Assembly (NCBI GenBank): GCA_010672825.2
Contig: JAAHFU020000002.1
Location: forward strand, 632,001-696,000
Direction of reading: 5' to 3'
Origin: Leptolyngbya sp. SIO1E4
GTDB taxonomy: Bacteria; Cyanobacteriota; Cyanobacteriia; Phormidesmidales; Phormidesmidaceae
Length of the DNA stretch: 64,000 bases
A program made the position numbers and the translations under genes. Positions 1-64,000 of the stretch are shown piece after piece (position 1 is the first letter of the stretch; every line of letters begins with the position of its first letter). The notes beneath the pieces were generated by a model, which did not search any database, had not been told where the DNA came from, and was given only the letters and a program-made list of their open reading frames with translations.

Positions 1-45
1 TTCTCGCTTATTTAAGTTTGAAAGTCGTTTACCGTGTAAGCCACA

Positions 46-2754
46 ATGTCCAATGTCAACAGGGGTCGCAAGCGCCGCAGGCAAAGCGTCTACCGTCCAT
101 TAATCGTCACTGCTCTAGCCTTTAGCGGCAGTCTTAGTCTGATCAACGCAGTGCTGGCCGAGGGCACAACTGCGGGGCAAACCATCAGCAACACTGCAAC
201 CGCTACCTACACTGATCCTACCGACGCCATCTTGACCACGGAATCTAACACCGTTGAGGTGACCGTGGCTGAGGTAGCGGGTATCACTGTCACCAACACT
301 GACATCCGTAATACCCTTGAGCCCGATGGCACCACCCCTGGGGATGGTGAATTTGAGCCAGGCGATACCGTCGTCTTCGAATTTGAAGTCCGAAACGTGG
401 GTAACGACGCCACCACCATTAGCTTGACAGATGCAGTTATCTCTGCAGGGCCAATTGAAGATATTGCCAGCGTTACCTACAGCTATGACAGCAACGGCGA
501 TGGTGACTTTGACGACCCTGGTGATGTTAACGGTCAGGTCATCACTGGTCGCCTAGAAACGGTTTCCATCCCTGTGGACGGCTTTGTGGTGGTAGACGTT
601 GAAGTCGAAGTGGACGACAACGCTCTATTGGGCGATGACATTTCTATTACCCTGGGTGACACCCCCGGTAATGGCCAAAACCAACCCTTCGATGCATCGG
701 CCGACAGCGTCTTCACCGTGGACAACACTACGGCAGTCCCAGGTGAAGCTGACCCAGCCAACGGCCCAACCAACGGTGAGCGGGAAGCCAGTGACACCGG
801 CTCTATTGAACTGGGTGGTGTACCGACCCCTCAACAGCCACTCGTCACCATCCTCAAATCCGTTACGAGTGTTACCGACCCAAGCAACACCCCGACGGAT
901 GTCAGCGACGACGTGGTCACCTATGACTTTGTGGTGGACATGCAGGAGACGCCTCCAGCCGGTAGCGACGTTATCGCTTCTGACTTAGAGCCGATCGCCA
1001 TTAACCTAAACGGTAGAGTCGGCCAAGACCACTACGTCTTTGTTTCAGATGCGATTCCAGTCAACACCGAACTATTCGCCGCACCTACTGCACCTGCAAA
1101 TTGGCAGGTCATTTATTCGACAACGGCTATTGGTGCCGCCGATGCCCTTGACGCCGCATGGACAACAACCCAACCGGCACTTAACACGGTCACCCGCATT
1201 GGTTTTATCTACAACCCTGGAAATACTTCCACGGCAGCAGCAGGGGATGGGGCAACGCTGCTTAGAACGGCGCCGAACGTTAACTTCACCGGCATCCAAG
1301 TGGTTAACACCGCAGCGAATACCGCGAATGAAATTGCTAACATCGCTCAGGTCTATGGTGCTGAGGAGCCAGACGACCCCAACACCCCTGAAGATGAATC
1401 TTTGAATCACCCAGTCATCGATGAATCCGGTGACACCACCCCCAGTAACTATGACGAAACCACCGGAACCTACGGCGGTGTAGATCCTGAGAATCCCGGT
1501 ACCGGCGGTACACCACCACCGGGCTTCGACCCTGACGATGGTCAGGTTGATGACCCCACCACCCTCACACCTGGCGACATTGATGGGGGGGGTGCGACTC
1601 CTGGGGATCCCAACGACGACCACACAGGGGATCCCAACGATGGTCCTGGTGAACCGGTTCTCGTAGAACTTGATCCGCCCCCCGCTTCTGCCATTCTCAA
1701 TGGCCCTGAAGGAGAGCCCGGTGCCGTCGGCCCAAATAGCAATGAAGATGACTTCACCAACAAGTCTACGTTGGGGGGGCCTGGTGTAGATCCGGATCCC
1801 GTTGGTTTCACCAATACAGTGGAGAATGGCAGCACCGTAGAGGGTGACATTCAGCTGGTTCTTGATCCGGCTTCCACAAACCCTGCTGACGATACTTATC
1901 TACCACCGGGCACCGAGGTAGAGATTACTCTGCTAGACACCACTGTTTATCGGTTTACGTTGCAGCCTGATGGCACTTGGACGCCTGATGGTACTAACCC
2001 CACACCCTTCCCCATCCTGAACAATGTGCCAGCGGGTGGCGAGCAAAACTATTCGGTTGACGTCGATTTACCGAACAACAGTACCGAAGACCTGGAGGAC
2101 TATCCCGTTGTCATCAATGCACAGCTTGATGTTGACGACAATGGGACCTTCGACGATGGCGAAAACAGAACCATCGATCGCATCTACACTGGCTTCCTGG
2201 AGCTAGAGAAAACGGCCACCATTGTTCAAGGTGATGGGCCACCTGTTACCGGTAACACCCCTGCACCGGGCAACCAGATTGTCTACGACATCAACTACAC
2301 CAACATTTCGGAAACCCAGACCGGTGCGATGACAGGCAACATCCTCCTCACTGCTTCCAATCTGCAAATTCTTGAGGATGGTACTCAGGCCATTTGTGAC
2401 CCAGATCCAACCGGAGCTAACGCTAGTGGGTTAAACAACTGGGCGATCGACAACCTGAATGAAGATGGCGATGGCTTCTTTACCACAGGGATTGACACCA
2501 GCCACGTTATCGGGTCTGTGGATGTCGTTAGTGGGTTAGATGCAGGCTCAACCGGTAATGCCGAATTCTACAACGGTGTCGCAACCTGCACGGGCACAAC
2601 ACCCGATCCCTTCAACTTCAACGCAACTGCTGATATCCCCGAAACCAGCGGTAGCAGCACAACCACCGACATTACCCGCTACCTATTTGAAGTTATCGGG
2701 GACATCGAACCTGGCGAAACTGGCTTTGTAGAGTTCCGCCGTCGCGTCAACTAG
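46..2754 (+). CDS. Large secreted DUF11-like repeat surface protein
   Basis: 902 residues. A basic N-terminus (RGRKRRR) and hydrophobic stretch ending near LINAVLA form a signal peptide, cleaved around residue 38. The mature part is rich in Asp, Thr, Asn, Gly and Pro, with beta-sandwich segments typical of DUF11 (pattern xPGDTVVFEFEVRNVG near residue 106). Short Asp-rich loops such as DSNGDGDFDDPGD (about 150) and DVDDNGTFDDGEN (about 700) look like calcium-binding loops. A Gly/Pro/Asp linker occupies about 485-570. The protein ends GFVEFRRRVN, like the end of the giant protein at 12055-16185. No enzyme motif is visible. It is probably exported and displayed on the surface with the following genes. 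The ATG at 46 gives the complete signal peptide. The exact role is unknown. Confidence 0.8.
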   Translation: MSNVNRGRKRRRQSVYRPLIVTALAFSGSLSLINAVLAEGTTAGQTISNTATATYTDPTDAILTTESNTVEVTVAEVAGITVTNTDIRNTLEPDGTTPGDGEFEPGDTVVFEFEVRNVGNDATTISLTDAVISAGPIEDIASVTYSYDSNGDGDFDDPGDVNGQVITGRLETVSIPVDGFVVVDVEVEVDDNALLGDDISITLGDTPGNGQNQPFDASADSVFTVDNTTAVPGEADPANGPTNGEREASDTGSIELGGVPTPQQPLVTILKSVTSVTDPSNTPTDVSDDVVTYDFVVDMQETPPAGSDVIASDLEPIAINLNGRVGQDHYVFVSDAIPVNTELFAAPTAPANWQVIYSTTAIGAADALDAAWTTTQPALNTVTRIGFIYNPGNTSTAAAGDGATLLRTAPNVNFTGIQVVNTAANTANEIANIAQVYGAEEPDDPNTPEDESLNHPVIDESGDTTPSNYDETTGTYGGVDPENPGTGGTPPPGFDPDDGQVDDPTTLTPGDIDGGGATPGDPNDDHTGDPNDGPGEPVLVELDPPPASAILNGPEGEPGAVGPNSNEDDFTNKSTLGGPGVDPDPVGFTNTVENGSTVEGDIQLVLDPASTNPADDTYLPPGTEVEITLLDTTVYRFTLQPDGTWTPDGTNPTPFPILNNVPAGGEQNYSVDVDLPNNSTEDLEDYPVVINAQLDVDDNGTFDDGENRTIDRIYTGFLELEKTATIVQGDGPPVTGNTPAPGNQIVYDINYTNISETQTGAMTGNILLTASNLQILEDGTQAICDPDPTGANASGLNNWAIDNLNEDGDGFFTTGIDTSHVIGSVDVVSGLDAGSTGNAEFYNGVATCTGTTPDPFNFNATADIPETSGSSTTTDITRYLFEVIGDIEPGETGFVEFRRRVN

Positions 2755-2768
2755 CCCGACCTGGCTTC

Positions 2769-2830
2769 AGGAGTGGGGTCGGCGCCAGCAGCTGTCTGGC
2801 TTGCCTTTCTAACACCTTGTCCCCACTCCT
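2769..2830 (+). terminator. Long-loop inverted repeat after first DUF11 gene
   Basis: A perfect 10-base inverted repeat (AGGAGTGGGG at 2769-2778, CCCCACTCCT at 2821-2830) lies just after the stop of the first surface gene and is followed by a pyrimidine-rich tract (TTCCTCTTAC). The 42-base loop is long for an intrinsic terminator, so this may only attenuate read-through into the next gene. Confidence 0.4.
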
Positions 2831-2884
2831 TTCCTCTTACTTCTAGCCCTTTTCTGCATACTTCACGATTCCGAGTGTAAAACC

Positions 2885-3463
2885 ATGACACTGCTTTCTA
2901 CTAAAAAGCGTTTCTTTATCGGTCTGAGCACCCTCGCTTTCGCCGGGGTGCTCCCGTTCGCGAACGAACCCGTCCGGGCTCAACTGCTTGAGGTTACTGA
3001 GTCTATTGTTGAAGCCGTTCGTCAGCCTGAAGTCAAGCTGACGCTGACTGCTGAGAAGCAACTCGTTGAGATAGATGTTGACGGCGAAGAAAAAATCTCC
3101 TGGGAATCCCTCGGCAATAAGGCCCAGGTGCAGCCCAGCGATGTCCTTCGTTACACCGTTGATGGCAGCAATTCGGGTGATATTGAAGCCAGCAATTTCA
3201 ACATCACCCAACCCATCCCGGTTCAGATGACCTATGTGCTAGATTCTGCCGTTAGCGCTAACGAGGCCACCCTCATCACTTACAGCATTGACAGTGGTGA
3301 AACCTTCGTTGAGGAACCCATGGTGGAAGTGGTGCTACCCGATGGCACCGTTGAACTGCAACCTGCCCCCGCTGAAGCTTACACCCATGTCAACTGGAGC
3401 TTTGAAGAGTCTCTGACTTCAGCTTCTGAAGTGGAAGTGAGCTATCAGGCCACTGTGAATTAG
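2885..3463 (+). CDS. Small secreted DUF11-like domain protein
   Basis: 192 residues with a clear signal peptide (KKRFFIGLSTLAFAGVLPF, cleavage probably after VRA near residue 32). The mature protein is about one DUF11-like domain: VQPSDVLRYTVDGSNSGD (about 80-97) matches the start of the fold, and the chain ends on VSYQATVN. It lies 130 bases after the first surface gene and in the same direction, so it is likely part of the same display system, perhaps as a minor subunit or cap. No catalytic residues are seen. The ATG at 2885 is chosen because the signal peptide follows directly. Confidence 0.75.
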   Translation: MTLLSTKKRFFIGLSTLAFAGVLPFANEPVRAQLLEVTESIVEAVRQPEVKLTLTAEKQLVEIDVDGEEKISWESLGNKAQVQPSDVLRYTVDGSNSGDIEASNFNITQPIPVQMTYVLDSAVSANEATLITYSIDSGETFVEEPMVEVVLPDGTVELQPAPAEAYTHVNWSFEESLTSASEVEVSYQATVN

Positions 3464-3891
3464 TCCTAAGACCAGGTGTTGGCAGGCCTTGCCTACCAAC
3501 ACCGCTCATTCAGGGGAATCGGGGCCTGTTTTCGCCCATTCTGGGCAATGGGCTCCCTCGATAAATCTGCATCTACCGACACAATTAGCGTTGTTCAACA
3601 CTCTTTCTGGTTAATCGCTTTTGTGTCTCCGGGCCAGTTTTAGAGTGCCTGTGTACGTTCTTGAGGAGTTCCTGAAAATCCTGCGTCACAGCTTTCTCAA
3701 AACCTTTAGACACTTACCTATACGAATTAATTGAGGCGTTGTCTGAGTGGGCTCAGCGATGGGGGCTTTTGTACCCCCATCAGACCCCACTACAGGATTC
3801 TTGTGTCAGTGGATGGCCCGATTTAGCCAGATCCGGCTTTAGGAGACCTGACGGTTAGGTCCCTGGTCGTTGAGAACTCGGGAGTAAATCC
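3464..3891 (+). other. 428-base intergenic region with hairpins
   Basis: No gene is seen. A strong hairpin, GGTGTTGG plus AGGC pairing with GCCT plus CCAACACC (3475-3503), follows the upstream stop. It lacks a T run, so it is not a canonical terminator. Further on, 3741-3785 can fold as GTCTGA/TCAGAC around GATGGGGG/CCCCCATC, with CTGAG/CTCAG (3743-3756) as an alternative. This second element sits about 110 bases before the next start and may be a leader structure. No known riboswitch class was recognised. Confidence 0.45.
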
Positions 3892-5430
3892 ATGATCCGC
3901 ACCTATCATCCACCTACCAAACCTAAGCGCCGACGGCGGCGAGGTCTCACCCTAGCCACAGCGCTATTAAGCCTTTGCCAGCTCAACTCTATTGCTCTAG
4001 CAGACGCTCAGCTCGATAACCAAGCTGTCTACAGGTATCGAGACAAAACGACTGGGCGCATTTATGAGGGCAGTACTGGGGTCAATTCGCCCGTGAGTCC
4101 CGAGCCACTGATCGATCCTTTGGGTCAAATTCTCGCCTGTGATGGCAGCGTCCTTTCAGACTACAACGGCTATTCAATCGCATTTTATGAACCAGATGCT
4201 TCAGGATTAGCCCCTGGCAACCTGCTGGATTTAACGTTTACAGAATTTCCTGAAGTCCCTAACAACGGGGTTCCAGGCGGTAAACCGCCTAATGTCAGCA
4301 ATATTAATCCTTTTTCATTAACGAATGCAGATGCAGGCACCTACAACTTTCTGTTTGACCCCAGCAAACCGCTGACCAGCCCTATTAATGCGGGGCTAAA
4401 CCAGTCTGATGTAGGTTCTCAGTACATTTTGGTGGTGAATCCACCAGATGACTCAGGCCTGGAGGAACGTCGCGTACTGCTCACCATTCTTAGCAGCACC
4501 GGCGGCGTTAACAACAGCATTATTCGCTACGAGGCGAGGGCTCTAGACGGCATTCCCCTGTCAGCCACAGGGGGCACCCAGCTAACCGACACAGTCGTAG
4601 AGGTGCTAGATGCGGAGAGCCAGGGGCTCAACCTGTTTTCTCTAGCGCTGGGCATGGTGCTCTGCAGCAATGACCAGGTTCGCATTGAGAAAACCGCCGA
4701 TCGCGGAGCCGTCCAGCCTGGAGACACCGCTGTTTATCGACTCAATATCAAAAACCTGGCAGAAGTTCCCCTTGATGAGTTAACGGTCACCGATGAGCTG
4801 CCGCTGGGCTTCCGCCTCTTGCCAGAAGCAACCCGAGCCACCATCGACGGTCAGACGGTGGCCATCGACACCGAAGCCAGCCGCGATGGTCTCAACGTCA
4901 CGTTTACCACTCCCAACTCCATTCCAGTCAACGGCTCCTTAGACATCATCTACGCCGTACAAATTACGCCAGATGCGATCCGCGGGGATGGGCGCAATTC
5001 CGCCGCCGTGGATGCTGAGCGCACCGACAACGACTTCGCCATTCAGGATGGTCCGGTGAGCCACCAGATGCGGTTAGATCCCGGCATCCTCTCCAACTGC
5101 GGCACCTTACTAGGCCGCGTGTTCGTAGACAAAAACTTCGATGGTGAGCAACAGCCTGGTGAGCCGGGCGTACCTAACGCCGTGATCTTTTTAGACGACG
5201 GCAATCGCATCGTAACCGATGAGAACGGGCTGTATTCGGTGGACTGTGTCTTAGCGGGTCGCCGCACAGGTGCCTTAGACCTGAGTAGCCTGCCCGGCTA
5301 CACCCTAGCCCCCAACCTGTATTTCAGAGAACGCAACAGCCAATCGCGCTTGGTCAACTTAGCCCCCGGTGGACTGGTCCGCATGAACTTTGCGGTAACG
5401 CCCACATTCCAAGAGGAGGCAGCACAATGA
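3892..5430 (+). CDS. Secreted DUF11 / SdrD-B-like domain protein
   Basis: 512 residues. The N-terminus is strongly basic (PKRRRRRG) followed by a signal peptide ending near NSIALA. Residues 30-260 form an unassigned beta-rich region. A DUF11 domain starts about 264 (EKTADRGAVQPGDTAVYRL). From about 407 to 470 there is an SdrD-B-like module (GRVFVDKNFDGEQQPGEPG, then VTDENGLYSV), a calcium-dependent Ig-like fold known from surface adhesins. The last four bases overlap the barrel gene (ATGA), so the two are probably translated together and the proteins may form a complex, this one perhaps as an exported partner or plug. Function is inferred from domain type and context only. Confidence 0.8.
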   Translation: MIRTYHPPTKPKRRRRRGLTLATALLSLCQLNSIALADAQLDNQAVYRYRDKTTGRIYEGSTGVNSPVSPEPLIDPLGQILACDGSVLSDYNGYSIAFYEPDASGLAPGNLLDLTFTEFPEVPNNGVPGGKPPNVSNINPFSLTNADAGTYNFLFDPSKPLTSPINAGLNQSDVGSQYILVVNPPDDSGLEERRVLLTILSSTGGVNNSIIRYEARALDGIPLSATGGTQLTDTVVEVLDAESQGLNLFSLALGMVLCSNDQVRIEKTADRGAVQPGDTAVYRLNIKNLAEVPLDELTVTDELPLGFRLLPEATRATIDGQTVAIDTEASRDGLNVTFTTPNSIPVNGSLDIIYAVQITPDAIRGDGRNSAAVDAERTDNDFAIQDGPVSHQMRLDPGILSNCGTLLGRVFVDKNFDGEQQPGEPGVPNAVIFLDDGNRIVTDENGLYSVDCVLAGRRTGALDLSSLPGYTLAPNLYFRERNSQSRLVNLAPGGLVRMNFAVTPTFQEEAAQ

Positions 5431-8400
5431 GCCTGGTTTCAGAGTCTAAAAGGATCGCCAAAGTAAGTTTGGCCGGTGCTGTAACTGGGTTGGCTGGGGT
5501 TACGACGACTGGCAATGCCGCTATCGCCAGCCCTCTGGTGCCACAACTTCCACCCAATACTCAGGAGGCAGCTGAGGCAATCTTGAGGGCTGACAGTGCT
5601 GCTCTGGCAGAGACCATAACAGCACCTCAAATTGAAGGAGCTGCCGGAACACGCCCTCGCTTTTCATCTCAGGCAACCCATTCTGTTGCGCCTAAATCCA
5701 CACCGACCCAGCTCACAGCAGCAACGGTGAGACTGCTGCAGTTTGCCAGCATTCAGCCCGAGATCGCCAGTTCGGAAACTCATCCTTATTTTTCACCCAC
5801 AACTACGCTGTTAGATCTGGGGGCGATCTCCCAAGTCCCTGACCCAGCGGCACCAACGCTTTCCTCAGAAGAAACCAGCCCGACTGTAGTCACAGATACC
5901 GAGACTGAATCGGCTGAATCAGCTGAACCCACTGAATCGGCTGAACCTGACGCCACCCCACCGTTAGCCCAACCTCAAGTCTTAAATGCCAGCCAAGTGC
6001 AAATCTTGAGCCCTGGCGTCGGGGCAGTTCTGGATGTGCCCGCCGCTACGGTTATTTTGCAATATCCCTCTGGGGCCGGGGTTAATCTTTGGGTAAACGA
6101 TGAGCGTGTAGATCCTAACTTAGTGGGTCGTACCGCTGTGGATCCTGAGAACAACCTGGTGACTCAGACCTGGTATGGGGTTCCCCTTTCAGCGGGCAAT
6201 AACACGCTCAGTGTGACCCCTGTCGATAGCGATGAAGTCCTGGCTAGCCTATCAGTACAGGTACGAGGCACCCCCGTAGAGCTAACCGTTGACACTCGGG
6301 GAGATAGCGTTTCTGCTGATGGCCGCTCCACCATTACCGTACAGGGGCAATTACTGGACGAAAATGGGAATACCTCGAACTGGGATACGGTGGTCACCCT
6401 GACAGCCAGTGACGGAACTTTTGTCGGAGCAGACTTTGCCCCTGATACCCCTGGGTTTCAGGTAGAAGCCGTTAACGGTCGTTATTCGGCAGAACTCCAG
6501 TCATCTTTAGAGGCTCAAGTGGTGCAGCTGGAGGCTAAAGCCAGCGGCATGACGGCCTACAACCAGGTACAGTTTTCTACCCAACAGCGCCCTACGCTGA
6601 TTACCGGGGTTATCGATTTACGCTTTGGGGCCGAGGGCACGAACTTCTATGGCGACCTGCGCGATTTCTTAGATCCAGATGCTGAAGGCTATGAGTTTGA
6701 CTTTACGGCCAGGGTATTTGCAACAGGCAACATTGGGGAGTGGTTATTTACAGGCGCTTACAACAGCGATCGCCCCCTCAATGAAGATTGCACTGGGACT
6801 GCCAACTTGTTTGGGCAAGATGACAACTGCAACAACGTTTACCCGACCTACGGGGATGATTCTACCCGTGACTTGCTGACCCCCTCTATTGATAGTCTCT
6901 ACCTGCGCTTTGAGCGCACCTCACCCATCCCAGGGGCAGGGGTCGACTATTTCTCCTGGGGGGACTATAGAACTGAAGAGTTTTCCAGTGCATCTCAGCT
7001 TTACAGCGGTATCAGTCGTTCTCTCCACGGCTTTAAAGCCCACTACAACTTGGGCGACTTATCGTTTACGGGCTTCTTTGGCAACAATGTTGAAGGCTTC
7101 CAGCGTGACACCATTCCACCCGATGGCACCAGCGGCACTTACTTCTTATCCCGACGCTCCTTGGTAGCCGGTAGTGAAGAAGTTTACCTGGAGCTAGAGG
7201 AATTGGATCGCCCCGGTACAGTGCTGGAGCGGCAGCGTCTCTATCGTGGTACCGACTACGAGGTTGACTACGATCGCGGTAGCTTATTCTTCCGTGATCC
7301 GATCCTGCGCACCAGCGTTGGTGAGTTCGGGGAGGTATTGGTTCGTCGCATTGTCGTGACTTACCAGTTTGAAGGCAATGACAGTAGTGACACTAACATT
7401 TATGGGGGGCGGCTTCAGTACAATCTCAGCCGCACACTAGGTCAGGAAAGCTGGCTCGGGGCCACCTATTTGCAAGAGAATCAGGGCGATCGGGGCTTTA
7501 CCTTATACGGGGCCGATGCGCGCATTTCCCTGGGTGAGTCCGCTGAAATTTTGGCTGAGTATGCCTATTCCAGCAATGATTTTGACCTGGATGGGCCGGT
7601 TTCAGGGTCTGCTTACCGGCTCGAATTTAACGGTGGGATTACCGACTGGCTGCAAGGTCGGGCTTATCTGCGTCATACCGACGCTGGCTTTAGCAACCTG
7701 GCAACTGAGAGCTTCCGCCCTGGTCAAACGCGCTACGGCACCCAGTTTAACGCCCAGCTTTCGCCAGATACAACACTGCGCTTTCAGTTTGATCGTGAAA
7801 GAAATCGCGGCACTGCGCCTCGCCCCCTCCTCACCCTAGAAGAGCTGATTGAACCCGGTAGCTCGCCCCTAACCGGCAGCGACGTAGACAACAGCTTGAC
7901 CACGATCTCTGTAGGTCTAGCCCAGCGCCTAGGGAACAGTCGCTTTGAACTAGACTGGATTCATCGCAATCGCACAGATAACGCTGCGGTTGATCGGCTT
8001 TCTTCCAGCTCTGACCAAATTCGTACCCGCCTCACAACAGAGTTAGAAGACAACTTAACGGTTTATGCCCAAAATGAACTCAACCTGTCTTCTGACAGTG
8101 ACCCGCTATACCCTAATCGGACACTGTTCGGCCTTGATTGGGAGTTAATGCCAGGCATTAGCCTGGGTGTGAACCAGATATTCATCGGTGATGGCGGCAT
8201 TAATGGTCGGGGCAACTTCACCACTGTGGATCTATCTGGAGATTACCAACTGGGTGAAGACACCACCATTCGTGGTCAACTCGCCCTGATTGACGGTCAA
8301 CAAATTGGCGGTCGCCTAGGCTTTGATCAAGGGTTTACCCTGGCACCGGGCTTGCGCCTAGACCTAAGCTATGAGCGTGTATTCAATAATCTCTATGGCA

Positions 8401-9407
8401 ACACCGCTGCCGGAGAGATCTTTAGCCAGCCCTTTGCCGTAGGCGATGGGGCATCAGCGCTACAGCTGACGAGTGGGAATAGTTTCAGCATCGGACTGGC
8501 TTATACAGATAGTGCCGATTTCCAAGCCAGCACTCGTCTGGAGCACCGCACCTCTTCACGAGGGTCTAATACGGTCTTTACAGCTTCAGCCCTCGGTCGC
8601 CTAACCCCAGCGGTTAGCACCCTATTAGACTTCCGCATGTCGCGTGCGGCTAACCAGGGTTTGAATTTGGGGACTTCTAGCACATTAAAAGTAGGGCTAG
8701 CCTATCGCGATCCGCAGCAAGACAATTTCAATGCGCTGCTGCGCTACGAGTACCGTAGAAATCCTTCTTCAATTCCAGACAGCTTGCTCTTTGGCTCTTC
8801 TATTGACACCTCAGAACACTTGTTATCTGCCGAAGCGATCTATGCTCCGAACTGGCGTTGGGAACTTTACGGCAAGTACGCTTTCCGCACCAGTTCGACC
8901 CGTATCGGGGGCTTATCTAACGGCGAAATCGAGTTCCCTGAATTCACATCTAATAGTGCGGTGCATTTGGCTCAACTGCGAGCCACCTATCGCCTGGGTT
9001 ATGCCTGGGATATCACTGGAGAGGTTCGCTGGATCGGCAGTTCCGCAGGATATAGCGAGTTTGGCACAGCACTGGAGTTAGGGTACTACATGACCCCAGA
9101 CCTGCGGCTATATGCAGGATACAGCCTGGGCGGTGCCTACGATCGCGACTTCTCGGGCGCGAATCGCTCAGCGAGTGGGCCTTACATCGGCATCACAGCT
9201 AAACTCAACAGCTTATTTGATGGCTTCGGCATCCAAGAAGTGGCTCCGCCACAGCAGCAGGAGTCTGCAACCGAGACTACTGCAACCGCTGAAGGCAGTG
9301 AAACAGAAGCGGTCTCCGAGGGGGCTAATGAGGCTGGTGAAGCCGCTGATGCTAACGCCTCCGATACTGAGCCTGCTGTCACTGTTGAGTCTCAGCAAAA
9401 TCCCTAG
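5427..9407 (+). CDS. Large outer-membrane beta-barrel protein with N-terminal Ig-like domains
   Basis: 1326 residues. After a signal-like N-terminus and an acidic spacer (ESAEPTESAEPDATP) come two Ig-like domains. The first is about 190-285. The second, about 285-390, is invasin-like (VELTVDTRGDSVSADGRS). From about 393 to 1270 alternating hydrophobic/polar strands with aromatic girdles (for example GFKAHYNLGDLSFTGFFG) show a large beta-barrel. A motif LYRGTDYEVDYDRGSLFF starts at 605. An acidic, Ala/Thr/Glu-rich tail of about 55 residues follows the last strand. The ATG overlaps the previous stop and has GAGGAGG in front, so translation is coupled. It probably spans the outer membrane and exports or anchors the neighbouring DUF11 proteins. 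It is not a standard TonB receptor: no plug domain was recognised. Confidence 0.75.
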   Translation: MSLVSESKRIAKVSLAGAVTGLAGVTTTGNAAIASPLVPQLPPNTQEAAEAILRADSAALAETITAPQIEGAAGTRPRFSSQATHSVAPKSTPTQLTAATVRLLQFASIQPEIASSETHPYFSPTTTLLDLGAISQVPDPAAPTLSSEETSPTVVTDTETESAESAEPTESAEPDATPPLAQPQVLNASQVQILSPGVGAVLDVPAATVILQYPSGAGVNLWVNDERVDPNLVGRTAVDPENNLVTQTWYGVPLSAGNNTLSVTPVDSDEVLASLSVQVRGTPVELTVDTRGDSVSADGRSTITVQGQLLDENGNTSNWDTVVTLTASDGTFVGADFAPDTPGFQVEAVNGRYSAELQSSLEAQVVQLEAKASGMTAYNQVQFSTQQRPTLITGVIDLRFGAEGTNFYGDLRDFLDPDAEGYEFDFTARVFATGNIGEWLFTGAYNSDRPLNEDCTGTANLFGQDDNCNNVYPTYGDDSTRDLLTPSIDSLYLRFERTSPIPGAGVDYFSWGDYRTEEFSSASQLYSGISRSLHGFKAHYNLGDLSFTGFFGNNVEGFQRDTIPPDGTSGTYFLSRRSLVAGSEEVYLELEELDRPGTVLERQRLYRGTDYEVDYDRGSLFFRDPILRTSVGEFGEVLVRRIVVTYQFEGNDSSDTNIYGGRLQYNLSRTLGQESWLGATYLQENQGDRGFTLYGADARISLGESAEILAEYAYSSNDFDLDGPVSGSAYRLEFNGGITDWLQGRAYLRHTDAGFSNLATESFRPGQTRYGTQFNAQLSPDTTLRFQFDRERNRGTAPRPLLTLEELIEPGSSPLTGSDVDNSLTTISVGLAQRLGNSRFELDWIHRNRTDNAAVDRLSSSSDQIRTRLTTELEDNLTVYAQNELNLSSDSDPLYPNRTLFGLDWELMPGISLGVNQIFIGDGGINGRGNFTTVDLSGDYQLGEDTTIRGQLALIDGQQIGGRLGFDQGFTLAPGLRLDLSYERVFNNLYGNTAAGEIFSQPFAVGDGASALQLTSGNSFSIGLAYTDSADFQASTRLEHRTSSRGSNTVFTASALGRLTPAVSTLLDFRMSRAANQGLNLGTSSTLKVGLAYRDPQQDNFNALLRYEYRRNPSSIPDSLLFGSSIDTSEHLLSAEAIYAPNWRWELYGKYAFRTSSTRIGGLSNGEIEFPEFTSNSAVHLAQLRATYRLGYAWDITGEVRWIGSSAGYSEFGTALELGYYMTPDLRLYAGYSLGGAYDRDFSGANRSASGPYIGITAKLNSLFDGFGIQEVAPPQQQESATETTATAEGSETEAVSEGANEAGEAADANASDTEPAVTVESQQNP

Positions 9408-9446
9408 TCCGCCCGCAGCTAATCCTTAAGAGCCAGGTATGCACTT

Positions 9447-11621
9447 ATGAAACCTATCCGCATTCCATTCCGCCGCACAACGACTCTGGGCCTCACCGCT
9501 GCAACCCTGTTGATCCAGGGGACGCTGTCGGTGCAGGCTACGGGTCAGTCTAATCGTGAAGCGCTGGCGGCTGCTGTGGCAGCCCCGACCCTAGAAGTAA
9601 CGGTCAACAGTCATCAAGATGGCCCGGTGCAGGCTGACAACGACCTCACCCTGCGGGAGGCTATCGAGTTGGTCAATGGCACCCTGTCTACAGAAGCGCT
9701 CAGTGAAGCCGAGCAAACTCAGATAACAGTTTTGGCTGATAACGCTCGTTCTGCGATCGCCTTTGATCTGCCATCCTCGGCCCCCATTGAACTGGTCGAT
9801 GTGCTACCCGACATTCAGCGCCCTGGCCTCACAATCGACGGGACTACTCAATCTGGCTATGACTCCACCCTTTCCGCAACTGCTGAAATTGCCATTCCAA
9901 TTCCAGTGGTAGCGCTGACCCCAGCTCCAGATGTTGAGGTCTTTCGGGGGCTCACCATCGTGGCCGATGAGGTTACTGTGCGGGGTCTCAGTCTCTATGG
10001 CTTTACCGCTGAGCATCGGGCGACAGCAGTCACTCCCCCCGCCGATATTTTGATTGCCAATCCGACTCCACCCCTGCACACCCGAGAAGACCAACCCGTT
10101 GCCAACTACGCCCAGTTCTATGATGAGGCCACCGCACCCCAGGGCGTGGTAATTGAGGATAACTGGTTGGGGATTCCACCTTCAGAAACGCCTCCTGAGC
10201 AAACATCGGCTTTCGGCGTATCTGTCTTTAATAGTCAAGGGGCGTTGATTCGCCGTAACCGCATCTCTCACCATGATGGCAGCGGCATCATCACTGGCTA
10301 CCGAGCCAAAAACCTAGAAGTAGCCGAGAACATCATTGTGGCCAATGGCTTCGCGGGAATGCCTGATGGCATCCGCCTAGAAGGCAACGTGGATAACAGC
10401 CATATTCACGGCAATTTGATGTGTGGAAATGATGGTGGAGGCATTTTTATGTTCAAGCCCGACGGGGCCGTCACCATTGCCAACAACGATATTAAGTTCA
10501 ACGGTCAGCGCCTTCGTCGTGCCGCGATATATGTGATGGGCAACGATCATGAAATTCGCGACAACACGATTACGAATCAAAAAGGGTCTGGGGTAGTCGT
10601 TACTGCCTTCAACCGGGATGGCGGAGCCAGCCAGAGCCAGCGCAACCTGATTCTTAACAACCAATTCAACAACTTAGAAGGACTTAGCATCGACCTCAAC
10701 ACCCGCCGCCATACAGACGTGCAAGATTTTCAGCGCGGCGATGGCCCTAACCCCAAACGTAACTCCCATCACCGCCGCCAAGAAACGGGTAATGCAGCTA
10801 TCAATGCACCGGAATTTTTAAGTGCGGAGTTTCCGATTATCAACGGCCAGGTCACCCTAGACGGAATTGCTGACCCCGGCTCTACAGTAGATCTGTATTT
10901 AACCCAGGGTGCAGCAACTGACTATGGCCCACTGAACCAGCCCTTCGCAACCGTATCCGTCAATGAGCAGGGGCAATTTAGCTACGCCACCGCCGATTTA
11001 CAGCCGGGAGACACGATCACAGCCATTGCGACTGACCCACAGTACGGTACGTCGGAACCTGCTCGCAATGGGGTCGTCCGCTCTCTGGAAAACCTGAACA
11101 CGCCCCTGGCAGAACTCCGCAGCCCCTCTTTAACCGATGGCGTCGCCATGCCTGTGTGCATCACACCGCCTGCACCCTCCGTGGCTGTAGTGCCTCCCCC
11201 TGAGCCCGAAGTGCCCCAACCGCTACGCTTAGAAGTTCCTCGCAACATTCATTTCGGCTTAGATCAGGCGCAAATTAGCCCGGAGACCGCGGCAGTACTC
11301 GATCAAATTGCAGCGGTTCTGCAGGCCCACCCCACACTAGTGGTGGATCTTCATGGCCATACCGATTCTCGTGCTAGCGTTGCCTACAACCAGGATCTAG
11401 CGCTACGACGGGCTCGTAATGCCCGTGAATATCTGATGCAGCAGGGTATCGACCCAGCTCGCATGACCATTCGCTCCTTAGGCGAGACCCAACTGCTGGT
11501 CTCAGAAACCAACCGAGAAGACTATGCCCGTAACCGCCGGGTGGAGTTTGTCTTCAGTGATGTGCGCGGGGTTGATATTACCTTTGTCAATCAAGAAACA
11601 GATCTGCAGATTGAGCCCTAA
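9447..11621 (+). CDS. CSLREA-like/beta-helix protein with C-terminal OmpA domain
   Basis: 724 residues with a signal peptide (to about QATGQS, residue 35). The segment LTLREAI near 70 resembles the CSLREA motif of surface proteins. About 240-430 is a right-handed parallel beta-helix of NosD/pectate-lyase type (repeats such as GSGIITGYRAKNLEVAENII). About 445-550 is an Ig-like domain. About 593-706 is an OmpA-type peptidoglycan-binding domain with LHGHTDSRAS and the RRARNAREYL helix. The OmpA part should hold the protein to the cell wall in the periplasm while the helix presents a long rigid surface. It is 39 bases behind the barrel gene and probably co-transcribed with it. Joining a beta-helix to OmpA is unusual. 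Confidence 0.8.
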   Translation: MKPIRIPFRRTTTLGLTAATLLIQGTLSVQATGQSNREALAAAVAAPTLEVTVNSHQDGPVQADNDLTLREAIELVNGTLSTEALSEAEQTQITVLADNARSAIAFDLPSSAPIELVDVLPDIQRPGLTIDGTTQSGYDSTLSATAEIAIPIPVVALTPAPDVEVFRGLTIVADEVTVRGLSLYGFTAEHRATAVTPPADILIANPTPPLHTREDQPVANYAQFYDEATAPQGVVIEDNWLGIPPSETPPEQTSAFGVSVFNSQGALIRRNRISHHDGSGIITGYRAKNLEVAENIIVANGFAGMPDGIRLEGNVDNSHIHGNLMCGNDGGGIFMFKPDGAVTIANNDIKFNGQRLRRAAIYVMGNDHEIRDNTITNQKGSGVVVTAFNRDGGASQSQRNLILNNQFNNLEGLSIDLNTRRHTDVQDFQRGDGPNPKRNSHHRRQETGNAAINAPEFLSAEFPIINGQVTLDGIADPGSTVDLYLTQGAATDYGPLNQPFATVSVNEQGQFSYATADLQPGDTITAIATDPQYGTSEPARNGVVRSLENLNTPLAELRSPSLTDGVAMPVCITPPAPSVAVVPPPEPEVPQPLRLEVPRNIHFGLDQAQISPETAAVLDQIAAVLQAHPTLVVDLHGHTDSRASVAYNQDLALRRARNAREYLMQQGIDPARMTIRSLGETQLLVSETNREDYARNRRVEFVFSDVRGVDITFVNQETDLQIEP

Positions 11622-11673
11622 GCAAGGGTAGCTTTCTCCTTTCAGGAAGGAGTCGTTTCTGATTGGGTAATGA

Positions 11674-11716
11674 CCTGAAGTGCCTTATTCTTTCTTATCG
11701 CACTTCAGGCTTTTTC
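11674..11716 (+). terminator. Intrinsic terminator after the OmpA/beta-helix gene
   Basis: A 10-base perfect stem (CCTGAAGTGC at 11674-11683, GCACTTCAGG at 11700-11709) is followed directly by CTTTTTC. A smaller hairpin, CTCCTT/AAGGAG, lies just upstream at 11635-11651. This should end the transcript carrying the barrel and OmpA genes. Confidence 0.85.
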
Positions 11717-12054
11717 AACTGACCTTTTATCCAGGTTTACAAGTTTTGCAAATCCGCTTTAGCTTTGCAATTCAATTCATTTAATAATTAAGAAATTTCA
11801 ACGACAAGAAATCAAACTCAAGCGTTTAAACGCTGTATTCAGTTCAAACTGAACAGTGACTTATCCGTAAGACTACATAAATTTTATTGATGAGATCCGC
11901 ATTTTTAAGGGAATCATAAAGCGGAAGACGGCTAAGGAAGCTTTTTGATGAAGACTTCCTAGTTCTGCTGGCGTCCTTGACTAGCGATCGCCAGTCAATA
12001 ATTTTTCTTAGTTGCCCACCACTAGACAGATGAAACGTAAAGGGTGTCCTGCTC
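11717..12054 (+). promoter_or_regulatory. AT-rich leader with two palindromes before the giant DUF11 gene
   Basis: After the terminator this stretch is AT-rich and carries no gene. It contains a perfect 14-base palindrome, AGCGTTTAAACGCT (11821-11834), and immediately after it TTCAGTT-CA-AACTGAA (11838-11853). Two adjacent dyads about 200 bases before the start could be operator sites or small RNA hairpins. A HIP1 octamer lies at about 11983. The promoter itself was not pinned down. Confidence 0.4.
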
Positions 12055-15000
12055 ATGAAGCGCATTCGATCTAAAGGATCTAACAATCAAAATTTTCAAG
12101 ATCCCCCTACTATACGCTCCGCTTTTACTGGGGGAGTTTTGTGGAAATTGAGCCTTTTTATTGGCACACTTTTCGTGGTGATTCTCAGCCACCTAGGTAT
12201 TTTTCATCTGCCTGCAAGTGCGGCACCTAATCCAGATATTGCCATCCTGAACACATTTGTGCCTAACAATGCCCCTCCAGGCGTTCCTGTGGTTTATCGA
12301 TTGACCTTTCGCAGCATTACTGGGAACCCAGTCGGTATTACAAGTCTTTCTCATACCCTTCCAAGTACGCCTGGAAGCCTGGTTTTTGATGGTACTGCCA
12401 CCAGTGCGAATACTTGCGGTAGCAGCGTTACCATTACTGAGGGTAGTAATCCAGGCAGTCCGGGCTCTTTTACTCTGACTGGAGGGACGATTCCAGCTGG
12501 TGACCCCGGGCAATGTGTGATTGAGATTCCAGTCAAAGGATTTGAGGAAGGAAACCATACCGATACGATTCCTGCTGAAGCCCTCTTTACGGATGTGGGT
12601 GAGAACCAAGACGCCACATCTGCGACGCTGCAAGTTGACGAATCTCAAAATGTCAACATTAGCAAACGGTTTTCTCCCAACACAATTCCAGGAAATGGCC
12701 GCTCAGAAGTCAGAATTCGGCTCAGGAACCAGAATGACTATGACCTAACTGGGACGACAGATGTGCCCACTCTGGTAGATGATTTACCGAGTACACCGAA
12801 CCAGCTGACGGTAGATACCCGTACAGGCGCACCCGCACCGACCACTACCTGTGCGGGGGGCACAGTCAACATTACCAATGGGGGTACAAGTATTGAGCTG
12901 GTGGGGGGAACCATTCCAGCCAATAGTCGCTGCGATATTTTCTTCCCAGTTACTCAAGCCAACGGCGGCACCTATACCAACAACATTCCGCCCAACTCGT
13001 TGAGCACCGTCAACCAAATCAGTAATGGCAATAACGTTAACGCCAACCTCAACATTCAGACGGAGGTAACTATCGATAAAAGCTTTTCAGACAACCTCAT
13101 TAGTGAAGGCGATAACACTACAGTCACCATTACCGTTAGAAACGGTAGTGCTGCTCTTACCAATGCTGGCCTCACCGATGATCTGCCAGCTCCGTTAGTA
13201 GTTGCAAGCCCGGCTAATGCCACCACCACTTGTACTGTCTCTGGCAACTCAGAACCTCTATCGGTCACCCCAGGATCGTCTAGCTTTTCGCTAACGGCTG
13301 GTCAAATCCCTTCGTCTGACCCCAATACGAATGGATTGGGTGAATGTGTAATCGTGGTTGAAGTCACGGCAGACCCTGGGATTCAAACCAACATTCCCGG
13401 TCAAAATTCGTCGGATTTAGACAACATCATCCCCGCGATGGCGCTGACCAATACTCAGAATCAGACCAACGAAGACCCTACCAACGACACCATCAGGGTA
13501 CAAACAGCACTCGTTGCAAGTAAAAGCTATTCCAACAACAACACAATTTCTCCAGGCGCATCAACCCAGATGGACATTCAGATTACGAATCGCTCTGTCA
13601 CAACGAATGCCACTGGCGTTAATTTTACGGATGCTTTGCCCTCGCCCCTAGAAGTTGCCAATCCCTTGGAGGTCTCTTACAACAGCAATTGTGGTGGTGG
13701 TGTCTTATCGGCTGTGGCCCCGGGTGATACTACCCTCAACTTTACTGGAGGAAACATCCCCGCTAACAGCACCTGTACGATCAGGATCGCTGTGTTTGTA
13801 CCCGCAACGGCAACCGTGGGAGACAACCTGGATAACGTTATCGACGATGATTCAATCAATAACGATCAGGGGTTTGATAGCAACGGCGTAACTGGCGACG
13901 AAGGCCGATTACAGGTGGTCAACCGGGTAGAAATCATCAAGGCATTTGACCGCAACGCCATTCGCCGGGGCGAAATCTCCACGCTGATTATTCGCATTGA
14001 GAACAACCGCCGCAACTCGACAACTGGGGATCCAGAACCGCTGACTGGGGTAGCCATCAATGATAATTTACCCGATAACTTACAGGTGGCGACCCCGGCC
14101 AACTTTAGCCACACGGGTTGTAGCCACAACGGGGCTACCCCAGTTTTCTCAGGGACAACATCAGGATCAACCGCCTTTAGCATGACAGGTGCGGCCATAG
14201 CGCCAATTAGCGATTCTGACCCAGAAGCGGATACTTGTGAAATTCGCTTTGATGTGGCTGAAATCAATCTCGATTTCTTCTTCGACAGTCCCAATAATGA
14301 AACCCCTCGAACCTACAACAACACCACCTCTGGTTTCACCAACGATCAATCCGAACCAGCGGATGAGGATACGGCTGACCTGACGGTGATTTCGCCGCTG
14401 GATGGGGAGAAATTCTTCCAGTCTGAGCAGGTTACGGCAGGGGGCCGCTCCACTGCTGTGATTCAGCTCAATAACTCGTTGCCAACCCCCCTCACGGTCG
14501 TCTCTTTTACCGACAGTTGGACTCAGGCCAACACCGTCGTCGCGGATCCGATCAATGCCAGTACTACTTGTGGGGGGGGCAGCGTTACCACGACACCTGG
14601 CAGTCAGACGGTAACCCTCACAAGCGGCACGGTGCCAGCACAGACGGGCGGGGTCTTTGGGCTTTGTGAGATTCGCTTTGATGTGCAAATGGATGCCTCT
14701 GGAGGTAATACCTTTACGAATACCCTGCCAGCAAACAGTGTTAGCACTAATGAAGGCTTTACTAACCCTACGGATATTACCGGTGATCTGACACGAACCA
14801 CGGCCACCATCAACGTCAACAAAGCATTTAGCCCCAACAGCCTGTTTGTGGGCGACCCAGCAACAGTAACCATCACGGTGACGAACCCCAATAACGGCAT
14901 TCCGATTACAGAGTTTGGGTTTACCGATACAATGCCTGCTGAAATGTTGGTTTTCTCGATTCCAAATGCGACGACGACCTGCACTAACGGAACCGTCACT

Positions 15001-16185
15001 GCTAACGCCGGAGAAAACACCTATACGTTGAGTGGGGCAGATCTAGGCAGCGATGAAAGCTGTGAAGTCTCAGTCCAGGTGACGCTAGTAGACACCGGTA
15101 ACTCGATTAACGAAGTGCCCATCGGGACGATTGAAAGTAAAGAAAACGTCACCAATGATCAGTTAGCGCAGTCAACGCTGAATGCCCTAGCTGCCCTCAG
15201 ACCGGCTAAATCCTTTAACCCCACCAGCATAGAGGGCGCAGAAATCAGCCAGCTCACGCTAACGATTGAAAACTTGCAGGTAGATACCTCTTCTGGGGAG
15301 TCTTTGCAAAACGTTTCGATTACCGACACCCTGCCAGCTGATTTGTTTATCGCCAATACACCCAATGCATCAACTGATTGTGCAGGCGGAACGGTCAACG
15401 CCCCGGCAGGGGGTACGGTCGTCTCAATGACGGGGGCAACGCTGGCACCCCAGGCAAGCTGTCAGATCTTTGTAGATGTGACTTCAGCGTTAGCGGGCAG
15501 TTATGAAAACCAGATCGATCGGGGTAACGTCACAGCTCAGCTTCAGCCGTCCCTAGGCGGTTCTACTATCGAAAATACGTCTCGACCGACGGCGACTCTG
15601 ACCGTCACCAGTGACTCACTGCCACCAGAGATATTGCTAGTGAAGCGGATTACAGCCATCAATGGAGTTGATATCACTGGCGATGAAGATAGCCCAGGTT
15701 CAGATGACCCCCACTGGCCTACCCCTACAGCGACCTCCCTACGCGGGGTGATTAACTACACCGATCCGGTGGTGCCTGGGGACGATATTGAGTACACCAT
15801 TTACTACCTCAATACCGGCCTGAGCAATGCGACCGATGTTAGGATTTGCGATCGCATTCCCGAATTCACGACCTTTGTCCCCAGGGGCTACAGCTCTGGC
15901 ACGCCAGCGGCTGATCCCAGTGGGTTGCCAGGAGCTGACCGAGGCATTGTTTTGGCAGAAGCGGGTAGTGAGGCTTCCCTCTCCAATGTGAGCGACGGTG
16001 ACGCCGGTTACTACTTTGCCCCAGGGGAAGATCCTCAAACGGCTTTCCCCGGTATTAGCTGTGACGGGGATAGCAGCAACGGCACTGTGGTGGTGAGTGT
16101 CCCGAATCCGGTGCCACCAGCCACGGGGCCAAGTACACCTCCGGCTTCCTATGGTTACATTCGCTTTAAGTCTCGGGTGAACTAG
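12055..16185 (+). CDS. Giant secreted protein of 8-9 DUF11-like repeats
   Basis: 1376 residues. A hydrophobic helix (about 30-57, ending LPASAA) is the signal peptide. The rest is a tandem array of beta-sandwich repeats of about 130-155 residues starting near 63, 201, 339, 487, 626, 782, 920, 1049 and 1194. Most repeats open with a variant of KSFSPNSI followed by TVTITVxN. Eight repeats carry one cysteine pair, the first in a TTCxGGxV-like context and the second in CxIxVxV, 30-45 residues apart, suggesting one disulphide per repeat. The chain ends GYIRFKSRVN. This is a fibre-like extracellular protein. It follows a terminator and a 338-base leader, so it has its own promoter, and it is closed by its own terminator. 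Confidence 0.85.
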   Translation: MKRIRSKGSNNQNFQDPPTIRSAFTGGVLWKLSLFIGTLFVVILSHLGIFHLPASAAPNPDIAILNTFVPNNAPPGVPVVYRLTFRSITGNPVGITSLSHTLPSTPGSLVFDGTATSANTCGSSVTITEGSNPGSPGSFTLTGGTIPAGDPGQCVIEIPVKGFEEGNHTDTIPAEALFTDVGENQDATSATLQVDESQNVNISKRFSPNTIPGNGRSEVRIRLRNQNDYDLTGTTDVPTLVDDLPSTPNQLTVDTRTGAPAPTTTCAGGTVNITNGGTSIELVGGTIPANSRCDIFFPVTQANGGTYTNNIPPNSLSTVNQISNGNNVNANLNIQTEVTIDKSFSDNLISEGDNTTVTITVRNGSAALTNAGLTDDLPAPLVVASPANATTTCTVSGNSEPLSVTPGSSSFSLTAGQIPSSDPNTNGLGECVIVVEVTADPGIQTNIPGQNSSDLDNIIPAMALTNTQNQTNEDPTNDTIRVQTALVASKSYSNNNTISPGASTQMDIQITNRSVTTNATGVNFTDALPSPLEVANPLEVSYNSNCGGGVLSAVAPGDTTLNFTGGNIPANSTCTIRIAVFVPATATVGDNLDNVIDDDSINNDQGFDSNGVTGDEGRLQVVNRVEIIKAFDRNAIRRGEISTLIIRIENNRRNSTTGDPEPLTGVAINDNLPDNLQVATPANFSHTGCSHNGATPVFSGTTSGSTAFSMTGAAIAPISDSDPEADTCEIRFDVAEINLDFFFDSPNNETPRTYNNTTSGFTNDQSEPADEDTADLTVISPLDGEKFFQSEQVTAGGRSTAVIQLNNSLPTPLTVVSFTDSWTQANTVVADPINASTTCGGGSVTTTPGSQTVTLTSGTVPAQTGGVFGLCEIRFDVQMDASGGNTFTNTLPANSVSTNEGFTNPTDITGDLTRTTATINVNKAFSPNSLFVGDPATVTITVTNPNNGIPITEFGFTDTMPAEMLVFSIPNATTTCTNGTVTANAGENTYTLSGADLGSDESCEVSVQVTLVDTGNSINEVPIGTIESKENVTNDQLAQSTLNALAALRPAKSFNPTSIEGAEISQLTLTIENLQVDTSSGESLQNVSITDTLPADLFIANTPNASTDCAGGTVNAPAGGTVVSMTGATLAPQASCQIFVDVTSALAGSYENQIDRGNVTAQLQPSLGGSTIENTSRPTATLTVTSDSLPPEILLVKRITAINGVDITGDEDSPGSDDPHWPTPTATSLRGVINYTDPVVPGDDIEYTIYYLNTGLSNATDVRICDRIPEFTTFVPRGYSSGTPAADPSGLPGADRGIVLAEAGSEASLSNVSDGDAGYYFAPGEDPQTAFPGISCDGDSSNGTVVVSVPNPVPPATGPSTPPASYGYIRFKSRVN

Positions 16186-16196
16186 CCATCATCGCT

Positions 16197-16236
16197 AGAA
16201 GGGTAAAGCACCTCATGACTTTACCCTTCTTTTCTC
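16197..16236 (+). terminator. Intrinsic terminator after the giant DUF11 gene
   Basis: A perfect 12-base stem, AGAAGGGTAAAG (16197-16208) with CTTTACCCTTCT (16219-16230), has a 10-base loop and is followed by TTTCTCTC. It sits just after the stop of the giant surface protein. Confidence 0.85.
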
Positions 16237-16288
16237 TCATCTCTAAAACCATGTATTGGGATCTGTCAAAAGCGCCAAGGGTTAAATC

Positions 16289-16669
16289 ATGAAAAAGTAC
16301 CTCAAATTGTTTTGTGTGGGTGTGTTGGTGAGTTTAGCGTTAGTTGTCACAAGCGTGTCTGGCCAAGCTGAGAGCGACTTAGCCCAGGATCACAGCCAAT
16401 GGCTAAATACTGGAAAAGCGTTTACTGTAGACAGCTTCTTTTTCGGGGACGAGCTGATCTCAGGGGAATGCGCTAATGATTGTTACGATCTTGATCTGAC
16501 CCTGTATGATTCTGAGACACAGCAGCCTGTCGCGCAGGATCAAGACAATACGCCAACGCCGACGCTCAGGGCACCCTATGAAGGTGACTTTACCTTAGAG
16601 GTTTCTATGGCCAACTGTGCGCGAACAGGAGGGTGTCGTGCTTGGGTGAGTTCTGAGTATGGATTTTAA
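16289..16669 (+). CDS. Small secreted cysteine-containing protein
   Basis: 126 residues. The signal peptide MKKYLKLFCVGVLVSLALVV... is cleaved near SGQA. The mature part is about 100 residues, with two cysteine pairs (GECANDCYDLDL near 63 and NCARTGGCRAW near 110) and an acidic beta-rich fold resembling the pre-peptidase C-terminal family (FTVDSFFFGDELISGEC, YEGDFTLEVSM). Similar small proteins occur across cyanobacteria without a known role. It lies behind the terminator of the giant DUF11 gene, so it is probably separately transcribed. Membership of the surface system is inferred from position and export signal only. Confidence 0.7.
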   Translation: MKKYLKLFCVGVLVSLALVVTSVSGQAESDLAQDHSQWLNTGKAFTVDSFFFGDELISGECANDCYDLDLTLYDSETQQPVAQDQDNTPTPTLRAPYEGDFTLEVSMANCARTGGCRAWVSSEYGF

Positions 16670-16784
16670 GCAGGTATCCGAGACAACTGCTTGGGAGATT
16701 GACGAGGAATTGACGAGGTGTGGATGCAACTGGCAAACGCTACTATGATGAAAGCACTATCGACTGCTCGGAGCTGATGCCGGG

Positions 16785-17051
16785 ATGGGAATTAGTCCTG
16801 CTGTTGCGTTCACGACAATTTTGTTAGCACTTATGGTAGGTGCAGGTGTGATTAGCTCTTCATGGGGCTATGCTTTGGGCCGCCAAGCACTTATGGGGGT
16901 GCGCCAGCCAGACACGAGACCTGCCAGTAGCGCAGCCTCTAACCAGACATCTCCAAACGCAGGACATCGGCCCATGCTACGAAACGAGCAAGAAATTATT
17001 AGCGATGTGCAGTCGCGTATGTCAGGCAATCCGGTGGGCACCGATCAATAA
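16785..17051 (+). CDS. Small single-span membrane protein, unknown function
   Basis: 88 residues: one hydrophobic N-terminal helix (AVAFTTILLALMVGAGVIS, about 6-24), then a polar, disordered C-terminal part. No family was recognised. It lies 34 bases before the CNNM/CorC-type transporter gene in the same direction and may be co-transcribed with it. The helix is either a membrane anchor or an uncleaved signal. The open frame, composition and spacing make it likely real, but there is no independent support. Confidence 0.55.
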   Translation: MGISPAVAFTTILLALMVGAGVISSSWGYALGRQALMGVRQPDTRPASSAASNQTSPNAGHRPMLRNEQEIISDVQSRMSGNPVGTDQ

Positions 17052-17084
17052 TTTTCTTTCCAACAATTTTTTCTTGCGCTCACA

Positions 17085-18470
17085 ATGCTTGCTCAGACGG
17101 ATGTTCCGCTGCCGGTTGTTTCCCTAGAATTAACAGGGTTTGCGATTGCAGTGCGACTGTTATCGGTAATGGCGCTTATCAGTATCAATGCTTTTTTTGT
17201 CGCGGCTGAATTTTCAATTGTGTCCGTGCGGCGATCGCGGATTAATCAGCTAGCCGAGGCAGGAGATATTCAAGCGAGAACGGTTCAAAGCTTTCAGCGC
17301 AGCCTTGATCGACTGCTATCTACCACCCAAATTGGAATTACGTTGTCAAGTTTGGCACTGGGGTGGATTGGGGAATTGACGATCGCAGCCGTGCTGATTC
17401 AATTATTAAGTCGGCTCGCAGTGACGGTTCCCTTTGTTAGGGCGATCGCTCATTCTATTGCTATTCCCTTAGCGTTTATTCTGATCGCATATTTACAGAT
17501 TGTTTTAGGTGAGCTTTGTCCCAAAGCAGTCGCCATGCTCTATCCCGAGCGATTAGCTCGGTTACTCGGCCCCCCCAGTCTGACGATTTCTCGGCTGTTT
17601 ATGCCCTTCATTTGGGTGCTTAACCAGTCTACGCGCTGGCTGTTGAGGCTCGTGGGGATTCAATACACAGGCAGCCAAAGTTGGTATAGCCGTGTTACCC
17701 CTGAAGAATTACAGCTCATTATTCGCACCTCGACCGAATCTCCAGGGTTGGAGGAAGAAGAACGAGAGTTGCTGAACAACGTCTTTGAATTTCGGGACGT
17801 GACAGCTGGGGAAGTCATGGTGCCGCGCACACAAATCACGGCCTTACCTAAAACCGCAACTCTGCAACAGGTGTTAGACACCATTGCGGAGACAGGATAT
17901 TCTCAGTTTCCCGTCATTGATGAGTCTTTAGATGACGTGGCAGGTCTTCTGTCGCTGAAGGATTTGGTAGAGCCGCTCGCTAGCCAGGTAGCTACAGCAG
18001 ATGGCAGCATTTCTGCTTGGATTCGCCCAGCCCGCTTTGTGCCAGAGTACACCCAGCTTCATGACCTACTGCAAATCATGCAGAAGTCGGGCAAATCAAT
18101 GGTGATGGTTGTCGATGAATTTGGGGGCACGGCTGGCCTGGTAACCCTGGAAGATGTGACCGCTGAAATCATCGGTGACAGTCACGAGCAGGAAGAAGAT
18201 GTCACCGTGCTGGTCAGCATGTTAGACGAGCAATCTTACCAAGTCAGGGCTCAGACTCATATCGAAGAGGTCAATGAACTCCTGGGTGTAGCCCTTCCTC
18301 TAGAGGAAGACTACCAGACGCTGGCTGGGTTTTTGATTCATCAGCTCCAAAAGATTCCTGCCATTGGTGACAGCGTTTATTACGACGGCATCGACTGGAC
18401 GGTAACTGCGGTTGATGGCCCCAAGGTGCTAGAGGTACAAGCTAGGCGGTTAACGCAGACGCGGGAGTAA
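17085..18470 (+). CDS. CNNM/CorC (HlyC-type) family membrane protein
   Basis: 461 residues. About 20-205 is the DUF21 membrane domain with several hydrophobic helices (INAFFVAAEFSIVSVR is typical). About 220-345 holds a CBS pair (VMVPRTQITALP begins the first, MVVDEFGGTAGLVTLEDV closes the second). About 365-455 is the CorC_HlyC C-terminal domain. The family is linked to magnesium/cobalt transport or resistance, with nucleotide sensing by the CBS pair. The older name hemolysin is misleading. Length and domain order are standard. It ends 33 bases from the convergent glycosyltransferase gene. Confidence 0.9.
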   Translation: MLAQTDVPLPVVSLELTGFAIAVRLLSVMALISINAFFVAAEFSIVSVRRSRINQLAEAGDIQARTVQSFQRSLDRLLSTTQIGITLSSLALGWIGELTIAAVLIQLLSRLAVTVPFVRAIAHSIAIPLAFILIAYLQIVLGELCPKAVAMLYPERLARLLGPPSLTISRLFMPFIWVLNQSTRWLLRLVGIQYTGSQSWYSRVTPEELQLIIRTSTESPGLEEEERELLNNVFEFRDVTAGEVMVPRTQITALPKTATLQQVLDTIAETGYSQFPVIDESLDDVAGLLSLKDLVEPLASQVATADGSISAWIRPARFVPEYTQLHDLLQIMQKSGKSMVMVVDEFGGTAGLVTLEDVTAEIIGDSHEQEEDVTVLVSMLDEQSYQVRAQTHIEEVNELLGVALPLEEDYQTLAGFLIHQLQKIPAIGDSVYYDGIDWTVTAVDGPKVLEVQARRLTQTRE

Positions 18471-18503
18471 GTGGGGCTGTAGCAACAGACCAAACAACCC
18501 CAA

Positions 18504-19580
18504 CTAGACAGGCAAAATACGCCTAAACCATTGCTCATAACGAAGCGCCATAGCTTCTAGAGAAAATTCGGTTTCTGCTTGTTGACGACAGGCGCTTCTA
18601 TCTAATTCATCAATGCGTTCAATGGCTTGAACCAAACCCTCAACACTGTCGGGTTCGACTAGCCACCCCGTCTGCCCATGACGCACAATTTCGGTAGGGC
18701 CACCTCGCTTGTATGCGATCACAGGCACGCCACAAGCCAGGGCTTCGATGGCAACCAGGCCAAAAGCTTCAATCCATTTAGGGGTCATTAAAAGAGCGCG
18801 GCAGGTACGGAGAGCAGCTTGCAAGTCCTGCGTCTGTAAAAAGCCTAGATACTCTATCGGGGCATTGGGGAAGGTGTTTTGTAACTGTTGCCAATATGCC
18901 TGGTTTTCTAGCTTGCCCAGAATTTTAAGGGGAATGTGTGCTTTTTCAGCAGCGGCGATCGCATCCTCAAGCCCTTTTTCGGGAGAAATGCGCCCCATCC
19001 AGGCTAGGGCAGCATTCGGCCTCTCGCAATAGTCGTATAGCTTGATGTCCACCGAGCTGCCGAGAGGATAGCAATACTCCGCAAACGAAAATGTCTCAGC
19101 CTGCACTTGGGTGCAGACACCCACCGTGCCAGGAAAGGCAGGCGCGACTTGGGCGATGACAGCATCCATGGCGTCTGTGAGAGAGCCCATGCTGACAAAG
19201 TGGGCGATCGGTGTTTGAAAGAACGGTGTCAGATAAAAAGGTAACCAGTCGTAGCAGAAGTGCAAAATCAAATCATAGTCTTGCTGAACCTGATAGGCAT
19301 AAGCCCACATGGCCGATAGCACCGAAGGCTCCTGCATCACAATGGGCGTTTGACGATGGCTCGTATGGGCCGTGGGTTGTAAGTTACCTGGAATGTGCAC
19401 CAGGCGATCGCAGGTCTCTAAAACAGAATTCTCAGGGGCCAAAACAGTAATCTGATGGCCTCGCTGTCGCAACACCTGAGTCGCATTTTTGAGGATCAGC
19501 TCTACTCCTCCCCCTAACCCTGATCCTAAAGGCCCCACTGGAGTCGAGAGAACAAGCAAACGATAAGGAGATGCAGACAT
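18504..19580 (-). CDS. Family 4 glycosyltransferase, possibly tetrahydrobiopterin glucosyltransferase-like
   Basis: 358 residues with the two-Rossmann GT-B layout. The N-terminal STPVGPLGSGLGGGVEL loop and the C-terminal EAFGLVAIEALACGVPVIAY segment (E-x7-E motif of GT4 enzymes) bind the sugar-nucleotide donor. A Gly-rich N-terminus of this kind, overall length and the segment LLMTPKWIEAFG resemble, as far as I recall, the cyanobacterial UDP-glucose:tetrahydrobiopterin glucosyltransferase, which makes pterin glucosides. That identity is recall, not a database result. A generic GT4 enzyme for a cell-surface or small-molecule glycoside is the alternative. No glycan biosynthesis cluster surrounds it. 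Confidence 0.75.
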   Translation of the reverse strand: MSASPYRLLVLSTPVGPLGSGLGGGVELILKNATQVLRQRGHQITVLAPENSVLETCDRLVHIPGNLQPTAHTSHRQTPIVMQEPSVLSAMWAYAYQVQQDYDLILHFCYDWLPFYLTPFFQTPIAHFVSMGSLTDAMDAVIAQVAPAFPGTVGVCTQVQAETFSFAEYCYPLGSSVDIKLYDYCERPNAALAWMGRISPEKGLEDAIAAAEKAHIPLKILGKLENQAYWQQLQNTFPNAPIEYLGFLQTQDLQAALRTCRALLMTPKWIEAFGLVAIEALACGVPVIAYKRGGPTEIVRHGQTGWLVEPDSVEGLVQAIERIDELDRSACRQQAETEFSLEAMALRYEQWFRRILPV

Positions 19581-19611
19581 AGCCCGACAAACGCCTAATA
19601 GAACGACGCTA

Positions 19612-21051
19612 TCACGAAGATACAGTATGGGAAGACGCGCCCTCTCCCGGAAGACTCTCTATAGAAGTGTTTCCTTCCTGTAAAAGACCAGCCGGTTCAG
19701 TGGCAGAGAGACGCATATGATTAAGTTGGTCGAGCGCCCAGTTTGCCGTCTGGCGAACCTCTGGATCATCATCATTGGCAGCGTGGCCCAGTATTCGCCC
19801 TACTTGCCCCATCGAGTCATAGATTCTAGTGAGGTCACGAATCGCATTTTTCCTCACTTCAGGATTCTCATCCTGCAATGAGAGGGCCAAGGCACGATTC
19901 ATAGGTTTCAGGGTTCGTATACCAATTTCAGCCAGGGCAGCCAAGATTAAGCTTTGCTCATGGGAGTCAGCATCTACCATAAGACCAATTAAAGGCTGTA
20001 TCGCTGCCGAGTTACCCCGCTGACCTAATTCCCAAACAGATTTTCGGCGGATGCCCGAATCTGGATTATCTAAATCTTGAATCAGCTCATCGATGATATT
20101 GACCTTGGCCAACCTTGGCGTAGAAGAGGCCTGGGTCGCCAGCGCTGAGCGATTAAGGTTCGCAGAGCTTGAGGGTTTGGGCGCAATCAGTTGCGTACTG
20201 CCATTTTGGATGGCACCCGTTAAAGGAATCGGCTTTTCTTCATGAGGTGCCATCTTAGCTGAATTAGACTCTTCCTCGGTACTTTCGAGGGTCGAGGTTC
20301 CGCGGCGGGCCAGCAACAGAACGCCACCCCCGAGGCCTCCTAAAACAACAATGGCTAACCCGATGATGGCCAGGCGAAACAGCCCTCGGTTGGCTCGCTG
20401 CTCAGTAGAAGGGGCAGGGGCTTCGGCCCCTTGCGCTAAGTTAGGAACAGTTTCTTGTCCTTCTCCAAGCAGATTAATGCCTGCTTCGCTATCCTCTGAT
20501 TCTGCAGGAGGGGTCGATTCTGTCTCTCCGGCCGGAACGGTACCATCAGGGGCCGTTAAAATCGCAGCACTGTCAGGTGCTTCAAGGGCCGATGCGTCTC
20601 CCTCCAACGCTGCCGCATCTTCAGAGTCTTCTGCAGATTCTGGAGAGTCCGAATCTGCACTCGATTCTTCATCCTCTGCGGAGAACGCCATGGGGGCGTC
20701 AGGATCATTCAATTGCTCTTGAGTTACGGAATCTAGAACACCACTACCGGCTAGACCCGCAGCTCGCTGAAAATCAGCCAGTGCCTTTTGGGTGCCTGGG
20801 CCATAAATACCGTCAATCGGCCCACCGTAGTAGCCCAAACTTGCTAAGCGAGTTTGAAGACTTTGAACAATTGGTGAAGCTTGCTGCTGATCTGGGGTAT
20901 CTTCAGAACTCTCAGATTGACTCGTCGAATCAGAATCCTGAGCCAGTAAAGTTCCTTGTTGAGATCCTAAAAAATCTTGGGCAATCGCTGTAGAACCCAT
21001 TCCCCAAGTTGCGATACAAGTAAGTAAGACGAATAAAATTCGATGAGACAT
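19612..21051 (-). CDS. Peptidoglycan-binding / transmembrane / HEAT-repeat protein
   Basis: 479 residues. A signal peptide (to about residue 25) is followed by a peptidoglycan-binding domain at about 60-115 (LQTRLASLGYYGGPIDGIYG, then TQKALADFQRAAGL). About 125-220 is an acidic, disordered Ser/Glu/Asp region. One membrane helix lies at about 225-250 (LAIIGLAIVVLGGLGGGVL). HEAT-type helical repeats occupy about 315-455 (RKSVWELGQRGNSAAIQPL, DPEVRQTANWALDQL). The order suggests a wall-binding part outside, one membrane crossing and a HEAT scaffold in the cytoplasm. This is an unusual but coherent arrangement. Its upstream region is the 1.2 kb gap. Confidence 0.75.
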   Translation of the reverse strand: MSHRILFVLLTCIATWGMGSTAIAQDFLGSQQGTLLAQDSDSTSQSESSEDTPDQQQASPIVQSLQTRLASLGYYGGPIDGIYGPGTQKALADFQRAAGLAGSGVLDSVTQEQLNDPDAPMAFSAEDEESSADSDSPESAEDSEDAAALEGDASALEAPDSAAILTAPDGTVPAGETESTPPAESEDSEAGINLLGEGQETVPNLAQGAEAPAPSTEQRANRGLFRLAIIGLAIVVLGGLGGGVLLLARRGTSTLESTEEESNSAKMAPHEEKPIPLTGAIQNGSTQLIAPKPSSSANLNRSALATQASSTPRLAKVNIIDELIQDLDNPDSGIRRKSVWELGQRGNSAAIQPLIGLMVDADSHEQSLILAALAEIGIRTLKPMNRALALSLQDENPEVRKNAIRDLTRIYDSMGQVGRILGHAANDDDPEVRQTANWALDQLNHMRLSATEPAGLLQEGNTSIESLPGEGASSHTVSS

Positions 21052-22233
21052 TTTGTAAAGACCACTAAGCCCCGTTCTTTACTGAGAGCAGATCGACTAG
21101 CCTAAAAAGCAACGCACCACTTTTACGTATTTCCTACAATAGCCATGACTAGGGTGTCTGTCTGGTGACTACTTTTTCACACTCTAACTAAATTTATCCC
21201 ACTGAACCGTATTTCATATCAGGAGATGAAGATTGCCGCCTCGGTAGAATTGACCTGTTGCTCAGTTAATCATTGATTTCATAACAGAGCACATTTAATA
21301 ACAGCGGCTCAGGCCATCTTGGGGACTATTGCATTGGTGATGACTAATTAACCTGCAACCCTAAAAACTGGAACGCTCTCTAAAACCGATGAAGGCCGCA
21401 TCAGCCCCTAGGGATCACATCATCGTAGATAGCAACCCAGACCTGATTTGACGAGCTGTCCCATCCTGTAGACAGTATTGATTTAGATCAATGCTCTTTT
21501 CACCCGGTGTTTTCAAAAACATTCGCTAGCAACACTCTACATAGGACTCTACATAGAGATGGGATGCCTTTACGGAGATGGCACACAGAATGTACCTTTC
21601 ATCTCAACGCCCCGTCTCCAGGACAAAGAACATAAACTCTTCACTCACCTTAGAGATCGAGAATATGCCTGATGTCTGATGCCTATTGATTGAACAGGTG
21701 TCCTTGTAGGTGGCCAAGCTCTCTGAAATAGAGTTAACAATGCTTCCCCGATGCTTGTTCATAGGATACCCCCAATTCAGTGGAGGAATGTCATCGTCAA
21801 CGGTGATTCTGTGGAGGTATCAGCTTCTCTATGAGCGAGATGCTCTAGCCATTTTAAGGAGTATCATCACCGTAGTATTACTGCGGTGATGATACCCAAA
21901 CCAACCTATTGAGCGATTCTGGCCTCACATTCGCGCCCCCCTGCATCAGCCTCAAGACCCATAACAGAGTTCTAACAACACCGGTTTTGGTTGCAGACTT
22001 GATCTTTGAGTTGGACTTTGAGGCACCCAGATCAAAAAATCATCCCGCAATAAGAATCCGGTCTCTTTCGCACTTCAGCCGTTACAGCATTTCTTTGCCT
22101 GGTGAGGTACATCACTTTACCTGAGCACAAGAGTTTCAGGTCGTTATTTGTACCTCACTAGCTTCAGAAACGCTGTATCTAGTTAAGCCTTGTAGAAGCC
22201 CAGTTCCTGGACACGGTCTTGTTTGGAGCACTC
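21052..22233. other. 1.2 kb region without a convincing gene
   Basis: No reading frame here looks like a protein. The stretch between two minus-strand genes should carry the promoter of the peptidoglycan-binding/HEAT gene near 21060-21150. It holds a direct repeat ACTCTACATAG (21534-21557, two copies one base apart), a very strong hairpin at 21861-21895, and a 9-base inverted repeat GTGAGGTAC/GTACCTCAC at 22102-22158. An unrecognised small RNA or decayed element is possible. No transposase remnant was recognised. Confidence 0.5.
21861..21895. repeat. Strong 16-base-pair hairpin with three-base loop
   Basis: GTATCATCACCG (21861-21872) pairs with CGGTGATGATAC (21884-21895). The intervening TAGT-ATT-ACTG extends the stem to 16 pairs with one G-T wobble. 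There is no T run, so it is not a classical terminator on either strand. It could be the 3' end of an RNA, a protein-binding cruciform or a palindromic repeat. Confidence 0.7.
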
Positions 22234-23181
22234 TTAGAGAAAGCAAATGGCGTCTGGTGTAGAGGGGCAGACAAAGTCTTCCAGTGGATTGTTGTATAGA
22301 TAGACCTCAGTCAGGCTGGGCAGTTGCTGTAACACTCCGGTCTCTACAATCTGATTGCGATTGAGATTGAGTTCCTCTAGATTCACTAAGGACTTTAAGG
22401 GAGAAATATCTACGATCTGATTAGAACTCAGGTCAAGTTGTTCTAGGGCAGTGAGCGTTTCAATAGGGCCCATGTCAACAACTGCGTTGTGATTGAGATG
22501 CAGAATTTCTAGTTGGCTGAGGGAAGATAAAGGTGCAATGTCGCTAATTTGGTTCCGCCCCAGGTAAAGTGCCTTGAGCATGCTTAATCCGCTTAGGGCT
22601 GATAGATCAGTAATCTGGTTTTCTAAAAGGACAAGGTTCTGCAACTGTTCCAGTGCAGCGAGCGGCTTTAAATCAGTAATTTGGTTAGCGCTGAGTGACA
22701 GCCGTTGCAAGTTGGTGAGGGTAGCTAACGGCCCAATATCAACAACTTGGTTATTGTGAAGCACTAATTCACGTAATAAGGGTAAGGTTGCTAACGGGCG
22801 CAAATCTTCAAGTCCACGACTGCTGAGGTTTAGCAAGGTCAACGTAGAGGCACGACGGCTGGCCTCAGTGCAGTCTTCTGTGCCCAGTGCTTCTAGTAAG
22901 GTAGCGACCGTATGTTTGGCGCTAGTGTCTAGCCGATCCTGAGACAGGCACCAATCTTCGAAAATATAGGGAGTTGTTGGGGCAATGGGGGTGGAATTAG
23001 GGGCATCACGTTGGGTCATCAGTTCGGCCCAACTGGGAAGGGTAATTAGGCCAGCCACTAGAGATATTAAAGACGCGGCTGCATATTTCATCTGCTCCAT
23101 GGGGATATTTAAAGAGTAAAGTTGCAAGGGTGTTGAGTCGTCGTTTTCAAGTTCTAACTTGACTGTTGCGTTCAGGGACAT
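22234..23181 (-). CDS. Secreted leucine-rich-repeat protein (internalin/SDS22-like)
   Basis: 315 residues. About eight 22-residue leucine-rich repeats run from about 115 to 300, with the pattern LxxLxLxxNQIxDIxPL (NLQRLSLSANQITDLKPL). The chain closes with DFVCPSTPDAICFL, whose two cysteines may cap the array. The outermost ATG (23181, AAGG in front) puts 30 residues ahead of a good signal peptide (MKYAAASLISLVAGLITLP). Starting at 23100 or 23091 would expose it directly and may be the true start. The repeats form a protein-binding surface, probably in the periplasm or outside. The gene is divergent from the photosensor kinase, 126 bases apart. Confidence 0.8.
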   Translation of the reverse strand: MSLNATVKLELENDDSTPLQLYSLNIPMEQMKYAAASLISLVAGLITLPSWAELMTQRDAPNSTPIAPTTPYIFEDWCLSQDRLDTSAKHTVATLLEALGTEDCTEASRRASTLTLLNLSSRGLEDLRPLATLPLLRELVLHNNQVVDIGPLATLTNLQRLSLSANQITDLKPLAALEQLQNLVLLENQITDLSALSGLSMLKALYLGRNQISDIAPLSSLSQLEILHLNHNAVVDMGPIETLTALEQLDLSSNQIVDISPLKSLVNLEELNLNRNQIVETGVLQQLPSLTEVYLYNNPLEDFVCPSTPDAICFL

Positions 23182-23307
23182 CTGCCCTTGATTGCTCTAA
23201 TCTGGATCAGAGTCGGGGCGTCTGTTCGATGTGTTGCCTATTCACAATTCTCGCCTTCTCTGTTTGGAATCAGTTGTCCTCTCCATTTGTAGGACTCTGG
23301 AGACGCT

Positions 23308-26300
23308 ATGCCCAACCAGTCTTCTGCCTCGGCTGCTACTAGCCACCTCAATTTACCGATGTCCGTTGCCGCTACGCTGCTTTCCCAGGCCCTGGATGGT
23401 GTGCCAACTGCGGTATACGTTAAAGACCGCCAGCACCGATGGTTGTTTGCAAATGTAGCGTGTTGTGATTTATTGGGGCGATCGCAGGCGCAGATTATTG
23501 AGACACCAGAATCAGCAATTTTGCCTGCGACCCTGGCGAATCAATTTCGGCAGCAGGATGAAACACTCTTTCAAGGACAGCCTAGCTCAATCCAGCGTGT
23601 GACGTTGGTAAATCGTGAAGGGAGTCGTCTTATCCTGAGCCGACGCACAGAGCTGACAGCTGATGGCACCTTGTTGCTATGTTTCTTACAACCGTGCAGT
23701 GAGGTTGTGACCCCTCCAAGCACGACGGCGGAGGCATTGCCTGAAAATGTGCCTCAATTTCAGGCCTTGTTAGCCAACGTACCTGCCGTCATTTATCAGC
23801 TTTGCCGTGGATCTGATGGGCAGATCCGATGTACGTTTGTTAGCTCTGGTGCGTTCGAAGCCCTGGGAATTGCGTCAGAAGTCATTCAGGCCAATCCTGA
23901 TGTCATCCTGAACTATATCCATCCTTTAGATCGGCCTAATTTTGAGGGTATCTTAACCCCTTTCTCAAAATCGGCTCCTTGGCGTTGGGAAGGGCGTTAC
24001 TACAAACCGAGTGGGGAACAACGGTGGCTACAAACAGCGGCCCGTCTGCAGGCAATGCCAGATGGCACCCTGGTCTGGGATGGGCTACTGATGGATATTA
24101 CCAGCCGCAAGCAGGTAGCCGCAGCGACCATTGAGCAGGCGGTCATGGAACAGGCCCTGGCCGATAATGAAGCCCGTTTCCGCACGATCGCAGCCACCAT
24201 CCCCGGCGCACTCTTTCAATTGCGCGTGCAGTCAGGGCAATGCTCAATTGATTATGTGAGCGATCGCATTCGCGATATTGCAGGGGTGTCCCCCCGGGAC
24301 ATTATGGAAGACGCCCGGGTGCTTCTGGAGCGGATTCACCCGTTGGATCGCGATCGCCTGCAAGTCACGATCGGGGCAGCCATCTCTAACATTAGCCCGT
24401 GGCAGTTTGAAGGGCGCATTATCACCCCAGACGGCCACACCCGATGGTGGCACGGGGATGCCATGCCTTTACAGCAGCCCCAGGACGGCGTTGTGTTTTG
24501 CGGGGTGGTGCTTGATATCACCGAACGCAAAACCATCGAAGAAGCCTATCAAGAAAACGAACGGCGGCTACGCATGGCCCTGAATGTCTCTGGGATGGGG
24601 GTATGGACCTGGGATCTAGCCAGCGACCAGATGACCTGGACCACTGAACCGGGCAGCTTGTTTGGGTCAACAGCAGCCACCTTTTGCGACACTTTCGAAT
24701 CTTATTTGCAGAAGATTTGTTCTAGCGATCGCGCTTCCTTGCGTCAGGCCATGGGGCAATCTCTGGAACAAGGTCACGATTACCGCATTGAATACCGGAT
24801 TTCCCTTGGAGACGGCACGATTCGCTGGATTCGCGAGCGGGGCGGGCCTTGGCGAGATCGAGACGGCATCGTCATCGGGTTAATGGGGACAGTAATCGAT
24901 ATTACTGATCTCAAAACTGCTGACGCCGCCTTAGCAGAGAGCGAAGAGCGCTACCGGACGCTGCTCAACAATATCCCTGGCACCGTCTATCGGTGTCAGA
25001 TTGGTAAAGATTGGACGTTGCTTTTCCAAAGTGAAGCAATTGCTGACATTAGCGGTTACCCCGTTGATCACCCGATTCATCAAGAAGGCTGGCGACTCAT
25101 TCATGCCGATGATCGAGATCGCGTTGATCAAGAAACCGCAGCGGCGATCGCCCAACGCCGCCCCTTTGATGTGGAGTATCGGATTCTCCATGCAGACGGC
25201 AGCATTCGTTGGGTGCAAAATACGGGACAGCCGATTACCAATATCACTGGGGCAGTAGAGTTCATTGATGGCGTGCTGACAGACATTACCCGCCGCAAAG
25301 AATCTGAAACTCGCTTCCGAGAACTTGCCCAGCGGGAAGTGCTCATCAACCGCATTTCTACCCAAATTCGAGAGTCTCTAGAATTAACGCCAATTTTGCA
25401 GACCACTGTGCAGGCAGTCCGGCACCAACTGGCAACGGATCGGGTTGTGGTTTATCGCTTTGAGGACGATTGGATGGGGGAGGTCGTGGTTGAAGCGGTC
25501 GTTTCCCCTTGGCAATCGACCCTGGGGGAACTGGGTGCCGATAATTGCTTTCCCTCAGGGTATGCCAACTATTATGAGTCGGGCCGGGTGCGCGCCATTG
25601 ACGACATTTATCAAGCGGGACTAGACGAATGCCACCTACACTATCTTGAAAGCTTGCAGGTACGGGCAAGTCTGATTGTGCCGATTTTGCTGCAAAAGAG
25701 GCTCTGGGGTTTGCTGATTGCCCATGAATGCCGGGGGGTGAGGCATTGGACGGGCAGTGAGATTGAACTGCTGATTTCATTGGCAGGGCAAGCCGGAATT
25801 GCCATTGGGCAAGCAGACCTATATCAGCGAGCGACGGAAAATGCGATTCGGGCTCGACAGCAGGCCGAAGATTTAGAAGCGACTCTGGCCGAGTTACAGC
25901 GGACTCAAGCGCAACTGGTGCAAACCGAGAAAATGTCGAGCTTAGGCCAACTGGTGGCAGGGGTTGCTCATGAAATCAACAATCCGGTCAGTTTTATCAG
26001 CGGGAACATTAGCCATGCATGGCGATATACCCAGGACCTGCTGGCTCTCATCCAACAATACCAAGCGTTCTATCCAACCCCTCCTCCTGAGCTTTTGGCC
26101 CTAATCCAAAAGATTGATCTGGAGTTTTTAGCAGAAGACTTTCCAAAACTGCTGGAGTCGATGCGGATCGGGGCAGATCGGATCAAGAGCATTGTCACTT
26201 CCCTGCGTCACTTTTCTCGAATGGATGAGGCTGAAATTAAAGCCGTGGACATCCACGATGGCTTAGAAAGTACGCTGATGATTTTGCAGAACCGTCTGAA

Positions 26301-26736
26301 GGCAAACGGCGATCGCCCTGAAGTGAGATTACATCGGATGTATGCTGAGCTGCCACCGGTAGAATGCTATGCCGGACAGCTCAATCAGGTCTTTATGAAC
26401 CTGATCAGCAACGCCATTGACGCCCTAGAAGATCAAATGCAGGTGGGTAAACAACAGCCTCCCCCTGAAATTTGCATCGCCACTGAACAGGTCCCCCCGA
26501 ACCAAGTCCGCATCACGATCGCGGATAATGGGCCAGGGATCTCAACCCAGAAAAGACGACGAATTTTTGAACCGTTCTACACGACCAAACCCATCGGCAA
26601 GGGCACGGGGATTGGACTATCCATTAGCTATCAAATCGTGACGGAGCGCCACCAAGGCACCCTTAATTGTGAATCGCAGCCAGGCGAGGGCACAACCTTT
26701 CACATCATGATCCCCCTGCGCCAGGGAACCACTTAA
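23308..26736 (+). CDS. Multi-PAS, DXCF-type cyanobacteriochrome GAF sensor histidine kinase
   Basis: 1142 residues, no membrane helix. Five PAS domains (about 20-140, 148-270, 285-405, 415-540, 545-665; several end in DITxRK-type PAC segments) precede a phytochrome-like GAF domain (about 690-845), a HisKA helix with His888 in AGVAHEINNP, and an HATPase domain (NLISNAIDALED, IADNGPGI, GKGTGIGLSI). The GAF domain has DNCF with Cys747 and the canonical ECH with Cys775, exactly 28 residues apart, the pattern of DXCF cyanobacteriochromes that bind phycoviolobilin-type chromophores through two cysteines. It is therefore probably a blue/green or similar light-sensing kinase. No response regulator is adjacent. 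GGAG sits just before the ATG. Confidence 0.88.
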   Translation: MPNQSSASAATSHLNLPMSVAATLLSQALDGVPTAVYVKDRQHRWLFANVACCDLLGRSQAQIIETPESAILPATLANQFRQQDETLFQGQPSSIQRVTLVNREGSRLILSRRTELTADGTLLLCFLQPCSEVVTPPSTTAEALPENVPQFQALLANVPAVIYQLCRGSDGQIRCTFVSSGAFEALGIASEVIQANPDVILNYIHPLDRPNFEGILTPFSKSAPWRWEGRYYKPSGEQRWLQTAARLQAMPDGTLVWDGLLMDITSRKQVAAATIEQAVMEQALADNEARFRTIAATIPGALFQLRVQSGQCSIDYVSDRIRDIAGVSPRDIMEDARVLLERIHPLDRDRLQVTIGAAISNISPWQFEGRIITPDGHTRWWHGDAMPLQQPQDGVVFCGVVLDITERKTIEEAYQENERRLRMALNVSGMGVWTWDLASDQMTWTTEPGSLFGSTAATFCDTFESYLQKICSSDRASLRQAMGQSLEQGHDYRIEYRISLGDGTIRWIRERGGPWRDRDGIVIGLMGTVIDITDLKTADAALAESEERYRTLLNNIPGTVYRCQIGKDWTLLFQSEAIADISGYPVDHPIHQEGWRLIHADDRDRVDQETAAAIAQRRPFDVEYRILHADGSIRWVQNTGQPITNITGAVEFIDGVLTDITRRKESETRFRELAQREVLINRISTQIRESLELTPILQTTVQAVRHQLATDRVVVYRFEDDWMGEVVVEAVVSPWQSTLGELGADNCFPSGYANYYESGRVRAIDDIYQAGLDECHLHYLESLQVRASLIVPILLQKRLWGLLIAHECRGVRHWTGSEIELLISLAGQAGIAIGQADLYQRATENAIRARQQAEDLEATLAELQRTQAQLVQTEKMSSLGQLVAGVAHEINNPVSFISGNISHAWRYTQDLLALIQQYQAFYPTPPPELLALIQKIDLEFLAEDFPKLLESMRIGADRIKSIVTSLRHFSRMDEAEIKAVDIHDGLESTLMILQNRLKANGDRPEVRLHRMYAELPPVECYAGQLNQVFMNLISNAIDALEDQMQVGKQQPPPEICIATEQVPPNQVRITIADNGPGISTQKRRRIFEPFYTTKPIGKGTGIGLSISYQIVTERHQGTLNCESQPGEGTTFHIMIPLRQGTT

Positions 26737-26738
26737 TG

Positions 26739-26771
26739 AACGCTATCCCCAATGACCAGGGGTTGAGCGTT
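26739..26771. terminator. Bidirectional hairpin between convergent genes
   Basis: AACGCT (26739-26744) pairs with AGCGTT (26766-26771) and CCCC (26747-26750) with GGGG (26759-26762), separated by small internal loops. It lies exactly between the converging stops of the kinase and the DUF2062 gene. T runs are short, so termination is likely but not certain. Confidence 0.5.
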
Positions 26772-26775
26772 TCAA

Positions 26776-27324
26776 TCACGGCTCGGGATGGCGCAGCTTA
26801 CGATAGCGCCTGTTCACTCGCCGAATTAATGGCAGCCCGATAAGGTAGCTCAGGAGACCGAAAATCAGCCCCATGGCAAAGCTGCCGAGCATTAGGGTAA
26901 CGGTAACATCGGCCCCTGTTTCTAACCAGGATTCTATCGACTCCAGGTTGGTAAAGGGTTGAGCACCAGAGCGGCCCAGAATCCAAGCCCCTACCTGATA
27001 ATTGAACGCAAAAATAGGGAGGTAGGTTAGCGGGTTGCTCACCCAGGTTCCCCCCGCCGCCATAAAAGGATTGCCTCTAATGCGTAGGGCGATCGCAACC
27101 CCGATAATCGTCTGCAGACCAAATAATGGAAACATGCCTGCAAAAACACCTGCAGCCAACCCCCGAGCCAACTCTTTGGGATGCCCTCTCAGGCGGATGA
27201 ACTTAAGATATATGTACCGAATACGCCGTCGCCAACGCTCCCAAAAAGAGTGTCGTGAGGGTGTCGAAGATACATTTGGAGAAATTGGCACTAAAGACTT
27301 TGCAAATAACTGTGTCAGCGGCAC
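26776..27324 (-). CDS. DUF2062 family membrane protein
   Basis: 182 residues. A basic stretch (ERWRRRIRYIYLKFIRLRG) precedes the characteristic DUF2062 segment PKELARGLAAGVFAGMFPLF and membrane helices near 70-90, 105-125 and 145-170; WVSNPLTYLPIFAFNYQVG is also typical. The family has no established biochemical role. It is found widely in bacteria, often near glycosyltransferase genes, though none is adjacent here. Length is normal. It converges on the kinase gene with only 39 bases between stops. Confidence 0.85.
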   Translation of the reverse strand: MPLTQLFAKSLVPISPNVSSTPSRHSFWERWRRRIRYIYLKFIRLRGHPKELARGLAAGVFAGMFPLFGLQTIIGVAIALRIRGNPFMAAGGTWVSNPLTYLPIFAFNYQVGAWILGRSGAQPFTNLESIESWLETGADVTVTLMLGSFAMGLIFGLLSYLIGLPLIRRVNRRYRKLRHPEP

Positions 27325-27469
27325 AAGCAGAACTACTTATCCTAAAAAGAACATAAAACCTTTCTTTATTCTATGGGTTTGAATAAAGCACTGGGGATAT
27401 CAGGAGGCCAAAAAGCGATAAACTTGCCCACAAACTTGCTCATGCTTGGCGGTTCTGCAGCTTCGCAAT

Positions 27470-28072
27470 TCAGGGCCGGTTGATAGAATTCAGCACCCAT
27501 AGCGTGCACGCTAACCCCCCAAAGTGGGCTAGCAGAATGTTGGTCGTTGCCTGCACCACAAAAATATCTAGCGACTGTACATATTGATTCACGTTGCCTG
27601 CACCCCCAAAAAAGGCTGCACCTTGGGGTTGTAAGAGGGCTTTTGCTAACAGTGATCCAACGATTGCCTCAGCACCTAAAAGCGTCAGCAGCATCCCGCC
27701 CATGCTGATGTAGAGCCCGAATTTTAAAATCCTAATAGCGTCTTTAGGTTTGGGACGACGAGACTCATCTCGGCCACGGAGATGACGAGCAATTCGCGTA
27801 TAGCGAAAAGCCCAATAAGCCCCCAGATATACCGCAACCAGCCCACACGCAGAGAAGAATAACCCGGCCCCGGCACCCGGGTCAGTATTGCCGCCTGAAC
27901 GGGCAGTCAGGCTAGCAACGGCAAACAAGAGAGCAAGGCTAGAAATCACACCCAAAACAACCTGCATCCAGAAGCTAATCCAGCCCATCCAACGGAAGGC
28001 TCCTGAAATGCGGCGGACGGCGGGGGGCAGCGAATACTCAAGTTCTCCGGTCATGGATTGAGGCCGAACCAT
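27470..28072 (-). CDS. DUF3611 family membrane protein
   Basis: 200 residues from the chosen start. Four hydrophobic helices are visible (WISFWMQVVLGVISSLALLF, then AGLFFSACGLVAVYLGAYW, GLYISMGGMLLTLLGAEAIV, and one near the C-terminus). The N-terminal pattern ELEYSLPPAVRRISGAFRW is typical of DUF3611 proteins of cyanobacteria and plastid-bearing eukaryotes. Function is unknown. The frame is open 18 codons further up (28126), but conserved sequence starts around the ATG at 28072 or 28054. The gene is divergent from tldD with about 150 bases between them. Confidence 0.8.
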   Translation of the reverse strand: MVRPQSMTGELEYSLPPAVRRISGAFRWMGWISFWMQVVLGVISSLALLFAVASLTARSGGNTDPGAGAGLFFSACGLVAVYLGAYWAFRYTRIARHLRGRDESRRPKPKDAIRILKFGLYISMGGMLLTLLGAEAIVGSLLAKALLQPQGAAFFGGAGNVNQYVQSLDIFVVQATTNILLAHFGGLACTLWVLNSINRP

Positions 28073-28221
28073 AGAGGAACAACGCACAATGTACAGGTAA
28101 TGTACAGGTAAAGACACACCTCTCACTGTAGCTGTGATCTTAGACTACTCTTTCGTTGAATCTCAGATTGATCAGCTTTAACGGCAAAATACTATAAGCG
28201 ACTGGTGTAAGGAGAACCCCC

Positions 28222-29616
28222 ATGACGCGTCCCTTTAACCACTACATGGATCAAATTATTGACTTAGTGGCGCGATATCGCGATCGCGTGGATTATCTGG
28301 CTATTCGCTTAGAAGAATCGGAAGGCACTGATATCTTGCTGCGGGGAGGAAAAGTAGAAACCCTGAGTGAGGGCATCTCTCTGGGGGGGCAAATTCGTGC
28401 CTGCCATCGAGGGGGATGGGGCTTTGCAGGTTTTAATCGGTTAGAAGAACTGGCAGAACGCATTGAAGGGGCGATCGCAGCAGCCCGGCTAGTGGGCAAC
28501 GATGAAACTCAGTTGGCTGCTATTGAGGCAGTCCAAACGACATATCAATTAGCGATGACAGGCAGTAGCCCCCGTCAGGTCTCCCTAGCCCATAAAAAAG
28601 GCCTTTGCTCCCACTACGCCGACATTCTGCAGAGCGTTGATGATCGCATTACCACCACGTCTGTGCGGTATAACGACGTGACCCAGCACATTTTGCTGGT
28701 TACTTCTGAGGGGACTCAGATTGACCAAAGCTGGTCAGATATGGAAATTCGTCTGGCAGCAACGGCACGGAATGGCACGACTGTGCAAACCGGGCGGGAA
28801 ACCAATGGCTCTCGCCAGGCGTTTGAAGACCTAGAAAATTTAGATATTCAGGTTCGCGGTGCGGCCCAGCGAGCCGTCGCCGCGTTAGATCTGCCGCCCG
28901 TTAAAGGCAACACCTATGAAGTCGTGATTGACCCCATTTTGACGGGGCTCTTTGTCCATGAAGCCTTTGGACACCTCTCGGAAGCGGATATGGCTTATGA
29001 AAATCCAGATTTGCTGGAAGTCATGACCCTGGGGCGGCGATTTGGCCCTGACAACTTACACATTTTTGACGGGGCAGCCCTCGAAGGACACCGGGGTAGC
29101 TACCAGTACGACGATGAAGGCGCCCCGGCCAAAACCACTCAACTGATTAAAAATGGCGTGTTAGTCGGACGGCTGCACTCCCGGGAAACAGCCGGAAAGT
29201 TAGATGAACAACCCACAGGGAATGCCCGCTGCCTGAGCTATCATTACCCGCCCCTGGTGCGCATGACGAACACCTGGATCGCTCGAGGAGACACCCCCGT
29301 TAATGCGCTGTTTACAGATATTCAAGAAGGCGTATATGCCCGCAATTGGCTGGGCGGCATGACCAACGGGGAAATGTTCACCTTCACAGCGGGGGAAGCC
29401 TGGATGATCCGGAATGGCGAATTGGCAGAGCCTGTTCGGGATGTGACGCTATCTGGCAATGTGTTTCGCACCCTTGCAGACATCACCGCGATCGGCGATG
29501 ACTTTTACTGGGATGAGTCGGGTGGCTGTGGCAAAGGCGGTCAAAGCGGCTTGCCCGTCGGTTGTGGTGGCCCTAGCTTACGCATTCGCAATGTGGTCGT
29601 AGGGGGGGAAGCTTAG
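28222..29616 (+). CDS. tldD: TldD/PmbA family metalloprotease (TldD-type)
   Basis: 464 residues, normal for the family. The zinc motif HEAFGH (His246, Glu247, His251) lies in LFVHEAFGHLSEADM, and the C-terminal half has the family motifs NARCLSYHYPPLVRMTNT and GEMFTFTAGEAW. TldD works with TldE (PmbA) as a peptidase that processes small modified peptides. The motif-bearing subunit is TldD, so a pmbA/tldE gene should lie elsewhere. GGAGAA precedes the ATG by 7 bases. A RecB-like nuclease gene starts only 5 bases after the stop, so the two are co-transcribed. Confidence 0.9.
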   Translation: MTRPFNHYMDQIIDLVARYRDRVDYLAIRLEESEGTDILLRGGKVETLSEGISLGGQIRACHRGGWGFAGFNRLEELAERIEGAIAAARLVGNDETQLAAIEAVQTTYQLAMTGSSPRQVSLAHKKGLCSHYADILQSVDDRITTTSVRYNDVTQHILLVTSEGTQIDQSWSDMEIRLAATARNGTTVQTGRETNGSRQAFEDLENLDIQVRGAAQRAVAALDLPPVKGNTYEVVIDPILTGLFVHEAFGHLSEADMAYENPDLLEVMTLGRRFGPDNLHIFDGAALEGHRGSYQYDDEGAPAKTTQLIKNGVLVGRLHSRETAGKLDEQPTGNARCLSYHYPPLVRMTNTWIARGDTPVNALFTDIQEGVYARNWLGGMTNGEMFTFTAGEAWMIRNGELAEPVRDVTLSGNVFRTLADITAIGDDFYWDESGGCGKGGQSGLPVGCGGPSLRIRNVVVGGEA

Positions 29617-29621
29617 GGTCT

Positions 29622-30401
29622 GTGCTGCGGTTATCTCAAGGGCAATTGACGCTGTTGAAATATTGTCCCCGACGATTTCAGCACACGATTTTGGAGTCCC
29701 TGACCGTCCCCCCGACCCCTGCGTTGTTGGCCGGGCAACAGTGGGGCGATCGCTTTCACCTGCTGATGCAACAGCGAGAGATGGGGCTGCCAATTGACCC
29801 TGTCTTAGCCCATGACACTGACCTGCAAGCCTGTTTGGAGCAGTTACAAGTTCAATCACCGGCCCTGTTCGACACCACTGGAGAAACCTTTCGTCAAAGT
29901 GAACATGGGCGATCGCTGAGCTTTAACGGGTACTGGTTCACCGTGGTGTACGATCTCTTGCGGCAATGGGAAGATCGAGCCGAGATTGTCGATTGGAAAA
30001 CTTACCTCCGCCCTAAAGGATTGGCCCATCTCCAAACCGACTGGCAAACACGGCTGTACTTATACGTGCTGGTCGAAACGACTCAATTTCACCCGAGTCA
30101 AGTGGCGATGACCTACTGGTTTGTCCGAGCCCGCAACCCCGAAACGGATGCCCTAACCCCCCAACAGGTTCGGATTCCATACTCTGTAGAAAACCATCTT
30201 CGAACCGGGCAAGCGCTAGAGCAATTAACCAACCAGCTGACTCGATTACTGGCCACTGGCACATCGTTTCCTCAACTTCCGCTGGGAAGTGCAAAGTGCG
30301 ACGATTGCCCTTTTGCGGTGCGCTGTCAACGGGGTAGTGCCCAGCCAGCCAATGCGATTGAGTTACCCGATCTAGCTGCGATCGAAGAGGTGGTCATCTA
30401 G
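29622..30401 (+). CDS. RecB/Cas4-like PD-(D/E)XK nuclease with cysteine cluster
   Basis: 259 residues starting at GTG, 5 bases after tldD. The N-terminus has LTLLKYCPRRFQ. The nuclease core is visible as VYDLLRQ then EIVDWKTY (D and D-x-K of the PD-(D/E)XK motif, about 108-130), followed by the Q-rich helix QTDWQTRLYLYVLVE. The C-terminus has CDDCPFAVRC. With the N-terminal Cys this makes four cysteines placed as in the Fe-S cluster of AddB/Cas4-type nucleases. It probably acts on DNA ends with a helicase, although no cas gene or helicase is near. The link to TldD is positional. Confidence 0.75.
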   Translation: MLRLSQGQLTLLKYCPRRFQHTILESLTVPPTPALLAGQQWGDRFHLLMQQREMGLPIDPVLAHDTDLQACLEQLQVQSPALFDTTGETFRQSEHGRSLSFNGYWFTVVYDLLRQWEDRAEIVDWKTYLRPKGLAHLQTDWQTRLYLYVLVETTQFHPSQVAMTYWFVRARNPETDALTPQQVRIPYSVENHLRTGQALEQLTNQLTRLLATGTSFPQLPLGSAKCDDCPFAVRCQRGSAQPANAIELPDLAAIEEVVI

Positions 30402-30439
30402 CGATTTGCATTCTGATAAAGGACATCCCAAATCCCACA

Positions 30440-30607
30440 CCCTAGCCCCTACCTTGACCCTGGATTCAAATGTATTGGACTTACAGGTATTGAACTCAGA
30501 TAAACCAGGCTATATAGCGGTATGCAGGCTGATCAAGTACACCCTAGACCCCAAACCCTAGACCCTGCCTTGGCCAAGATGTACTGGACTCAACTGAACA
30601 CAGCCAT
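30440..30607 (+). repeat. Interspersed repeat element with two imperfect units
   Basis: Unit one has CCCTAGCCCCTACCTTGACC (30440-30459) and ATGTATTGGACT (30470-30481). Unit two has CCCTAGACCCTGCCTTGGCC (30556-30575) and ATGTACTGGACT (30579-30590). The 66 bases 30542-30607 match 49612-49677 on the opposite strand at about 52 positions, with the first 25 bases identical, and the last 20 match 48746-48765 reversed at 19 positions. It lies between the converging nuclease and DUF3598 genes. Confidence 0.75.
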
Positions 30608-30644
30608 ATGTTGTGTCAGCATCCATCCTCCGGTCACCCCCTGC

Positions 30645-31469
30645 CTATTGTTGGCGAGATTCGGTCACCAGGGTAAGGCTCGCCCAGCTACCCTGTGCCG
30701 TGTACTGACGAATCAGGCGCTGGCGGCGATCGGGGGCAACCAGCCAGCCAGCTTCCAGAAAAAGTGGCTTGCGGGGTTCAATATGGGTCGGGCAGGTAGA
30801 AGATGCACCGTCTGGCAGCAGTAAGACCTGCACCGTTTGTGATCCTGATTCAAATACAATTCGCTGGTCAGAGACTGTACCTTGAGAGCTGATAGGCGGG
30901 GCATTGTCTCCAATATGGAGGGTTTGTTGCACCGTGTCTCCAGCGCGAGTAATGGCCAAACGGGTCGTATAAGTATCGCTGGGGCGCAGGTCTGGGTAGA
31001 GCGTCACCGCTTCCCCCTGCCATACACCGATCAGGCTCTCTAAGGTCAGGGTTGGCCGCTGTGACGGTGACGTCCCCTCCAGGTATTCTCGAATCAGCGT
31101 TAGCTGACTCAGTTGCTGGGTTTTGTCAAAAAGCTGCACCAGGCGCAGACGATGGTTGTGGGCAATCAGCCCTAACTCGGCTCCAAACTCTGAGAATGGC
31201 CCCCATTGCAGCGACCCCTGGGAAAAGGCTCCGTTCTCAAAAAAGAGCACACTCTTAGCAAGGGATCGATATTCCAACACGGTTTCTTGGGGAGGTTCAC
31301 CTGGGGGCTGCTTAGTGATTTCCTGGCGCATGACGTTGCCCTCATCCAAAGGTTTAAGGGCCACGACAGTCGGGACATCATTTCGAACCTCACCCTGGGG
31401 AGAGAGTTGGGTAAAGGAGCCGATCCAAGTACCGGTGTTTTTCAGCAATCGTTCCCACTGTGATGCCAT
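30645..31469 (-). CDS. DUF3598 family protein (lipocalin-like fold)
   Basis: 274 residues. The start MASQWERLLKNTGTWIGSF and the segments VLEYRSLAKSVLFFENGAFS and LIGVWQGEAVTLYPDLRPS fit DUF3598, which has two lipocalin-like beta-barrels related in fold to the CpcS/CpeS bilin lyases. No lyase activity is known for this subfamily and no phycobiliprotein gene is near. No signal peptide or membrane segment is present, so it should be soluble in the cytoplasm. Its stop is near the repeat element downstream. The upstream neighbour on the same strand, 86 bases away, is homoserine kinase. Confidence 0.8.
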   Translation of the reverse strand: MASQWERLLKNTGTWIGSFTQLSPQGEVRNDVPTVVALKPLDEGNVMRQEITKQPPGEPPQETVLEYRSLAKSVLFFENGAFSQGSLQWGPFSEFGAELGLIAHNHRLRLVQLFDKTQQLSQLTLIREYLEGTSPSQRPTLTLESLIGVWQGEAVTLYPDLRPSDTYTTRLAITRAGDTVQQTLHIGDNAPPISSQGTVSDQRIVFESGSQTVQVLLLPDGASSTCPTHIEPRKPLFLEAGWLVAPDRRQRLIRQYTAQGSWASLTLVTESRQQ

Positions 31470-31555
31470 AAGCGGATTCTTTGATGGGGTCTGGAGGTTT
31501 TGGGCCGGTTGAGGAGGAGGATGGGTAGCGAGTAGCGAGCAACTAGATCGAACGA

Positions 31556-32482
31556 CTATGGGGTAGGGGTAACAGTGGCACCGATCGCGTCGATCTGAAG
31601 GGGTACGGCATCTACGACGTCAATGTCCTGCTGTTGCCAGGCTTTAGCCATCGCCTGGGCAATTGCATCAGCTTGCTCAGGGTGCCCCAGGGCCAACAGA
31701 GTAGGGCCAGCACCGCTAATGGTAACGCCATAGGCACCCGCAACTAAGGCTGCCTGCACAACAACGTCATAGCCTGGAATCAGAGCTTTACGATAGGGTT
31801 CATGGATGCGATCGCGGATTGCGGTTCGCATCCAGTCGCCGTTGCCTGTTGCCAGGGCTCGCAGTAACAGCCCGAGATGGCCAAGGGTGTACACGGCATC
31901 CGCACGAGAATACTGCTGCGGCAACACCTGGCGAGCTTTCGCCGTAGACACCTCAAAGGCAGGAATTACCACAACCGGCACGATGTCTGGGTGCCAGGGC
32001 ACTTCGCAGAGTGTACCTTGGCCTTCATCATCCACGGTAGCCAGGCGACACCCCCCCAGCAGCGCAGGCACCACATTATCGGGATGACCTTCAATATCAG
32101 TGGCGAGTTGAGCTAACGCCCCTGACTGTAACGGAAACCCTGCCAGAGCATTTGCCCCCAAAATCCCTCCCACAATCGCCGTTGAAGAACTCCCCAGCCC
32201 CCGGGCCAGGGGGACATCCAAGGCAATCTCCAGCCGTATGGAGGGCAAGGGGCGATCAATGTGCTTGAAATACTGACAGAAGGCCTCGTAGGCGAGATTA
32301 GAAGAATCCGTGGGAACGCGATCGCATCCCGCACCGGTCACTTCAATTTTTAGCGACTCTTTCCCTAGAGTATTTATAAATGTGAAGCGGTTATAGCGAG
32401 TTAACGCTGCCCCTAAGCAGTCGAACCCAGGGCCAATATTGGCCGTCGTTGCAGGCACCGAAACCAAAAACGATTCAGACAC
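31556..32482 (-). CDS. thrB: Homoserine kinase
   Basis: 308 residues. It phosphorylates homoserine with ATP in threonine biosynthesis. GHMP-kinase motifs are clear: VPATTANIGPGFDCLGAAL at the N-terminus, LARGLGSSSTAIVGG (phosphate loop, about 92-106) and GAYGVTISGAGPTLLAL near 235. Length and order are those of ThrB. DUF3598 follows at 86 bases on the same strand; no other threonine pathway gene is adjacent. The chosen ATG starts directly before the conserved N-terminal strand. Confidence 0.95.
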   Translation of the reverse strand: MSESFLVSVPATTANIGPGFDCLGAALTRYNRFTFINTLGKESLKIEVTGAGCDRVPTDSSNLAYEAFCQYFKHIDRPLPSIRLEIALDVPLARGLGSSSTAIVGGILGANALAGFPLQSGALAQLATDIEGHPDNVVPALLGGCRLATVDDEGQGTLCEVPWHPDIVPVVVIPAFEVSTAKARQVLPQQYSRADAVYTLGHLGLLLRALATGNGDWMRTAIRDRIHEPYRKALIPGYDVVVQAALVAGAYGVTISGAGPTLLALGHPEQADAIAQAMAKAWQQQDIDVVDAVPLQIDAIGATVTPTP

Positions 32483-32824
32483 AGTACAGTAATGCCTTCA
32501 CCCATCCAGCGGATCGCATCCTACCATTCATTTAGGACAGCCTCCATGCGGGCAGGTTCTAGTTCAACCCGAATACTCAGCGGGTTACAGCCTCCCATGT
32601 CATCGTTCCTGTCGTACCTGCAGCCACGCTTCGGGCTCAGCAGGTTCAGGCTGCTTGCAAAACACGGGAGGTCATGTCAAAGAATACAGATTAAAAGCGG
32701 CCCGCCTGCAATAAACCCTTGACCCAAGCCCTATGATCACATTACAGGAACTCCATCTCCCGGCCAGGGGTCTGGCTCAACAGGGAGATATCCGCTCAAG
32801 GTGACGAATGAGGAGCGCATACCA
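32483..32824. other. Divergent intergenic region between thrB and the SLH gene
   Basis: About 340 bases without a gene. It must contain the promoters of both thrB (leftward) and the SLH protein (rightward). A GCAGGTTCAGGCTGC imperfect dyad lies at about 32638-32653. GAGGAG (32810-32815) lies 9 bases before the SLH start and looks like its ribosome-binding site. No tRNA or riboswitch was recognised. Confidence 0.4.
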
Positions 32825-33271
32825 ATGAACAGATACATCCTGGGAATAGGGCTCACTCTTTTGGGCATGGGGGCAATCGCGCCGGGAGCGATCGCCGATG
32901 ACCAGGTTCCTGCGTCGGCATCCATGTCACAGCTAGATCTGCCGCCCCTAACAACCCCCATTGAACCTAGCCCCACAACTGCTGCCCCCGCACTGGCTGA
33001 GGTTATCACCACCCCGCCGCTTTCAGACGTCTCCCCCACGCACTGGGCCTATACGGCTGTAAGCAACCTGGTTGACGCCTATGGCTGCTTGTCGGGATAC
33101 CCTGACAACACTTTTCGAGGGGATCAAGCTCTTACCCGCTATGAATTTGCGGCAGCGATGAACGCTTGCTTAGACACCTTTATTCAACGGGTAGAAGAAG
33201 AACGCCAGATCGACCTCGGGGAAGTGCTTGAACGCCAAATCGAACTGGGTGAGATGTTAGGAGATTTTTAG
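32825..33271 (+). CDS. Short SLH-domain protein, barrel-less porin relative
   Basis: 148 residues from the ATG preceded by GAGGAG. A GTG at 32801 would add 8 residues before the signal peptide and is less likely. The signal peptide ends near GAIADD. After a Pro-rich spacer there is one SLH domain at about 68-125 (SDVSPTHWAYTAVSNLV, GYPDNTFRGDQALTRYEF) that binds the pyruvylated or otherwise modified cell wall. A charged helix (RVEEERQIDLGEVLERQIEL) follows. Cyanobacterial major porins share this start but continue with a coiled coil and an OprB barrel, absent here. It is either a truncated porin or a small wall-binding protein of its own. Confidence 0.8.
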   Translation: MNRYILGIGLTLLGMGAIAPGAIADDQVPASASMSQLDLPPLTTPIEPSPTTAAPALAEVITTPPLSDVSPTHWAYTAVSNLVDAYGCLSGYPDNTFRGDQALTRYEFAAAMNACLDTFIQRVEEERQIDLGEVLERQIELGEMLGDF

Positions 33272-33321
33272 CCTTTTCACAGGAGCGCCCGTTGTGCAAG
33301 GTGCTTAGTCATCTCAAACCG

Positions 33322-34323
33322 CTATGAATCTATCACCAATACCCCCTTGCCCATCCCCTGACCGGTTTCGATCCAGTCATGGGCAGCAGCAGCCTGGTCG
33401 AGGGAAAAGGTTTTGTCCACATGAATATGAAGCTGCCCTGCTTCCAGCCAGCGGGCACAGCTTTCTAGAATTTTCGTTTGATGGCAGCGGGCATCCACAA
33501 GCGATTGAAGTTGGGGAGTGAGCATCAGTTCAAAGCTGACTCGCAAATTGCGATCGCGGGCTGTTTTCCAATGGGTATCTGGGGCTGGGGCTAATAGGGT
33601 GACAACATCGCCGCCAAAATGAACCGCCTTGAAACTTTCCGAGAGCACAGGGCCACCCACGGTATCAAAGGCAATATCGACCCCTTTGCCCTCTGTCCAA
33701 GCCATGACAGCATCAACAAAATTAATGCGCGTGTAATAAATGCAGTGGTCAGCACCCAGATGGGTCACAAACTGGGCTTTGGCCTCAGAGCTAACGGTAG
33801 TCGCAATCCGGGTATCCCTTAACTTAGCGAGCTGAATGGCCACATGACCCACCCCACCAGCGCCAGCATGGATCAGAACCCGCCGATGTGCTGCGAGTTG
33901 GGCGCGATCGTAGAGGGCTTCCCAGGCCGTTAACAACACCAGGGGGGCTGCTGCGGCCTCAGCAAAGGTCAGGCGAGCAGGCTTCGACACAGCATCCTGC
34001 TCATTCACAATGGCGTACTCTGCATAATTGCCGCGATCGCCCCCCAAACCACCACTGCAGAAAAATACCTCATCTCCAGGGCTAAACTGTCGCACTGCGG
34101 AGCCGACGCTTTCTACCACCCCAGCACCATCACAGCCCAGCACCGTAAACTTGGCGTCAGGAAAAAACGATCCTCGACTACGAATTTTGGTATCGATAGG
34201 ATTAACCCCTGCCGCCTTCAGTCGTACCCGCATTTCTGTCTCTTGCTTGATGGAGGGCATCGGTAAGTCGGTATAAGTCAAGACTTCCGGGGAGCCCGGT
34301 TGAGTAAAAATACAGGCTTTCAT
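33322..34323 (-). CDS. Zinc-independent MDR / quinone-oxidoreductase-like dehydrogenase
   Basis: 333 residues of the medium-chain dehydrogenase/reductase superfamily. The N-terminal GroES-like domain has VNPIDTKIRSRG and GCDGAGVVESVG. The Rossmann fold starts at HAGAGGVGHVAIQLAK (about 152-167) and binds NADPH. The structural zinc-binding cysteine cluster of classical alcohol dehydrogenases is absent, which fits quinone oxidoreductases or enal/enone reductases. The substrate cannot be told from sequence. It is divergent from the lipoprotein gene, with a hairpin in the spacer. Confidence 0.88.
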   Translation of the reverse strand: MKACIFTQPGSPEVLTYTDLPMPSIKQETEMRVRLKAAGVNPIDTKIRSRGSFFPDAKFTVLGCDGAGVVESVGSAVRQFSPGDEVFFCSGGLGGDRGNYAEYAIVNEQDAVSKPARLTFAEAAAAPLVLLTAWEALYDRAQLAAHRRVLIHAGAGGVGHVAIQLAKLRDTRIATTVSSEAKAQFVTHLGADHCIYYTRINFVDAVMAWTEGKGVDIAFDTVGGPVLSESFKAVHFGGDVVTLLAPAPDTHWKTARDRNLRVSFELMLTPQLQSLVDARCHQTKILESCARWLEAGQLHIHVDKTFSLDQAAAAHDWIETGQGMGKGVLVIDS

Positions 34324-34372
34324 GCTGACTCAGGGTGCGCTACAACAAGATTGATTCAACTGAATATTTTAG

Positions 34373-34398
34373 AAAACCCACCTGCAAGTGGGATTTTT
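34373..34398. terminator. Small hairpin with flanking A/T runs in divergent spacer
   Basis: CCCAC (34377-34381) pairs with GTGGG (34388-34392). AAAA precedes the stem and ATTTTT follows it, so it reads as a short intrinsic terminator on either strand. Its place upstream of two divergent genes suggests attenuation or an insulating role rather than gene-end termination. Confidence 0.45.
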
Positions 34399-34492
34399 CT
34401 TCAAAAGCGGGTCGCTATGATCAGAAAATACAGGTCTTAAATCCTTGAGCGATCGCTGCACTGGTTTCATTCATAGTTAGGGACTAACAACG

Positions 34493-35269
34493 ATGGGCAA
34501 ATGGCACCTCCCATTCTGGCTTGGCGCACTCTGTTTCCTGACCGCTTGTGGCTCCGGTACCCTCCCTCCAGAGGAATCACCAACCACGGAAGCGACACCG
34601 AGCGCTACGCCTGAGGAAACTCAAGACAGCGGCGACTCCTTGCCCCCTACGGAATCGTTAGCGGAGTCACCTCCTGAAGTGGAACCGGACGCTGCCTCAA
34701 CTGCGACCTCTGCTGCCCTAGAAGATACGATAGTGATTCCGGGGGAGCAAGTGGGGCCGGTCACCCGCGAAACCAGTCGGGCCGATCTCGTAGACTTATT
34801 TGGCGAGGCTGCCCTACAGGATACGGAGGTTCCAGTAGGGGAAGGGTTTACCGAATCTGGCACAACTGTCAATGCTGATTCAGAACAAGCCTTCTCGGTC
34901 ATCTGGGTCGATGAAAGCCAGACTCGGCCAGCGACAGTCAGGGATTTTGGCACCGCCTGGCAGATTCCAGAAGGGCTGAAGGTGGGAACCCCCTTTGCAG
35001 ACCTGCAAGCTACGTTAGGGACCTTTAATCTCTATGGATTTGCCTGGGACTATGAGGGCACTGTGGTCTTAGAAGGGTCAGATCTCGCCCAGTATTATGG
35101 GCTCTTAATTTTGCGGTTACGGCCCGATCCAGCTGCGATCGAGGCGTCTCCTGAGGCTTACCAAGCCGTCGTAGGAGATAAACTCATATCCTCGGATGAC
35201 CCGAACCTGCCCCCCCTCAACTTAGCTGTATACGAAATGATTGTGTATTTGAATCCCCCGGTGCAATAA
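34493..35269 (+). CDS. Predicted lipoprotein, unknown function
   Basis: 258 residues. The signal is a type II (lipoprotein) one: hydrophobic FWLGALCFLTACGSG with lipobox LTAC and lipidated Cys19. About 25-75 is a Pro/Thr/Ser/Glu-rich spacer. The rest is a compact alpha/beta domain (GPVTRETSRADLVDLFGEAA near 85, GLKVGTPFADLQATLGTFN near 160). Similar domains occur in cyanobacterial hypothetical proteins, with no known activity. The protein should be tethered to a membrane facing the periplasm. The GST gene starts 4 bases after the stop, so the two are an operon. Confidence 0.8.
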   Translation: MGKWHLPFWLGALCFLTACGSGTLPPEESPTTEATPSATPEETQDSGDSLPPTESLAESPPEVEPDAASTATSAALEDTIVIPGEQVGPVTRETSRADLVDLFGEAALQDTEVPVGEGFTESGTTVNADSEQAFSVIWVDESQTRPATVRDFGTAWQIPEGLKVGTPFADLQATLGTFNLYGFAWDYEGTVVLEGSDLAQYYGLLILRLRPDPAAIEASPEAYQAVVGDKLISSDDPNLPPLNLAVYEMIVYLNPPVQ

Positions 35270-35273
35270 AAGC

Positions 35274-36287
35274 ATGTCTGAACCGCGTAAACTCACTGCT
35301 AGTTTGCCCCCTGGCTTGATTGTGCGATTGGGCAAAACTGTCTGGCATACCCTGTGGCAGGTGATGATGGCTCGCCTGGCCCCAACAGATAAGACCGGGG
35401 CCTATACCCGCCCAGCCAGCGAATTTCGCCAAGGGATCGAGGGGGATGGGGCCTATTTACCAGAAGCAGACCGCTATCGGTTGATTGTGGGCATGGGATG
35501 CCCGTGGGCACACCGAACGTTGGTGGTGCGGGCTTTAAAGGGGTTGGAAGCGGCCCTTCCAGTTTGGCGGGTTTCCCCCTCCCCTAATGAAGGCCGATGG
35601 ATGTTTGATGATCCAGCTTTGGCATGGCGATCGCTACCTGATCTGTATCAGGCTGCTCATCCTGGCTACTCTGGACGCAGCACAGTGCCCGTCTTGTGGG
35701 ATACCCAAACCCGCACAATTGTGAACAACGAAAGTGCTGACCTGATCAAAATCCTGAATACCGCCTTTAACGCGGATGCAACCCACCCTGAACGGGATCT
35801 GTATCCTCAAGCACTGCGATCGCCCATTGATACCTGGAATGATCGGATCTATCACGCGATCAATAACGGGGTTTATCGCTGTGGCTTTGCCCGTACTCAG
35901 GCGGCTTATGACGACGCCTGTACGCTGCTGTTCGACACCCTGGATGAGATCGATCAGCAGTTAGCAAACCAGCGATATCTCTGTGGTAATCAGCTCACCT
36001 TAGCGGATGTCCGGCTGTTTACCACCCTGTTCCGGTTCGATGCGGTGTACCACGGGTTGTTTAAGTGCGATCGTCGCCGCATTCGCGACTATGCCCACCT
36101 CTGGCCCTACGCTCGTGACATTTACCAGCAGCCGGGTGTGGCAGATACCTGTGATGTAGAAACCATCCGTCACGATTATTACGGCAATCTCTTTCCCCTC
36201 AACCCCGGCGGCATTATTCCCCTCGGCCCGGATCCGACAGAGTGGGAACTTCCCCATGCGAGGGAACGAATTTTTGAACCCGTATAG
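35274..36287 (+). CDS. Glutathionyl-hydroquinone reductase-type glutathione S-transferase
   Basis: 337 residues. The thioredoxin-like N-terminal domain holds the Cys-Pro-Trp-Ala-His-Arg motif (Cys76, in VGMGCPWAHRTLVV), the signature of Xi-class GSTs (YqjG/EcgA type) that reduce glutathionyl-hydroquinones. The C-terminal helical domain shows QRYLCGNQLTLADVRLFTTL and the family-typical DYAHLWPYARDIYQQPGV. These soluble enzymes detoxify quinone conjugates. Length is normal. It follows the lipoprotein gene by 4 bases, an unusual pairing. Confidence 0.9.
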   Translation: MSEPRKLTASLPPGLIVRLGKTVWHTLWQVMMARLAPTDKTGAYTRPASEFRQGIEGDGAYLPEADRYRLIVGMGCPWAHRTLVVRALKGLEAALPVWRVSPSPNEGRWMFDDPALAWRSLPDLYQAAHPGYSGRSTVPVLWDTQTRTIVNNESADLIKILNTAFNADATHPERDLYPQALRSPIDTWNDRIYHAINNGVYRCGFARTQAAYDDACTLLFDTLDEIDQQLANQRYLCGNQLTLADVRLFTTLFRFDAVYHGLFKCDRRRIRDYAHLWPYARDIYQQPGVADTCDVETIRHDYYGNLFPLNPGGIIPLGPDPTEWELPHARERIFEPV

Positions 36288-36326
36288 CCCCGTGTATTTT
36301 GGTCAAGGACATCTCGTTTGCTTGAG

Positions 36327-36388
36327 GGAAACAGGGGTGTTTGCTTCAACGGCATGTCGCCCTATCCCTGTTTCCTGTCCCTGTTTCC
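36327..36388. repeat. Inverted repeat with duplicated right arm
   Basis: GGAAACAGGG (36327-36336) is complementary to CCCTGTTTCC, present twice in tandem at 36366-36375 and 36379-36388. It lies between the convergent GST and NYN genes, so it may serve as a two-way terminator, or be a small interspersed repeat. There is no T run. Confidence 0.5.
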
Positions 36389-36402
36389 TGACAAAGGGTG
36401 AC

Positions 36403-37200
36403 TTACTCTCCAGCGAGAAGTCTGACCACTGTGTTTCCATGCAGTTCGCTGACTTCAAACAGCACTGGAAACTTTTTGTAGTAACTCGCCCAACGGTTCA
36501 CGTTGTAAGCCGCTTTAACAATTTTGCGCTTGCTCAAATAGGCCCCAATCGATTTAACATCTGCCCAGCCTGTCGGTTTTCGATTTTGTCTAATCGCTTC
36601 AATGAAGACCTTTTTAGGCGCTTTAGAGGCATCCTCCACGGGCTTATTCGGCTCAACCACGCTCAAGATCACGGGTTTCCCAGCATCGTTGGTGGAGGTT
36701 ATCGTGCTTTGCTTGCCCGTGGTCGCCCCCAACTGCCCATAAACAGCACTCTTACTCTCGATATCATTGCTATCGAGGGAAATAAACTCGGTGCACGCTT
36801 CTTGAAACGAAATTGAGGCGGTTTTGAAGTACCCAAAGCCAAAGACCTGAGACCCCGATGAAATCAGCCGCACCACGAGCGGTGTGTAGTCACTGTCTCC
36901 AGCCACAATTCCAAAAATCTCGGGGCGCATCGTCTGCAGCAAATCCATAGCGTCGATCGCGAGGGCAATGTCTGTGGCGTTTTTCCCGGCGACGTAATCG
37001 AACTGCTGAATCGGGGTAATGGCATGCTTGTGGAGAATTTTGGCCCACCCCTGGAGATGATCTTTTTTCCAGTTGCCGTAAGCACGGCGAACTCGAATCG
37101 TCCCTAAGTAGCTTAGCCGACTGAACACCAGTTCAATCTTAGAAGCCGAGGCATTGTCAGCATCAATGAGTAGGGCAATCCGGGACTGTGAAGGTTCCAT
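36403..37200 (-). CDS. NYN-domain (PIN-like) protein with C-terminal LOTUS/OST-HTH-like domain
   Basis: 265 residues. The N-terminal NYN fold (about 8-145) has the acidic residues expected of a metal-dependent ribonuclease: ALLIDADNAS, GKNATDIALAIDAMDLL and GIVAGDSDYTPLV. About 185-260 is a winged-helix-like segment resembling OST-HTH/LOTUS (FIEAIRQNRKPTGWADVKSI), a predicted RNA-binding module. The pair suggests RNA cleavage or surveillance in the cytoplasm. The target is not known. The gene stands alone between two convergent/codirectional neighbours, 388 bases from gatB. Confidence 0.85.
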   Translation of the reverse strand: MEPSQSRIALLIDADNASASKIELVFSRLSYLGTIRVRRAYGNWKKDHLQGWAKILHKHAITPIQQFDYVAGKNATDIALAIDAMDLLQTMRPEIFGIVAGDSDYTPLVVRLISSGSQVFGFGYFKTASISFQEACTEFISLDSNDIESKSAVYGQLGATTGKQSTITSTNDAGKPVILSVVEPNKPVEDASKAPKKVFIEAIRQNRKPTGWADVKSIGAYLSKRKIVKAAYNVNRWASYYKKFPVLFEVSELHGNTVVRLLAGE

Positions 37201-37588
37201 AGCACTCTATTGGCAACTGCCACATCAATTCACCAATTCATTCCACGCTTAATGCTCAGGCTATCAAGCATAAACGAATAGTTGTAATCAGGCACAAGCG
37301 ATCGTCAAATATAGGGTAATCGCGCTAGCCCTTGAACGGCTAATTGTTAAGCCATTAATCGAAGCAGACAGGCTGACTACCCTGCCAGACAACAAGAATC
37401 CCTGATCCGGCGACCCCTGTAACGGGCAACACACGACAGCTTAGTGCCTGGATACCGCTCAATTTACGTGTAGATAAAAAAAAGGAGAGCCGCAAGCAGC
37501 TCTCCCTACCATCAGGGTGCATCTACATAACATAGTATTGCACATCTGGGATGAGGGGTGAAACCCCCCACGGAAGTATTTTCATTTC
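37201..37588 (-). other. Spacer between the NYN gene and gatB
   Basis: 388 bases without a gene. The left part (37201-37330) should contain the promoter of the NYN gene. The right part holds the gatB terminator at 37476-37505. Nothing else was recognised. Confidence 0.4.
37476..37505 (-). terminator. Intrinsic terminator of gatB
   Basis: On the minus strand GGAGAGC and GCTCTCC form a 7-base stem with an 8-base loop and are followed by eight T (A run at 37476-37483 on +). It lies about 85 bases after the gatB stop. Confidence 0.85.
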
Positions 37589-39076
37589 TTAACCATTGAG
37601 TTTCTTGCCTAAAAGCTGATTCGTGAGCTTTGGATCAACCCGCCCGCTGGTGCGTTTCATGATCTGCCCCACGAAAAACCCCTGCAGTTTTTTCTTGCCT
37701 GCTCGGTATTTGGCCAATTCATCGGGATGAGCAGCCAGAACCTCGTCGATGATAGCCTCGATTTGCCCTGGATCAGAAATTTGGCTGAGGCCCCGCTCCT
37801 CAACCATGGCCTTAGGAGAGCCACCCTGGGTCAGGAGTTCAGGCAGCAAATCTTTAGCAATTTTCGTGCTGATTGTGCCATCTCCAATCATCTTGACCAT
37901 CTCCGCTAACATCTCTGGCGTTAAGGCTATGTCAGAGATGTTAAGTTTCTCGGCGTTCAGGTAAGCGGCAATATCTTGAGTAATCCAGTTGGCCGCCATT
38001 TTGGGATCGGCTGCGGCCTGCACGACGGTGTCAAAATATTCGGTTACCGATCGCTCATCAGCCAAAACCCGCGCATCATAGGCCGAGAGGCCCAATTCCG
38101 TTTCGTAGCGTGTTCGCTTTTGGGCTGGCAACTCAGGCAGTTCAGATTTCCAGGTGTCTAGCTGCTGAGGCGAGACTTCAATCGGCGGTAAATCTGGCTC
38201 TGGAAAGTACCGGTAGTCGCTGGAACCTTCTTTAGACCGCATACTGATGGTGCGCTGGCTGCCTTCTTCCCACAAGCGCGTTTCCTGAAGGATTTTCTCG
38301 TCTGCCTCAATCGCCGCGGTTTGGCGCTCAATTTCGTACTCAATGGCTTTTTGAATCGCACTAAAGGAGTTCATATTTTTGATCTCGACCTTAGTGCCAA
38401 AGGCTTCTTGACCCACGGGGCGAACAGAAATATTGACATCGCAGCGTAGCGACCCCTCTTGCATATTGCCGTCGCTGACGCCCAAATAGCGCATGATGCG
38501 GCGTAGCTCTTGAGCATATTCAGCAGCTTCTTGCCCAGACCGTAAATCCGGCTCTGAAACAATTTCAACTAGGGCAACACCAGCCCGGTTGTAATCTACC
38601 AGGGAGTATGTAGATCCGGCGAGGCGATCGCTGCCAGCATGGACGAGCTTGCCTGCATCTTCTTCCATATGCAGGCGAGTAATGCCGATCCGCTTGCGGG
38701 TGACTTCTTTCGTTTTTTTATCGACCAGCTCAATTTCTAGCCAACCATGCTCGGCGATCGGCAGATCATATTGAGAGATTTGATAGTTCTTGGGAAGATC
38801 AGGATAGAAATATTGCTTGCGGTCAAACTTGCTGTAGGGCGCAATCTGGCAGTTTAGTGCAAGCCCTGCCTTGACTGCGTACTCTAATACCTTTTGATTG
38901 AGTACGGGTAAAACCCCTGGCAACCCCATCACAACCGGATCAATGTGGGTGTTGGGATCAGCCCCGAACACAGTCGAACTGGGAGAGAAGATTTTGGTCT
39001 GAGTACTAAGCTGACAGTGCGTTTCAAGACCAATAACAGCTTCATACTGAGTTTTAGCAGGAGCAGCAGACGTCAT
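37589..39076 (-). CDS. gatB: Asp-tRNA(Asn)/Glu-tRNA(Gln) amidotransferase subunit B
   Basis: 495 residues. GatB is the tRNA-binding and kinase-like subunit of GatCAB, which converts Glu-tRNA(Gln) and Asp-tRNA(Asn) to the amides. Motifs: VIGLETHCQLSTQTKIFSPS at the N-terminus, VVMGLPGVLPVLN, YFYPDLPKNYQISQYDLPI, and EGSLRCDVNISVRP in the centre. The C-terminal helical tail (YqeY-like, GFFVGQIMKRTSGRVDPKL) is complete. gatA and gatC are not in the window. A strong terminator follows. Confidence 0.97.
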   Translation of the reverse strand: MTSAAPAKTQYEAVIGLETHCQLSTQTKIFSPSSTVFGADPNTHIDPVVMGLPGVLPVLNQKVLEYAVKAGLALNCQIAPYSKFDRKQYFYPDLPKNYQISQYDLPIAEHGWLEIELVDKKTKEVTRKRIGITRLHMEEDAGKLVHAGSDRLAGSTYSLVDYNRAGVALVEIVSEPDLRSGQEAAEYAQELRRIMRYLGVSDGNMQEGSLRCDVNISVRPVGQEAFGTKVEIKNMNSFSAIQKAIEYEIERQTAAIEADEKILQETRLWEEGSQRTISMRSKEGSSDYRYFPEPDLPPIEVSPQQLDTWKSELPELPAQKRTRYETELGLSAYDARVLADERSVTEYFDTVVQAAADPKMAANWITQDIAAYLNAEKLNISDIALTPEMLAEMVKMIGDGTISTKIAKDLLPELLTQGGSPKAMVEERGLSQISDPGQIEAIIDEVLAAHPDELAKYRAGKKKLQGFFVGQIMKRTSGRVDPKLTNQLLGKKLNG

Positions 39077-39464
39077 GGTAAACCGCGATCGACGTTAACT
39101 CAGCCATTTTAGCGTTGACTGTTCGGGTAGATGGAGAGATTGAGGCGACCATGAGCCAATGAAAAGGGTACGTCTACGGAACCCAGATCAGGTGACTTTT
39201 ATTCCTTCGATACCCCATCGCTACTATCCACTTTCTAAGCCCAGCCTACTCGCGAGTAGATGTTGCTAGAGTATCCCCAACAATAGCGTTTTGAGGCGAT
39301 TATCAGGCCTGAGATAAGGACGTTTTTTGGGGTGTCCTTAACGTTTACAGCACGGATCAGAAAACGTCACAAAATGATGACTGTGGTAATATTTTTGTGA
39401 TTTTGTAACCAATTCCGGCTACGAATCAGCCAGGTTTCAAGATCCAAGGAGTGGAGGCGCAGGC
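39077..39464. promoter_or_regulatory. Divergent promoter region of gatB and the Gfo/Idh/MocA gene
   Basis: 388 bases without a gene. TGGTAATAT at 39384-39392 looks like an extended -10 box (TGn-TAATAT) for the rightward oxidoreductase gene. It lies in an AT-rich tract, and no good -35 box precedes it. GGAGTGGAGG lies about 8 bases before the GTG start. The gatB promoter on the left side was not resolved. Confidence 0.35.
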
Positions 39465-40544
39465 GTGCACATTAACTTATCTAATAACGGTCTAGATATT
39501 CAGTCCCATCGGAATCAGGCCGAACCTATTCGGGTTGGGGTGGTCGGAGTTGGAAACATGGGGCAGCATCACGCCCGTGTTTTAAGTCGTCTTAAGGATG
39601 TTGAACTGGTTGGTATTTCGGATATCAACGTAGAGTTGGGCTTAGATACCGCAAGCAAATATCGGGTTCGCTTTTTTGAGGATTATCACGATTTAATTGC
39701 CCACGTAGACGCCATCTGCGTAGCAGTGCCGACGCGTTTGCATCACACCGTCGGCATGGAATGTTTGCAAACGGGCGTTCACGTTCTGATTGAAAAGCCG
39801 ATCGCTGCCAGCATTGCTGAAGCAGAGTCGCTTGTGAATGCAGCGGCTGAATCTAACTGCATTCTGCAGGTAGGCCATATTGAACGTTTCAACCCCGCCT
39901 TTAAAGAACTCCATAACGTCCTCCGTACGGAAGAAGTGTTGGCATTAGAAGCGCGTCGCATGAGCCCCTATTCTAACCGCGCCAACGATGTCTCTGTTGT
40001 GCTGGACTTGATGATCCACGATATTGACCTGCTGCTTGAACTTGCGGGTTCTCCAGTTGTAAAACTGTCTGCTAGTGGTAGCCGGTCTGCGAACTCTGGC
40101 TATCTTGACTATGTCACAGCAACCTTGGGGTTTGCCAATGGGGTGGTGGCAACGCTGACCTCCAGCAAAGTAACCCATCGCAAAATCCGCACGATCGCGG
40201 CCCATTGCCGAAACTCTCTTACAGAGGCGGACTTTCTCAACAACGAGATTTTGATTAATCGGCAAACCACCGCTAACACCAAAACTGACTATGGCCAGGT
40301 GCTTTATCGCCAAGATGGGCTTATCGAAAAGGTGTACACGAGCAACATTGAGCCTTTGCACGCAGAGCTAGAGCATTTCGTAAACTGTGTGCGTGGGGGT
40401 GAACAGCCCTCTGTAGGCGGTGAGCAAGCACTCAAGGCGCTGCGGTTGGCCAGCCTGATTGAGCAAATGGCTTTAGATGGCAAGGCATGGCAGGGGCAAG
40501 ATCTGGCCACCATGGGCATTGAAGCCCCCGCTATTGCTGTTTAG
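39465..40544 (+). CDS. Gfo/Idh/MocA family NAD(P)-dependent oxidoreductase
   Basis: 359 residues starting at GTG, with a purine-rich ribosome-binding site (GGAGTGGAGG). The Rossmann fold begins RVGVVGVGNMGQHHARVL (about 22-39), and VLIEKPIAASIAEAE carries the conserved EKP lysine. DLMIHDIDLLLELAGSPV gives the active-site Asp/His of the family. Substrates are usually sugars or sugar nucleotides; a UDP-amino-sugar 3-dehydrogenase role is possible, but no sugar cluster is adjacent. The 20 residues before the Rossmann strand are longer than usual, so an internal start cannot be excluded. Confidence 0.88.
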   Translation: MHINLSNNGLDIQSHRNQAEPIRVGVVGVGNMGQHHARVLSRLKDVELVGISDINVELGLDTASKYRVRFFEDYHDLIAHVDAICVAVPTRLHHTVGMECLQTGVHVLIEKPIAASIAEAESLVNAAAESNCILQVGHIERFNPAFKELHNVLRTEEVLALEARRMSPYSNRANDVSVVLDLMIHDIDLLLELAGSPVVKLSASGSRSANSGYLDYVTATLGFANGVVATLTSSKVTHRKIRTIAAHCRNSLTEADFLNNEILINRQTTANTKTDYGQVLYRQDGLIEKVYTSNIEPLHAELEHFVNCVRGGEQPSVGGEQALKALRLASLIEQMALDGKAWQGQDLATMGIEAPAIAV

Positions 40545-40577
40545 CCCGTGTTGCCTCGTCAAGTCATCGTTACTCCC

Positions 40578-41573
40578 TTACCAGGGATCATCTAGCACGC
40601 TATCGGGCAACGCTTGGCCCGAACTTTGTGACTTTAAGAGGACGTCTTGAATCGCCTGGCTAAGAGTTCGGCTGACTAAGGTGTTGCCCTCACGACTCAG
40701 GTGAATATGGTCTCGATAGAGGCTTTCGGGGGACGAAGCCGTCTGGAAAGCCTTTAAAAAATCAATGTAGAGAATTTGCTGAGTTTCTGTAAATTGAAGC
40801 AAACGCTGACGGGCCGTGATTTCATAATCTCGTGATCCTGGCGGCGTAACTTCCCTCAGGAGTGGGGTCATCGCCAAAATCAGTTGGCCATTAGCGTCTT
40901 GGGTAATGTGCTGAATTTGCCGAATAGCCTCTAGATTAACGCCAACCCGATCGCCGCCTTCATTATGCACTGCCTGCAATTCTGGAATGGGCTTGGGCTT
41001 TTTGAACCGGTTGAGCACTTCGATCAAGGCCAGCGGAGGTCGCCGAGACGGATAGGCGCGATCGCGCCCCACCTGGACTGATGTTGGAGCAGTGGCAAAG
41101 AGATCATCTGTGTTGATCAGCACTACAACCACCGACGCGTCGAAGGTTCCGAATTTGGCCAGATAGGCCAATTCATTTCGCGGCCCCCATGAGTTAGCAG
41201 ACGCATTGAGAACCTCTACTGCGCTGTAGTTATCAAATTTTGTCGTCGGCAGCTGCTGCTGTATCTGAACGGATAGAATTTCAGACTGATCAGTCCACCA
41301 GCCACCATTTGCGATTGAGTCTCCAATCATCAGTACTCGCAGGGTGCCAGTGTCTGGTTTAGGGGCGATTGCAGAGCCCCGCATTGAGTATTGATTAATT
41401 TCTAACAAGTTGCCAAAGCGCCGGGTGCGCTGATTGGGAGCTAGCCGGTATCCCACCTGCGGATCTGCCACATACAATGGCGGGCTACCAAAGCCAAAGA
41501 CTAGCCGCAGGGCAATTTCAAGTGCTCCAACCCCAAGGAAAACCAGACCCAAAATGATGAAAGCCAGCCTCAC
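40578..41573 (-). CDS. SGNH/GDSL-type hydrolase with N-terminal membrane anchor
   Basis: 331 residues. An N-terminal hydrophobic helix (LAFIILGLVFLGVGALEIAL) serves as signal anchor. The SGNH fold has block I LMIGDSIANGG with the catalytic Ser (about 85), block III SANSWGPRNEL (Gly/Asn) and block V DHIHLSREGNTLV with Asp and His (about 292-295). Such enzymes deacylate or acylate cell-surface polymers. It faces away from the ABC transporter, with the purine-rich repeat between them. It converges on the oxidoreductase gene, 33 bases between stops. Confidence 0.85.
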   Translation of the reverse strand: MRLAFIILGLVFLGVGALEIALRLVFGFGSPPLYVADPQVGYRLAPNQRTRRFGNLLEINQYSMRGSAIAPKPDTGTLRVLMIGDSIANGGWWTDQSEILSVQIQQQLPTTKFDNYSAVEVLNASANSWGPRNELAYLAKFGTFDASVVVVLINTDDLFATAPTSVQVGRDRAYPSRRPPLALIEVLNRFKKPKPIPELQAVHNEGGDRVGVNLEAIRQIQHITQDANGQLILAMTPLLREVTPPGSRDYEITARQRLLQFTETQQILYIDFLKAFQTASSPESLYRDHIHLSREGNTLVSRTLSQAIQDVLLKSQSSGQALPDSVLDDPW

Positions 41574-41639
41574 CTGCGCATGTCTCCGTTGAAGTGCCTT
41601 ATCAGTTTAGAAGATGCCCAGATCGTTGAGAGATAAACA

Positions 41640-41823
41640 TTTTGGGCAGGGGGATTGGGGAGTGGAGGTTAGGGAGATTAATAAGGGGAGGGAGAGGAGG
41701 GAGTAAGGCGAGTGGGGAGTAAGGCAAGTGGGGAGTAAGGCAAGTGGGGAGTAAGGGGGAGGAGGGAGTAAGGCAAGTGGGGAATAAGGCGAGTGGGGAG
41801 GAGGGAATAAGGCGAGTGGGGGG
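41640..41823. repeat. Purine-rich short tandem repeat tract
   Basis: The + strand here is almost all purine with G runs. From about 41700 a degenerate unit close to AGTGGGGAGTAAGGCA (16 bases) repeats in tandem and then breaks into variants with extra GGGGGAGGAGG. This is the style of cyanobacterial short tandemly repeated sequences and could form triplex or G-quadruplex DNA. It ends about 65 bases before the ABC exporter start. A frame is open through it by chance. Confidence 0.85.
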
Positions 41824-41890
41824 CAAATGTAGCGCTTGTAGTACTTGTAGTATATGCTGGATAAATTCACGTCGAACTCATGGAACAATC

Positions 41891-43708
41891 ATGGCTAAGT
41901 TCGGAGATGTTATTGGCTACTACAAGAACTATCGGGCGATCGCGATATTGAGTATTGCCGCGAGCAGTGTATTTGAATTGTTAGATCTGGTGGTGCCCTA
42001 TGCGATTGGGCAATTGCTGAATGTGCTCTCTAATCAGTCTGTCGACCAGCTAGCCCAGGGGTTAGTGAGTTGGGTTGCGACGGTCTCTGGAATGGAGGCA
42101 ACGCGATCGCTGACCTTGGGGCTATTGTTGGGAATGATTTTTCTCGTCACTGTGATTAGAGCCCCGATTGAACCCTGGCTAGGGGTTTGGTTTCACTGGG
42201 ATGTGGCCTTGCGGAGTCGCCGTGACCATTCGGTAGAGGTGGTTCGTAAACTGCTGAGTCTGCCCCTTGGCTTTTATGACGAGCATAATCCAGGTCGCAT
42301 TGCTGGTCGGGTAGCGCGGGGCTTATCCAACCATACGTGGACCTATCCAGAAATTGCCGGACAGCTCTTTCCGAAACTGGTGCGGGTATTTGGCATCTTT
42401 TGTGTCATTTGGATTATTGAATGGCCGATCGCTGCCCTTTTTCTGGTGTCTTTTATCGTGATCTTGGGATATAGCATGCGGGATCTGGTTCGCTTGAACC
42501 GCAAAGAGCAAGCCCTTGATCGCTATATGGAAAGCACTGAGAGCCGCACATCTGAAATCATCACCAATATCAAAACTGTAAAAGCATTCGCGGCTGAGCA
42601 CACTGAATTAGAGCGCCAACGTCAGCGACTAGGCCGTGAGTTAACCGTGGTAGAACAAATCATTCACCGGGGCTACGTGGTGTTGATGACCTGGCAAGAG
42701 TTGCTGATTCAAAGCTGCGTGTTTGGGGTGTTGGTGCTGACGTTAATCGCGACTTTGCAAGGGCAGATTTCCTTAGGTCATTTTGTGACGACGCTAACGG
42801 TTTCCAGCATGGCCTATGCCGAGCTGGAGCCTATTAGCAACCTGGCTGAGATTTTTGCCCGTCGGTATGCATCCATGATTCGCTTTCACGAATTCATACA
42901 GCTGCCTACAGGCATTGAAGCAGCCAGCATTGCTCAGTCTCCAGAGGCCATTACCCGCTATCAGTTCACGGGTAAGCTGCATTTTAATCATCTCAGCTTT
43001 GGGTATGAGGCAAGCCGTCCGGTCTTGCAAGACATTGATCTCTTGATTCAGCCGAAGCAAACGGTGGCCCTGGTCGGGCGCTCAGGGTCGGGCAAGTCTA
43101 CCCTGGTAAAACTGCTGTTTCGCTATTTTGAGCCTCAACAAGGCCGCATTCTCATTGACGGAGAGGATATTCGCAAACTAGATATCACGGGCTATCGCAA
43201 ACAACTTGCGATCGTTCACCAAGAAGTCGATGTCTTCAACGGGACGCTGATGGACAACCTCACCTACGGCAATCCTGATGTCACCCGCGAGCAGGTGGAT
43301 GAAGCGTGCCAAATTGCTCGGGTAGACGAGTTCATCCAGCAGATGCCCCAAGGCTATTCCACCATAGTGGGAGAGCGCGGAGTCCGTCTTTCTGGGGGTC
43401 AGCGGCAAAGATTAGGGATTGCTCGGGCATTGCTGATGCACCCCGATGTCCTTGTGTTTGATGAGGCGACATCTAGCCTCGACTATGAGTCAGAGCGGGC
43501 TATCCAACTGGCAATGCGGAGCATCTTGGGCACCCGGACAACGATTATCATTGCTCACCGCTTGAGCACCGTGCGAGATGCAGATGTCATTGTGGTACTA
43601 GATCAAGGTCGAATTTTAGAAATGGGTAGCCATGAGGATCTACTCAATCACGGTGGGCTTTATCACCGTCTGCATATGCTGCAAGAAACCGGGGATCTGT
43701 TGGGATAA
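41891..43708 (+). CDS. ABC exporter, fused permease and ATPase
   Basis: 605 residues from the ATG at 41891. The frame is open further up to 41744, but that part only translates the tandem repeat tract. Six membrane helices span about 15-330 (SLGHFVTTLTVSSMAYAEL closes the domain). The ATPase has GRSGSGKST (about 396-404), signature LSGGQRQRLGIARAL (about 500) and Walker B VLVFDEATSSLD, followed by the H-loop IIAHRLSTV. Architecture is that of half-size exporters that act as dimers (lipid, peptide or drug export). Substrate unknown. Confidence 0.93.
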   Translation: MAKFGDVIGYYKNYRAIAILSIAASSVFELLDLVVPYAIGQLLNVLSNQSVDQLAQGLVSWVATVSGMEATRSLTLGLLLGMIFLVTVIRAPIEPWLGVWFHWDVALRSRRDHSVEVVRKLLSLPLGFYDEHNPGRIAGRVARGLSNHTWTYPEIAGQLFPKLVRVFGIFCVIWIIEWPIAALFLVSFIVILGYSMRDLVRLNRKEQALDRYMESTESRTSEIITNIKTVKAFAAEHTELERQRQRLGRELTVVEQIIHRGYVVLMTWQELLIQSCVFGVLVLTLIATLQGQISLGHFVTTLTVSSMAYAELEPISNLAEIFARRYASMIRFHEFIQLPTGIEAASIAQSPEAITRYQFTGKLHFNHLSFGYEASRPVLQDIDLLIQPKQTVALVGRSGSGKSTLVKLLFRYFEPQQGRILIDGEDIRKLDITGYRKQLAIVHQEVDVFNGTLMDNLTYGNPDVTREQVDEACQIARVDEFIQQMPQGYSTIVGERGVRLSGGQRQRLGIARALLMHPDVLVFDEATSSLDYESERAIQLAMRSILGTRTTIIIAHRLSTVRDADVIVVLDQGRILEMGSHEDLLNHGGLYHRLHMLQETGDLLG

Positions 43709-43859
43709 CTCGGATTAAGGTCACGGCTTTAGTCATCGGTAGAGGCAGCATTTGGGTCAGAATTTCTGCATCTAAATCAGAAATCTGATGCCAAATACTT
43801 CGCCCTTACCAAATCCCGTGTCACAATGGGGACGCTTCTAGGGTTATAAACGTTTACCT

Positions 43860-44051
43860 ATGCGCAGCAACTCCAACCTAGCCGTCATGATCGTGCTGAA
43901 TATCGTAGGCGTGATGTTAGTCATGGGTGCGATCATTCTGGTGCTGCGGGGGCTAGGATGGATTAACCAAATTCCGGAATATGTGGTTTGGGCACTCTTG
44001 TTGCTGGCGCTAGGCATCGGCATTTTAGGGGGAATTCGCACCGCCCGCTGA
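43860..44051 (+). CDS. Tiny two-helix membrane protein A
   Basis: 63 residues, two hydrophobic helices (about 7-30 and 38-58) linked by a short loop with GLGWINQIP and ending GGIRTAR. No family name was recognised. It is paralogous to the next small gene: both share the pattern ILxLRGL, a Pro in the loop, (V/L)WxLLLL, a Gly-rich end and a basic terminus. The genes are 10 bases apart and form an operon. It should sit in the cytoplasmic or thylakoid membrane; role unknown. Confidence 0.7.
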   Translation: MRSNSNLAVMIVLNIVGVMLVMGAIILVLRGLGWINQIPEYVVWALLLLALGIGILGGIRTAR

Positions 44052-44061
44052 GGAGGCGACT

Positions 44062-44238
44062 ATGAGGCAGCTATCCGTACCGACTCAGGTGTTTCTGGGC
44101 ATCTTTGCTCTGACCCTCATTGTCTGGATTTTGCGAGGGTTAGCAATTCTTTCCTTTTTACCAGGGATTGTCCTGTGGATTCTTTTATTGTTGACCATTG
44201 GTTCGGGCGTGCTTACTAGCTTGCAACGCATTCGCTAG
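44062..44238 (+). CDS. Tiny two-helix membrane protein B, paralogue of A
   Basis: 58 residues: starts MRQLSVPTQVFLGIFALTLI and continues with ILRGLAILSFLPGIVLW, ending TSLQRIR. A near-perfect ribosome-binding site (GAGGAGG) lies 5 bases before the ATG and overlaps the stop of the upstream paralogue by one base. Same two-helix plan and aligned LRGL, Pro, W-x-LLLL and C-terminal basic residues as its neighbour, so the pair arose by tandem duplication. Function unknown. Confidence 0.75.
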   Translation: MRQLSVPTQVFLGIFALTLIVWILRGLAILSFLPGIVLWILLLLTIGSGVLTSLQRIR

Positions 44239-44287
44239 AAACAGACTCGCTGTATAAGCACCAGAAATCGTGCATTCCTTGAGCACC

Positions 44288-44318
44288 AGCCTTGGAGAAA
44301 CCGGGTTTCTTCAAGGCT
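44288..44318. repeat. Near-perfect 31-base palindrome
   Basis: AGCCTTG-g-AGAAACC (44288-44302) pairs with GGTTTCT-t-CAAGGCT (44304-44318) around a single central G, with one G-T wobble. The core AGAAACC/GGTTTCT resembles GAAACCCGGTTTC-type palindromes scattered in cyanobacterial genomes. No T run follows, so it is a repeat rather than a clear terminator. Confidence 0.65.
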
Positions 44319-44424
44319 GAGCTGAGCTACTGATCTGCACTGTTGAGAGAACACTCTACAGACGACGTTGAGAGATTTCGGGTTTGAGCCCTCCGGCAAC
44401 AGCATCATGCTGCTTTTCTAGAAG

Positions 44425-44622
44425 TTAATGGGCACCGTCAAAGGCCATCTCAGAGTCTGGGTCAAACAACACGACAAAGGATGTGTGAGGGCTCAGTCGG
44501 CGGAGAACCGCTACATGGGCGTCAGCGTCTTGATAACGACGGAAACGCTCAACAATGACTCGCTGCATTTCAGGGAGTTGACGCACAATGCACCAAGGGC
44601 GGAGCTTAGTTTGGTAAGTCAT
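44425..44622 (-). CDS. Small conserved cyanobacterial hypothetical protein
   Basis: 65 residues from the ATG at 44622; an ATG three codons upstream (44631) is also possible. The sequence begins MTYQTKLRPWCIVRQLPEM and continues with VIVERFRRYQDADAHVAVLR and FVVLFDPD. This is a recognisable small soluble protein of cyanobacteria (strand, Arg-rich helix, strand) with no known role. It overlaps another open frame on +, which lacks protein-like composition. A 500-base region without a gene lies upstream. Confidence 0.65.
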   Translation of the reverse strand: MTYQTKLRPWCIVRQLPEMQRVIVERFRRYQDADAHVAVLRRLSPHTSFVVLFDPDSEMAFDGAH

Positions 44623-45146
44623 AGGTTTCAAGAAACTAAAGGACTTGATCGATAAAGATCGTCGTAAGCAACGTAACTAGATTGAAATTGGCTTGTTGGA
44701 CGATATTTCCTCGGACACAAAACTCCGTACTTAAGGAAACCCTTAAGCGTCTAGGGGAAACATCCGAAACGGAAGCAATGCCCCCCAGAAACATCTGCGA
44801 ACTGACTAGAAATGTCGTCCTATGTAGATGCAGAGATGGCTTCAATTTAGAAGCTGCGGCAAATAATTTGATCGATCGCGATCAATCCACCACAATTACG
44901 ATTTGCAAGCGCTCAAGTAAGCCAATCATCACTCAAAAACCCTAGCCTCAGGGATCTGATCGCTCTTAAGTGGGCTTTCGCCTAAGACTTTAGCACTGAA
45001 CTACTAAATAGAGCGTTTCATCTTAAGATGTACACAAAATGTAGCGTTGTGTTTGGTCAAAGTTAAAGTGGCCTAGCGCCCTGTGCAGAGGGTGACAGAT
45101 TTTCTATGATTGCCACCAGCGATCGCTATCATCCCCCTAAAAATCC
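44623..45146. other. 524-base region without a convincing gene
   Basis: Two overlapping frames of 69-87 codons exist on opposite strands, but neither has protein-like composition. The left part may be a long leader of the minus-strand small gene. CTTAAG-TGGGCTTTCGCC-TAAG near 44968-44989 can fold into a small hairpin. No riboswitch or known small RNA was recognised. Confidence 0.4.
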
Positions 45147-45494
45147 GTGGAAGACGACAAAGAATACTCCGAGAATACGGAAAAACCTAAACGCAAGTCC
45201 CGTACTAGGCGCAGCAAAAAGGCTGCTGCCCCGCTGCCTGCCCTACCTCCAGCATCCCCTCCAGTCGCTGGTGTGTATAAGGTTCAGGTATTCTATCTGG
45301 CAGCCCGCAATACAAACCCTAAAGCCCCGATTAAGGATGCCTTGTGGTTTGCCACTTATCCCATTATCCCCCGAGTTGGTGATTGCCTCTTCCACGATGG
45401 GGTTTATTACCAAGTCGAGCGTGTATTTCTTTACGAAAATATGGGGCCTGGCTGGTATGCCGATGTTGAAGTCTCGTTTTACGGGCGGCGGTAA
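45147..45494 (+). CDS. Hypothetical protein, Lys/Arg-rich N-terminus and conserved-looking beta domain
   Basis: 115 residues starting at GTG, the only usable start, since a stop lies three codons upstream. Residues 1-40 are charged and Pro/Ala-rich (PKRKSRTRRSKKAAAPLP) and probably disordered. Residues 42-115 form a compact beta-rich unit (YKVQVFYLAARNTNPKAP, DALWFATYPIIPRVGDCLF, ADVEVSFYGRR) with natural composition. No family or function was recognised. A 138-codon frame in another register overlaps it but looks like its shadow. The EamA gene follows at 90 bases. Confidence 0.6.
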   Translation: MEDDKEYSENTEKPKRKSRTRRSKKAAAPLPALPPASPPVAGVYKVQVFYLAARNTNPKAPIKDALWFATYPIIPRVGDCLFHDGVYYQVERVFLYENMGPGWYADVEVSFYGRR

Positions 45495-45584
45495 TTCGGC
45501 AATGTTGATACCGCTACAGTGATAGCCTCAAAAGGGATTGAGGGCAATGGCGCTTTCAAGATCACCATATGGGGTGCAACCAAG

Positions 45585-46472
45585 ATGCTGAGGGGAGAGA
45601 TTTCAGCCCTAACGGCAGCTTTTTTATGGGCGCTGTCAACGGTTTTGTTTGGACGCTTGGGCAAGTCTGTGAGCCCCCTGGTGCTGAACCTGGCAAAAGG
45701 GGGGATCGCGATCGCGCTCATTGCTCTAACGTTATTGCTAAGGGCCAATCTTGAGCCAAATCTGCCACGGGCTGCTGTGTTTTGGCTCTTACTCAGCGGC
45801 GCCATTGGCATTGGTCTAGGCGATACTGCCTACTTTAAGGCAATCAACTTTTTAGGCGCACGGCGGGCATTGCTGATGGAATCGCTAGCGCCCCCCCTTA
45901 CAGCCCTCATTGCGCTGCTGTTCTTGAGAGAGACTTTGAGTGCGATCGCCTGGCTGGGCATTTTCTTGACGCTTTTAGGGGTCGCCTGGGTTATTTCTGA
46001 GCGCGTGCCGGCCAGTGAAGGGGGGAATGCTCGCCCGTGGCAAGGTGTTATTTGGGGGCTGTTAGCCGCCCTCGGACAGGCAAGCGGCGCTGTGATGTCG
46101 CGGGGGGCACTGGCCGATACACCGGTTGATCCCCTGTGGAGCGGGCTTCTGCGGATTTTGGCTGGGGTAGGGGTCATTCTTTTTTTGGTGAGCGCGCGCG
46201 GGCAGGTGATGGCTCAATTACGCCCCCTGAGATCGCGCCAGTTACTCCCCATTGTTGTGCTCGCAGCTTTTTTAGGAACCTATCTGGCGATTTGGCTGCA
46301 GCAGGTTTCATTCAAATACACGCCGGCGGGGATCGCTCAAGCTCTGCTCGCAACCAGCCCTCTGTTTGTGTTGCCCATTGCGGCACTGATGGGCGATCTC
46401 GTAACTTGGCGAGCCGTTTTGGGGGTAGCCGTCGCGATCGGGGGCATCTGGCTGTTGATTAGCAGTCCATAA
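45585..46472 (+). CDS. EamA/DMT family transporter (first of convergent pair)
   Basis: 295 residues with about ten membrane helices in two EamA repeats (first starting ISALTAAFLWALSTVLFGRL, second WQGVIWGLLAALGQASGAVM). The frame is open up to a GTG at 45519, but family sequence starts at the ATG at 45585. DMT transporters export or import small metabolites; the substrate cannot be inferred. Another EamA gene converges on it with 48 bases between stops. The two are divergent in sequence and not a recent duplication. Confidence 0.88.
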   Translation: MLRGEISALTAAFLWALSTVLFGRLGKSVSPLVLNLAKGGIAIALIALTLLLRANLEPNLPRAAVFWLLLSGAIGIGLGDTAYFKAINFLGARRALLMESLAPPLTALIALLFLRETLSAIAWLGIFLTLLGVAWVISERVPASEGGNARPWQGVIWGLLAALGQASGAVMSRGALADTPVDPLWSGLLRILAGVGVILFLVSARGQVMAQLRPLRSRQLLPIVVLAAFLGTYLAIWLQQVSFKYTPAGIAQALLATSPLFVLPIAALMGDLVTWRAVLGVAVAIGGIWLLISSP

Positions 46473-46520
46473 AATGCACAGGGCTACACATGGCGATCGC
46501 CCCCCTCCTACAAGCCCTCT

Positions 46521-47402
46521 CTAAGAGGACTCTAATCGGTTAGCCCCATAGGACGACACGATGACCAATACCCCGCCTACCCATTGGGCCAAGCCAGGCT
46601 GTTCACCAATCATCACCACGGCACTAGCGATCCCAAAAACAGGAATTAGCGCAATAAAAAATGCAGCCTGACTCGCAGGGATGGTTTGCAATGCTATTAG
46701 ATACAGCAAGAATGCCAAAGCATACTGCATAATTCCTGACCCAATTGCCAATGCCCAAAACTGCGGTGAAATCCCAACGGCGTTAACTTCAAAGCTGGAA
46801 TTCAGCGTTGCCAGTATGCCAAAGCAGCATACCGTCATTATCAAGCCCACTAACTGCTGTGATGCCGTGAGCTGTAGGGGATCAATTGATGTAATCTGCC
46901 GCTTGCTCAGGAGCACATAAAAAACCGCAAACAGCGTGCCGACAAGCACAAGCAGATCACCCAACAGTGAAGCATGGCCTATACTTTGCGCATCCTTCAG
47001 CATTAGTAGCAACACCCCTACAAAACTGATGCTAGAGAGCACTAATTTCATCGGCGTCAATTTCTCACCAAGAAATAGGGCTGCCAATAGAATCGTCAGA
47101 ATTACCTCCGATGAGCTAATCAGGGTGGCGTTGCTAACCGTGGTCATTTGCACCCCAAAGATACCGGTCATATAAGACAAGGCAGGCTCAAAAATCCCGG
47201 CCCTCCCTTGTTTGAGATGGGTCCAAGAAAAAGGGAGTTGATAACCCTTGAGGGAACAAACGGTCGCTAGAAATAAAACGCTGGAAGCCAGTTGAATAAT
47301 CAGGAGTGTCGTGGCTGAAATCTCTGAGAGGGCAATTTTGGTCAGGGTTACCCCGACGCCCCAGCAAAAGGCATAGCCTAAAGCAATGATGATATTGCTC
47401 AT
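46521..47402 (-). CDS. EamA/DMT family transporter, coupled to MarR gene
   Basis: 293 residues with about ten helices (start MSNIIIALGYAFCWGVGVT, second repeat near LLGDLLVLVGTLFAVFYVLL). The ATG at 47402 overlaps the stop of the MarR gene (ATGA), so translation is coupled. The open frame further up lies inside the MarR gene and was not used. A MarR-controlled EamA exporter is a common design for efflux of a toxic small molecule or metabolite. The effector is unknown. Confidence 0.88.
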   Translation of the reverse strand: MSNIIIALGYAFCWGVGVTLTKIALSEISATTLLIIQLASSVLFLATVCSLKGYQLPFSWTHLKQGRAGIFEPALSYMTGIFGVQMTTVSNATLISSSEVILTILLAALFLGEKLTPMKLVLSSISFVGVLLLMLKDAQSIGHASLLGDLLVLVGTLFAVFYVLLSKRQITSIDPLQLTASQQLVGLIMTVCCFGILATLNSSFEVNAVGISPQFWALAIGSGIMQYALAFLLYLIALQTIPASQAAFFIALIPVFGIASAVVMIGEQPGLAQWVGGVLVIVSSYGANRLESS

Positions 47403-47920
47403 GAGTTCACCAGTTGGCAATATTTTTGCTCCACAGGGCAGCGATCGCCCGGGCACACGTCTTCCTCACATAGGCGACAGATGGCAAAGGCCCTTAACTC
47501 ATGGGTCGTCATGGCTGTGAGCATTTTTTCCAGGAGTTGGGTTAATTGCTTGCGATCCGTCGGGGTCAGCGAGCTGATTGCCAAATGCAATTGCTGCCGC
47601 CGTGCAGCCAGAATGGCACTGCGCCGCTCGTGACCAGCGTCTGTTAAAAACAGCGCCAGCGTTCGACCATCTGCCCCGGCCCGGCGCTCAACAAGCCCCT
47701 GAGATTCCAGCCGATCAACAAGCCGAACAGTGCCAGGGTGAGATAAGTTCAGAATTTGCCGCAGCGTATTAATCGAGATGCCAGGCTCAGCTCCCAACGT
47801 GACCAGCGCAGCAGGGGTCTCACCGCCATAGCCAGCACGGGCTTCAACCGCAGCATTCATAGCATCCACAACCCCGAGCGCTACGGCACCCAAAAGGTTC
47901 ACGGTTCTTTCATCGTCCAT
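47399..47920 (-). CDS. MarR family regulator with cysteine-rich C-terminus
   Basis: 173 residues. The winged helix is clear: ISINTLRQILNLSHPGTVRL (helix-turn-helix) and LVERRAGADGRTLALFLTD (wing). The C-terminal tail has five cysteines in ICRLCEEDVCPGDRCPVE and YC, suggesting metal binding or redox sensing. Its stop overlaps the EamA start, so regulator and transporter are one operon. A perfect palindrome 38 bases upstream (47958-47972) is the likely autoregulatory operator. It is probably a repressor released by the transported compound, metal or oxidant. Confidence 0.88.
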   Translation of the reverse strand: MDDERTVNLLGAVALGVVDAMNAAVEARAGYGGETPAALVTLGAEPGISINTLRQILNLSHPGTVRLVDRLESQGLVERRAGADGRTLALFLTDAGHERRSAILAARRQQLHLAISSLTPTDRKQLTQLLEKMLTAMTTHELRAFAICRLCEEDVCPGDRCPVEQKYCQLVNS

Positions 47921-47957
47921 GGGTCAAGACCCTGCTCAAAATTAACATCTAAACATG

Positions 47958-47972
47958 TATGCATTATGCATA
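47958..47972 (-). promoter_or_regulatory. Palindromic operator candidate for the MarR gene
   Basis: TATGCAT-T-ATGCATA is a perfect 15-base palindrome 38 bases before the MarR start, in the promoter zone of the MarR-EamA operon. Length and AT-rich symmetry fit MarR sites. The -10 box on the minus strand probably overlaps it. Confidence 0.6.
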
Positions 47973-48266
47973 TTTTAAAATGCCATGCAGACGTTACCGC
48001 CAATAAAATTCTGCTGGTTAGATATTTATTTAGCGCGATCGCCCCCTATCCATACCTCCGGGTGATATGCCTATAACAGCAACTGTGCGAGCTAGCAGTA
48101 CGTTATACGCGCTGCTTTGAGGATCGGATCACCCCGCCAATTTCTTGAGGTGGCATCGGTTACATTACGTTACGATTAGGATAATTAGAACAACTGCTAA
48201 TTCGTCAGATTTTGTTGTTCCAGCTCTCTTAGACTGCACCCCTGTTAGAAAATCACTTATCTCACT
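47973..48266. other. Divergent spacer between the MarR operon and msrB
   Basis: About 290 bases without a gene. It carries a HIP1 octamer near 48038 and should contain the msrB promoter in its right half. Nothing else was recognised. Confidence 0.35.
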
Positions 48267-48665
48267 ATGGTTCAGAAAGTTCAAAAAACTAACGAAGAGT
48301 GGCGTCAGCAACTAACGCCTGAGCAATATCACGTCACCCGTGAGAAAGGAACCGAACGTGCCTTTACGGGGGAATACCACGACAAGAAAGAACCCGGCAT
48401 CTATAAATGTGTCTGCTGCGGGGCAGAGCTGTTCAGCTCAGATACAAAATTTGATTCAGGCACTGGCTGGCCCAGCTATTGGGCACCCGCTAAAACTGAA
48501 AATGTTGCTGCCAAGATGGATTTCAGCCACTTTATGATACGCACTGAGGTGCTCTGCGCAGTTTGCGATGCCCACCTAGGCCATGTCTTCAATGATGGCC
48601 CTAACCCTACTGGCAAACGCTATTGCATTAATTCCGCCTCTTTAGAATTTGAACAGCAAGCTTAA
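48267..48665 (+). CDS. msrB: Peptide-methionine (R)-S-oxide reductase
   Basis: 132 residues. MsrB reduces methionine-R-sulfoxide in proteins with thioredoxin. The zinc cysteines are in [10 protein letters not shown] and [12 protein letters not shown]; the catalytic Cys120 is in [22 protein letters not shown] is the substrate-pocket motif. The full family length is present with no signal peptide, so it acts in the cytoplasm. It is a single gene with the alpha/beta hydrolase 114 bases downstream. Confidence 0.96.
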
Positions 48666-48745
48666 TCGCTCAATGGCATTGGTTTAAACCGTGCAATGCG
48701 ATGGCGGCATCTTGGGTGCCGCCATCGCCCTTTATGGAGAAATTT

Positions 48746-48765
48746 ATGGCTTTGTTCAGTTGAGT
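48746..48765 (+). repeat. 20-base repeat copy before the hydrolase gene
   Basis: ATGGCTTTGTTCAGTTGAGT matches the reverse complement of 30588-30607 at 19 of 20 bases and resembles 49612-49630, which lies just after the hydrolase gene in the same orientation. It is probably a partial copy of the 66-base interspersed element. Confidence 0.5.
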
Positions 48766-48778
48766 TGAGGAATGACGT

Positions 48779-49606
48779 ATGCAGCTACAGGTGGAAGTGA
48801 AAGGCAGAGGCTACCCTGTCCTCTGTCTGCATGGTCACCCTGGAAATGGGCGTTGCCTCAGTGTATTTACGGATTCCTTAGCCCAGCGCTTCAGAACAAT
48901 TGCACCTGATTTGAGGGGCTACGGGCAGAGTCGAGTACAGCAACCTTTTAGGATGACAACCCACCTGGATGACCTGACAGATCTCCTGCAGAACTTACAG
49001 ATAGACAATTGCCTGATCTTGGGCTGGTCGTTGGGAGGCATCTTGGCTTTGGAAATGGCGCTTCGCTATCCTCAACGTATCTCTGGTCTGATTTTGGTCG
49101 CGACAGCGGCTCGCCCTCGGGGCAATCATCCGCCAATTACAGCAGCAGATAACATCTACACCGCGATCGCCTCACTTCTTAATCGTCTGGCCCCTGGCTG
49201 GCAGTGGAATATTGAAACCTTTGGCAAGCGATCACTCTACCGTTATCTCATCCAGCAGCATACGCCAGAGGCCTATGAGCGCCTAGCCCACGAGGCGTTG
49301 CCAGCCTTTCTCCAAACCTCAAAATTTGCTCAAAAAGCGTTAAGCCATGCCCTTCAGCAGGGTTACAATCAGCTCCCTGCGGTGGCAGGCATCTCAGCCC
49401 CCAGTCTGGTGTTATGCGGGGAATGCGATCGCCACATTACGGCAGCCTCTAGCCAAGAGACGGCTCAGCATCTGACCCGCAGCACAGCCAAAATCTACCC
49501 CCAGACAGCCCACCTCTTTCCGTGGGAAATTCCAACACAGGTCTTGTCTGATATCGACACATGGCTGCAGCAGCATTTCCCCAATAACCATCCTCTGCAA
49601 ACCTGA
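48779..49606 (+). CDS. Alpha/beta hydrolase
   Basis: 275 residues. The fold is standard: oxyanion-loop motif LHGHPGNG, nucleophile elbow GWSLGG with Ser84, acid in CGECDRHI (about 219) and His in QTAHLFPWE (about 245). No signal peptide. Substrate is not predictable; relatives include esterases, BioH-like and proline iminopeptidase-type enzymes. The ATG starts directly before the first strand (VEVKGRGYPVLCLHG). The gene is flanked by two direct copies of the short repeat. Confidence 0.88.
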   Translation: MQLQVEVKGRGYPVLCLHGHPGNGRCLSVFTDSLAQRFRTIAPDLRGYGQSRVQQPFRMTTHLDDLTDLLQNLQIDNCLILGWSLGGILALEMALRYPQRISGLILVATAARPRGNHPPITAADNIYTAIASLLNRLAPGWQWNIETFGKRSLYRYLIQQHTPEAYERLAHEALPAFLQTSKFAQKALSHALQQGYNQLPAVAGISAPSLVLCGECDRHITAASSQETAQHLTRSTAKIYPQTAHLFPWEIPTQVLSDIDTWLQQHFPNNHPLQT

Positions 49607-49611
49607 AGCAC

Positions 49612-49677
49612 ATGGCCTTGTTCAGGTGAAGACAGGACAGTTGGGTGAAGATAGGGTCTAGGGTTTGGGGTCTAGGG
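49612..49677 (-). repeat. 66-base interspersed repeat, second copy
   Basis: Reverse orientation relative to 30542-30607. The 25 bases at 49653-49677 are identical to 30542-30566 reversed, and 27 of the other 41 positions match by manual alignment. Both copies lie behind the end of a + strand gene. Confidence 0.75.
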
Positions 49678-49800
49678 CGTACTTTTTCGAATGCCAGCTG
49701 CTTGGGAATGCAGCGATCCCTAGTCGAATGGCGCTGGCTTAAGCCTGTATGAATTGCCGAAAGCCTAGGTGTCCCATAGGATGGGCAGGTTTCTACTTTT

Positions 49801-49846
49801 GGAGGGCTGAACCTTTAGCCTGAACGGCCTGTAGGTTCAGCCCTCC
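49801..49846. repeat. 14-base-pair hairpin in convergent spacer
   Basis: GGAGGGCTGAACCT (49801-49814) pairs perfectly with AGGTTCAGCCCTCC (49833-49846) across an 18-base loop that can fold a small inner GCC/GGC stem. It lies between the converging hydrolase and DUF1816 genes and could be a repeat or the hydrolase 3' end. No T run. Confidence 0.6.
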
Positions 49847-49858
49847 AACCTAACACTC

Positions 49859-49887
49859 AAAAACCTGACTACTCGAGACAGTCAGGT
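49859..49887 (-). terminator. Intrinsic terminator of the DUF1816 gene
   Basis: On the minus strand ACCTGACT and AGTCAGGT form an 8-base stem with a 9-base loop, followed by TTTT (A run at 49859-49863 on +). It lies about 45 bases after the DUF1816 stop. Confidence 0.8.
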
Positions 49888-49929
49888 CTAAAATGCATAC
49901 CCAGAAACTGATAGCTGGGGAATCAAGGG

Positions 49930-50223
49930 TTAGGTTTGCCCACTTAAAGCAGGCTTAGGCTTTGGGGCCGAACCATCCATATGCTCTTCATAAACAGTGA
50001 GCTTTTGAGGGCGCTCACAACGCACAACAGTTGCCTGAACCTGCTTGGCACCCTCATGCTCTAAATCTTCGACATACCCTTTCTTGGCCAGCTCAGCCTC
50101 TTCTGCAATATCAAAAGGGCCGAAATAGTATGTACAAACGGGTTCACCAGTTTTAACCTCAACCCACCAAGATTTTCCATCTCCAAAAAGCGAATCAAAA
50201 ACTCGGTTAAAAATATTTTTCAT
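49930..50223 (-). CDS. DUF1816 family protein
   Basis: 97 residues. KSWWVEVKTGEPVCTYYFG and GPFDIAEEAELAKKGYVEDL are the typical DUF1816 segments, found almost only in cyanobacteria and often near light-harvesting or stress genes. Relatives resemble phycobilisome-linker CpcD domains in fold, but that link is not shown here. Soluble, no signal. A terminator follows. rlmB lies 81 bases upstream. Confidence 0.85.
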   Translation of the reverse strand: MKNIFNRVFDSLFGDGKSWWVEVKTGEPVCTYYFGPFDIAEEAELAKKGYVEDLEHEGAKQVQATVVRCERPQKLTVYEEHMDGSAPKPKPALSGQT

Positions 50224-50304
50224 AGCAAATGCCCGTCGATCTCTGTGTCAAACCGTTTCTGAGCGAAGCGGCATCAACCCAATGCCATATTTCGTTATAC
50301 TCTG

Positions 50305-51348
50305 TCACTTTGCTTTTTGCAAAGTATTTAAATTTATCCGTCCCGCCCACTGTTGACGATAAATCTCATAGAGGGCCATGCCTGTAGCAACCGATGCATT
50401 CAGACTCGGTGTTTTACCTGCCAAAGGAATCGACACCAAGCTGTCACAGCTCTGTTGGACACCCATACTTAATCCATCGCCTTCGGCGCCAACTACCAAC
50501 ACCGTAGCATCGGTGAACTGGACTGTGTGTATCGAGTGGCTCGCTTCAGCAGATAATCCATAAATCCAAAAGTTTTCAGCTTTGAGCGCCTCCAATGCGC
50601 GTCTCAGGTTCACCACACGGGCAATGGGAAAATGTTCCACGGCCCCCGCAGCTACCTTCGTCACCGTGGAGGTAACCCCAGCGGCCCGCCGTTGGGGGAT
50701 CACCAAACCTTGAGCACCCAGGGCTTCTGCACTACGAATAATCGCACCCAGATTATGGGGATCGGTAATGCTATCTGCAGCTAACAAAACTGGGCGGTGG
50801 CTCTGGGTTTTAGCATGCGTAATCAGCGCATCGAGATCCCAATAATCGTAAGCAGCCACTTGGGCAATGATCCCCTGGTGGTTTTGCCCCTGGGCAATTT
50901 GGTTTAACCGCCGGGGATCAGCCTCATCGATCACTACACCGTTTGCTTTAGCTTGATTAATCAGTGCTAAAAAGCGACCGTCATAGCGGTACCTAGAATT
51001 GATCCATAACCGATTTAAGGGACGCTTATTTTCTAATGCCGCCTCAATAGAATGACGTCCGTAGATTAAATCAGGAGACTCTGACTGAAAATTTCTAGAG
51101 GCGATCTCGGTGTCTGGATATGAATGAGCTGGCTTAGCGGACTTAATGGGCTTGATCGGCTTAACGGGTCTAGCAGGTTTGCTGGTGCTGACACGATCGC
51201 CTTTGTAGGTTCCAGATGGCTTGCGACCGCTGGTTCGTTTACTCTGGGGGCGATCGCTACCAAAGCGCCGCGCATTTCGTCGCTGGGGGCGCACCTTCGA
51301 GGGGCGCGGACGAGGAGAATCAGCAGAAGAAGGACGGCGATCGCTCAT
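50305..51348 (-). CDS. rlmB: 23S rRNA (guanosine 2251-2'-O)-methyltransferase RlmB
   Basis: 347 residues. The first 90 or so are a basic, disordered extension ([31 protein letters not shown]). Then an RNA-binding domain starts [19 protein letters not shown], followed by a SPOUT/TrmH catalytic domain with [28 protein letters not shown] and [17 protein letters not shown], the knot that binds S-adenosylmethionine. It methylates the 23S peptidyl-transferase region. The Mini-RNase III gene lies just upstream on the same strand, a pairing also known in firmicutes. Confidence 0.93.
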
Positions 51349-51444
51349 GGGAATTCTAGATAAGTGGACATATAAGGTGAGCCTGAGCCACTAATCCAGG
51401 CGGGATCAGTGCAGCTTCTATCAATCAGAGTCGCAGAGGCGGCC

Positions 51445-51831
51445 TTAAGGCGCCTCCTCATTGAGGGGTAAATAGCTAAGCACTTCAACCAAACGTTGAG
51501 AATCTGTGAGGTAGAGATACCCCATCAAAGCTTCTAACGCCGTTGCCTGCTGATAATCTGCAGGCTGAGCACGCTGCCTACGTTTGGGAGCCGCATTTCG
51601 ACCGCGCCTCGTAATCTCTTCTTCAGCCTGGGTTAAATGGGGTCGCAGAAGCTCCAAATAGTGAGCTTGCTGCTCTGCCCGAACCTGACTAACAACTTGG
51701 CGATGATAGGCCTGAACGCGCTGAGGAGGCACGAGATAACAGCTACGGACAAACAGCTCATAAACAGCATCGCCAATATAAGCCAGAGCAAGCGGCGACA
51801 GACTACGCAATTGAGTATCTGACAATGTCAT
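51445..51831 (-). CDS. mrnC: Mini-ribonuclease III (MrnC)
   Basis: 128 residues from the ATG at 51831, where family sequence begins. An upstream ATG at 51924 would give a 31-residue extension without family character. It is a RNase III catalytic domain without the double-stranded RNA-binding domain: LALAYIGDAVYELFVRSC (metal-binding Asp) and ATALEALMGYLYLTD (second acidic site, Glu), with the RRGRNA segment between. Mini-RNase III matures 23S rRNA ends. It sits before rlmB, forming an rRNA-processing pair. Confidence 0.9.
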   Translation of the reverse strand: MTLSDTQLRSLSPLALAYIGDAVYELFVRSCYLVPPQRVQAYHRQVVSQVRAEQQAHYLELLRPHLTQAEEEITRRGRNAAPKRRQRAQPADYQQATALEALMGYLYLTDSQRLVEVLSYLPLNEEAP

Positions 51832-51957
51832 TGCCGCAACCTGCTCTGGCAAAAGTGTCACAAAACTGGAAAACCATGCAGCACTCTTGCGATTAGAGGG
51901 CAACTGGGTCACGGTTCGACCCAACCCAAGATCAGTTGCATAGCCACCATAGACAGA

Positions 51958-52389
51958 CTAACTCAAGTTTGAGAGAGCCTCATCAACCGAGGCCCGAATG
52001 GAAAGAAACTTTTCAAGGCGGACTAACTTTACGATCTGCATAACCCGTGGATTAGCAATGACCTGTAAGCTGCCTTGAGACTCTTTAGCCTTCTTCACAG
52101 TTTGTACCATGGCACCTAAGCCAGAGCTATCAACAAAATCTATTCCAGAAAGGTCCAGAATAAGGTTGCTGGGCCCTTCAGTGATAAAGCGTGCCATCAC
52201 CTTCCGAAACGTAGGTTCTGAAAACGCATCAAGAAGCCCAGTGAGGCGAAAAATTTGGCAATTTGCCCTAACCTCACGTGTGCCTCGTAAGCTTACGGTC
52301 AGGGTCAGCGGTTCAGCGATGGGAGACCTCCCAATACCTATCGTCAGAATTCGAGACCTAAGTATATGCCAGGATTTTGGCATCTGCAA
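51958..52389 (-). CDS. STAS-domain anti-sigma-factor antagonist-like protein
   Basis: 143 residues. Positions 30-140 are one STAS domain with IFRLTGLLDAFSEPTFRKV, then DLSGIDFVDSSGLGAMV, whose Ser (about 98-99) is the usual phosphorylation site, and RVMQIVKLVRLEKFLSIR. These proteins bind anti-sigma or partner-switch kinases of the SpoIIAB/RsbW type. No kinase or phosphatase partner is next to it. The N-terminal 30 residues are longer than usual; no internal start of the common type exists before the domain. Confidence 0.88.
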   Translation of the reverse strand: MQMPKSWHILRSRILTIGIGRSPIAEPLTLTVSLRGTREVRANCQIFRLTGLLDAFSEPTFRKVMARFITEGPSNLILDLSGIDFVDSSGLGAMVQTVKKAKESQGSLQVIANPRVMQIVKLVRLEKFLSIRASVDEALSNLS

Positions 52390-52556
52390 GCAATGGTTTC
52401 ATCCCTTGACATAAAGGGGGTTTGGCAAGTTTTTAAGAACTGCGGTCACTCAGACTTTACCCATCCCCCCTAAGGGTTTTGAGATGGCTCACTGAACAAC
52501 CGATCAGGCCATGCTTGGTGTCAAGCAGTCTTACAGCCTTGCTCAGATGATGAGTA

Positions 52557-53255
52557 TTAGCTGTGAATGCGAGGTTCAGGATGCAGGGTAGCCAGCAAGG
52601 CACTTTCTACCTCGGCAAGTTCTGCCAGGCGGGTATTCACCATGGCCCGCTCAAAATAGGTCGTCGCCAACACCCAATAAGCACCATAATGGCGGGCTTC
52701 GGAGGCCATCAGGCTGCGATAAAACTTAGCCAGTTCAGGCTCTGGGCAGTGGGTGCCCAATAATCCCAATCGTTCGTGGCTGCGGGCTTCAATTAGGGCA
52801 GCTACCAGCAAAGAGTCCATCATGCGATGGGGTTCTTCACGACGTACCTGAGCCGAGAGTCCAGCGGCGTAGGGAGGAGCGGGTAATGGACGCAAAGGGA
52901 TGTGACGACGCTCTAGCCACTGGTTCACCTGTTCAAAATGGCTGAGTTCTTCCTGGGCGATCGCGGTCAATGTCCGTACCAGTTTTTCGCTGGAGGGGTA
53001 GCGACACATGAAGTTAAGCGCCACCCCAGCCGCCTTGCGCTCACAGTGGGAATGATCCAGCAGCACCGTATCCAGGTTGGCCAGCGCCTGATCTACCCAC
53101 ACTTGGGAGGTCGGCGTTTGCAGCAGTTGAATTGTGGGATATGCCTTAGGAGCCGCAACCATGTCCCTGGGATGCCTGAAATACAGCCCCCTCATTTTAT
53201 TTCTATCGATACCGTTTTGCATGGGTTCAACAAACGATAAATTTCTGAGAGACAT
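52557..53255 (-). CDS. miaE: tRNA 2-methylthio-N6-isopentenyladenosine hydroxylase
   Basis: 232 residues. A ferritin-like four-helix bundle carries diiron ligands: LLDHSHCERKAAGVALNF, IAQEELSHFEQV (E-x2-H) and MASEARHYGAYW. The segment SSEKLVRTLTAIAQEEL and the total length fit MiaE. It hydroxylates ms2i6A37 of tRNA using O2. The first 20 residues may be dispensable, as another ATG at 53195 begins near MRGLYFRHP. It is divergent from a Uma2 gene. Confidence 0.92.
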   Translation of the reverse strand: MSLRNLSFVEPMQNGIDRNKMRGLYFRHPRDMVAAPKAYPTIQLLQTPTSQVWVDQALANLDTVLLDHSHCERKAAGVALNFMCRYPSSEKLVRTLTAIAQEELSHFEQVNQWLERRHIPLRPLPAPPYAAGLSAQVRREEPHRMMDSLLVAALIEARSHERLGLLGTHCPEPELAKFYRSLMASEARHYGAYWVLATTYFERAMVNTRLAELAEVESALLATLHPEPRIHS

Positions 53256-53361
53256 AACCTGTCGGCCTCTCTAAAAATGTTTCTGCCTTCAGCCCTCTGC
53301 CTTCAGCCTTCGGCTTCAGGGGAAGATAGCATAGGTGAAAGTGCTAATGTAGGTGCCAGCC

Positions 53362-53982
53362 ATGGTTCTAGCGGCTGATACAACAGGGCTGAGTGTCGAA
53401 AGCTTTATTACCCAATATGGTGACAATGCCCGTTATGAGCTGATTGATGGGGAGCTGATTGAGATGGCGCCAACGGGTCCCCACGAGCAGGTTGCAGCTC
53501 TGATCAGCCGAAAACTCAATGTTGAAATTGATCGACTGGAGCAGCCATTTTTTATTCCCCATCGCTGTTTAGTTAAACCGTTGGCCTCTATCAGTGCTTT
53601 CAGGCCAGATGTGGTCGTGCTGGATGAACAGAAGTTGCCACAGGAACCCCTATGGTCACGGGAACCGGTAATTACGCTCGGCGAGACGATTCAGCTGGTT
53701 GTCGAAGTCGTTAGCAGCAATTGGCAAAATGACTACGCCCGAAAATATGAAGACTATGAGGCGCTCTGCGTTCCAGAATATTGGATCGTGGAACACCACC
53801 TAGGTATTGGTGGCAAATACTACATCGGTTTGCCTAAACAACCAACTATTACGATCTGCTATTTGGAAAAGGGTTACTATCAGAAGGTGCTGCTTCGTCA
53901 GGGTGACGATATCCCATCACGGATTTTTCCAAACCTCAGACTTTCGGCAAATCGGCTATTTGCATTAGGTGCTCAAGCATAG
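53362..53982 (+). CDS. Uma2-type (DUF820) PD-(D/E)XK restriction-like nuclease
   Basis: 206 residues from the ATG at 53362; a GTG at 53353 would add three. The family core is visible: RYELIDGELIEMAPTG, FRPDVVVLDEQKLP (catalytic Asp), LVVEVVSSNWQNDYARKYED (Glu-x-Val and Lys) and PEYWIVEHH. These nuclease-fold proteins are very numerous in cyanobacteria and often linked to mobile DNA. Whether they cut DNA in the cell is not settled. It converges on the AAA_35-TPR gene, with another Uma2 gene beyond it. Confidence 0.9.
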   Translation: MVLAADTTGLSVESFITQYGDNARYELIDGELIEMAPTGPHEQVAALISRKLNVEIDRLEQPFFIPHRCLVKPLASISAFRPDVVVLDEQKLPQEPLWSREPVITLGETIQLVVEVVSSNWQNDYARKYEDYEALCVPEYWIVEHHLGIGGKYYIGLPKQPTITICYLEKGYYQKVLLRQGDDIPSRIFPNLRLSANRLFALGAQA

Positions 53983-54045
53983 GCAAGAGGTTCTGGGTTT
54001 TAAATTTTGAGTTTTTGAAGTGAACTAAGAACTCAAAACTCTCCC

Positions 54046-57000
54046 CTACTCCGAACACCACTCTGTTATCCCTACCCCCGTCACCACTGCTGTCCGCTGA
54101 CACTCCCATCGATATGCAGATGGGGTCTTATCCCGAACGGCCTCCAAGACATTCCGAATCAAATCAGCAACCCATTCTTCATTCGGTGGGCTGCCAACTG
54201 ATCGAAAGATTAGGAATGCCTGTTGCAAGTTGGTTAACGCTAACGCAAATTGATCCTGCTCCCCATGAAGGGTACCAATATTCCCAAGGACAATCCCCTC
54301 TCGCGCACGGTCGCCCACCTCGCCACTAATCACCAGGGCCTGTTGATAGTATGACAAGGCTTCTTCATATTGGTTCTGAGCCCAATAAACTGATCCAATG
54401 TTGTTGAGGGTGGCTCCTTCCCCAGCGAGATCGCCCACCTCACGCCGAATCACCAGGGCTTCTTGGTAATAGCTCAACGCCTCCTCATATTGGTCCTGAC
54501 CGCCGTAAACCGTACCAATGTTGTTGAGAGTAGTTCCTTCTCTCATGAGATCACCCACCTCGCGACTAATCGCTAGGGCCTGCTGATGATATGACAAGGC
54601 TTCTTCATATTGGTTCTGAGCCCAATAAACTGATCCAATGTTGTTGAGGGTGACTCCTTCCCCAGCGAGATCGCCCACCTCGCGACTAATTGCCAAGGCT
54701 TCTTGGTAATAACTCAACGCTTCCTCATACTGGCCCTGATTGGCATAGACCAAACCGATGTTGTTGACAGCATCCCCTTCCCCAGTGCGATCGCCCACCT
54801 CAAGGTAAATCGCTTGGGATTGTTGGAAATAGGCAAGTGCCTGGTCGTATTGGCTCTGATTGTTATAAACCTGCCCAATCCGGTTCAAAATTTGGGCTTC
54901 CCCGGTGCGGTCTTCAATCTGTTGGGCTAGGGCTAATGCTTGCGTATACGTGTCTAGTGCTGCTTCATGGCCATAGGTCGCTAGATAGATCTCCCCTAAG
55001 CCACTCAAGGCAGATGCTTGCCCCTGGCGATTGGTAATCTCTTCAGCCATGCCTAAGCTGGCTTCGTATGCTTGAATAGCATCCTCAATAGGGCCAATCT
55101 CTCGATACACCCTTGCTTTGTTGCGATGGGCTTCTTCAATCCCCAATTGGTCTTGAATGGCTTCGGCAATGGCTAAGTGCTGTTCGTAGTAGCTGAGGGC
55201 CGTTGGGTAGTCGGCTCGAGCGTAATAGACTTCACCGATATAGCTTAGGGTCTGCCCTTCACCCAGTCTGTCGTTAATCGCCTGAGACAGCGCCAGGCTC
55301 TGCTCGTGGAACTTTAATGCCTTGTCAGGTTGCCCAATAGCCAGGTAAGCGCGACCTAGGTTAGCCAGGGCCTGGCTTTCTTCCAGTTTGTCTCCGGCGG
55401 ACTGGGCCATGGCTAAATGGTTTTCTATCTGAGGAATGGCTTCCCGATAATTCCCCTGTTTGTAAGCAACCTCTGCCAGGTTTCCTGTGGCCTGTATTTC
55501 TCCCTGTAGGTCTTGTACCGCCTGGGCAATCCTCAGATGCTCTTCGTGGTGCTCAATAGCTTTGGGGTATTGGCCCAGGGTGGCGTACATCACCCCCAGG
55601 TTACCGTTGGCATAACCCTGCCCCCGCAGGTCTTGAATCGTTTCAGCTTGCTCCAGGCTGCCTTGCAAATACTCAATGGCATTGTCAAAGCCCCCCAGCA
55701 CGTAATACACATTCCGCACCCGCTGCAGCCCCAGGGTTCCGATCGCCAGCTGCAGGGCATTCCCGATCTGTTCGCCCTCTTCCCTGAATTCTTGGATCTC
55801 TACAGTGAGTTCTTGGATCTCTGCAGTTCGATCTTTCTGTTCCTGTCGCAGGGTCTCGGTTTCGGTTCGCAGGCCGATTACTTCCTCGTTTAGGCTATCC
55901 AGTTCATCCGTTCGAGTCTTCAAGTCTGCTTGCACATTACTCAGCTGTGCATTCGCCTGCTGAAATCGGGTTTGGGCATTGCGGCTAGCAACTTCCGCCT
56001 CTTGCTGGGCTGCTCGGGACACGTCCACTTCCTGGGAAACTTGCTGATATTGGGTTTCCAGTTCTGTGGTCTGGGCTTCCAGCTCTGTTGTCTTGTCAGT
56101 CAAATCGGTCAGATCTTCTGTTAAGTCCGCATTTGAATTCTTCAGGTCTGCATTCGTCTCAGTGAGTTCCTGATTTTGGGTCAGGGCCGTCTCTATTTGG
56201 TCAATGGCAGCATTCGCCTGAATTTCAAAAGCCTCGGCAGTGGCTCTTTGTTTATTGGTTTCAAAGACAGATGCCCCCAACCCCAACAGAGCGGTGGTTA
56301 GCACCGCCGCTCCAATCCCGCTCCAGCGGCGGGTGTTGCGGCGGGCTCGGTGGAGGTCGGTTTGGGCCTCGGCCAGCCTGCCAGTAACCTGGCTGAGTTC
56401 GGCTTCGGCTTGCTGCAGGGCCTGGGTCTTCTCCACCAGCTCATTGGTCAGCTCATCCAGCTCAAAGTTGGCTTGCTCCAGCTTTTGCCGCAGGTCGAGT
56501 TTCTGGCTCTCCACCAAAAATTGATAATCTGAGCGGCTCAGGGTGCGTTCCTCGGCCCAGGCCAGGGCATCAGTAAGCGGTTCTCCCTGCAGTAAGTAGG
56601 CATCGTTTTGGCGATCTGCCTCTTCCCAGGCTTGGATGGCCTCGGCATAGGGGCGTACCTGGGCAAAGGCTGAGGTCACCCAATCCGAGTTAAATACCTG
56701 AGCATAGATGGGGTTGTAAACCTGTAGCTGGCCCTGTTGCTCCACCACTAGCCCTGTGAGCCGCAGGTCTACCTGGGTGGCGCTGCCAGTCGAGGCAACT
56801 GCTTCACCATTCAGGATTTGGCGATAGAGGGCCAGTAATCGGGTAGCCCGCTTCTCCCCCGCCAGCATTCGGGTTTGAATCGTCCGCAGGTGCTCCGGTT
56901 CGTCCTTCGACTCCCAGTTTTCCGTTATCTGCTGTTGCACCAACTGCTCAATATCCTCGGCGTGGGGAGGATCCTGCACAACCAAATCACACAGCTTTTG

Positions 57001-57744
57001 GGTCAAAAACGGCTGTCCCCCCGTCCAGTGCAAAATCTCTGCCAGCACTGCTTGAGGGTTCACCACTGCCCCTACCAACCCTGCCAGCAACGGCTGCGCC
57101 TCTGCCACTGAAAACCCCGTCAGCTGAATCGACCGGCCAATATTAAACGGCGTCCGTTCCGGATCTTGAATCAGGTCTGTGGGCGTCGCCACCCCCAGCA
57201 AGGCAAAGGTCAGGCGTTGATAAGCGGGGTCGTCTGACCGGCGGTTGTAGCAGGCTCGAATCAAGGCAAAAAAATCGTCCCGGTTGATGCCTTCCAGGCT
57301 CAGCACCGTATCGATTTCATCGATGAAAATCACGACTGGGCGGGTAATTTGCGTCAGCAGCACATCTCGGAGAAATCGTTCCAGCCGTCCGTGAGGCGAG
57401 AGCGGAGCTTGGACGTCCCACCAGGCAGCTAAACTGGGCTCGGGCTGCAGGTTCAACTCCCGCACCAGCAAGTCCATCAGGGTGTAGCACCAAGACTCGG
57501 AGGTGATGTCGGTATCAATGCCGCCGCTCAGGTCCAGGGTGGCGCAGGCGATATCTTCCTGCTGTAAGCATTTTTGGGTGCGCGATCGCAAACTCGACTT
57601 GCCCATTTGCCGAGAATTAAGCACATAACAGTACTCTCCTTGTTTCAGGGCCGTGTAAAAGTCTTGATCTGCCTGCCGTTCCACATAGGTGGGGTCATCG
57701 GGCAACAGGCTACCGCCACTGGCATGAAAGGGGGACACAGTCAT
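54046..57744 (-). CDS. AAA_35-like ATPase with membrane helix, coiled coil and TPR array
   Basis: 1232 residues. About 20-260 is an AAA_35-type NTPase (Walker A-like SRQMGKSSL with Lys49; Walker B VVIFIDEIDTVLS with Asp142-Glu143; TPFNIGRSIQL). About 260-400 is a helical/winged region. A coiled coil at 410-470 leads to one membrane helix (about 474-494), another coiled coil (500-680) and about twelve TPR units of 40 residues (690-1180; EEALSYYQQALAISREVGD type). In membership it resembles STAND signalling ATPases that sense a ligand with repeats. Units at about 54360-54440 and 54600-54680 are almost identical in DNA, so the array is recently duplicated. The ATG at 57744 begins MTVSPFHASGG. 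Confidence 0.85.
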   Translation of the reverse strand: MTVSPFHASGGSLLPDDPTYVERQADQDFYTALKQGEYCYVLNSRQMGKSSLRSRTQKCLQQEDIACATLDLSGGIDTDITSESWCYTLMDLLVRELNLQPEPSLAAWWDVQAPLSPHGRLERFLRDVLLTQITRPVVIFIDEIDTVLSLEGINRDDFFALIRACYNRRSDDPAYQRLTFALLGVATPTDLIQDPERTPFNIGRSIQLTGFSVAEAQPLLAGLVGAVVNPQAVLAEILHWTGGQPFLTQKLCDLVVQDPPHAEDIEQLVQQQITENWESKDEPEHLRTIQTRMLAGEKRATRLLALYRQILNGEAVASTGSATQVDLRLTGLVVEQQGQLQVYNPIYAQVFNSDWVTSAFAQVRPYAEAIQAWEEADRQNDAYLLQGEPLTDALAWAEERTLSRSDYQFLVESQKLDLRQKLEQANFELDELTNELVEKTQALQQAEAELSQVTGRLAEAQTDLHRARRNTRRWSGIGAAVLTTALLGLGASVFETNKQRATAEAFEIQANAAIDQIETALTQNQELTETNADLKNSNADLTEDLTDLTDKTTELEAQTTELETQYQQVSQEVDVSRAAQQEAEVASRNAQTRFQQANAQLSNVQADLKTRTDELDSLNEEVIGLRTETETLRQEQKDRTAEIQELTVEIQEFREEGEQIGNALQLAIGTLGLQRVRNVYYVLGGFDNAIEYLQGSLEQAETIQDLRGQGYANGNLGVMYATLGQYPKAIEHHEEHLRIAQAVQDLQGEIQATGNLAEVAYKQGNYREAIPQIENHLAMAQSAGDKLEESQALANLGRAYLAIGQPDKALKFHEQSLALSQAINDRLGEGQTLSYIGEVYYARADYPTALSYYEQHLAIAEAIQDQLGIEEAHRNKARVYREIGPIEDAIQAYEASLGMAEEITNRQGQASALSGLGEIYLATYGHEAALDTYTQALALAQQIEDRTGEAQILNRIGQVYNNQSQYDQALAYFQQSQAIYLEVGDRTGEGDAVNNIGLVYANQGQYEEALSYYQEALAISREVGDLAGEGVTLNNIGSVYWAQNQYEEALSYHQQALAISREVGDLMREGTTLNNIGTVYGGQDQYEEALSYYQEALVIRREVGDLAGEGATLNNIGSVYWAQNQYEEALSYYQQALVISGEVGDRAREGIVLGNIGTLHGEQDQFALALTNLQQAFLIFRSVGSPPNEEWVADLIRNVLEAVRDKTPSAYRWECQRTAVVTGVGITEWCSE

Positions 57745-57837
57745 GGCAACGATACTGCTTGTAAATAAGGGTTACAAATACGAATGGCTCATTAAGATAT
57801 GGCTTGGGTGTGTCACGCGGGGCGATGACGCACTCTA

Positions 57838-58494
57838 TCAGATTTGGTCAGGGTCAACCCCTAACGCCTTTAATTTAGTCTCCAACGCTCGAATACGCTC
57901 CTTTTCTTGCGCAAGCTGCTGCCCCAGTTCGGTATAGGTCAAAAACCTTTGCCCATCGGGTCGATAAATCTCTAACGTGTCAGGCGTCATCTGAAATCGA
58001 ATTTGCAGTCTGGGGCTGACCCAGCCGTCCATCGCTTCAATGATTTCCAGCGTGTCATCTTGGCGCTGAAGGCCCGTTAGCTCCAATTTATCAGGATCGT
58101 AGAGATAGTATTCTTCCACGCCATAGCGTTCATAAAACGCCAGCTTTCGGAGCATTTCCCCAAAGCGATTGCCTGGAGAAATAATTTCAAATACGACATG
58201 GGGCGCAATTCCTGCCTCTTCCCACTGCCGATAGGACCCCCTATCACCCTTTGGCCGCCCCATCACCACCATGACATCGGGAGCCTGTCGAATTCCATTG
58301 TCTCCCTGCACCGGATACCAGAGTAAATCACCAGCCACAAACACTTGAGGGTCATCGACAAACAGCAACTCCAGATTTTCCTTGATCACAACAATCCAGC
58401 GAAACTGCTTGGTGTTGTCGGCCATGGGCTGTCCATCACTGTCTGGATAATTGTTATCAACCGGGGAATCTGGTTTAAGTTGAACCATTGGCAT
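57838..58494 (-). CDS. Uma2-type nuclease with C-terminal coiled coil
   Basis: 218 residues. DUF820 motifs: IRQAPDVMVVMGRPKGD (Asp), PHVVFEIISPGNRFGEM (Glu) with the following RKLAFYERYGVEEYYLYDPD (Lys, Tyr). The last 30 residues form a coiled-coil helix (LGQQLAQEKERIRALETKL). It lies 57 bases after the TIR-ATPase gene and 93 bases before the AAA_35-TPR gene on one strand, so it may be co-transcribed with both. In that setting it may be the nuclease effector of the cluster; alternatively it is an independent repeat-family member. Confidence 0.88.
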   Translation of the reverse strand: MPMVQLKPDSPVDNNYPDSDGQPMADNTKQFRWIVVIKENLELLFVDDPQVFVAGDLLWYPVQGDNGIRQAPDVMVVMGRPKGDRGSYRQWEEAGIAPHVVFEIISPGNRFGEMLRKLAFYERYGVEEYYLYDPDKLELTGLQRQDDTLEIIEAMDGWVSPRLQIRFQMTPDTLEIYRPDGQRFLTYTELGQQLAQEKERIRALETKLKALGVDPDQI

Positions 58495-58551
58495 TCCTCA
58501 TTTTGCAAAGGCGGATTTGGCATCGAGAATCTCCCACCGCAATAGGATTGA

Positions 58552-60126
58552 TTAGCTGCCTCCCAGGCGATCACGGAAATACAGTCGATACAAATCACCC
58601 AGCGGCTCTACCGTATCGCCCTGCAGCCGAATCAGCCCCATACTTCTGAGCTTAAAGGCAGCCTGATCATTGATGCGAATAGGGCCATTGGCCATCACAA
58701 CAGTCTGCATTGCCGACCGCAGGGCATCGTGATCCACTAAATTCTCCAAATGATGGCGCAGGTGTTCGCCATAAGGCCCGGCCTGAGTTGGGGCTTCTGC
58801 CAGAAACACCTCTAGCGTGGTTCGTCCTTTAGCCAGAGCATATAGAGCGACCCGAATCAGGTACGGATGCCCCCCCAACATCTGCATCAGGCGCTTGAGT
58901 TGATGTTGCAAATAGAGGCCATGGCGCTGGGCTAAGTCTTCAACCTGCTCAGGGGTAAACTCCGGCAGTTCGATCGCCAGCCCCACGTTAAACGGCGATT
59001 GGTTAATGTCTAGAGGCACATACACCTCTTTAGAGTGGGTAATAATCAACCTGAGCTTTTGCCAGGTGGGGGTGTTTTTCTTTTCGTGCCAGGCCCGCAG
59101 CAGTCCAAAAAAGTCCCTGGCAATGGCAGGATACTGAAACACCTGATCCACTTCATCCATGCCCAAAACTAGAGGCACCGGCACCTTGGCAAAAATATAG
59201 TCCTGCAGGTAATTGCTGCACTTTTGTTTTTTGGCTAGGGGGCCAGTCCAATAGTTTGCCAACTGATCTGGCAACCCCAGCGTGTGGGCAACACTGGCAC
59301 ACAACCACTGTAGTAACCCTTCTAGGCTTTCAAAAATGTCGCCATCTGCCTCTTGAAACGAGAGATTAACGGTGCGATAGCCCTGCTGCTGGGCATGGTC
59401 TAACACCCGTGCCATCAGCGATGATTTGCCCACCTGACGAGGCGCTTTGATGCGAATGAGCGCACTAGGGTTAATGATGGCCTGAAAACAGTCTGCTTCA
59501 ATGGGCGATCGCTCCACATAAAAGGGGGACCCCAACGGCACCTGACCATCTGGAAACTCTAACGCTGCGACAGGAGTTGGGGGTGCAGTCTCATCGGGTG
59601 CCCCCTCAGGGACAAGCGCAGGTTCAGCCTCGGGTTCAGTTTTGGGCTCAGTTTCGGGTTCAGCCTCAATAACTTTCTCCGCTAGCTCAGTCACTACCTT
59701 GCGAATCCCTTTGGCAATGTCAGCCAGGGCCTCATCTTGATTATGCCAAGTGGTTACGGGTTGAGCGTTTTTAGGCAAAGCTTGCAGCCGACTGAAACTC
59801 GCCCCTTGCCAATCTACAGGCCGCAAAATCACCGGAATGACCACCGCCGCTTTCTGGTGATGGCGCTCCATCGCCCGGTTTAATTCAATGTCGTAGCAAT
59901 AGTCTGAATTCAGAAAATCAGCGCTGATCAACAGCAGAATAATCTGGGCCTGCTCTAAATGCTGGTCTATCTGCCCAGCCCATTCACTGCCTGCCGTGAT
60001 TTGGCGATCGTGCCAGGCGCTGAGAACCTTTTGACGCTCTAACAGTCTTAAGTGTTTAGCCAGTTCATCTCGCAGCGCCTCATCCCGATGAGAGTAGGAG
60101 AAAAACAGCTCAATCCCCTGAGTCAT
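58552..60126 (-). CDS. TIR domain fused to AAA_35-type ATPase
   Basis: 524 residues from the ATG at 60126 (an open frame continues 16 codons upstream without family character). Residues 5-150 are a TIR-type domain (LFFSYSHRDEALRDELAKHL, SADFLNSDYCYDIELNRA) with Glu81 at the site expected for NAD+ cleavage. An acidic Pro/Glu linker (EAEPETEPKTEPEAEP) spans about 154-185. The AAA_35-like ATPase (about 195-430) has APRQVGKSSL (Lys234), Walker B LVLGMDEVDQVF (Asp324-Glu325) and SPFNVGLAIEL. The ATPase is related to the one at 54046. TIR plus STAND-like ATPase suggests an NAD-depleting defence protein or a signalling hub. C-terminal sensor repeats are absent. Confidence 0.88.
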   Translation of the reverse strand: MTQGIELFFSYSHRDEALRDELAKHLRLLERQKVLSAWHDRQITAGSEWAGQIDQHLEQAQIILLLISADFLNSDYCYDIELNRAMERHHQKAAVVIPVILRPVDWQGASFSRLQALPKNAQPVTTWHNQDEALADIAKGIRKVVTELAEKVIEAEPETEPKTEPEAEPALVPEGAPDETAPPTPVAALEFPDGQVPLGSPFYVERSPIEADCFQAIINPSALIRIKAPRQVGKSSLMARVLDHAQQQGYRTVNLSFQEADGDIFESLEGLLQWLCASVAHTLGLPDQLANYWTGPLAKKQKCSNYLQDYIFAKVPVPLVLGMDEVDQVFQYPAIARDFFGLLRAWHEKKNTPTWQKLRLIITHSKEVYVPLDINQSPFNVGLAIELPEFTPEQVEDLAQRHGLYLQHQLKRLMQMLGGHPYLIRVALYALAKGRTTLEVFLAEAPTQAGPYGEHLRHHLENLVDHDALRSAMQTVVMANGPIRINDQAAFKLRSMGLIRLQGDTVEPLGDLYRLYFRDRLGGS

Positions 60127-60235
60127 GGTTTCACCCACCCGTGCCGAATCTTGCCGACATCTTACCTCATCCACTTTTCTCAGGGGAGGCGGTGGGCCGC
60201 AGTATCAATACCACGGATTGAAAAATCTGAAGCAA

Positions 60236-60697
60236 CTACTGGGATGATTGCGATCGCAGGTGAGCAACCAAAGCCTGCAGCCCTAACCGATAGCTGTCGG
60301 CTCCAAACCCGCTAATTTGCCCGACAGCAACCGGCGCAATGTAGGAGTGATGGCGAAAGGCTTCGCGGCGATGGATGTTACTGAGATGAACCTCAACTGT
60401 AGGAATGGCAACCGCCGCAATTGCATCCCGAATCGCCACACTAGTGTGGGTGTAAGCTCCCGGATTAATAATGATTCCGTCGAAGACGTTAAGAGCCGCT
60501 TGAATCAAATCTACCAGGACACCCTCGTGATTTGACTGTTGAGACGAGATCTCCACCGAGAGCTTCTGCCCCTCTGCCTGGAGGCGGCTATCAATACTTT
60601 GCAGTGTCTCAACACCATAAATGCCAGGTTCACGCTTACCCAGCAAATTTAAGTTTGGGCCATGCAGCACCAATACTTTCAAAACAGTTTCAGTCAC
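60236..60697 (-). CDS. aroQ: Type II 3-dehydroquinate dehydratase
   Basis: 153 residues. It dehydrates 3-dehydroquinate to 3-dehydroshikimate in the shikimate pathway, as a dodecamer. Motifs: [19 protein letters not shown] (catalytic Tyr in GIYG, and Arg), [17 protein letters not shown] and [17 protein letters not shown] (catalytic His). Length is standard. The 44-residue gene lies 18 bases upstream on the same strand. Confidence 0.96.
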
Positions 60698-60715
60698 AAA
60701 AAAGTGCCAAGAAAT

Positions 60716-60850
60716 CTACCGGGTACGGCGATCATCAACAGGCACAGGAATCGGTTCATGTTCAGGCTGAGCTTGTGGTCCGAATAGCGCATCGGCTAAA
60801 CGATCTAACCATTCCTTCAGCTTTTCCAGAGCCTTTTCGATGTAATCCAT
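60716..60850 (-). CDS. 44-residue protein upstream of aroQ
   Basis: Starts MDYIEKALEKLKEWLDRLAD, an amphipathic helix, then a Pro-rich tail (EHEPIPVPVDDRRTR). A good ribosome-binding site (AAAGGAG) lies 9 bases before the ATG, and aroQ starts 18 bases after its stop, so the pair should be one transcript. Similar tiny proteins with a helix and a Pro/Glu tail are, as I recall, seen next to aroQ in other cyanobacteria. Function unknown. It is too short for most gene callers. Confidence 0.7.
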   Translation of the reverse strand: MDYIEKALEKLKEWLDRLADALFGPQAQPEHEPIPVPVDDRRTR

Positions 60851-61001
60851 GTGTGCGCTACTCCTTTCGGCAACGAGTTCGCTTCTTATAGCTTAGGTTG
60901 CCCTGGGCAAGAACGACATCGACCCGTTCAACAGTACAGTTGCCAGATCAGTTTCATATGATCATAACCAATCCCTAAAAATGGTCAAGGTTAAGTAAAG
61001 A

Positions 61002-62258
61002 TCATAAAGTTTGAGTTACTCGCCGCAGTTGATCCAGGGCAGAACAGCAGCTGAGGTGGCGAATCCATTCTCGACCTCGTAAGTTTCCAAAGCGATAGGC
61101 CCGGCTTTCTACCTGGCCATTGGGGCCTGCAACCCCGATGTAGACTAGCCCGACGGGTTTCTCTTCGGTACCGCCTCCGGGGCCAGCGACCCCTGTAATT
61201 CCAATCCCCCAGTCTGTTCCTAATCGCGATCGTACCCCTGCTGCCATCTGACACGCCACCGGATCACTGACGGCCCCTTGGGTCTCTAAGGTTAAGGAAT
61301 CCACACCTAGCAAGCTGATTTTCACAGCATTGTCGTAAGAAATAACACCCCCTAAAAAATAATGGGAACTGCCCGGAACTGCCGTAATCATCTGACCCAG
61401 CCCCCCACCGGTACAAGATTCAGCCACTGCCAGCGTGTGGCCTCGGGCCTGTAACAAGCCCCCGACTACGGACGCCAGGGTGTCTTCATTGTCTCCATAG
61501 TAATCAGTTCCAGCAATCTTCAGAATTTCTTCAGCAACAGGGCTGATGAGCGCAATCGCAGCGGCTTCCGAAGTGGCCTTGGCAGACACCCGCAGCTTCA
61601 CAGTTCCCTGACTCGCATAGGGAGCCACAGTCGGGTTTTCCAGATCCAGCAGCGGCGCCACTCGCTCCGCCAGGGTGGATTCTCCAATGCCCCAAAATTT
61701 CAGCGTGCGGCTGTAAATGGTCGCCGAAGACCATCCCTGCCGTTGCAAGTAAGGGATTGCAGTCTCGGCCCACATAATCTGCATCTCTTTGGGCACCCCA
61801 GGGAAGGTCATGATGACCAAGTCCGGACGCGGTTCCCAAATAATGCCGGGGGCACTTCCTGCCGGGTTGGGCAAGACCTCAGCCCCTCGGGGCAAGAGGG
61901 CCTGCTTACGGTTACTGGGAGACATGTCTCGTCCCCGACGGGCAAACTTTTGGCGAATATCTGCCAACACCTCAGGGCGCTCTTCTAGAGGCACATCGAA
62001 AAAGTCTGCCAAGGTTTCAATAGTCAAATCGTCGGGGGTTGGCCCCAACCCACCCGTGAACAGGAGTAAGCGCGATCGCTCGCAGGCGATCGCCAGTGCC
62101 CGTTGAATCCGTAAAGGATTATCTCCCACAACGGTCTGGTAGTAGTGGGGAATGCCCAACTGGGCCAATTCTTGTGCTAAAAACTGGGCATTCGTATTCA
62201 GAATGTCGCCCAGCAATAGCTCTGTGCCAACGCAAATAACTTCTGCACTTCCCTGCAT
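61002..62258 (-). CDS. cinA: CinA family competence/damage-inducible protein
   Basis: 418 residues. About 1-170 is the MoaB/MogA-like domain (AEVICVGTELLLGDILNTNA, LFTGGLGPTPDDLTIETLA) and about 255-410 is the C-terminal nicotinamide-mononucleotide deamidase domain (LAVAESCTGGGLGQMITAVP, GIGITGVAGPGGGTEEKPVG). Together they recycle NMN and related nucleotides. In some bacteria the gene is part of the competence regulon. Length and order are standard. Confidence 0.95.
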   Translation of the reverse strand: MQGSAEVICVGTELLLGDILNTNAQFLAQELAQLGIPHYYQTVVGDNPLRIQRALAIACERSRLLLFTGGLGPTPDDLTIETLADFFDVPLEERPEVLADIRQKFARRGRDMSPSNRKQALLPRGAEVLPNPAGSAPGIIWEPRPDLVIMTFPGVPKEMQIMWAETAIPYLQRQGWSSATIYSRTLKFWGIGESTLAERVAPLLDLENPTVAPYASQGTVKLRVSAKATSEAAAIALISPVAEEILKIAGTDYYGDNEDTLASVVGGLLQARGHTLAVAESCTGGGLGQMITAVPGSSHYFLGGVISYDNAVKISLLGVDSLTLETQGAVSDPVACQMAAGVRSRLGTDWGIGITGVAGPGGGTEEKPVGLVYIGVAGPNGQVESRAYRFGNLRGREWIRHLSCCSALDQLRRVTQTL

Positions 62259-62423
62259 GGGTTTCTGCCGTTCCTATGAAGACAGCGTGTTCTTAATAGT
62301 GTCATGATTAAGGGCACTGCAGCGGCACTCACCCGAGATCGCCCGAAATCTCTGGGCATGCCCCTGGCCTCTCAGGGGGCAATATTACGGTCGCTGTCTT
62401 TACATATCATTCGTGCCTCCCCC

Positions 62424-64000
62424 ATGAAAATTGCCTGGCCTGCGATACCCAATAGCGTTTGGTGGTGGCTGGGGGGAGGGCTGACGTTCCGGACAGTTGT
62501 CGCTTGGCAATTGCCTGCGGGCTTTGACGAGGTTTATTACTACCTTTACAGCCGCCATTTAAGCTGGAGCTATTTTGACCACCCTCCCATCGTCGCCCTC
62601 ACGACCGGAATTGGTTGGTGGCTGACAGATACCATCGTTCCCCTCACAATTCGCCTAGGGGCCTTAGGGCTTTACCCCCTGAGTCTAGGGCTGCTGTATC
62701 TGACTGCAGAGCATCTCTTTGATCGCCAAACCGGCGTTTTGGCGATCGCGCTTGCCTCTATTGCCCCCTTACTGTGGATTACCTTTGGCACTCTGACCGC
62801 CCCTGATAATGGGCTGATCTTTTTTTGGACCCTGACGCTGCTGATTGCCGCTTACGAGTTTATCCCCGCTCAGGGGTCAGCGTTAACGCCAGCCAGAGCA
62901 ATCGCCTATCAGCCCTCTTACCGCATTGTGCTGCTGGGGGCCACGTTAGGGTTGGCCGGTTTGAGCAAGTATCACGGCTTTGTGTTGGGGGTAGGGCTGG
63001 TGGGGTTTTGTCTTACCTGCGACCGCACTCGCAAAGCGCTCTGGTCACCGTGGACAGCGCTTTCACTGCTGGTCTTTTTGCTGACGCTGATGCCGCTCTG
63101 GGTCTGGAACAGCCAGCATGGGTGGATTTCTTTTCGGTTTCATCTGTTTATGCGGTTTGAGGGGGAAGATCCAAGTCCGTATCGCGTTTTACAAACTCTG
63201 GTTACCTGGCTTTTGGGCCTTGTTTATCTGTTTCCAACCATCGGCCTGCCGCTCTGGTGGTACACCGGGCGATCGCTGCTACAGCAAATCCGTGACTGGA
63301 TACAGCCCCCCTTCATAGCTCAGGAGGCAGTCATTCGCGATCGCACGGCCTTGATTTTATGGATTTCGCTTCCCATTGCCCTAGGCTTCACGCTACTCGG
63401 TGGTAAGCAAGCGATCTATCCGGCATGGCCTGCCCCTGGCTTTTGGGGACTGCTGCTGCTGCTAGCCCATGCCGCTAGTCACTGGCGACGGCAGACGGTT
63501 CGACGCTGGCTCGCGGGGACAGGGTTCGTGCTGGGCGGCCTGGCAATGGTTGCGCTGCTGCATCTGTCTCTGGGGCTGCTGCAAAAACCAGGAAATTACA
63601 GCCTCTTTGGCGGGTTTGTGGCCCCAGCCCAAGACGGCTCGACCACCTTGCTAGATGTGGTGCAGTTGCGATCGCGGGTCGCCAATGCCCCCGCATTCAC
63701 CCAAGCGCTACCAGACACAGATTTTATTTTTACCGATGAGTTTTATCTATCAGGCTATGTCGACATGGCCTTACATCCATTAACTTCTCTACCCATCACC
63801 TGCTTCAGTCAAGATCCTCGGGGGTTTGCCTTTTGGAGCAGCCCTACCGACTGGGTAGGGCAAGACGCCCTCTACGTGACTTTGGCCAGCCTCCACCCTG
63901 ATCAAAATGAATTAGTCGCAGAATTCCAGCCTTATTTTCAAACCGTAGAACCGCTGCAGGAGATTCCCCTCACCCGAGGAGGCGTTGTGACAGAAACAGT
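62424..64000 (+). CDS. Glycosyltransferase family 39 membrane protein, partial (continues past right edge)
   Basis: At least 525 residues; the end is not in the window. Family sequence starts at the ATG at 62424, although the frame is open to an ATG at 62304. The first extracytoplasmic loop has GFDEVYYYLYSRHLSWSYF followed by DHPP, the acidic motif of PMT/ArnT-type enzymes. Many helices follow (LGALGLYPLSLGLLYL, IALASIAPLLWITFGTLTA). The frame stays open to the last base. These enzymes move a sugar from a polyprenyl-phosphate carrier to a lipid or protein. The acceptor is unknown. No polyprenyl-sugar synthesis gene is visible. Confidence 0.85.
   Translation, partial: MKIAWPAIPNSVWWWLGGGLTFRTVVAWQLPAGFDEVYYYLYSRHLSWSYFDHPPIVALTTGIGWWLTDTIVPLTIRLGALGLYPLSLGLLYLTAEHLFDRQTGVLAIALASIAPLLWITFGTLTAPDNGLIFFWTLTLLIAAYEFIPAQGSALTPARAIAYQPSYRIVLLGATLGLAGLSKYHGFVLGVGLVGFCLTCDRTRKALWSPWTALSLLVFLLTLMPLWVWNSQHGWISFRFHLFMRFEGEDPSPYRVLQTLVTWLLGLVYLFPTIGLPLWWYTGRSLLQQIRDWIQPPFIAQEAVIRDRTALILWISLPIALGFTLLGGKQAIYPAWPAPGFWGLLLLLAHAASHWRRQTVRRWLAGTGFVLGGLAMVALLHLSLGLLQKPGNYSLFGGFVAPAQDGSTTLLDVVQLRSRVANAPAFTQALPDTDFIFTDEFYLSGYVDMALHPLTSLPITCFSQDPRGFAFWSSPTDWVGQDALYVTLASLHPDQNELVAEFQPYFQTVEPLQEIPLTRGGVVTET

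What the first reader, a model, noticed from the sequence alone, without database searches (positions are those of the whole stretch)
25546..25632. Two cysteines of a DXCF cyanobacteriochrome in the multi-PAS kinase
The GAF domain has D-N-C-F (Cys747) and canonical E-C-H (Cys775) exactly 28 residues apart. In well-studied DXCF photoreceptors such as TePixJ the second cysteine lies the same distance ahead, and both bind the bilin. A blue/green or similar photocycle is predicted, on a kinase with five PAS domains in front.
Basis: partly seen in the sequence, partly recalled or inferred. Interest (0 to 1): 0.6.

Follow-up and report, generated by a model that had tools for sequence, protein, structure and literature searches.

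The report
Blue/green-type light-sensing kinase in cyanobacterium
The gene encodes a sensor kinase whose GAF domain has every tested sequence mark of a known class of cyanobacterial light receptor, the two-cysteine DXCF cyanobacteriochromes; it is probably a working blue/green colour switch, but it is an ordinary member of a class already well studied.

Summary
ORF 23308-26736 (+, 1142 aa) has D-N-C-F at 745-748 (Cys747, 25546-25548) and E-C-H at 774-776 (Cys775, 25630-25632), 28 residues apart as in TePixJ (C494/C522). Architecture: five PAS domains, one GAF domain, and a histidine kinase with HisKA and HATPase. The nearest solved structures are cyanobacteriochromes. A predicted model superposes on TePixJ GAF at about 1.3-1.6 A. 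The core pocket residues I could map are kept (Asp, Cys, Phe, Tyr, Gly-Arg, Cys-His). The beta2/alpha4 tuning positions are Val/Leu as in TePixJ, not the Phe associated with teal forms. The genome has one PcyA and two heme oxygenases. Orthologues occur in about 11 of 65 family genomes. The same genome holds five other GAFs with DXCF plus canonical Cys, so this is a new member of a known kind. It lies in a different DXCF clade from TePixJ, in which I could place no characterised protein, so the colour pair is an inference (blue/green most likely). A side result: in one sister genus some orthologues lost the canonical Cys or changed the DXCF motif while the kinase stayed conserved.

The parts
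23308..26736 (+). Complete gene, 1142 aa: five PAS domains, DXCF cyanobacteriochrome GAF, histidine kinase
   Evidence: open reading frame; Pfam domains
23377..23694 (+). PAS 1, residues about 24-129
   Evidence: PF00989 33.8 bits, cut-off 22.6; PF08448 32.9 bits, cut-off 23.1
23836..24075 (+). PAS 2, residues about 177-256
   Evidence: PF08447 35.6 bits, cut-off 25.6
24253..24495 (+). PAS 3, residues about 316-396
   Evidence: PF08447 56.3 bits
24637..24894 (+). PAS 4, residues about 444-529
   Evidence: PF08447 55.1 bits
25021..25275 (+). PAS 5, residues 572-656
   Evidence: PF08447 69.2 bits
25315..25860 (+). Cyanobacteriochrome-type GAF domain with flanking helices (Pfam GAF at residues 693-833)
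   Evidence: PF01590 E 6e-22; PDB cyanobacteriochromes E 5e-40 to 2e-33; AlphaFold2 pLDDT 87.8, Foldseek match to TePixJ
25540..25551 (+). D-N-C-F motif, residues 745-748; second Cys is Cys747 at 25546-25548
   Evidence: sequence; aligned with TePixJ D492-C494-F495
25627..25635 (+). E-C-H motif, residues 774-776; canonical bilin Cys is Cys775 at 25630-25632, then His776
   Evidence: sequence; aligned with TePixJ C522-H523
25942..26733 (+). Histidine kinase: HisKA with A-H-E-I-N-N-P at residues 887-893 (phospho-acceptor His888), HATPase_c at 1024-1138 with N, G1 and G2 motifs
   Evidence: PF00512 and PF02518; motif positions

Best explanation
It is a DXCF cyanobacteriochrome histidine kinase. 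Phycocyanobilin made by the cell's heme oxygenase and PcyA attaches to Cys775 through ring A. Cys747 forms a second, labile thioether to C10 of the bilin, giving a blue-absorbing dark state (by analogy about 430 nm). Light flips the C15=C16 bond and breaks the Cys747 link, giving a longer-wavelength state: green if the bilin has been isomerised to phycoviolobilin, orange to red if it stays phycocyanobilin. The GAF signal passes through the long helix after the GAF into the kinase and changes phosphorylation at His888. The five PAS domains probably add other inputs or dimer contacts. Shown here: sequence, homology, predicted fold, pocket residues, chromophore genes, conserved architecture. Inferred: bilin binding, photocycle, colour, kinase output. 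No partner response regulator was found nearby.
For: Both Cys at the exact positions and spacing. Best PDB sequence hits are cyanobacteriochromes: 6oap E 4.8e-40, TePixJ 3vv4 E 1.9e-33. The AlphaFold2 model (pLDDT 87.8) matches TePixJ 4glq at 1.3 A over 141 columns. Pocket residues are conserved and the beta2/alpha4 residues are Val726/Leu783, as in TePixJ. PcyA is above its equivalog cut-off, 345 against 206 bits, and is the only bilin reductase found; two heme oxygenases. 109 of 134 aligned GAFs have both Cys. In five-PAS orthologues the GAF keeps 64-79% identity, close to the kinase (70-74%) and mostly above the PAS domains (35-78%), so the sensor is under constraint in this lineage. Kinase motifs are intact.
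Against: No biochemistry. TePixJ H498 and Q526 are Gly751 and Tyr779 here. TePixJ lies in another clade, and no characterised protein could be placed in the window's clade. Two orthologues of a sister genus have altered Cys motifs, so the sensor is not needed in every lineage.
Confidence: 0.87

Rival explanations
1. It is a two-Cys cyanobacteriochrome, but PCB is not (or only partly) converted to phycoviolobilin, so the photoproduct absorbs orange or red, or is a PCB/PVB mixture as in Tlr0924.
For: PVB formation is incomplete even in the classic DXCF protein Tlr0924 (PMC4067208). Some DXCF members have teal, green or orange photoproducts (PMC5578081). The window's clade is separate from TePixJ's. 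Position 526 is Tyr, not Gln.
Against: Typical DXCF domains make PVB (PMC11284453). The beta2 and alpha4 residues match TePixJ.
Confidence: 0.35
2. The GAF binds bilin weakly or not at all, and the free cysteines serve another purpose such as redox sensing; the protein responds mainly to PAS ligands.
For: In one genus, orthologues with a conserved kinase have changed the canonical Cys or the DXCF motif, along with other invariant columns.
Against: The window protein keeps all core pocket residues, including His776, Asp745 and Arg760, with GAF identity close to the kinase's.
Confidence: 0.08
3. The Cys pair is a coincidence in an ordinary non-photosensory GAF domain.
For: Many GAF-like domains in the same genome lack one or both Cys.
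Against: 0 of 200,000 shuffles reproduce the motif pair; homologous columns, fold and pocket agree.
Confidence: 0.02

Closest known systems
TePixJ GAF (Thermosynechococcus; PDB 4glq, 4fof, 3vv4, 6pru), prototype blue/green DXCF cyanobacteriochrome
   Same: DXCF and canonical Cys 28 apart; D492, F495, Y503, R507, H523 equivalents; Val and Leu at beta2 and alpha4; fold 1.3-1.6 A
   Different: 37-40% identity; TePixJ is annotated as a methyl-accepting chemotaxis protein, not a PAS-kinase; H498, W499 and Q526 are Gly, Tyr and Tyr; different clade in the tree
Tlr0924 (DXCF blue/green cyanobacteriochrome, Thermosynechococcus)
   Same: DXCF subgroup with second thioether to C10 (PMC4067208)
   Different: sequence not compared here; mixed PCB/PVB in Tlr0924
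6oap/6oaq/6ob8 dual-sensor histidine kinase
   Same: best sequence and fold hit; cyanobacteriochrome GAF in a sensor kinase with canonical C-H
   Different: has D-Q-Y-F, so lacks the DXCF second Cys; alpha4 residue is Phe
Orthologues in the same family (G027, G007, G014, G029; Halomicronema MAG L063)
   Same: same five-PAS, GAF and kinase layout; GAF 70-78% identical
   Different: G001 and G022 orthologues have altered Cys motifs; the Halomicronema MAG copy (L063) has an in-frame TAG, real or an assembly error
DXCIP cyanobacteriochromes lacking the canonical Cys
   Same: second Cys in the same motif position (PMC5578081)
   Different: window protein has Phe, not Ile-Pro, and has the canonical Cys

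Membership tests
DXCF cyanobacteriochrome | GAF domain of the phytochrome/cyanobacteriochrome superfamily | tested here: met
DXCF cyanobacteriochrome | Asp-Xaa-Cys-Phe motif with second Cys | tested here: met
   D745-N746-C747-F748
DXCF cyanobacteriochrome | canonical Cys followed by His | tested here: met
   C775-H776
DXCF cyanobacteriochrome | no WXDXXL motif (the mark of the red/green lineage) | tested here: met
   residues 743-748 read G-A-D-N-C-F
DXCF cyanobacteriochrome | conserved pocket residues of TePixJ | tested here: met
   D492, F495, Y503, G506, R507, H523 equivalents identical; W499 to Tyr (common in the set), H498 to Gly, Q526 to Tyr
Teal-DXCF subgroup | Phe at beta2 and in helix alpha4 (trapped twist) | tested here: not met
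   Val726 and Leu783; rule from PMC5578081 and PMC5240096
Insert-Cys cyanobacteriochrome | second Cys in an insertion loop (CXXR/K) | tested here: not met
   no insertion and no such Cys; the only GAF Cys are 747, 775 and 808
DXCF cyanobacteriochrome | covalent bilin binding and labile second thioether with reversible photoconversion | not testable with these tools
   needs expressed protein
Blue/green DXCF (PVB-forming) | PCB to PVB isomerisation; Pb/Pg spectra | not testable with these tools
   inferred from beta2/alpha4 residues only; clade has no member characterised here
Histidine kinase | HisKA His plus HATPase N, G1 and G2 motifs | tested here: met

The most novel reading that the evidence does not exclude
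The five-PAS/DXCF kinase lineage is a natural series in which a light sensor is being lost or re-tuned while the kinase and PAS parts stay under constraint: the window protein is fully two-Cys, whereas sister-genus orthologues have canonical Cys to Asp (L038) or D-I-C-C plus C-Y (L041). The kinase would then be a multi-input sensor for which light is optional.
Probability: 0.25. Interest if true: 0.35.

Novelty: new member of a known kind. Interest (0 to 1): 0.2.

Why it matters
It adds a conserved but apparently uncharacterised DXCF receptor, coupled to five PAS domains and a kinase, to a clade with no member that I could identify as characterised. A spectrum of one member would calibrate colour prediction for that clade (42 sequences in my tree). 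It changes no general idea.

Tried and rejected
Papers that assign DXCF lineages to colours (Rockwell 2015), the AnPixJ/TePixJ structure paper, the JBC paper on Acaryochloris DXCF proteins and Rockwell and Lagarias 2023 are not held. The only DXCF chains I recognised among the listed PDB hits are TePixJ, so no characterised member could be put in the window's clade. The first alignment used the wrong strand for minus-strand loci and was redone. The first tree display failed and was rerun. The order-level search returned the same 65 genomes as the family search. Plasmid records gave only distant hits, at most 42% identity. Chance motif, insert-Cys and teal-DXCF readings were tested and rejected. 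No response-regulator domain was found in the 36 other window proteins scanned.

Full report
OBSERVATION. The gene at 23308-26736 (+) is an intact 1142-residue frame. D-N-C-F lies at residues 745-748, with Cys747 at 25546-25548. E-C-H lies at 774-776, with Cys775 at 25630-25632. The spacing of 28 equals that of C494 and C522 in TePixJ (PMC6955287). No shuffle of the GAF (0 of 200,000) or of the protein (0 of 20,000) gave the pair.

ARCHITECTURE. Pfam on separate segments gives five PAS domains, each above its cut-off. Then come a GAF domain (693-833), HisKA and HATPase_c, with A-H-E-I-N-N-P at 887 and N, G1 and G2 motifs. No LOV flavin motif is present. Neighbours are a divergent leucine-rich-repeat gene upstream and DUF2062 and DUF3611 genes downstream. 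No response-regulator domain was found in the 36 other window proteins scanned, so the kinase appears orphan.

IDENTITY OF THE GAF. The best solved relatives are nearly all cyanobacteriochromes: 6oap E 4.8e-40, 8k9o, TePixJ 3vv4 E 1.9e-33. An AlphaFold2 model from the window sequence and 15 relatives has mean pLDDT 87.8. It matches 6oap, miRFP670nano and TePixJ 4fof/4glq, the last two at 1.3-1.6 A rmsd.

POCKET. Aligned to TePixJ, residues D492, C494, F495, Y503, G506, R507, C522 and H523 are identical (D745, C747, F748, Y756, G759, R760, C775, H776). H498 is Gly751, W499 is Tyr752 and Q526 is Tyr779. W499 and H498 hold the B-ring propionate in TePixJ (PMC6955287). Tyr is the commonest residue at the W499 position among the aligned DXCF GAFs, including the TePixJ-clade members L007 and L058. 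The beta2 and alpha4 positions, Phe in red/green and teal-DXCF forms (PMC5578081; PMC5240096), are Val726 and Leu783, as in TePixJ. My assignment of these two columns rests on my own knowledge of the NpR6012g4/AnPixJ motif. The red/green WXDXXL Trp is absent.

CHROMOPHORE SUPPLY. The genome has one ferredoxin-dependent bilin reductase hit, and it scores as PcyA (345 bits, cut-off 206). It also has two heme oxygenases. PCB is therefore the expected bilin.

HOW ORDINARY IT IS. The same 8.2 Mb genome has 35 GAF matches. Besides the window, L002, L003, L004, L006 and L007 carry DXCF plus C-H. Of 134 aligned GAFs from this genome, relatives and named genomes, 109 have both Cys; these were collected with the window as query, so the figure is not a census. 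In an IQ-TREE phylogeny the window falls in a clade of 42 (support 100/96), apart from the TePixJ clade of 12 (100/91); bootstrap values are rough.

CONSERVATION. A match at E <= 1e-62 occurs in 13 of 65 genomes of the family. Eleven of these (including the window's own) I take as orthologues: ten rows of the close clade in the tree, plus G059, whose copy carries a stop codon and was not in the tree. The five-PAS layout was seen end to end in G027, G007, G014, G001 and G022, nearly so in the Halomicronema MAG copy L063, and as far as the contig reaches in G029. In the intact five-PAS proteins GAF identity (64-79%) is close to kinase identity (71-74%). In genus g2 there is erosion: L038 has canonical Cys to Asp and five further changes in 45 otherwise invariant columns; L041 has D-I-C-C, C-Y and nine changes in all; L063 has an in-frame TAG in the GAF, and the G059 match (L152) also has one TAG inside; G032 (L148) has a frame break at about residue 453. 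The stop and the frame break may be assembly errors.

MECHANISM. Most likely the standard DXCF cycle: 15Z bilin with Cys747 bound to C10 absorbs blue; light gives 15E, the thioether breaks, and absorption moves to green (PVB) or to orange/red (PCB). Known DXCF examples show both PVB-only and mixed populations (PMC11284453; PMC4067208). Signal to the kinase through the post-GAF helix is inference. I put 0.87 on a functional two-Cys photoreceptor and about 0.55 on a blue/green pair specifically.

VERDICT. The feature is a new member of a known kind. The only mildly unusual points are the five-PAS coupling and the natural variation of the two Cys among close orthologues.

Noticed in passing
L038 (G001), L041 (G022): Orthologues in one sister genus keep the five-PAS/kinase frame but have lost the canonical Cys (P-D-H) or changed DXCF to D-I-C-C with C-Y.
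   Followed up: partly
L063 (Halomicronema MAG), L152 (G059), L148 (G032): In-frame TAG in the GAF of L063 (and one TAG inside the G059 match), and a frame break at about residue 453 in G032; real decay or assembly error not decided.
   Followed up: partly
L047, L048, L072, L080: GAFs with DXCF but no canonical Cys and no DXCIP motif, in separate places of the tree (L072's and L080's exact positions are unresolved); L047 and L048 form a small clade.
   Followed up: partly
L011 (G000:C1:359241-359708): Same genome has a D-P-C-I-P GAF without canonical Cys (DXCIP type) next to a PixJ-like DXCF GAF (L007) in one open frame.
   Followed up: no
window 22234-23181 (-) and L144 10439-11170: Divergent leucine-rich-repeat gene beside the kinase; a 57% identical copy lies beside the G007 orthologue but was not found beside the other orthologues checked.
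   Followed up: partly
window 54046-60174 (-): AAA_35 plus TPR protein (1232 aa) and TIR plus AAA_35 protein (540 aa) separated by a Uma2-family gene, with a second Uma2 gene alongside; TIR-STAND-like, possibly defence.
   Followed up: no
window 46-16185 (+): Run of large proteins on one strand with DUF7925, DUF7933/DUF11 repeats and an OmpA/beta-helix protein; two (512 and 1326 aa) have no Pfam match at 1e-8.
   Followed up: no
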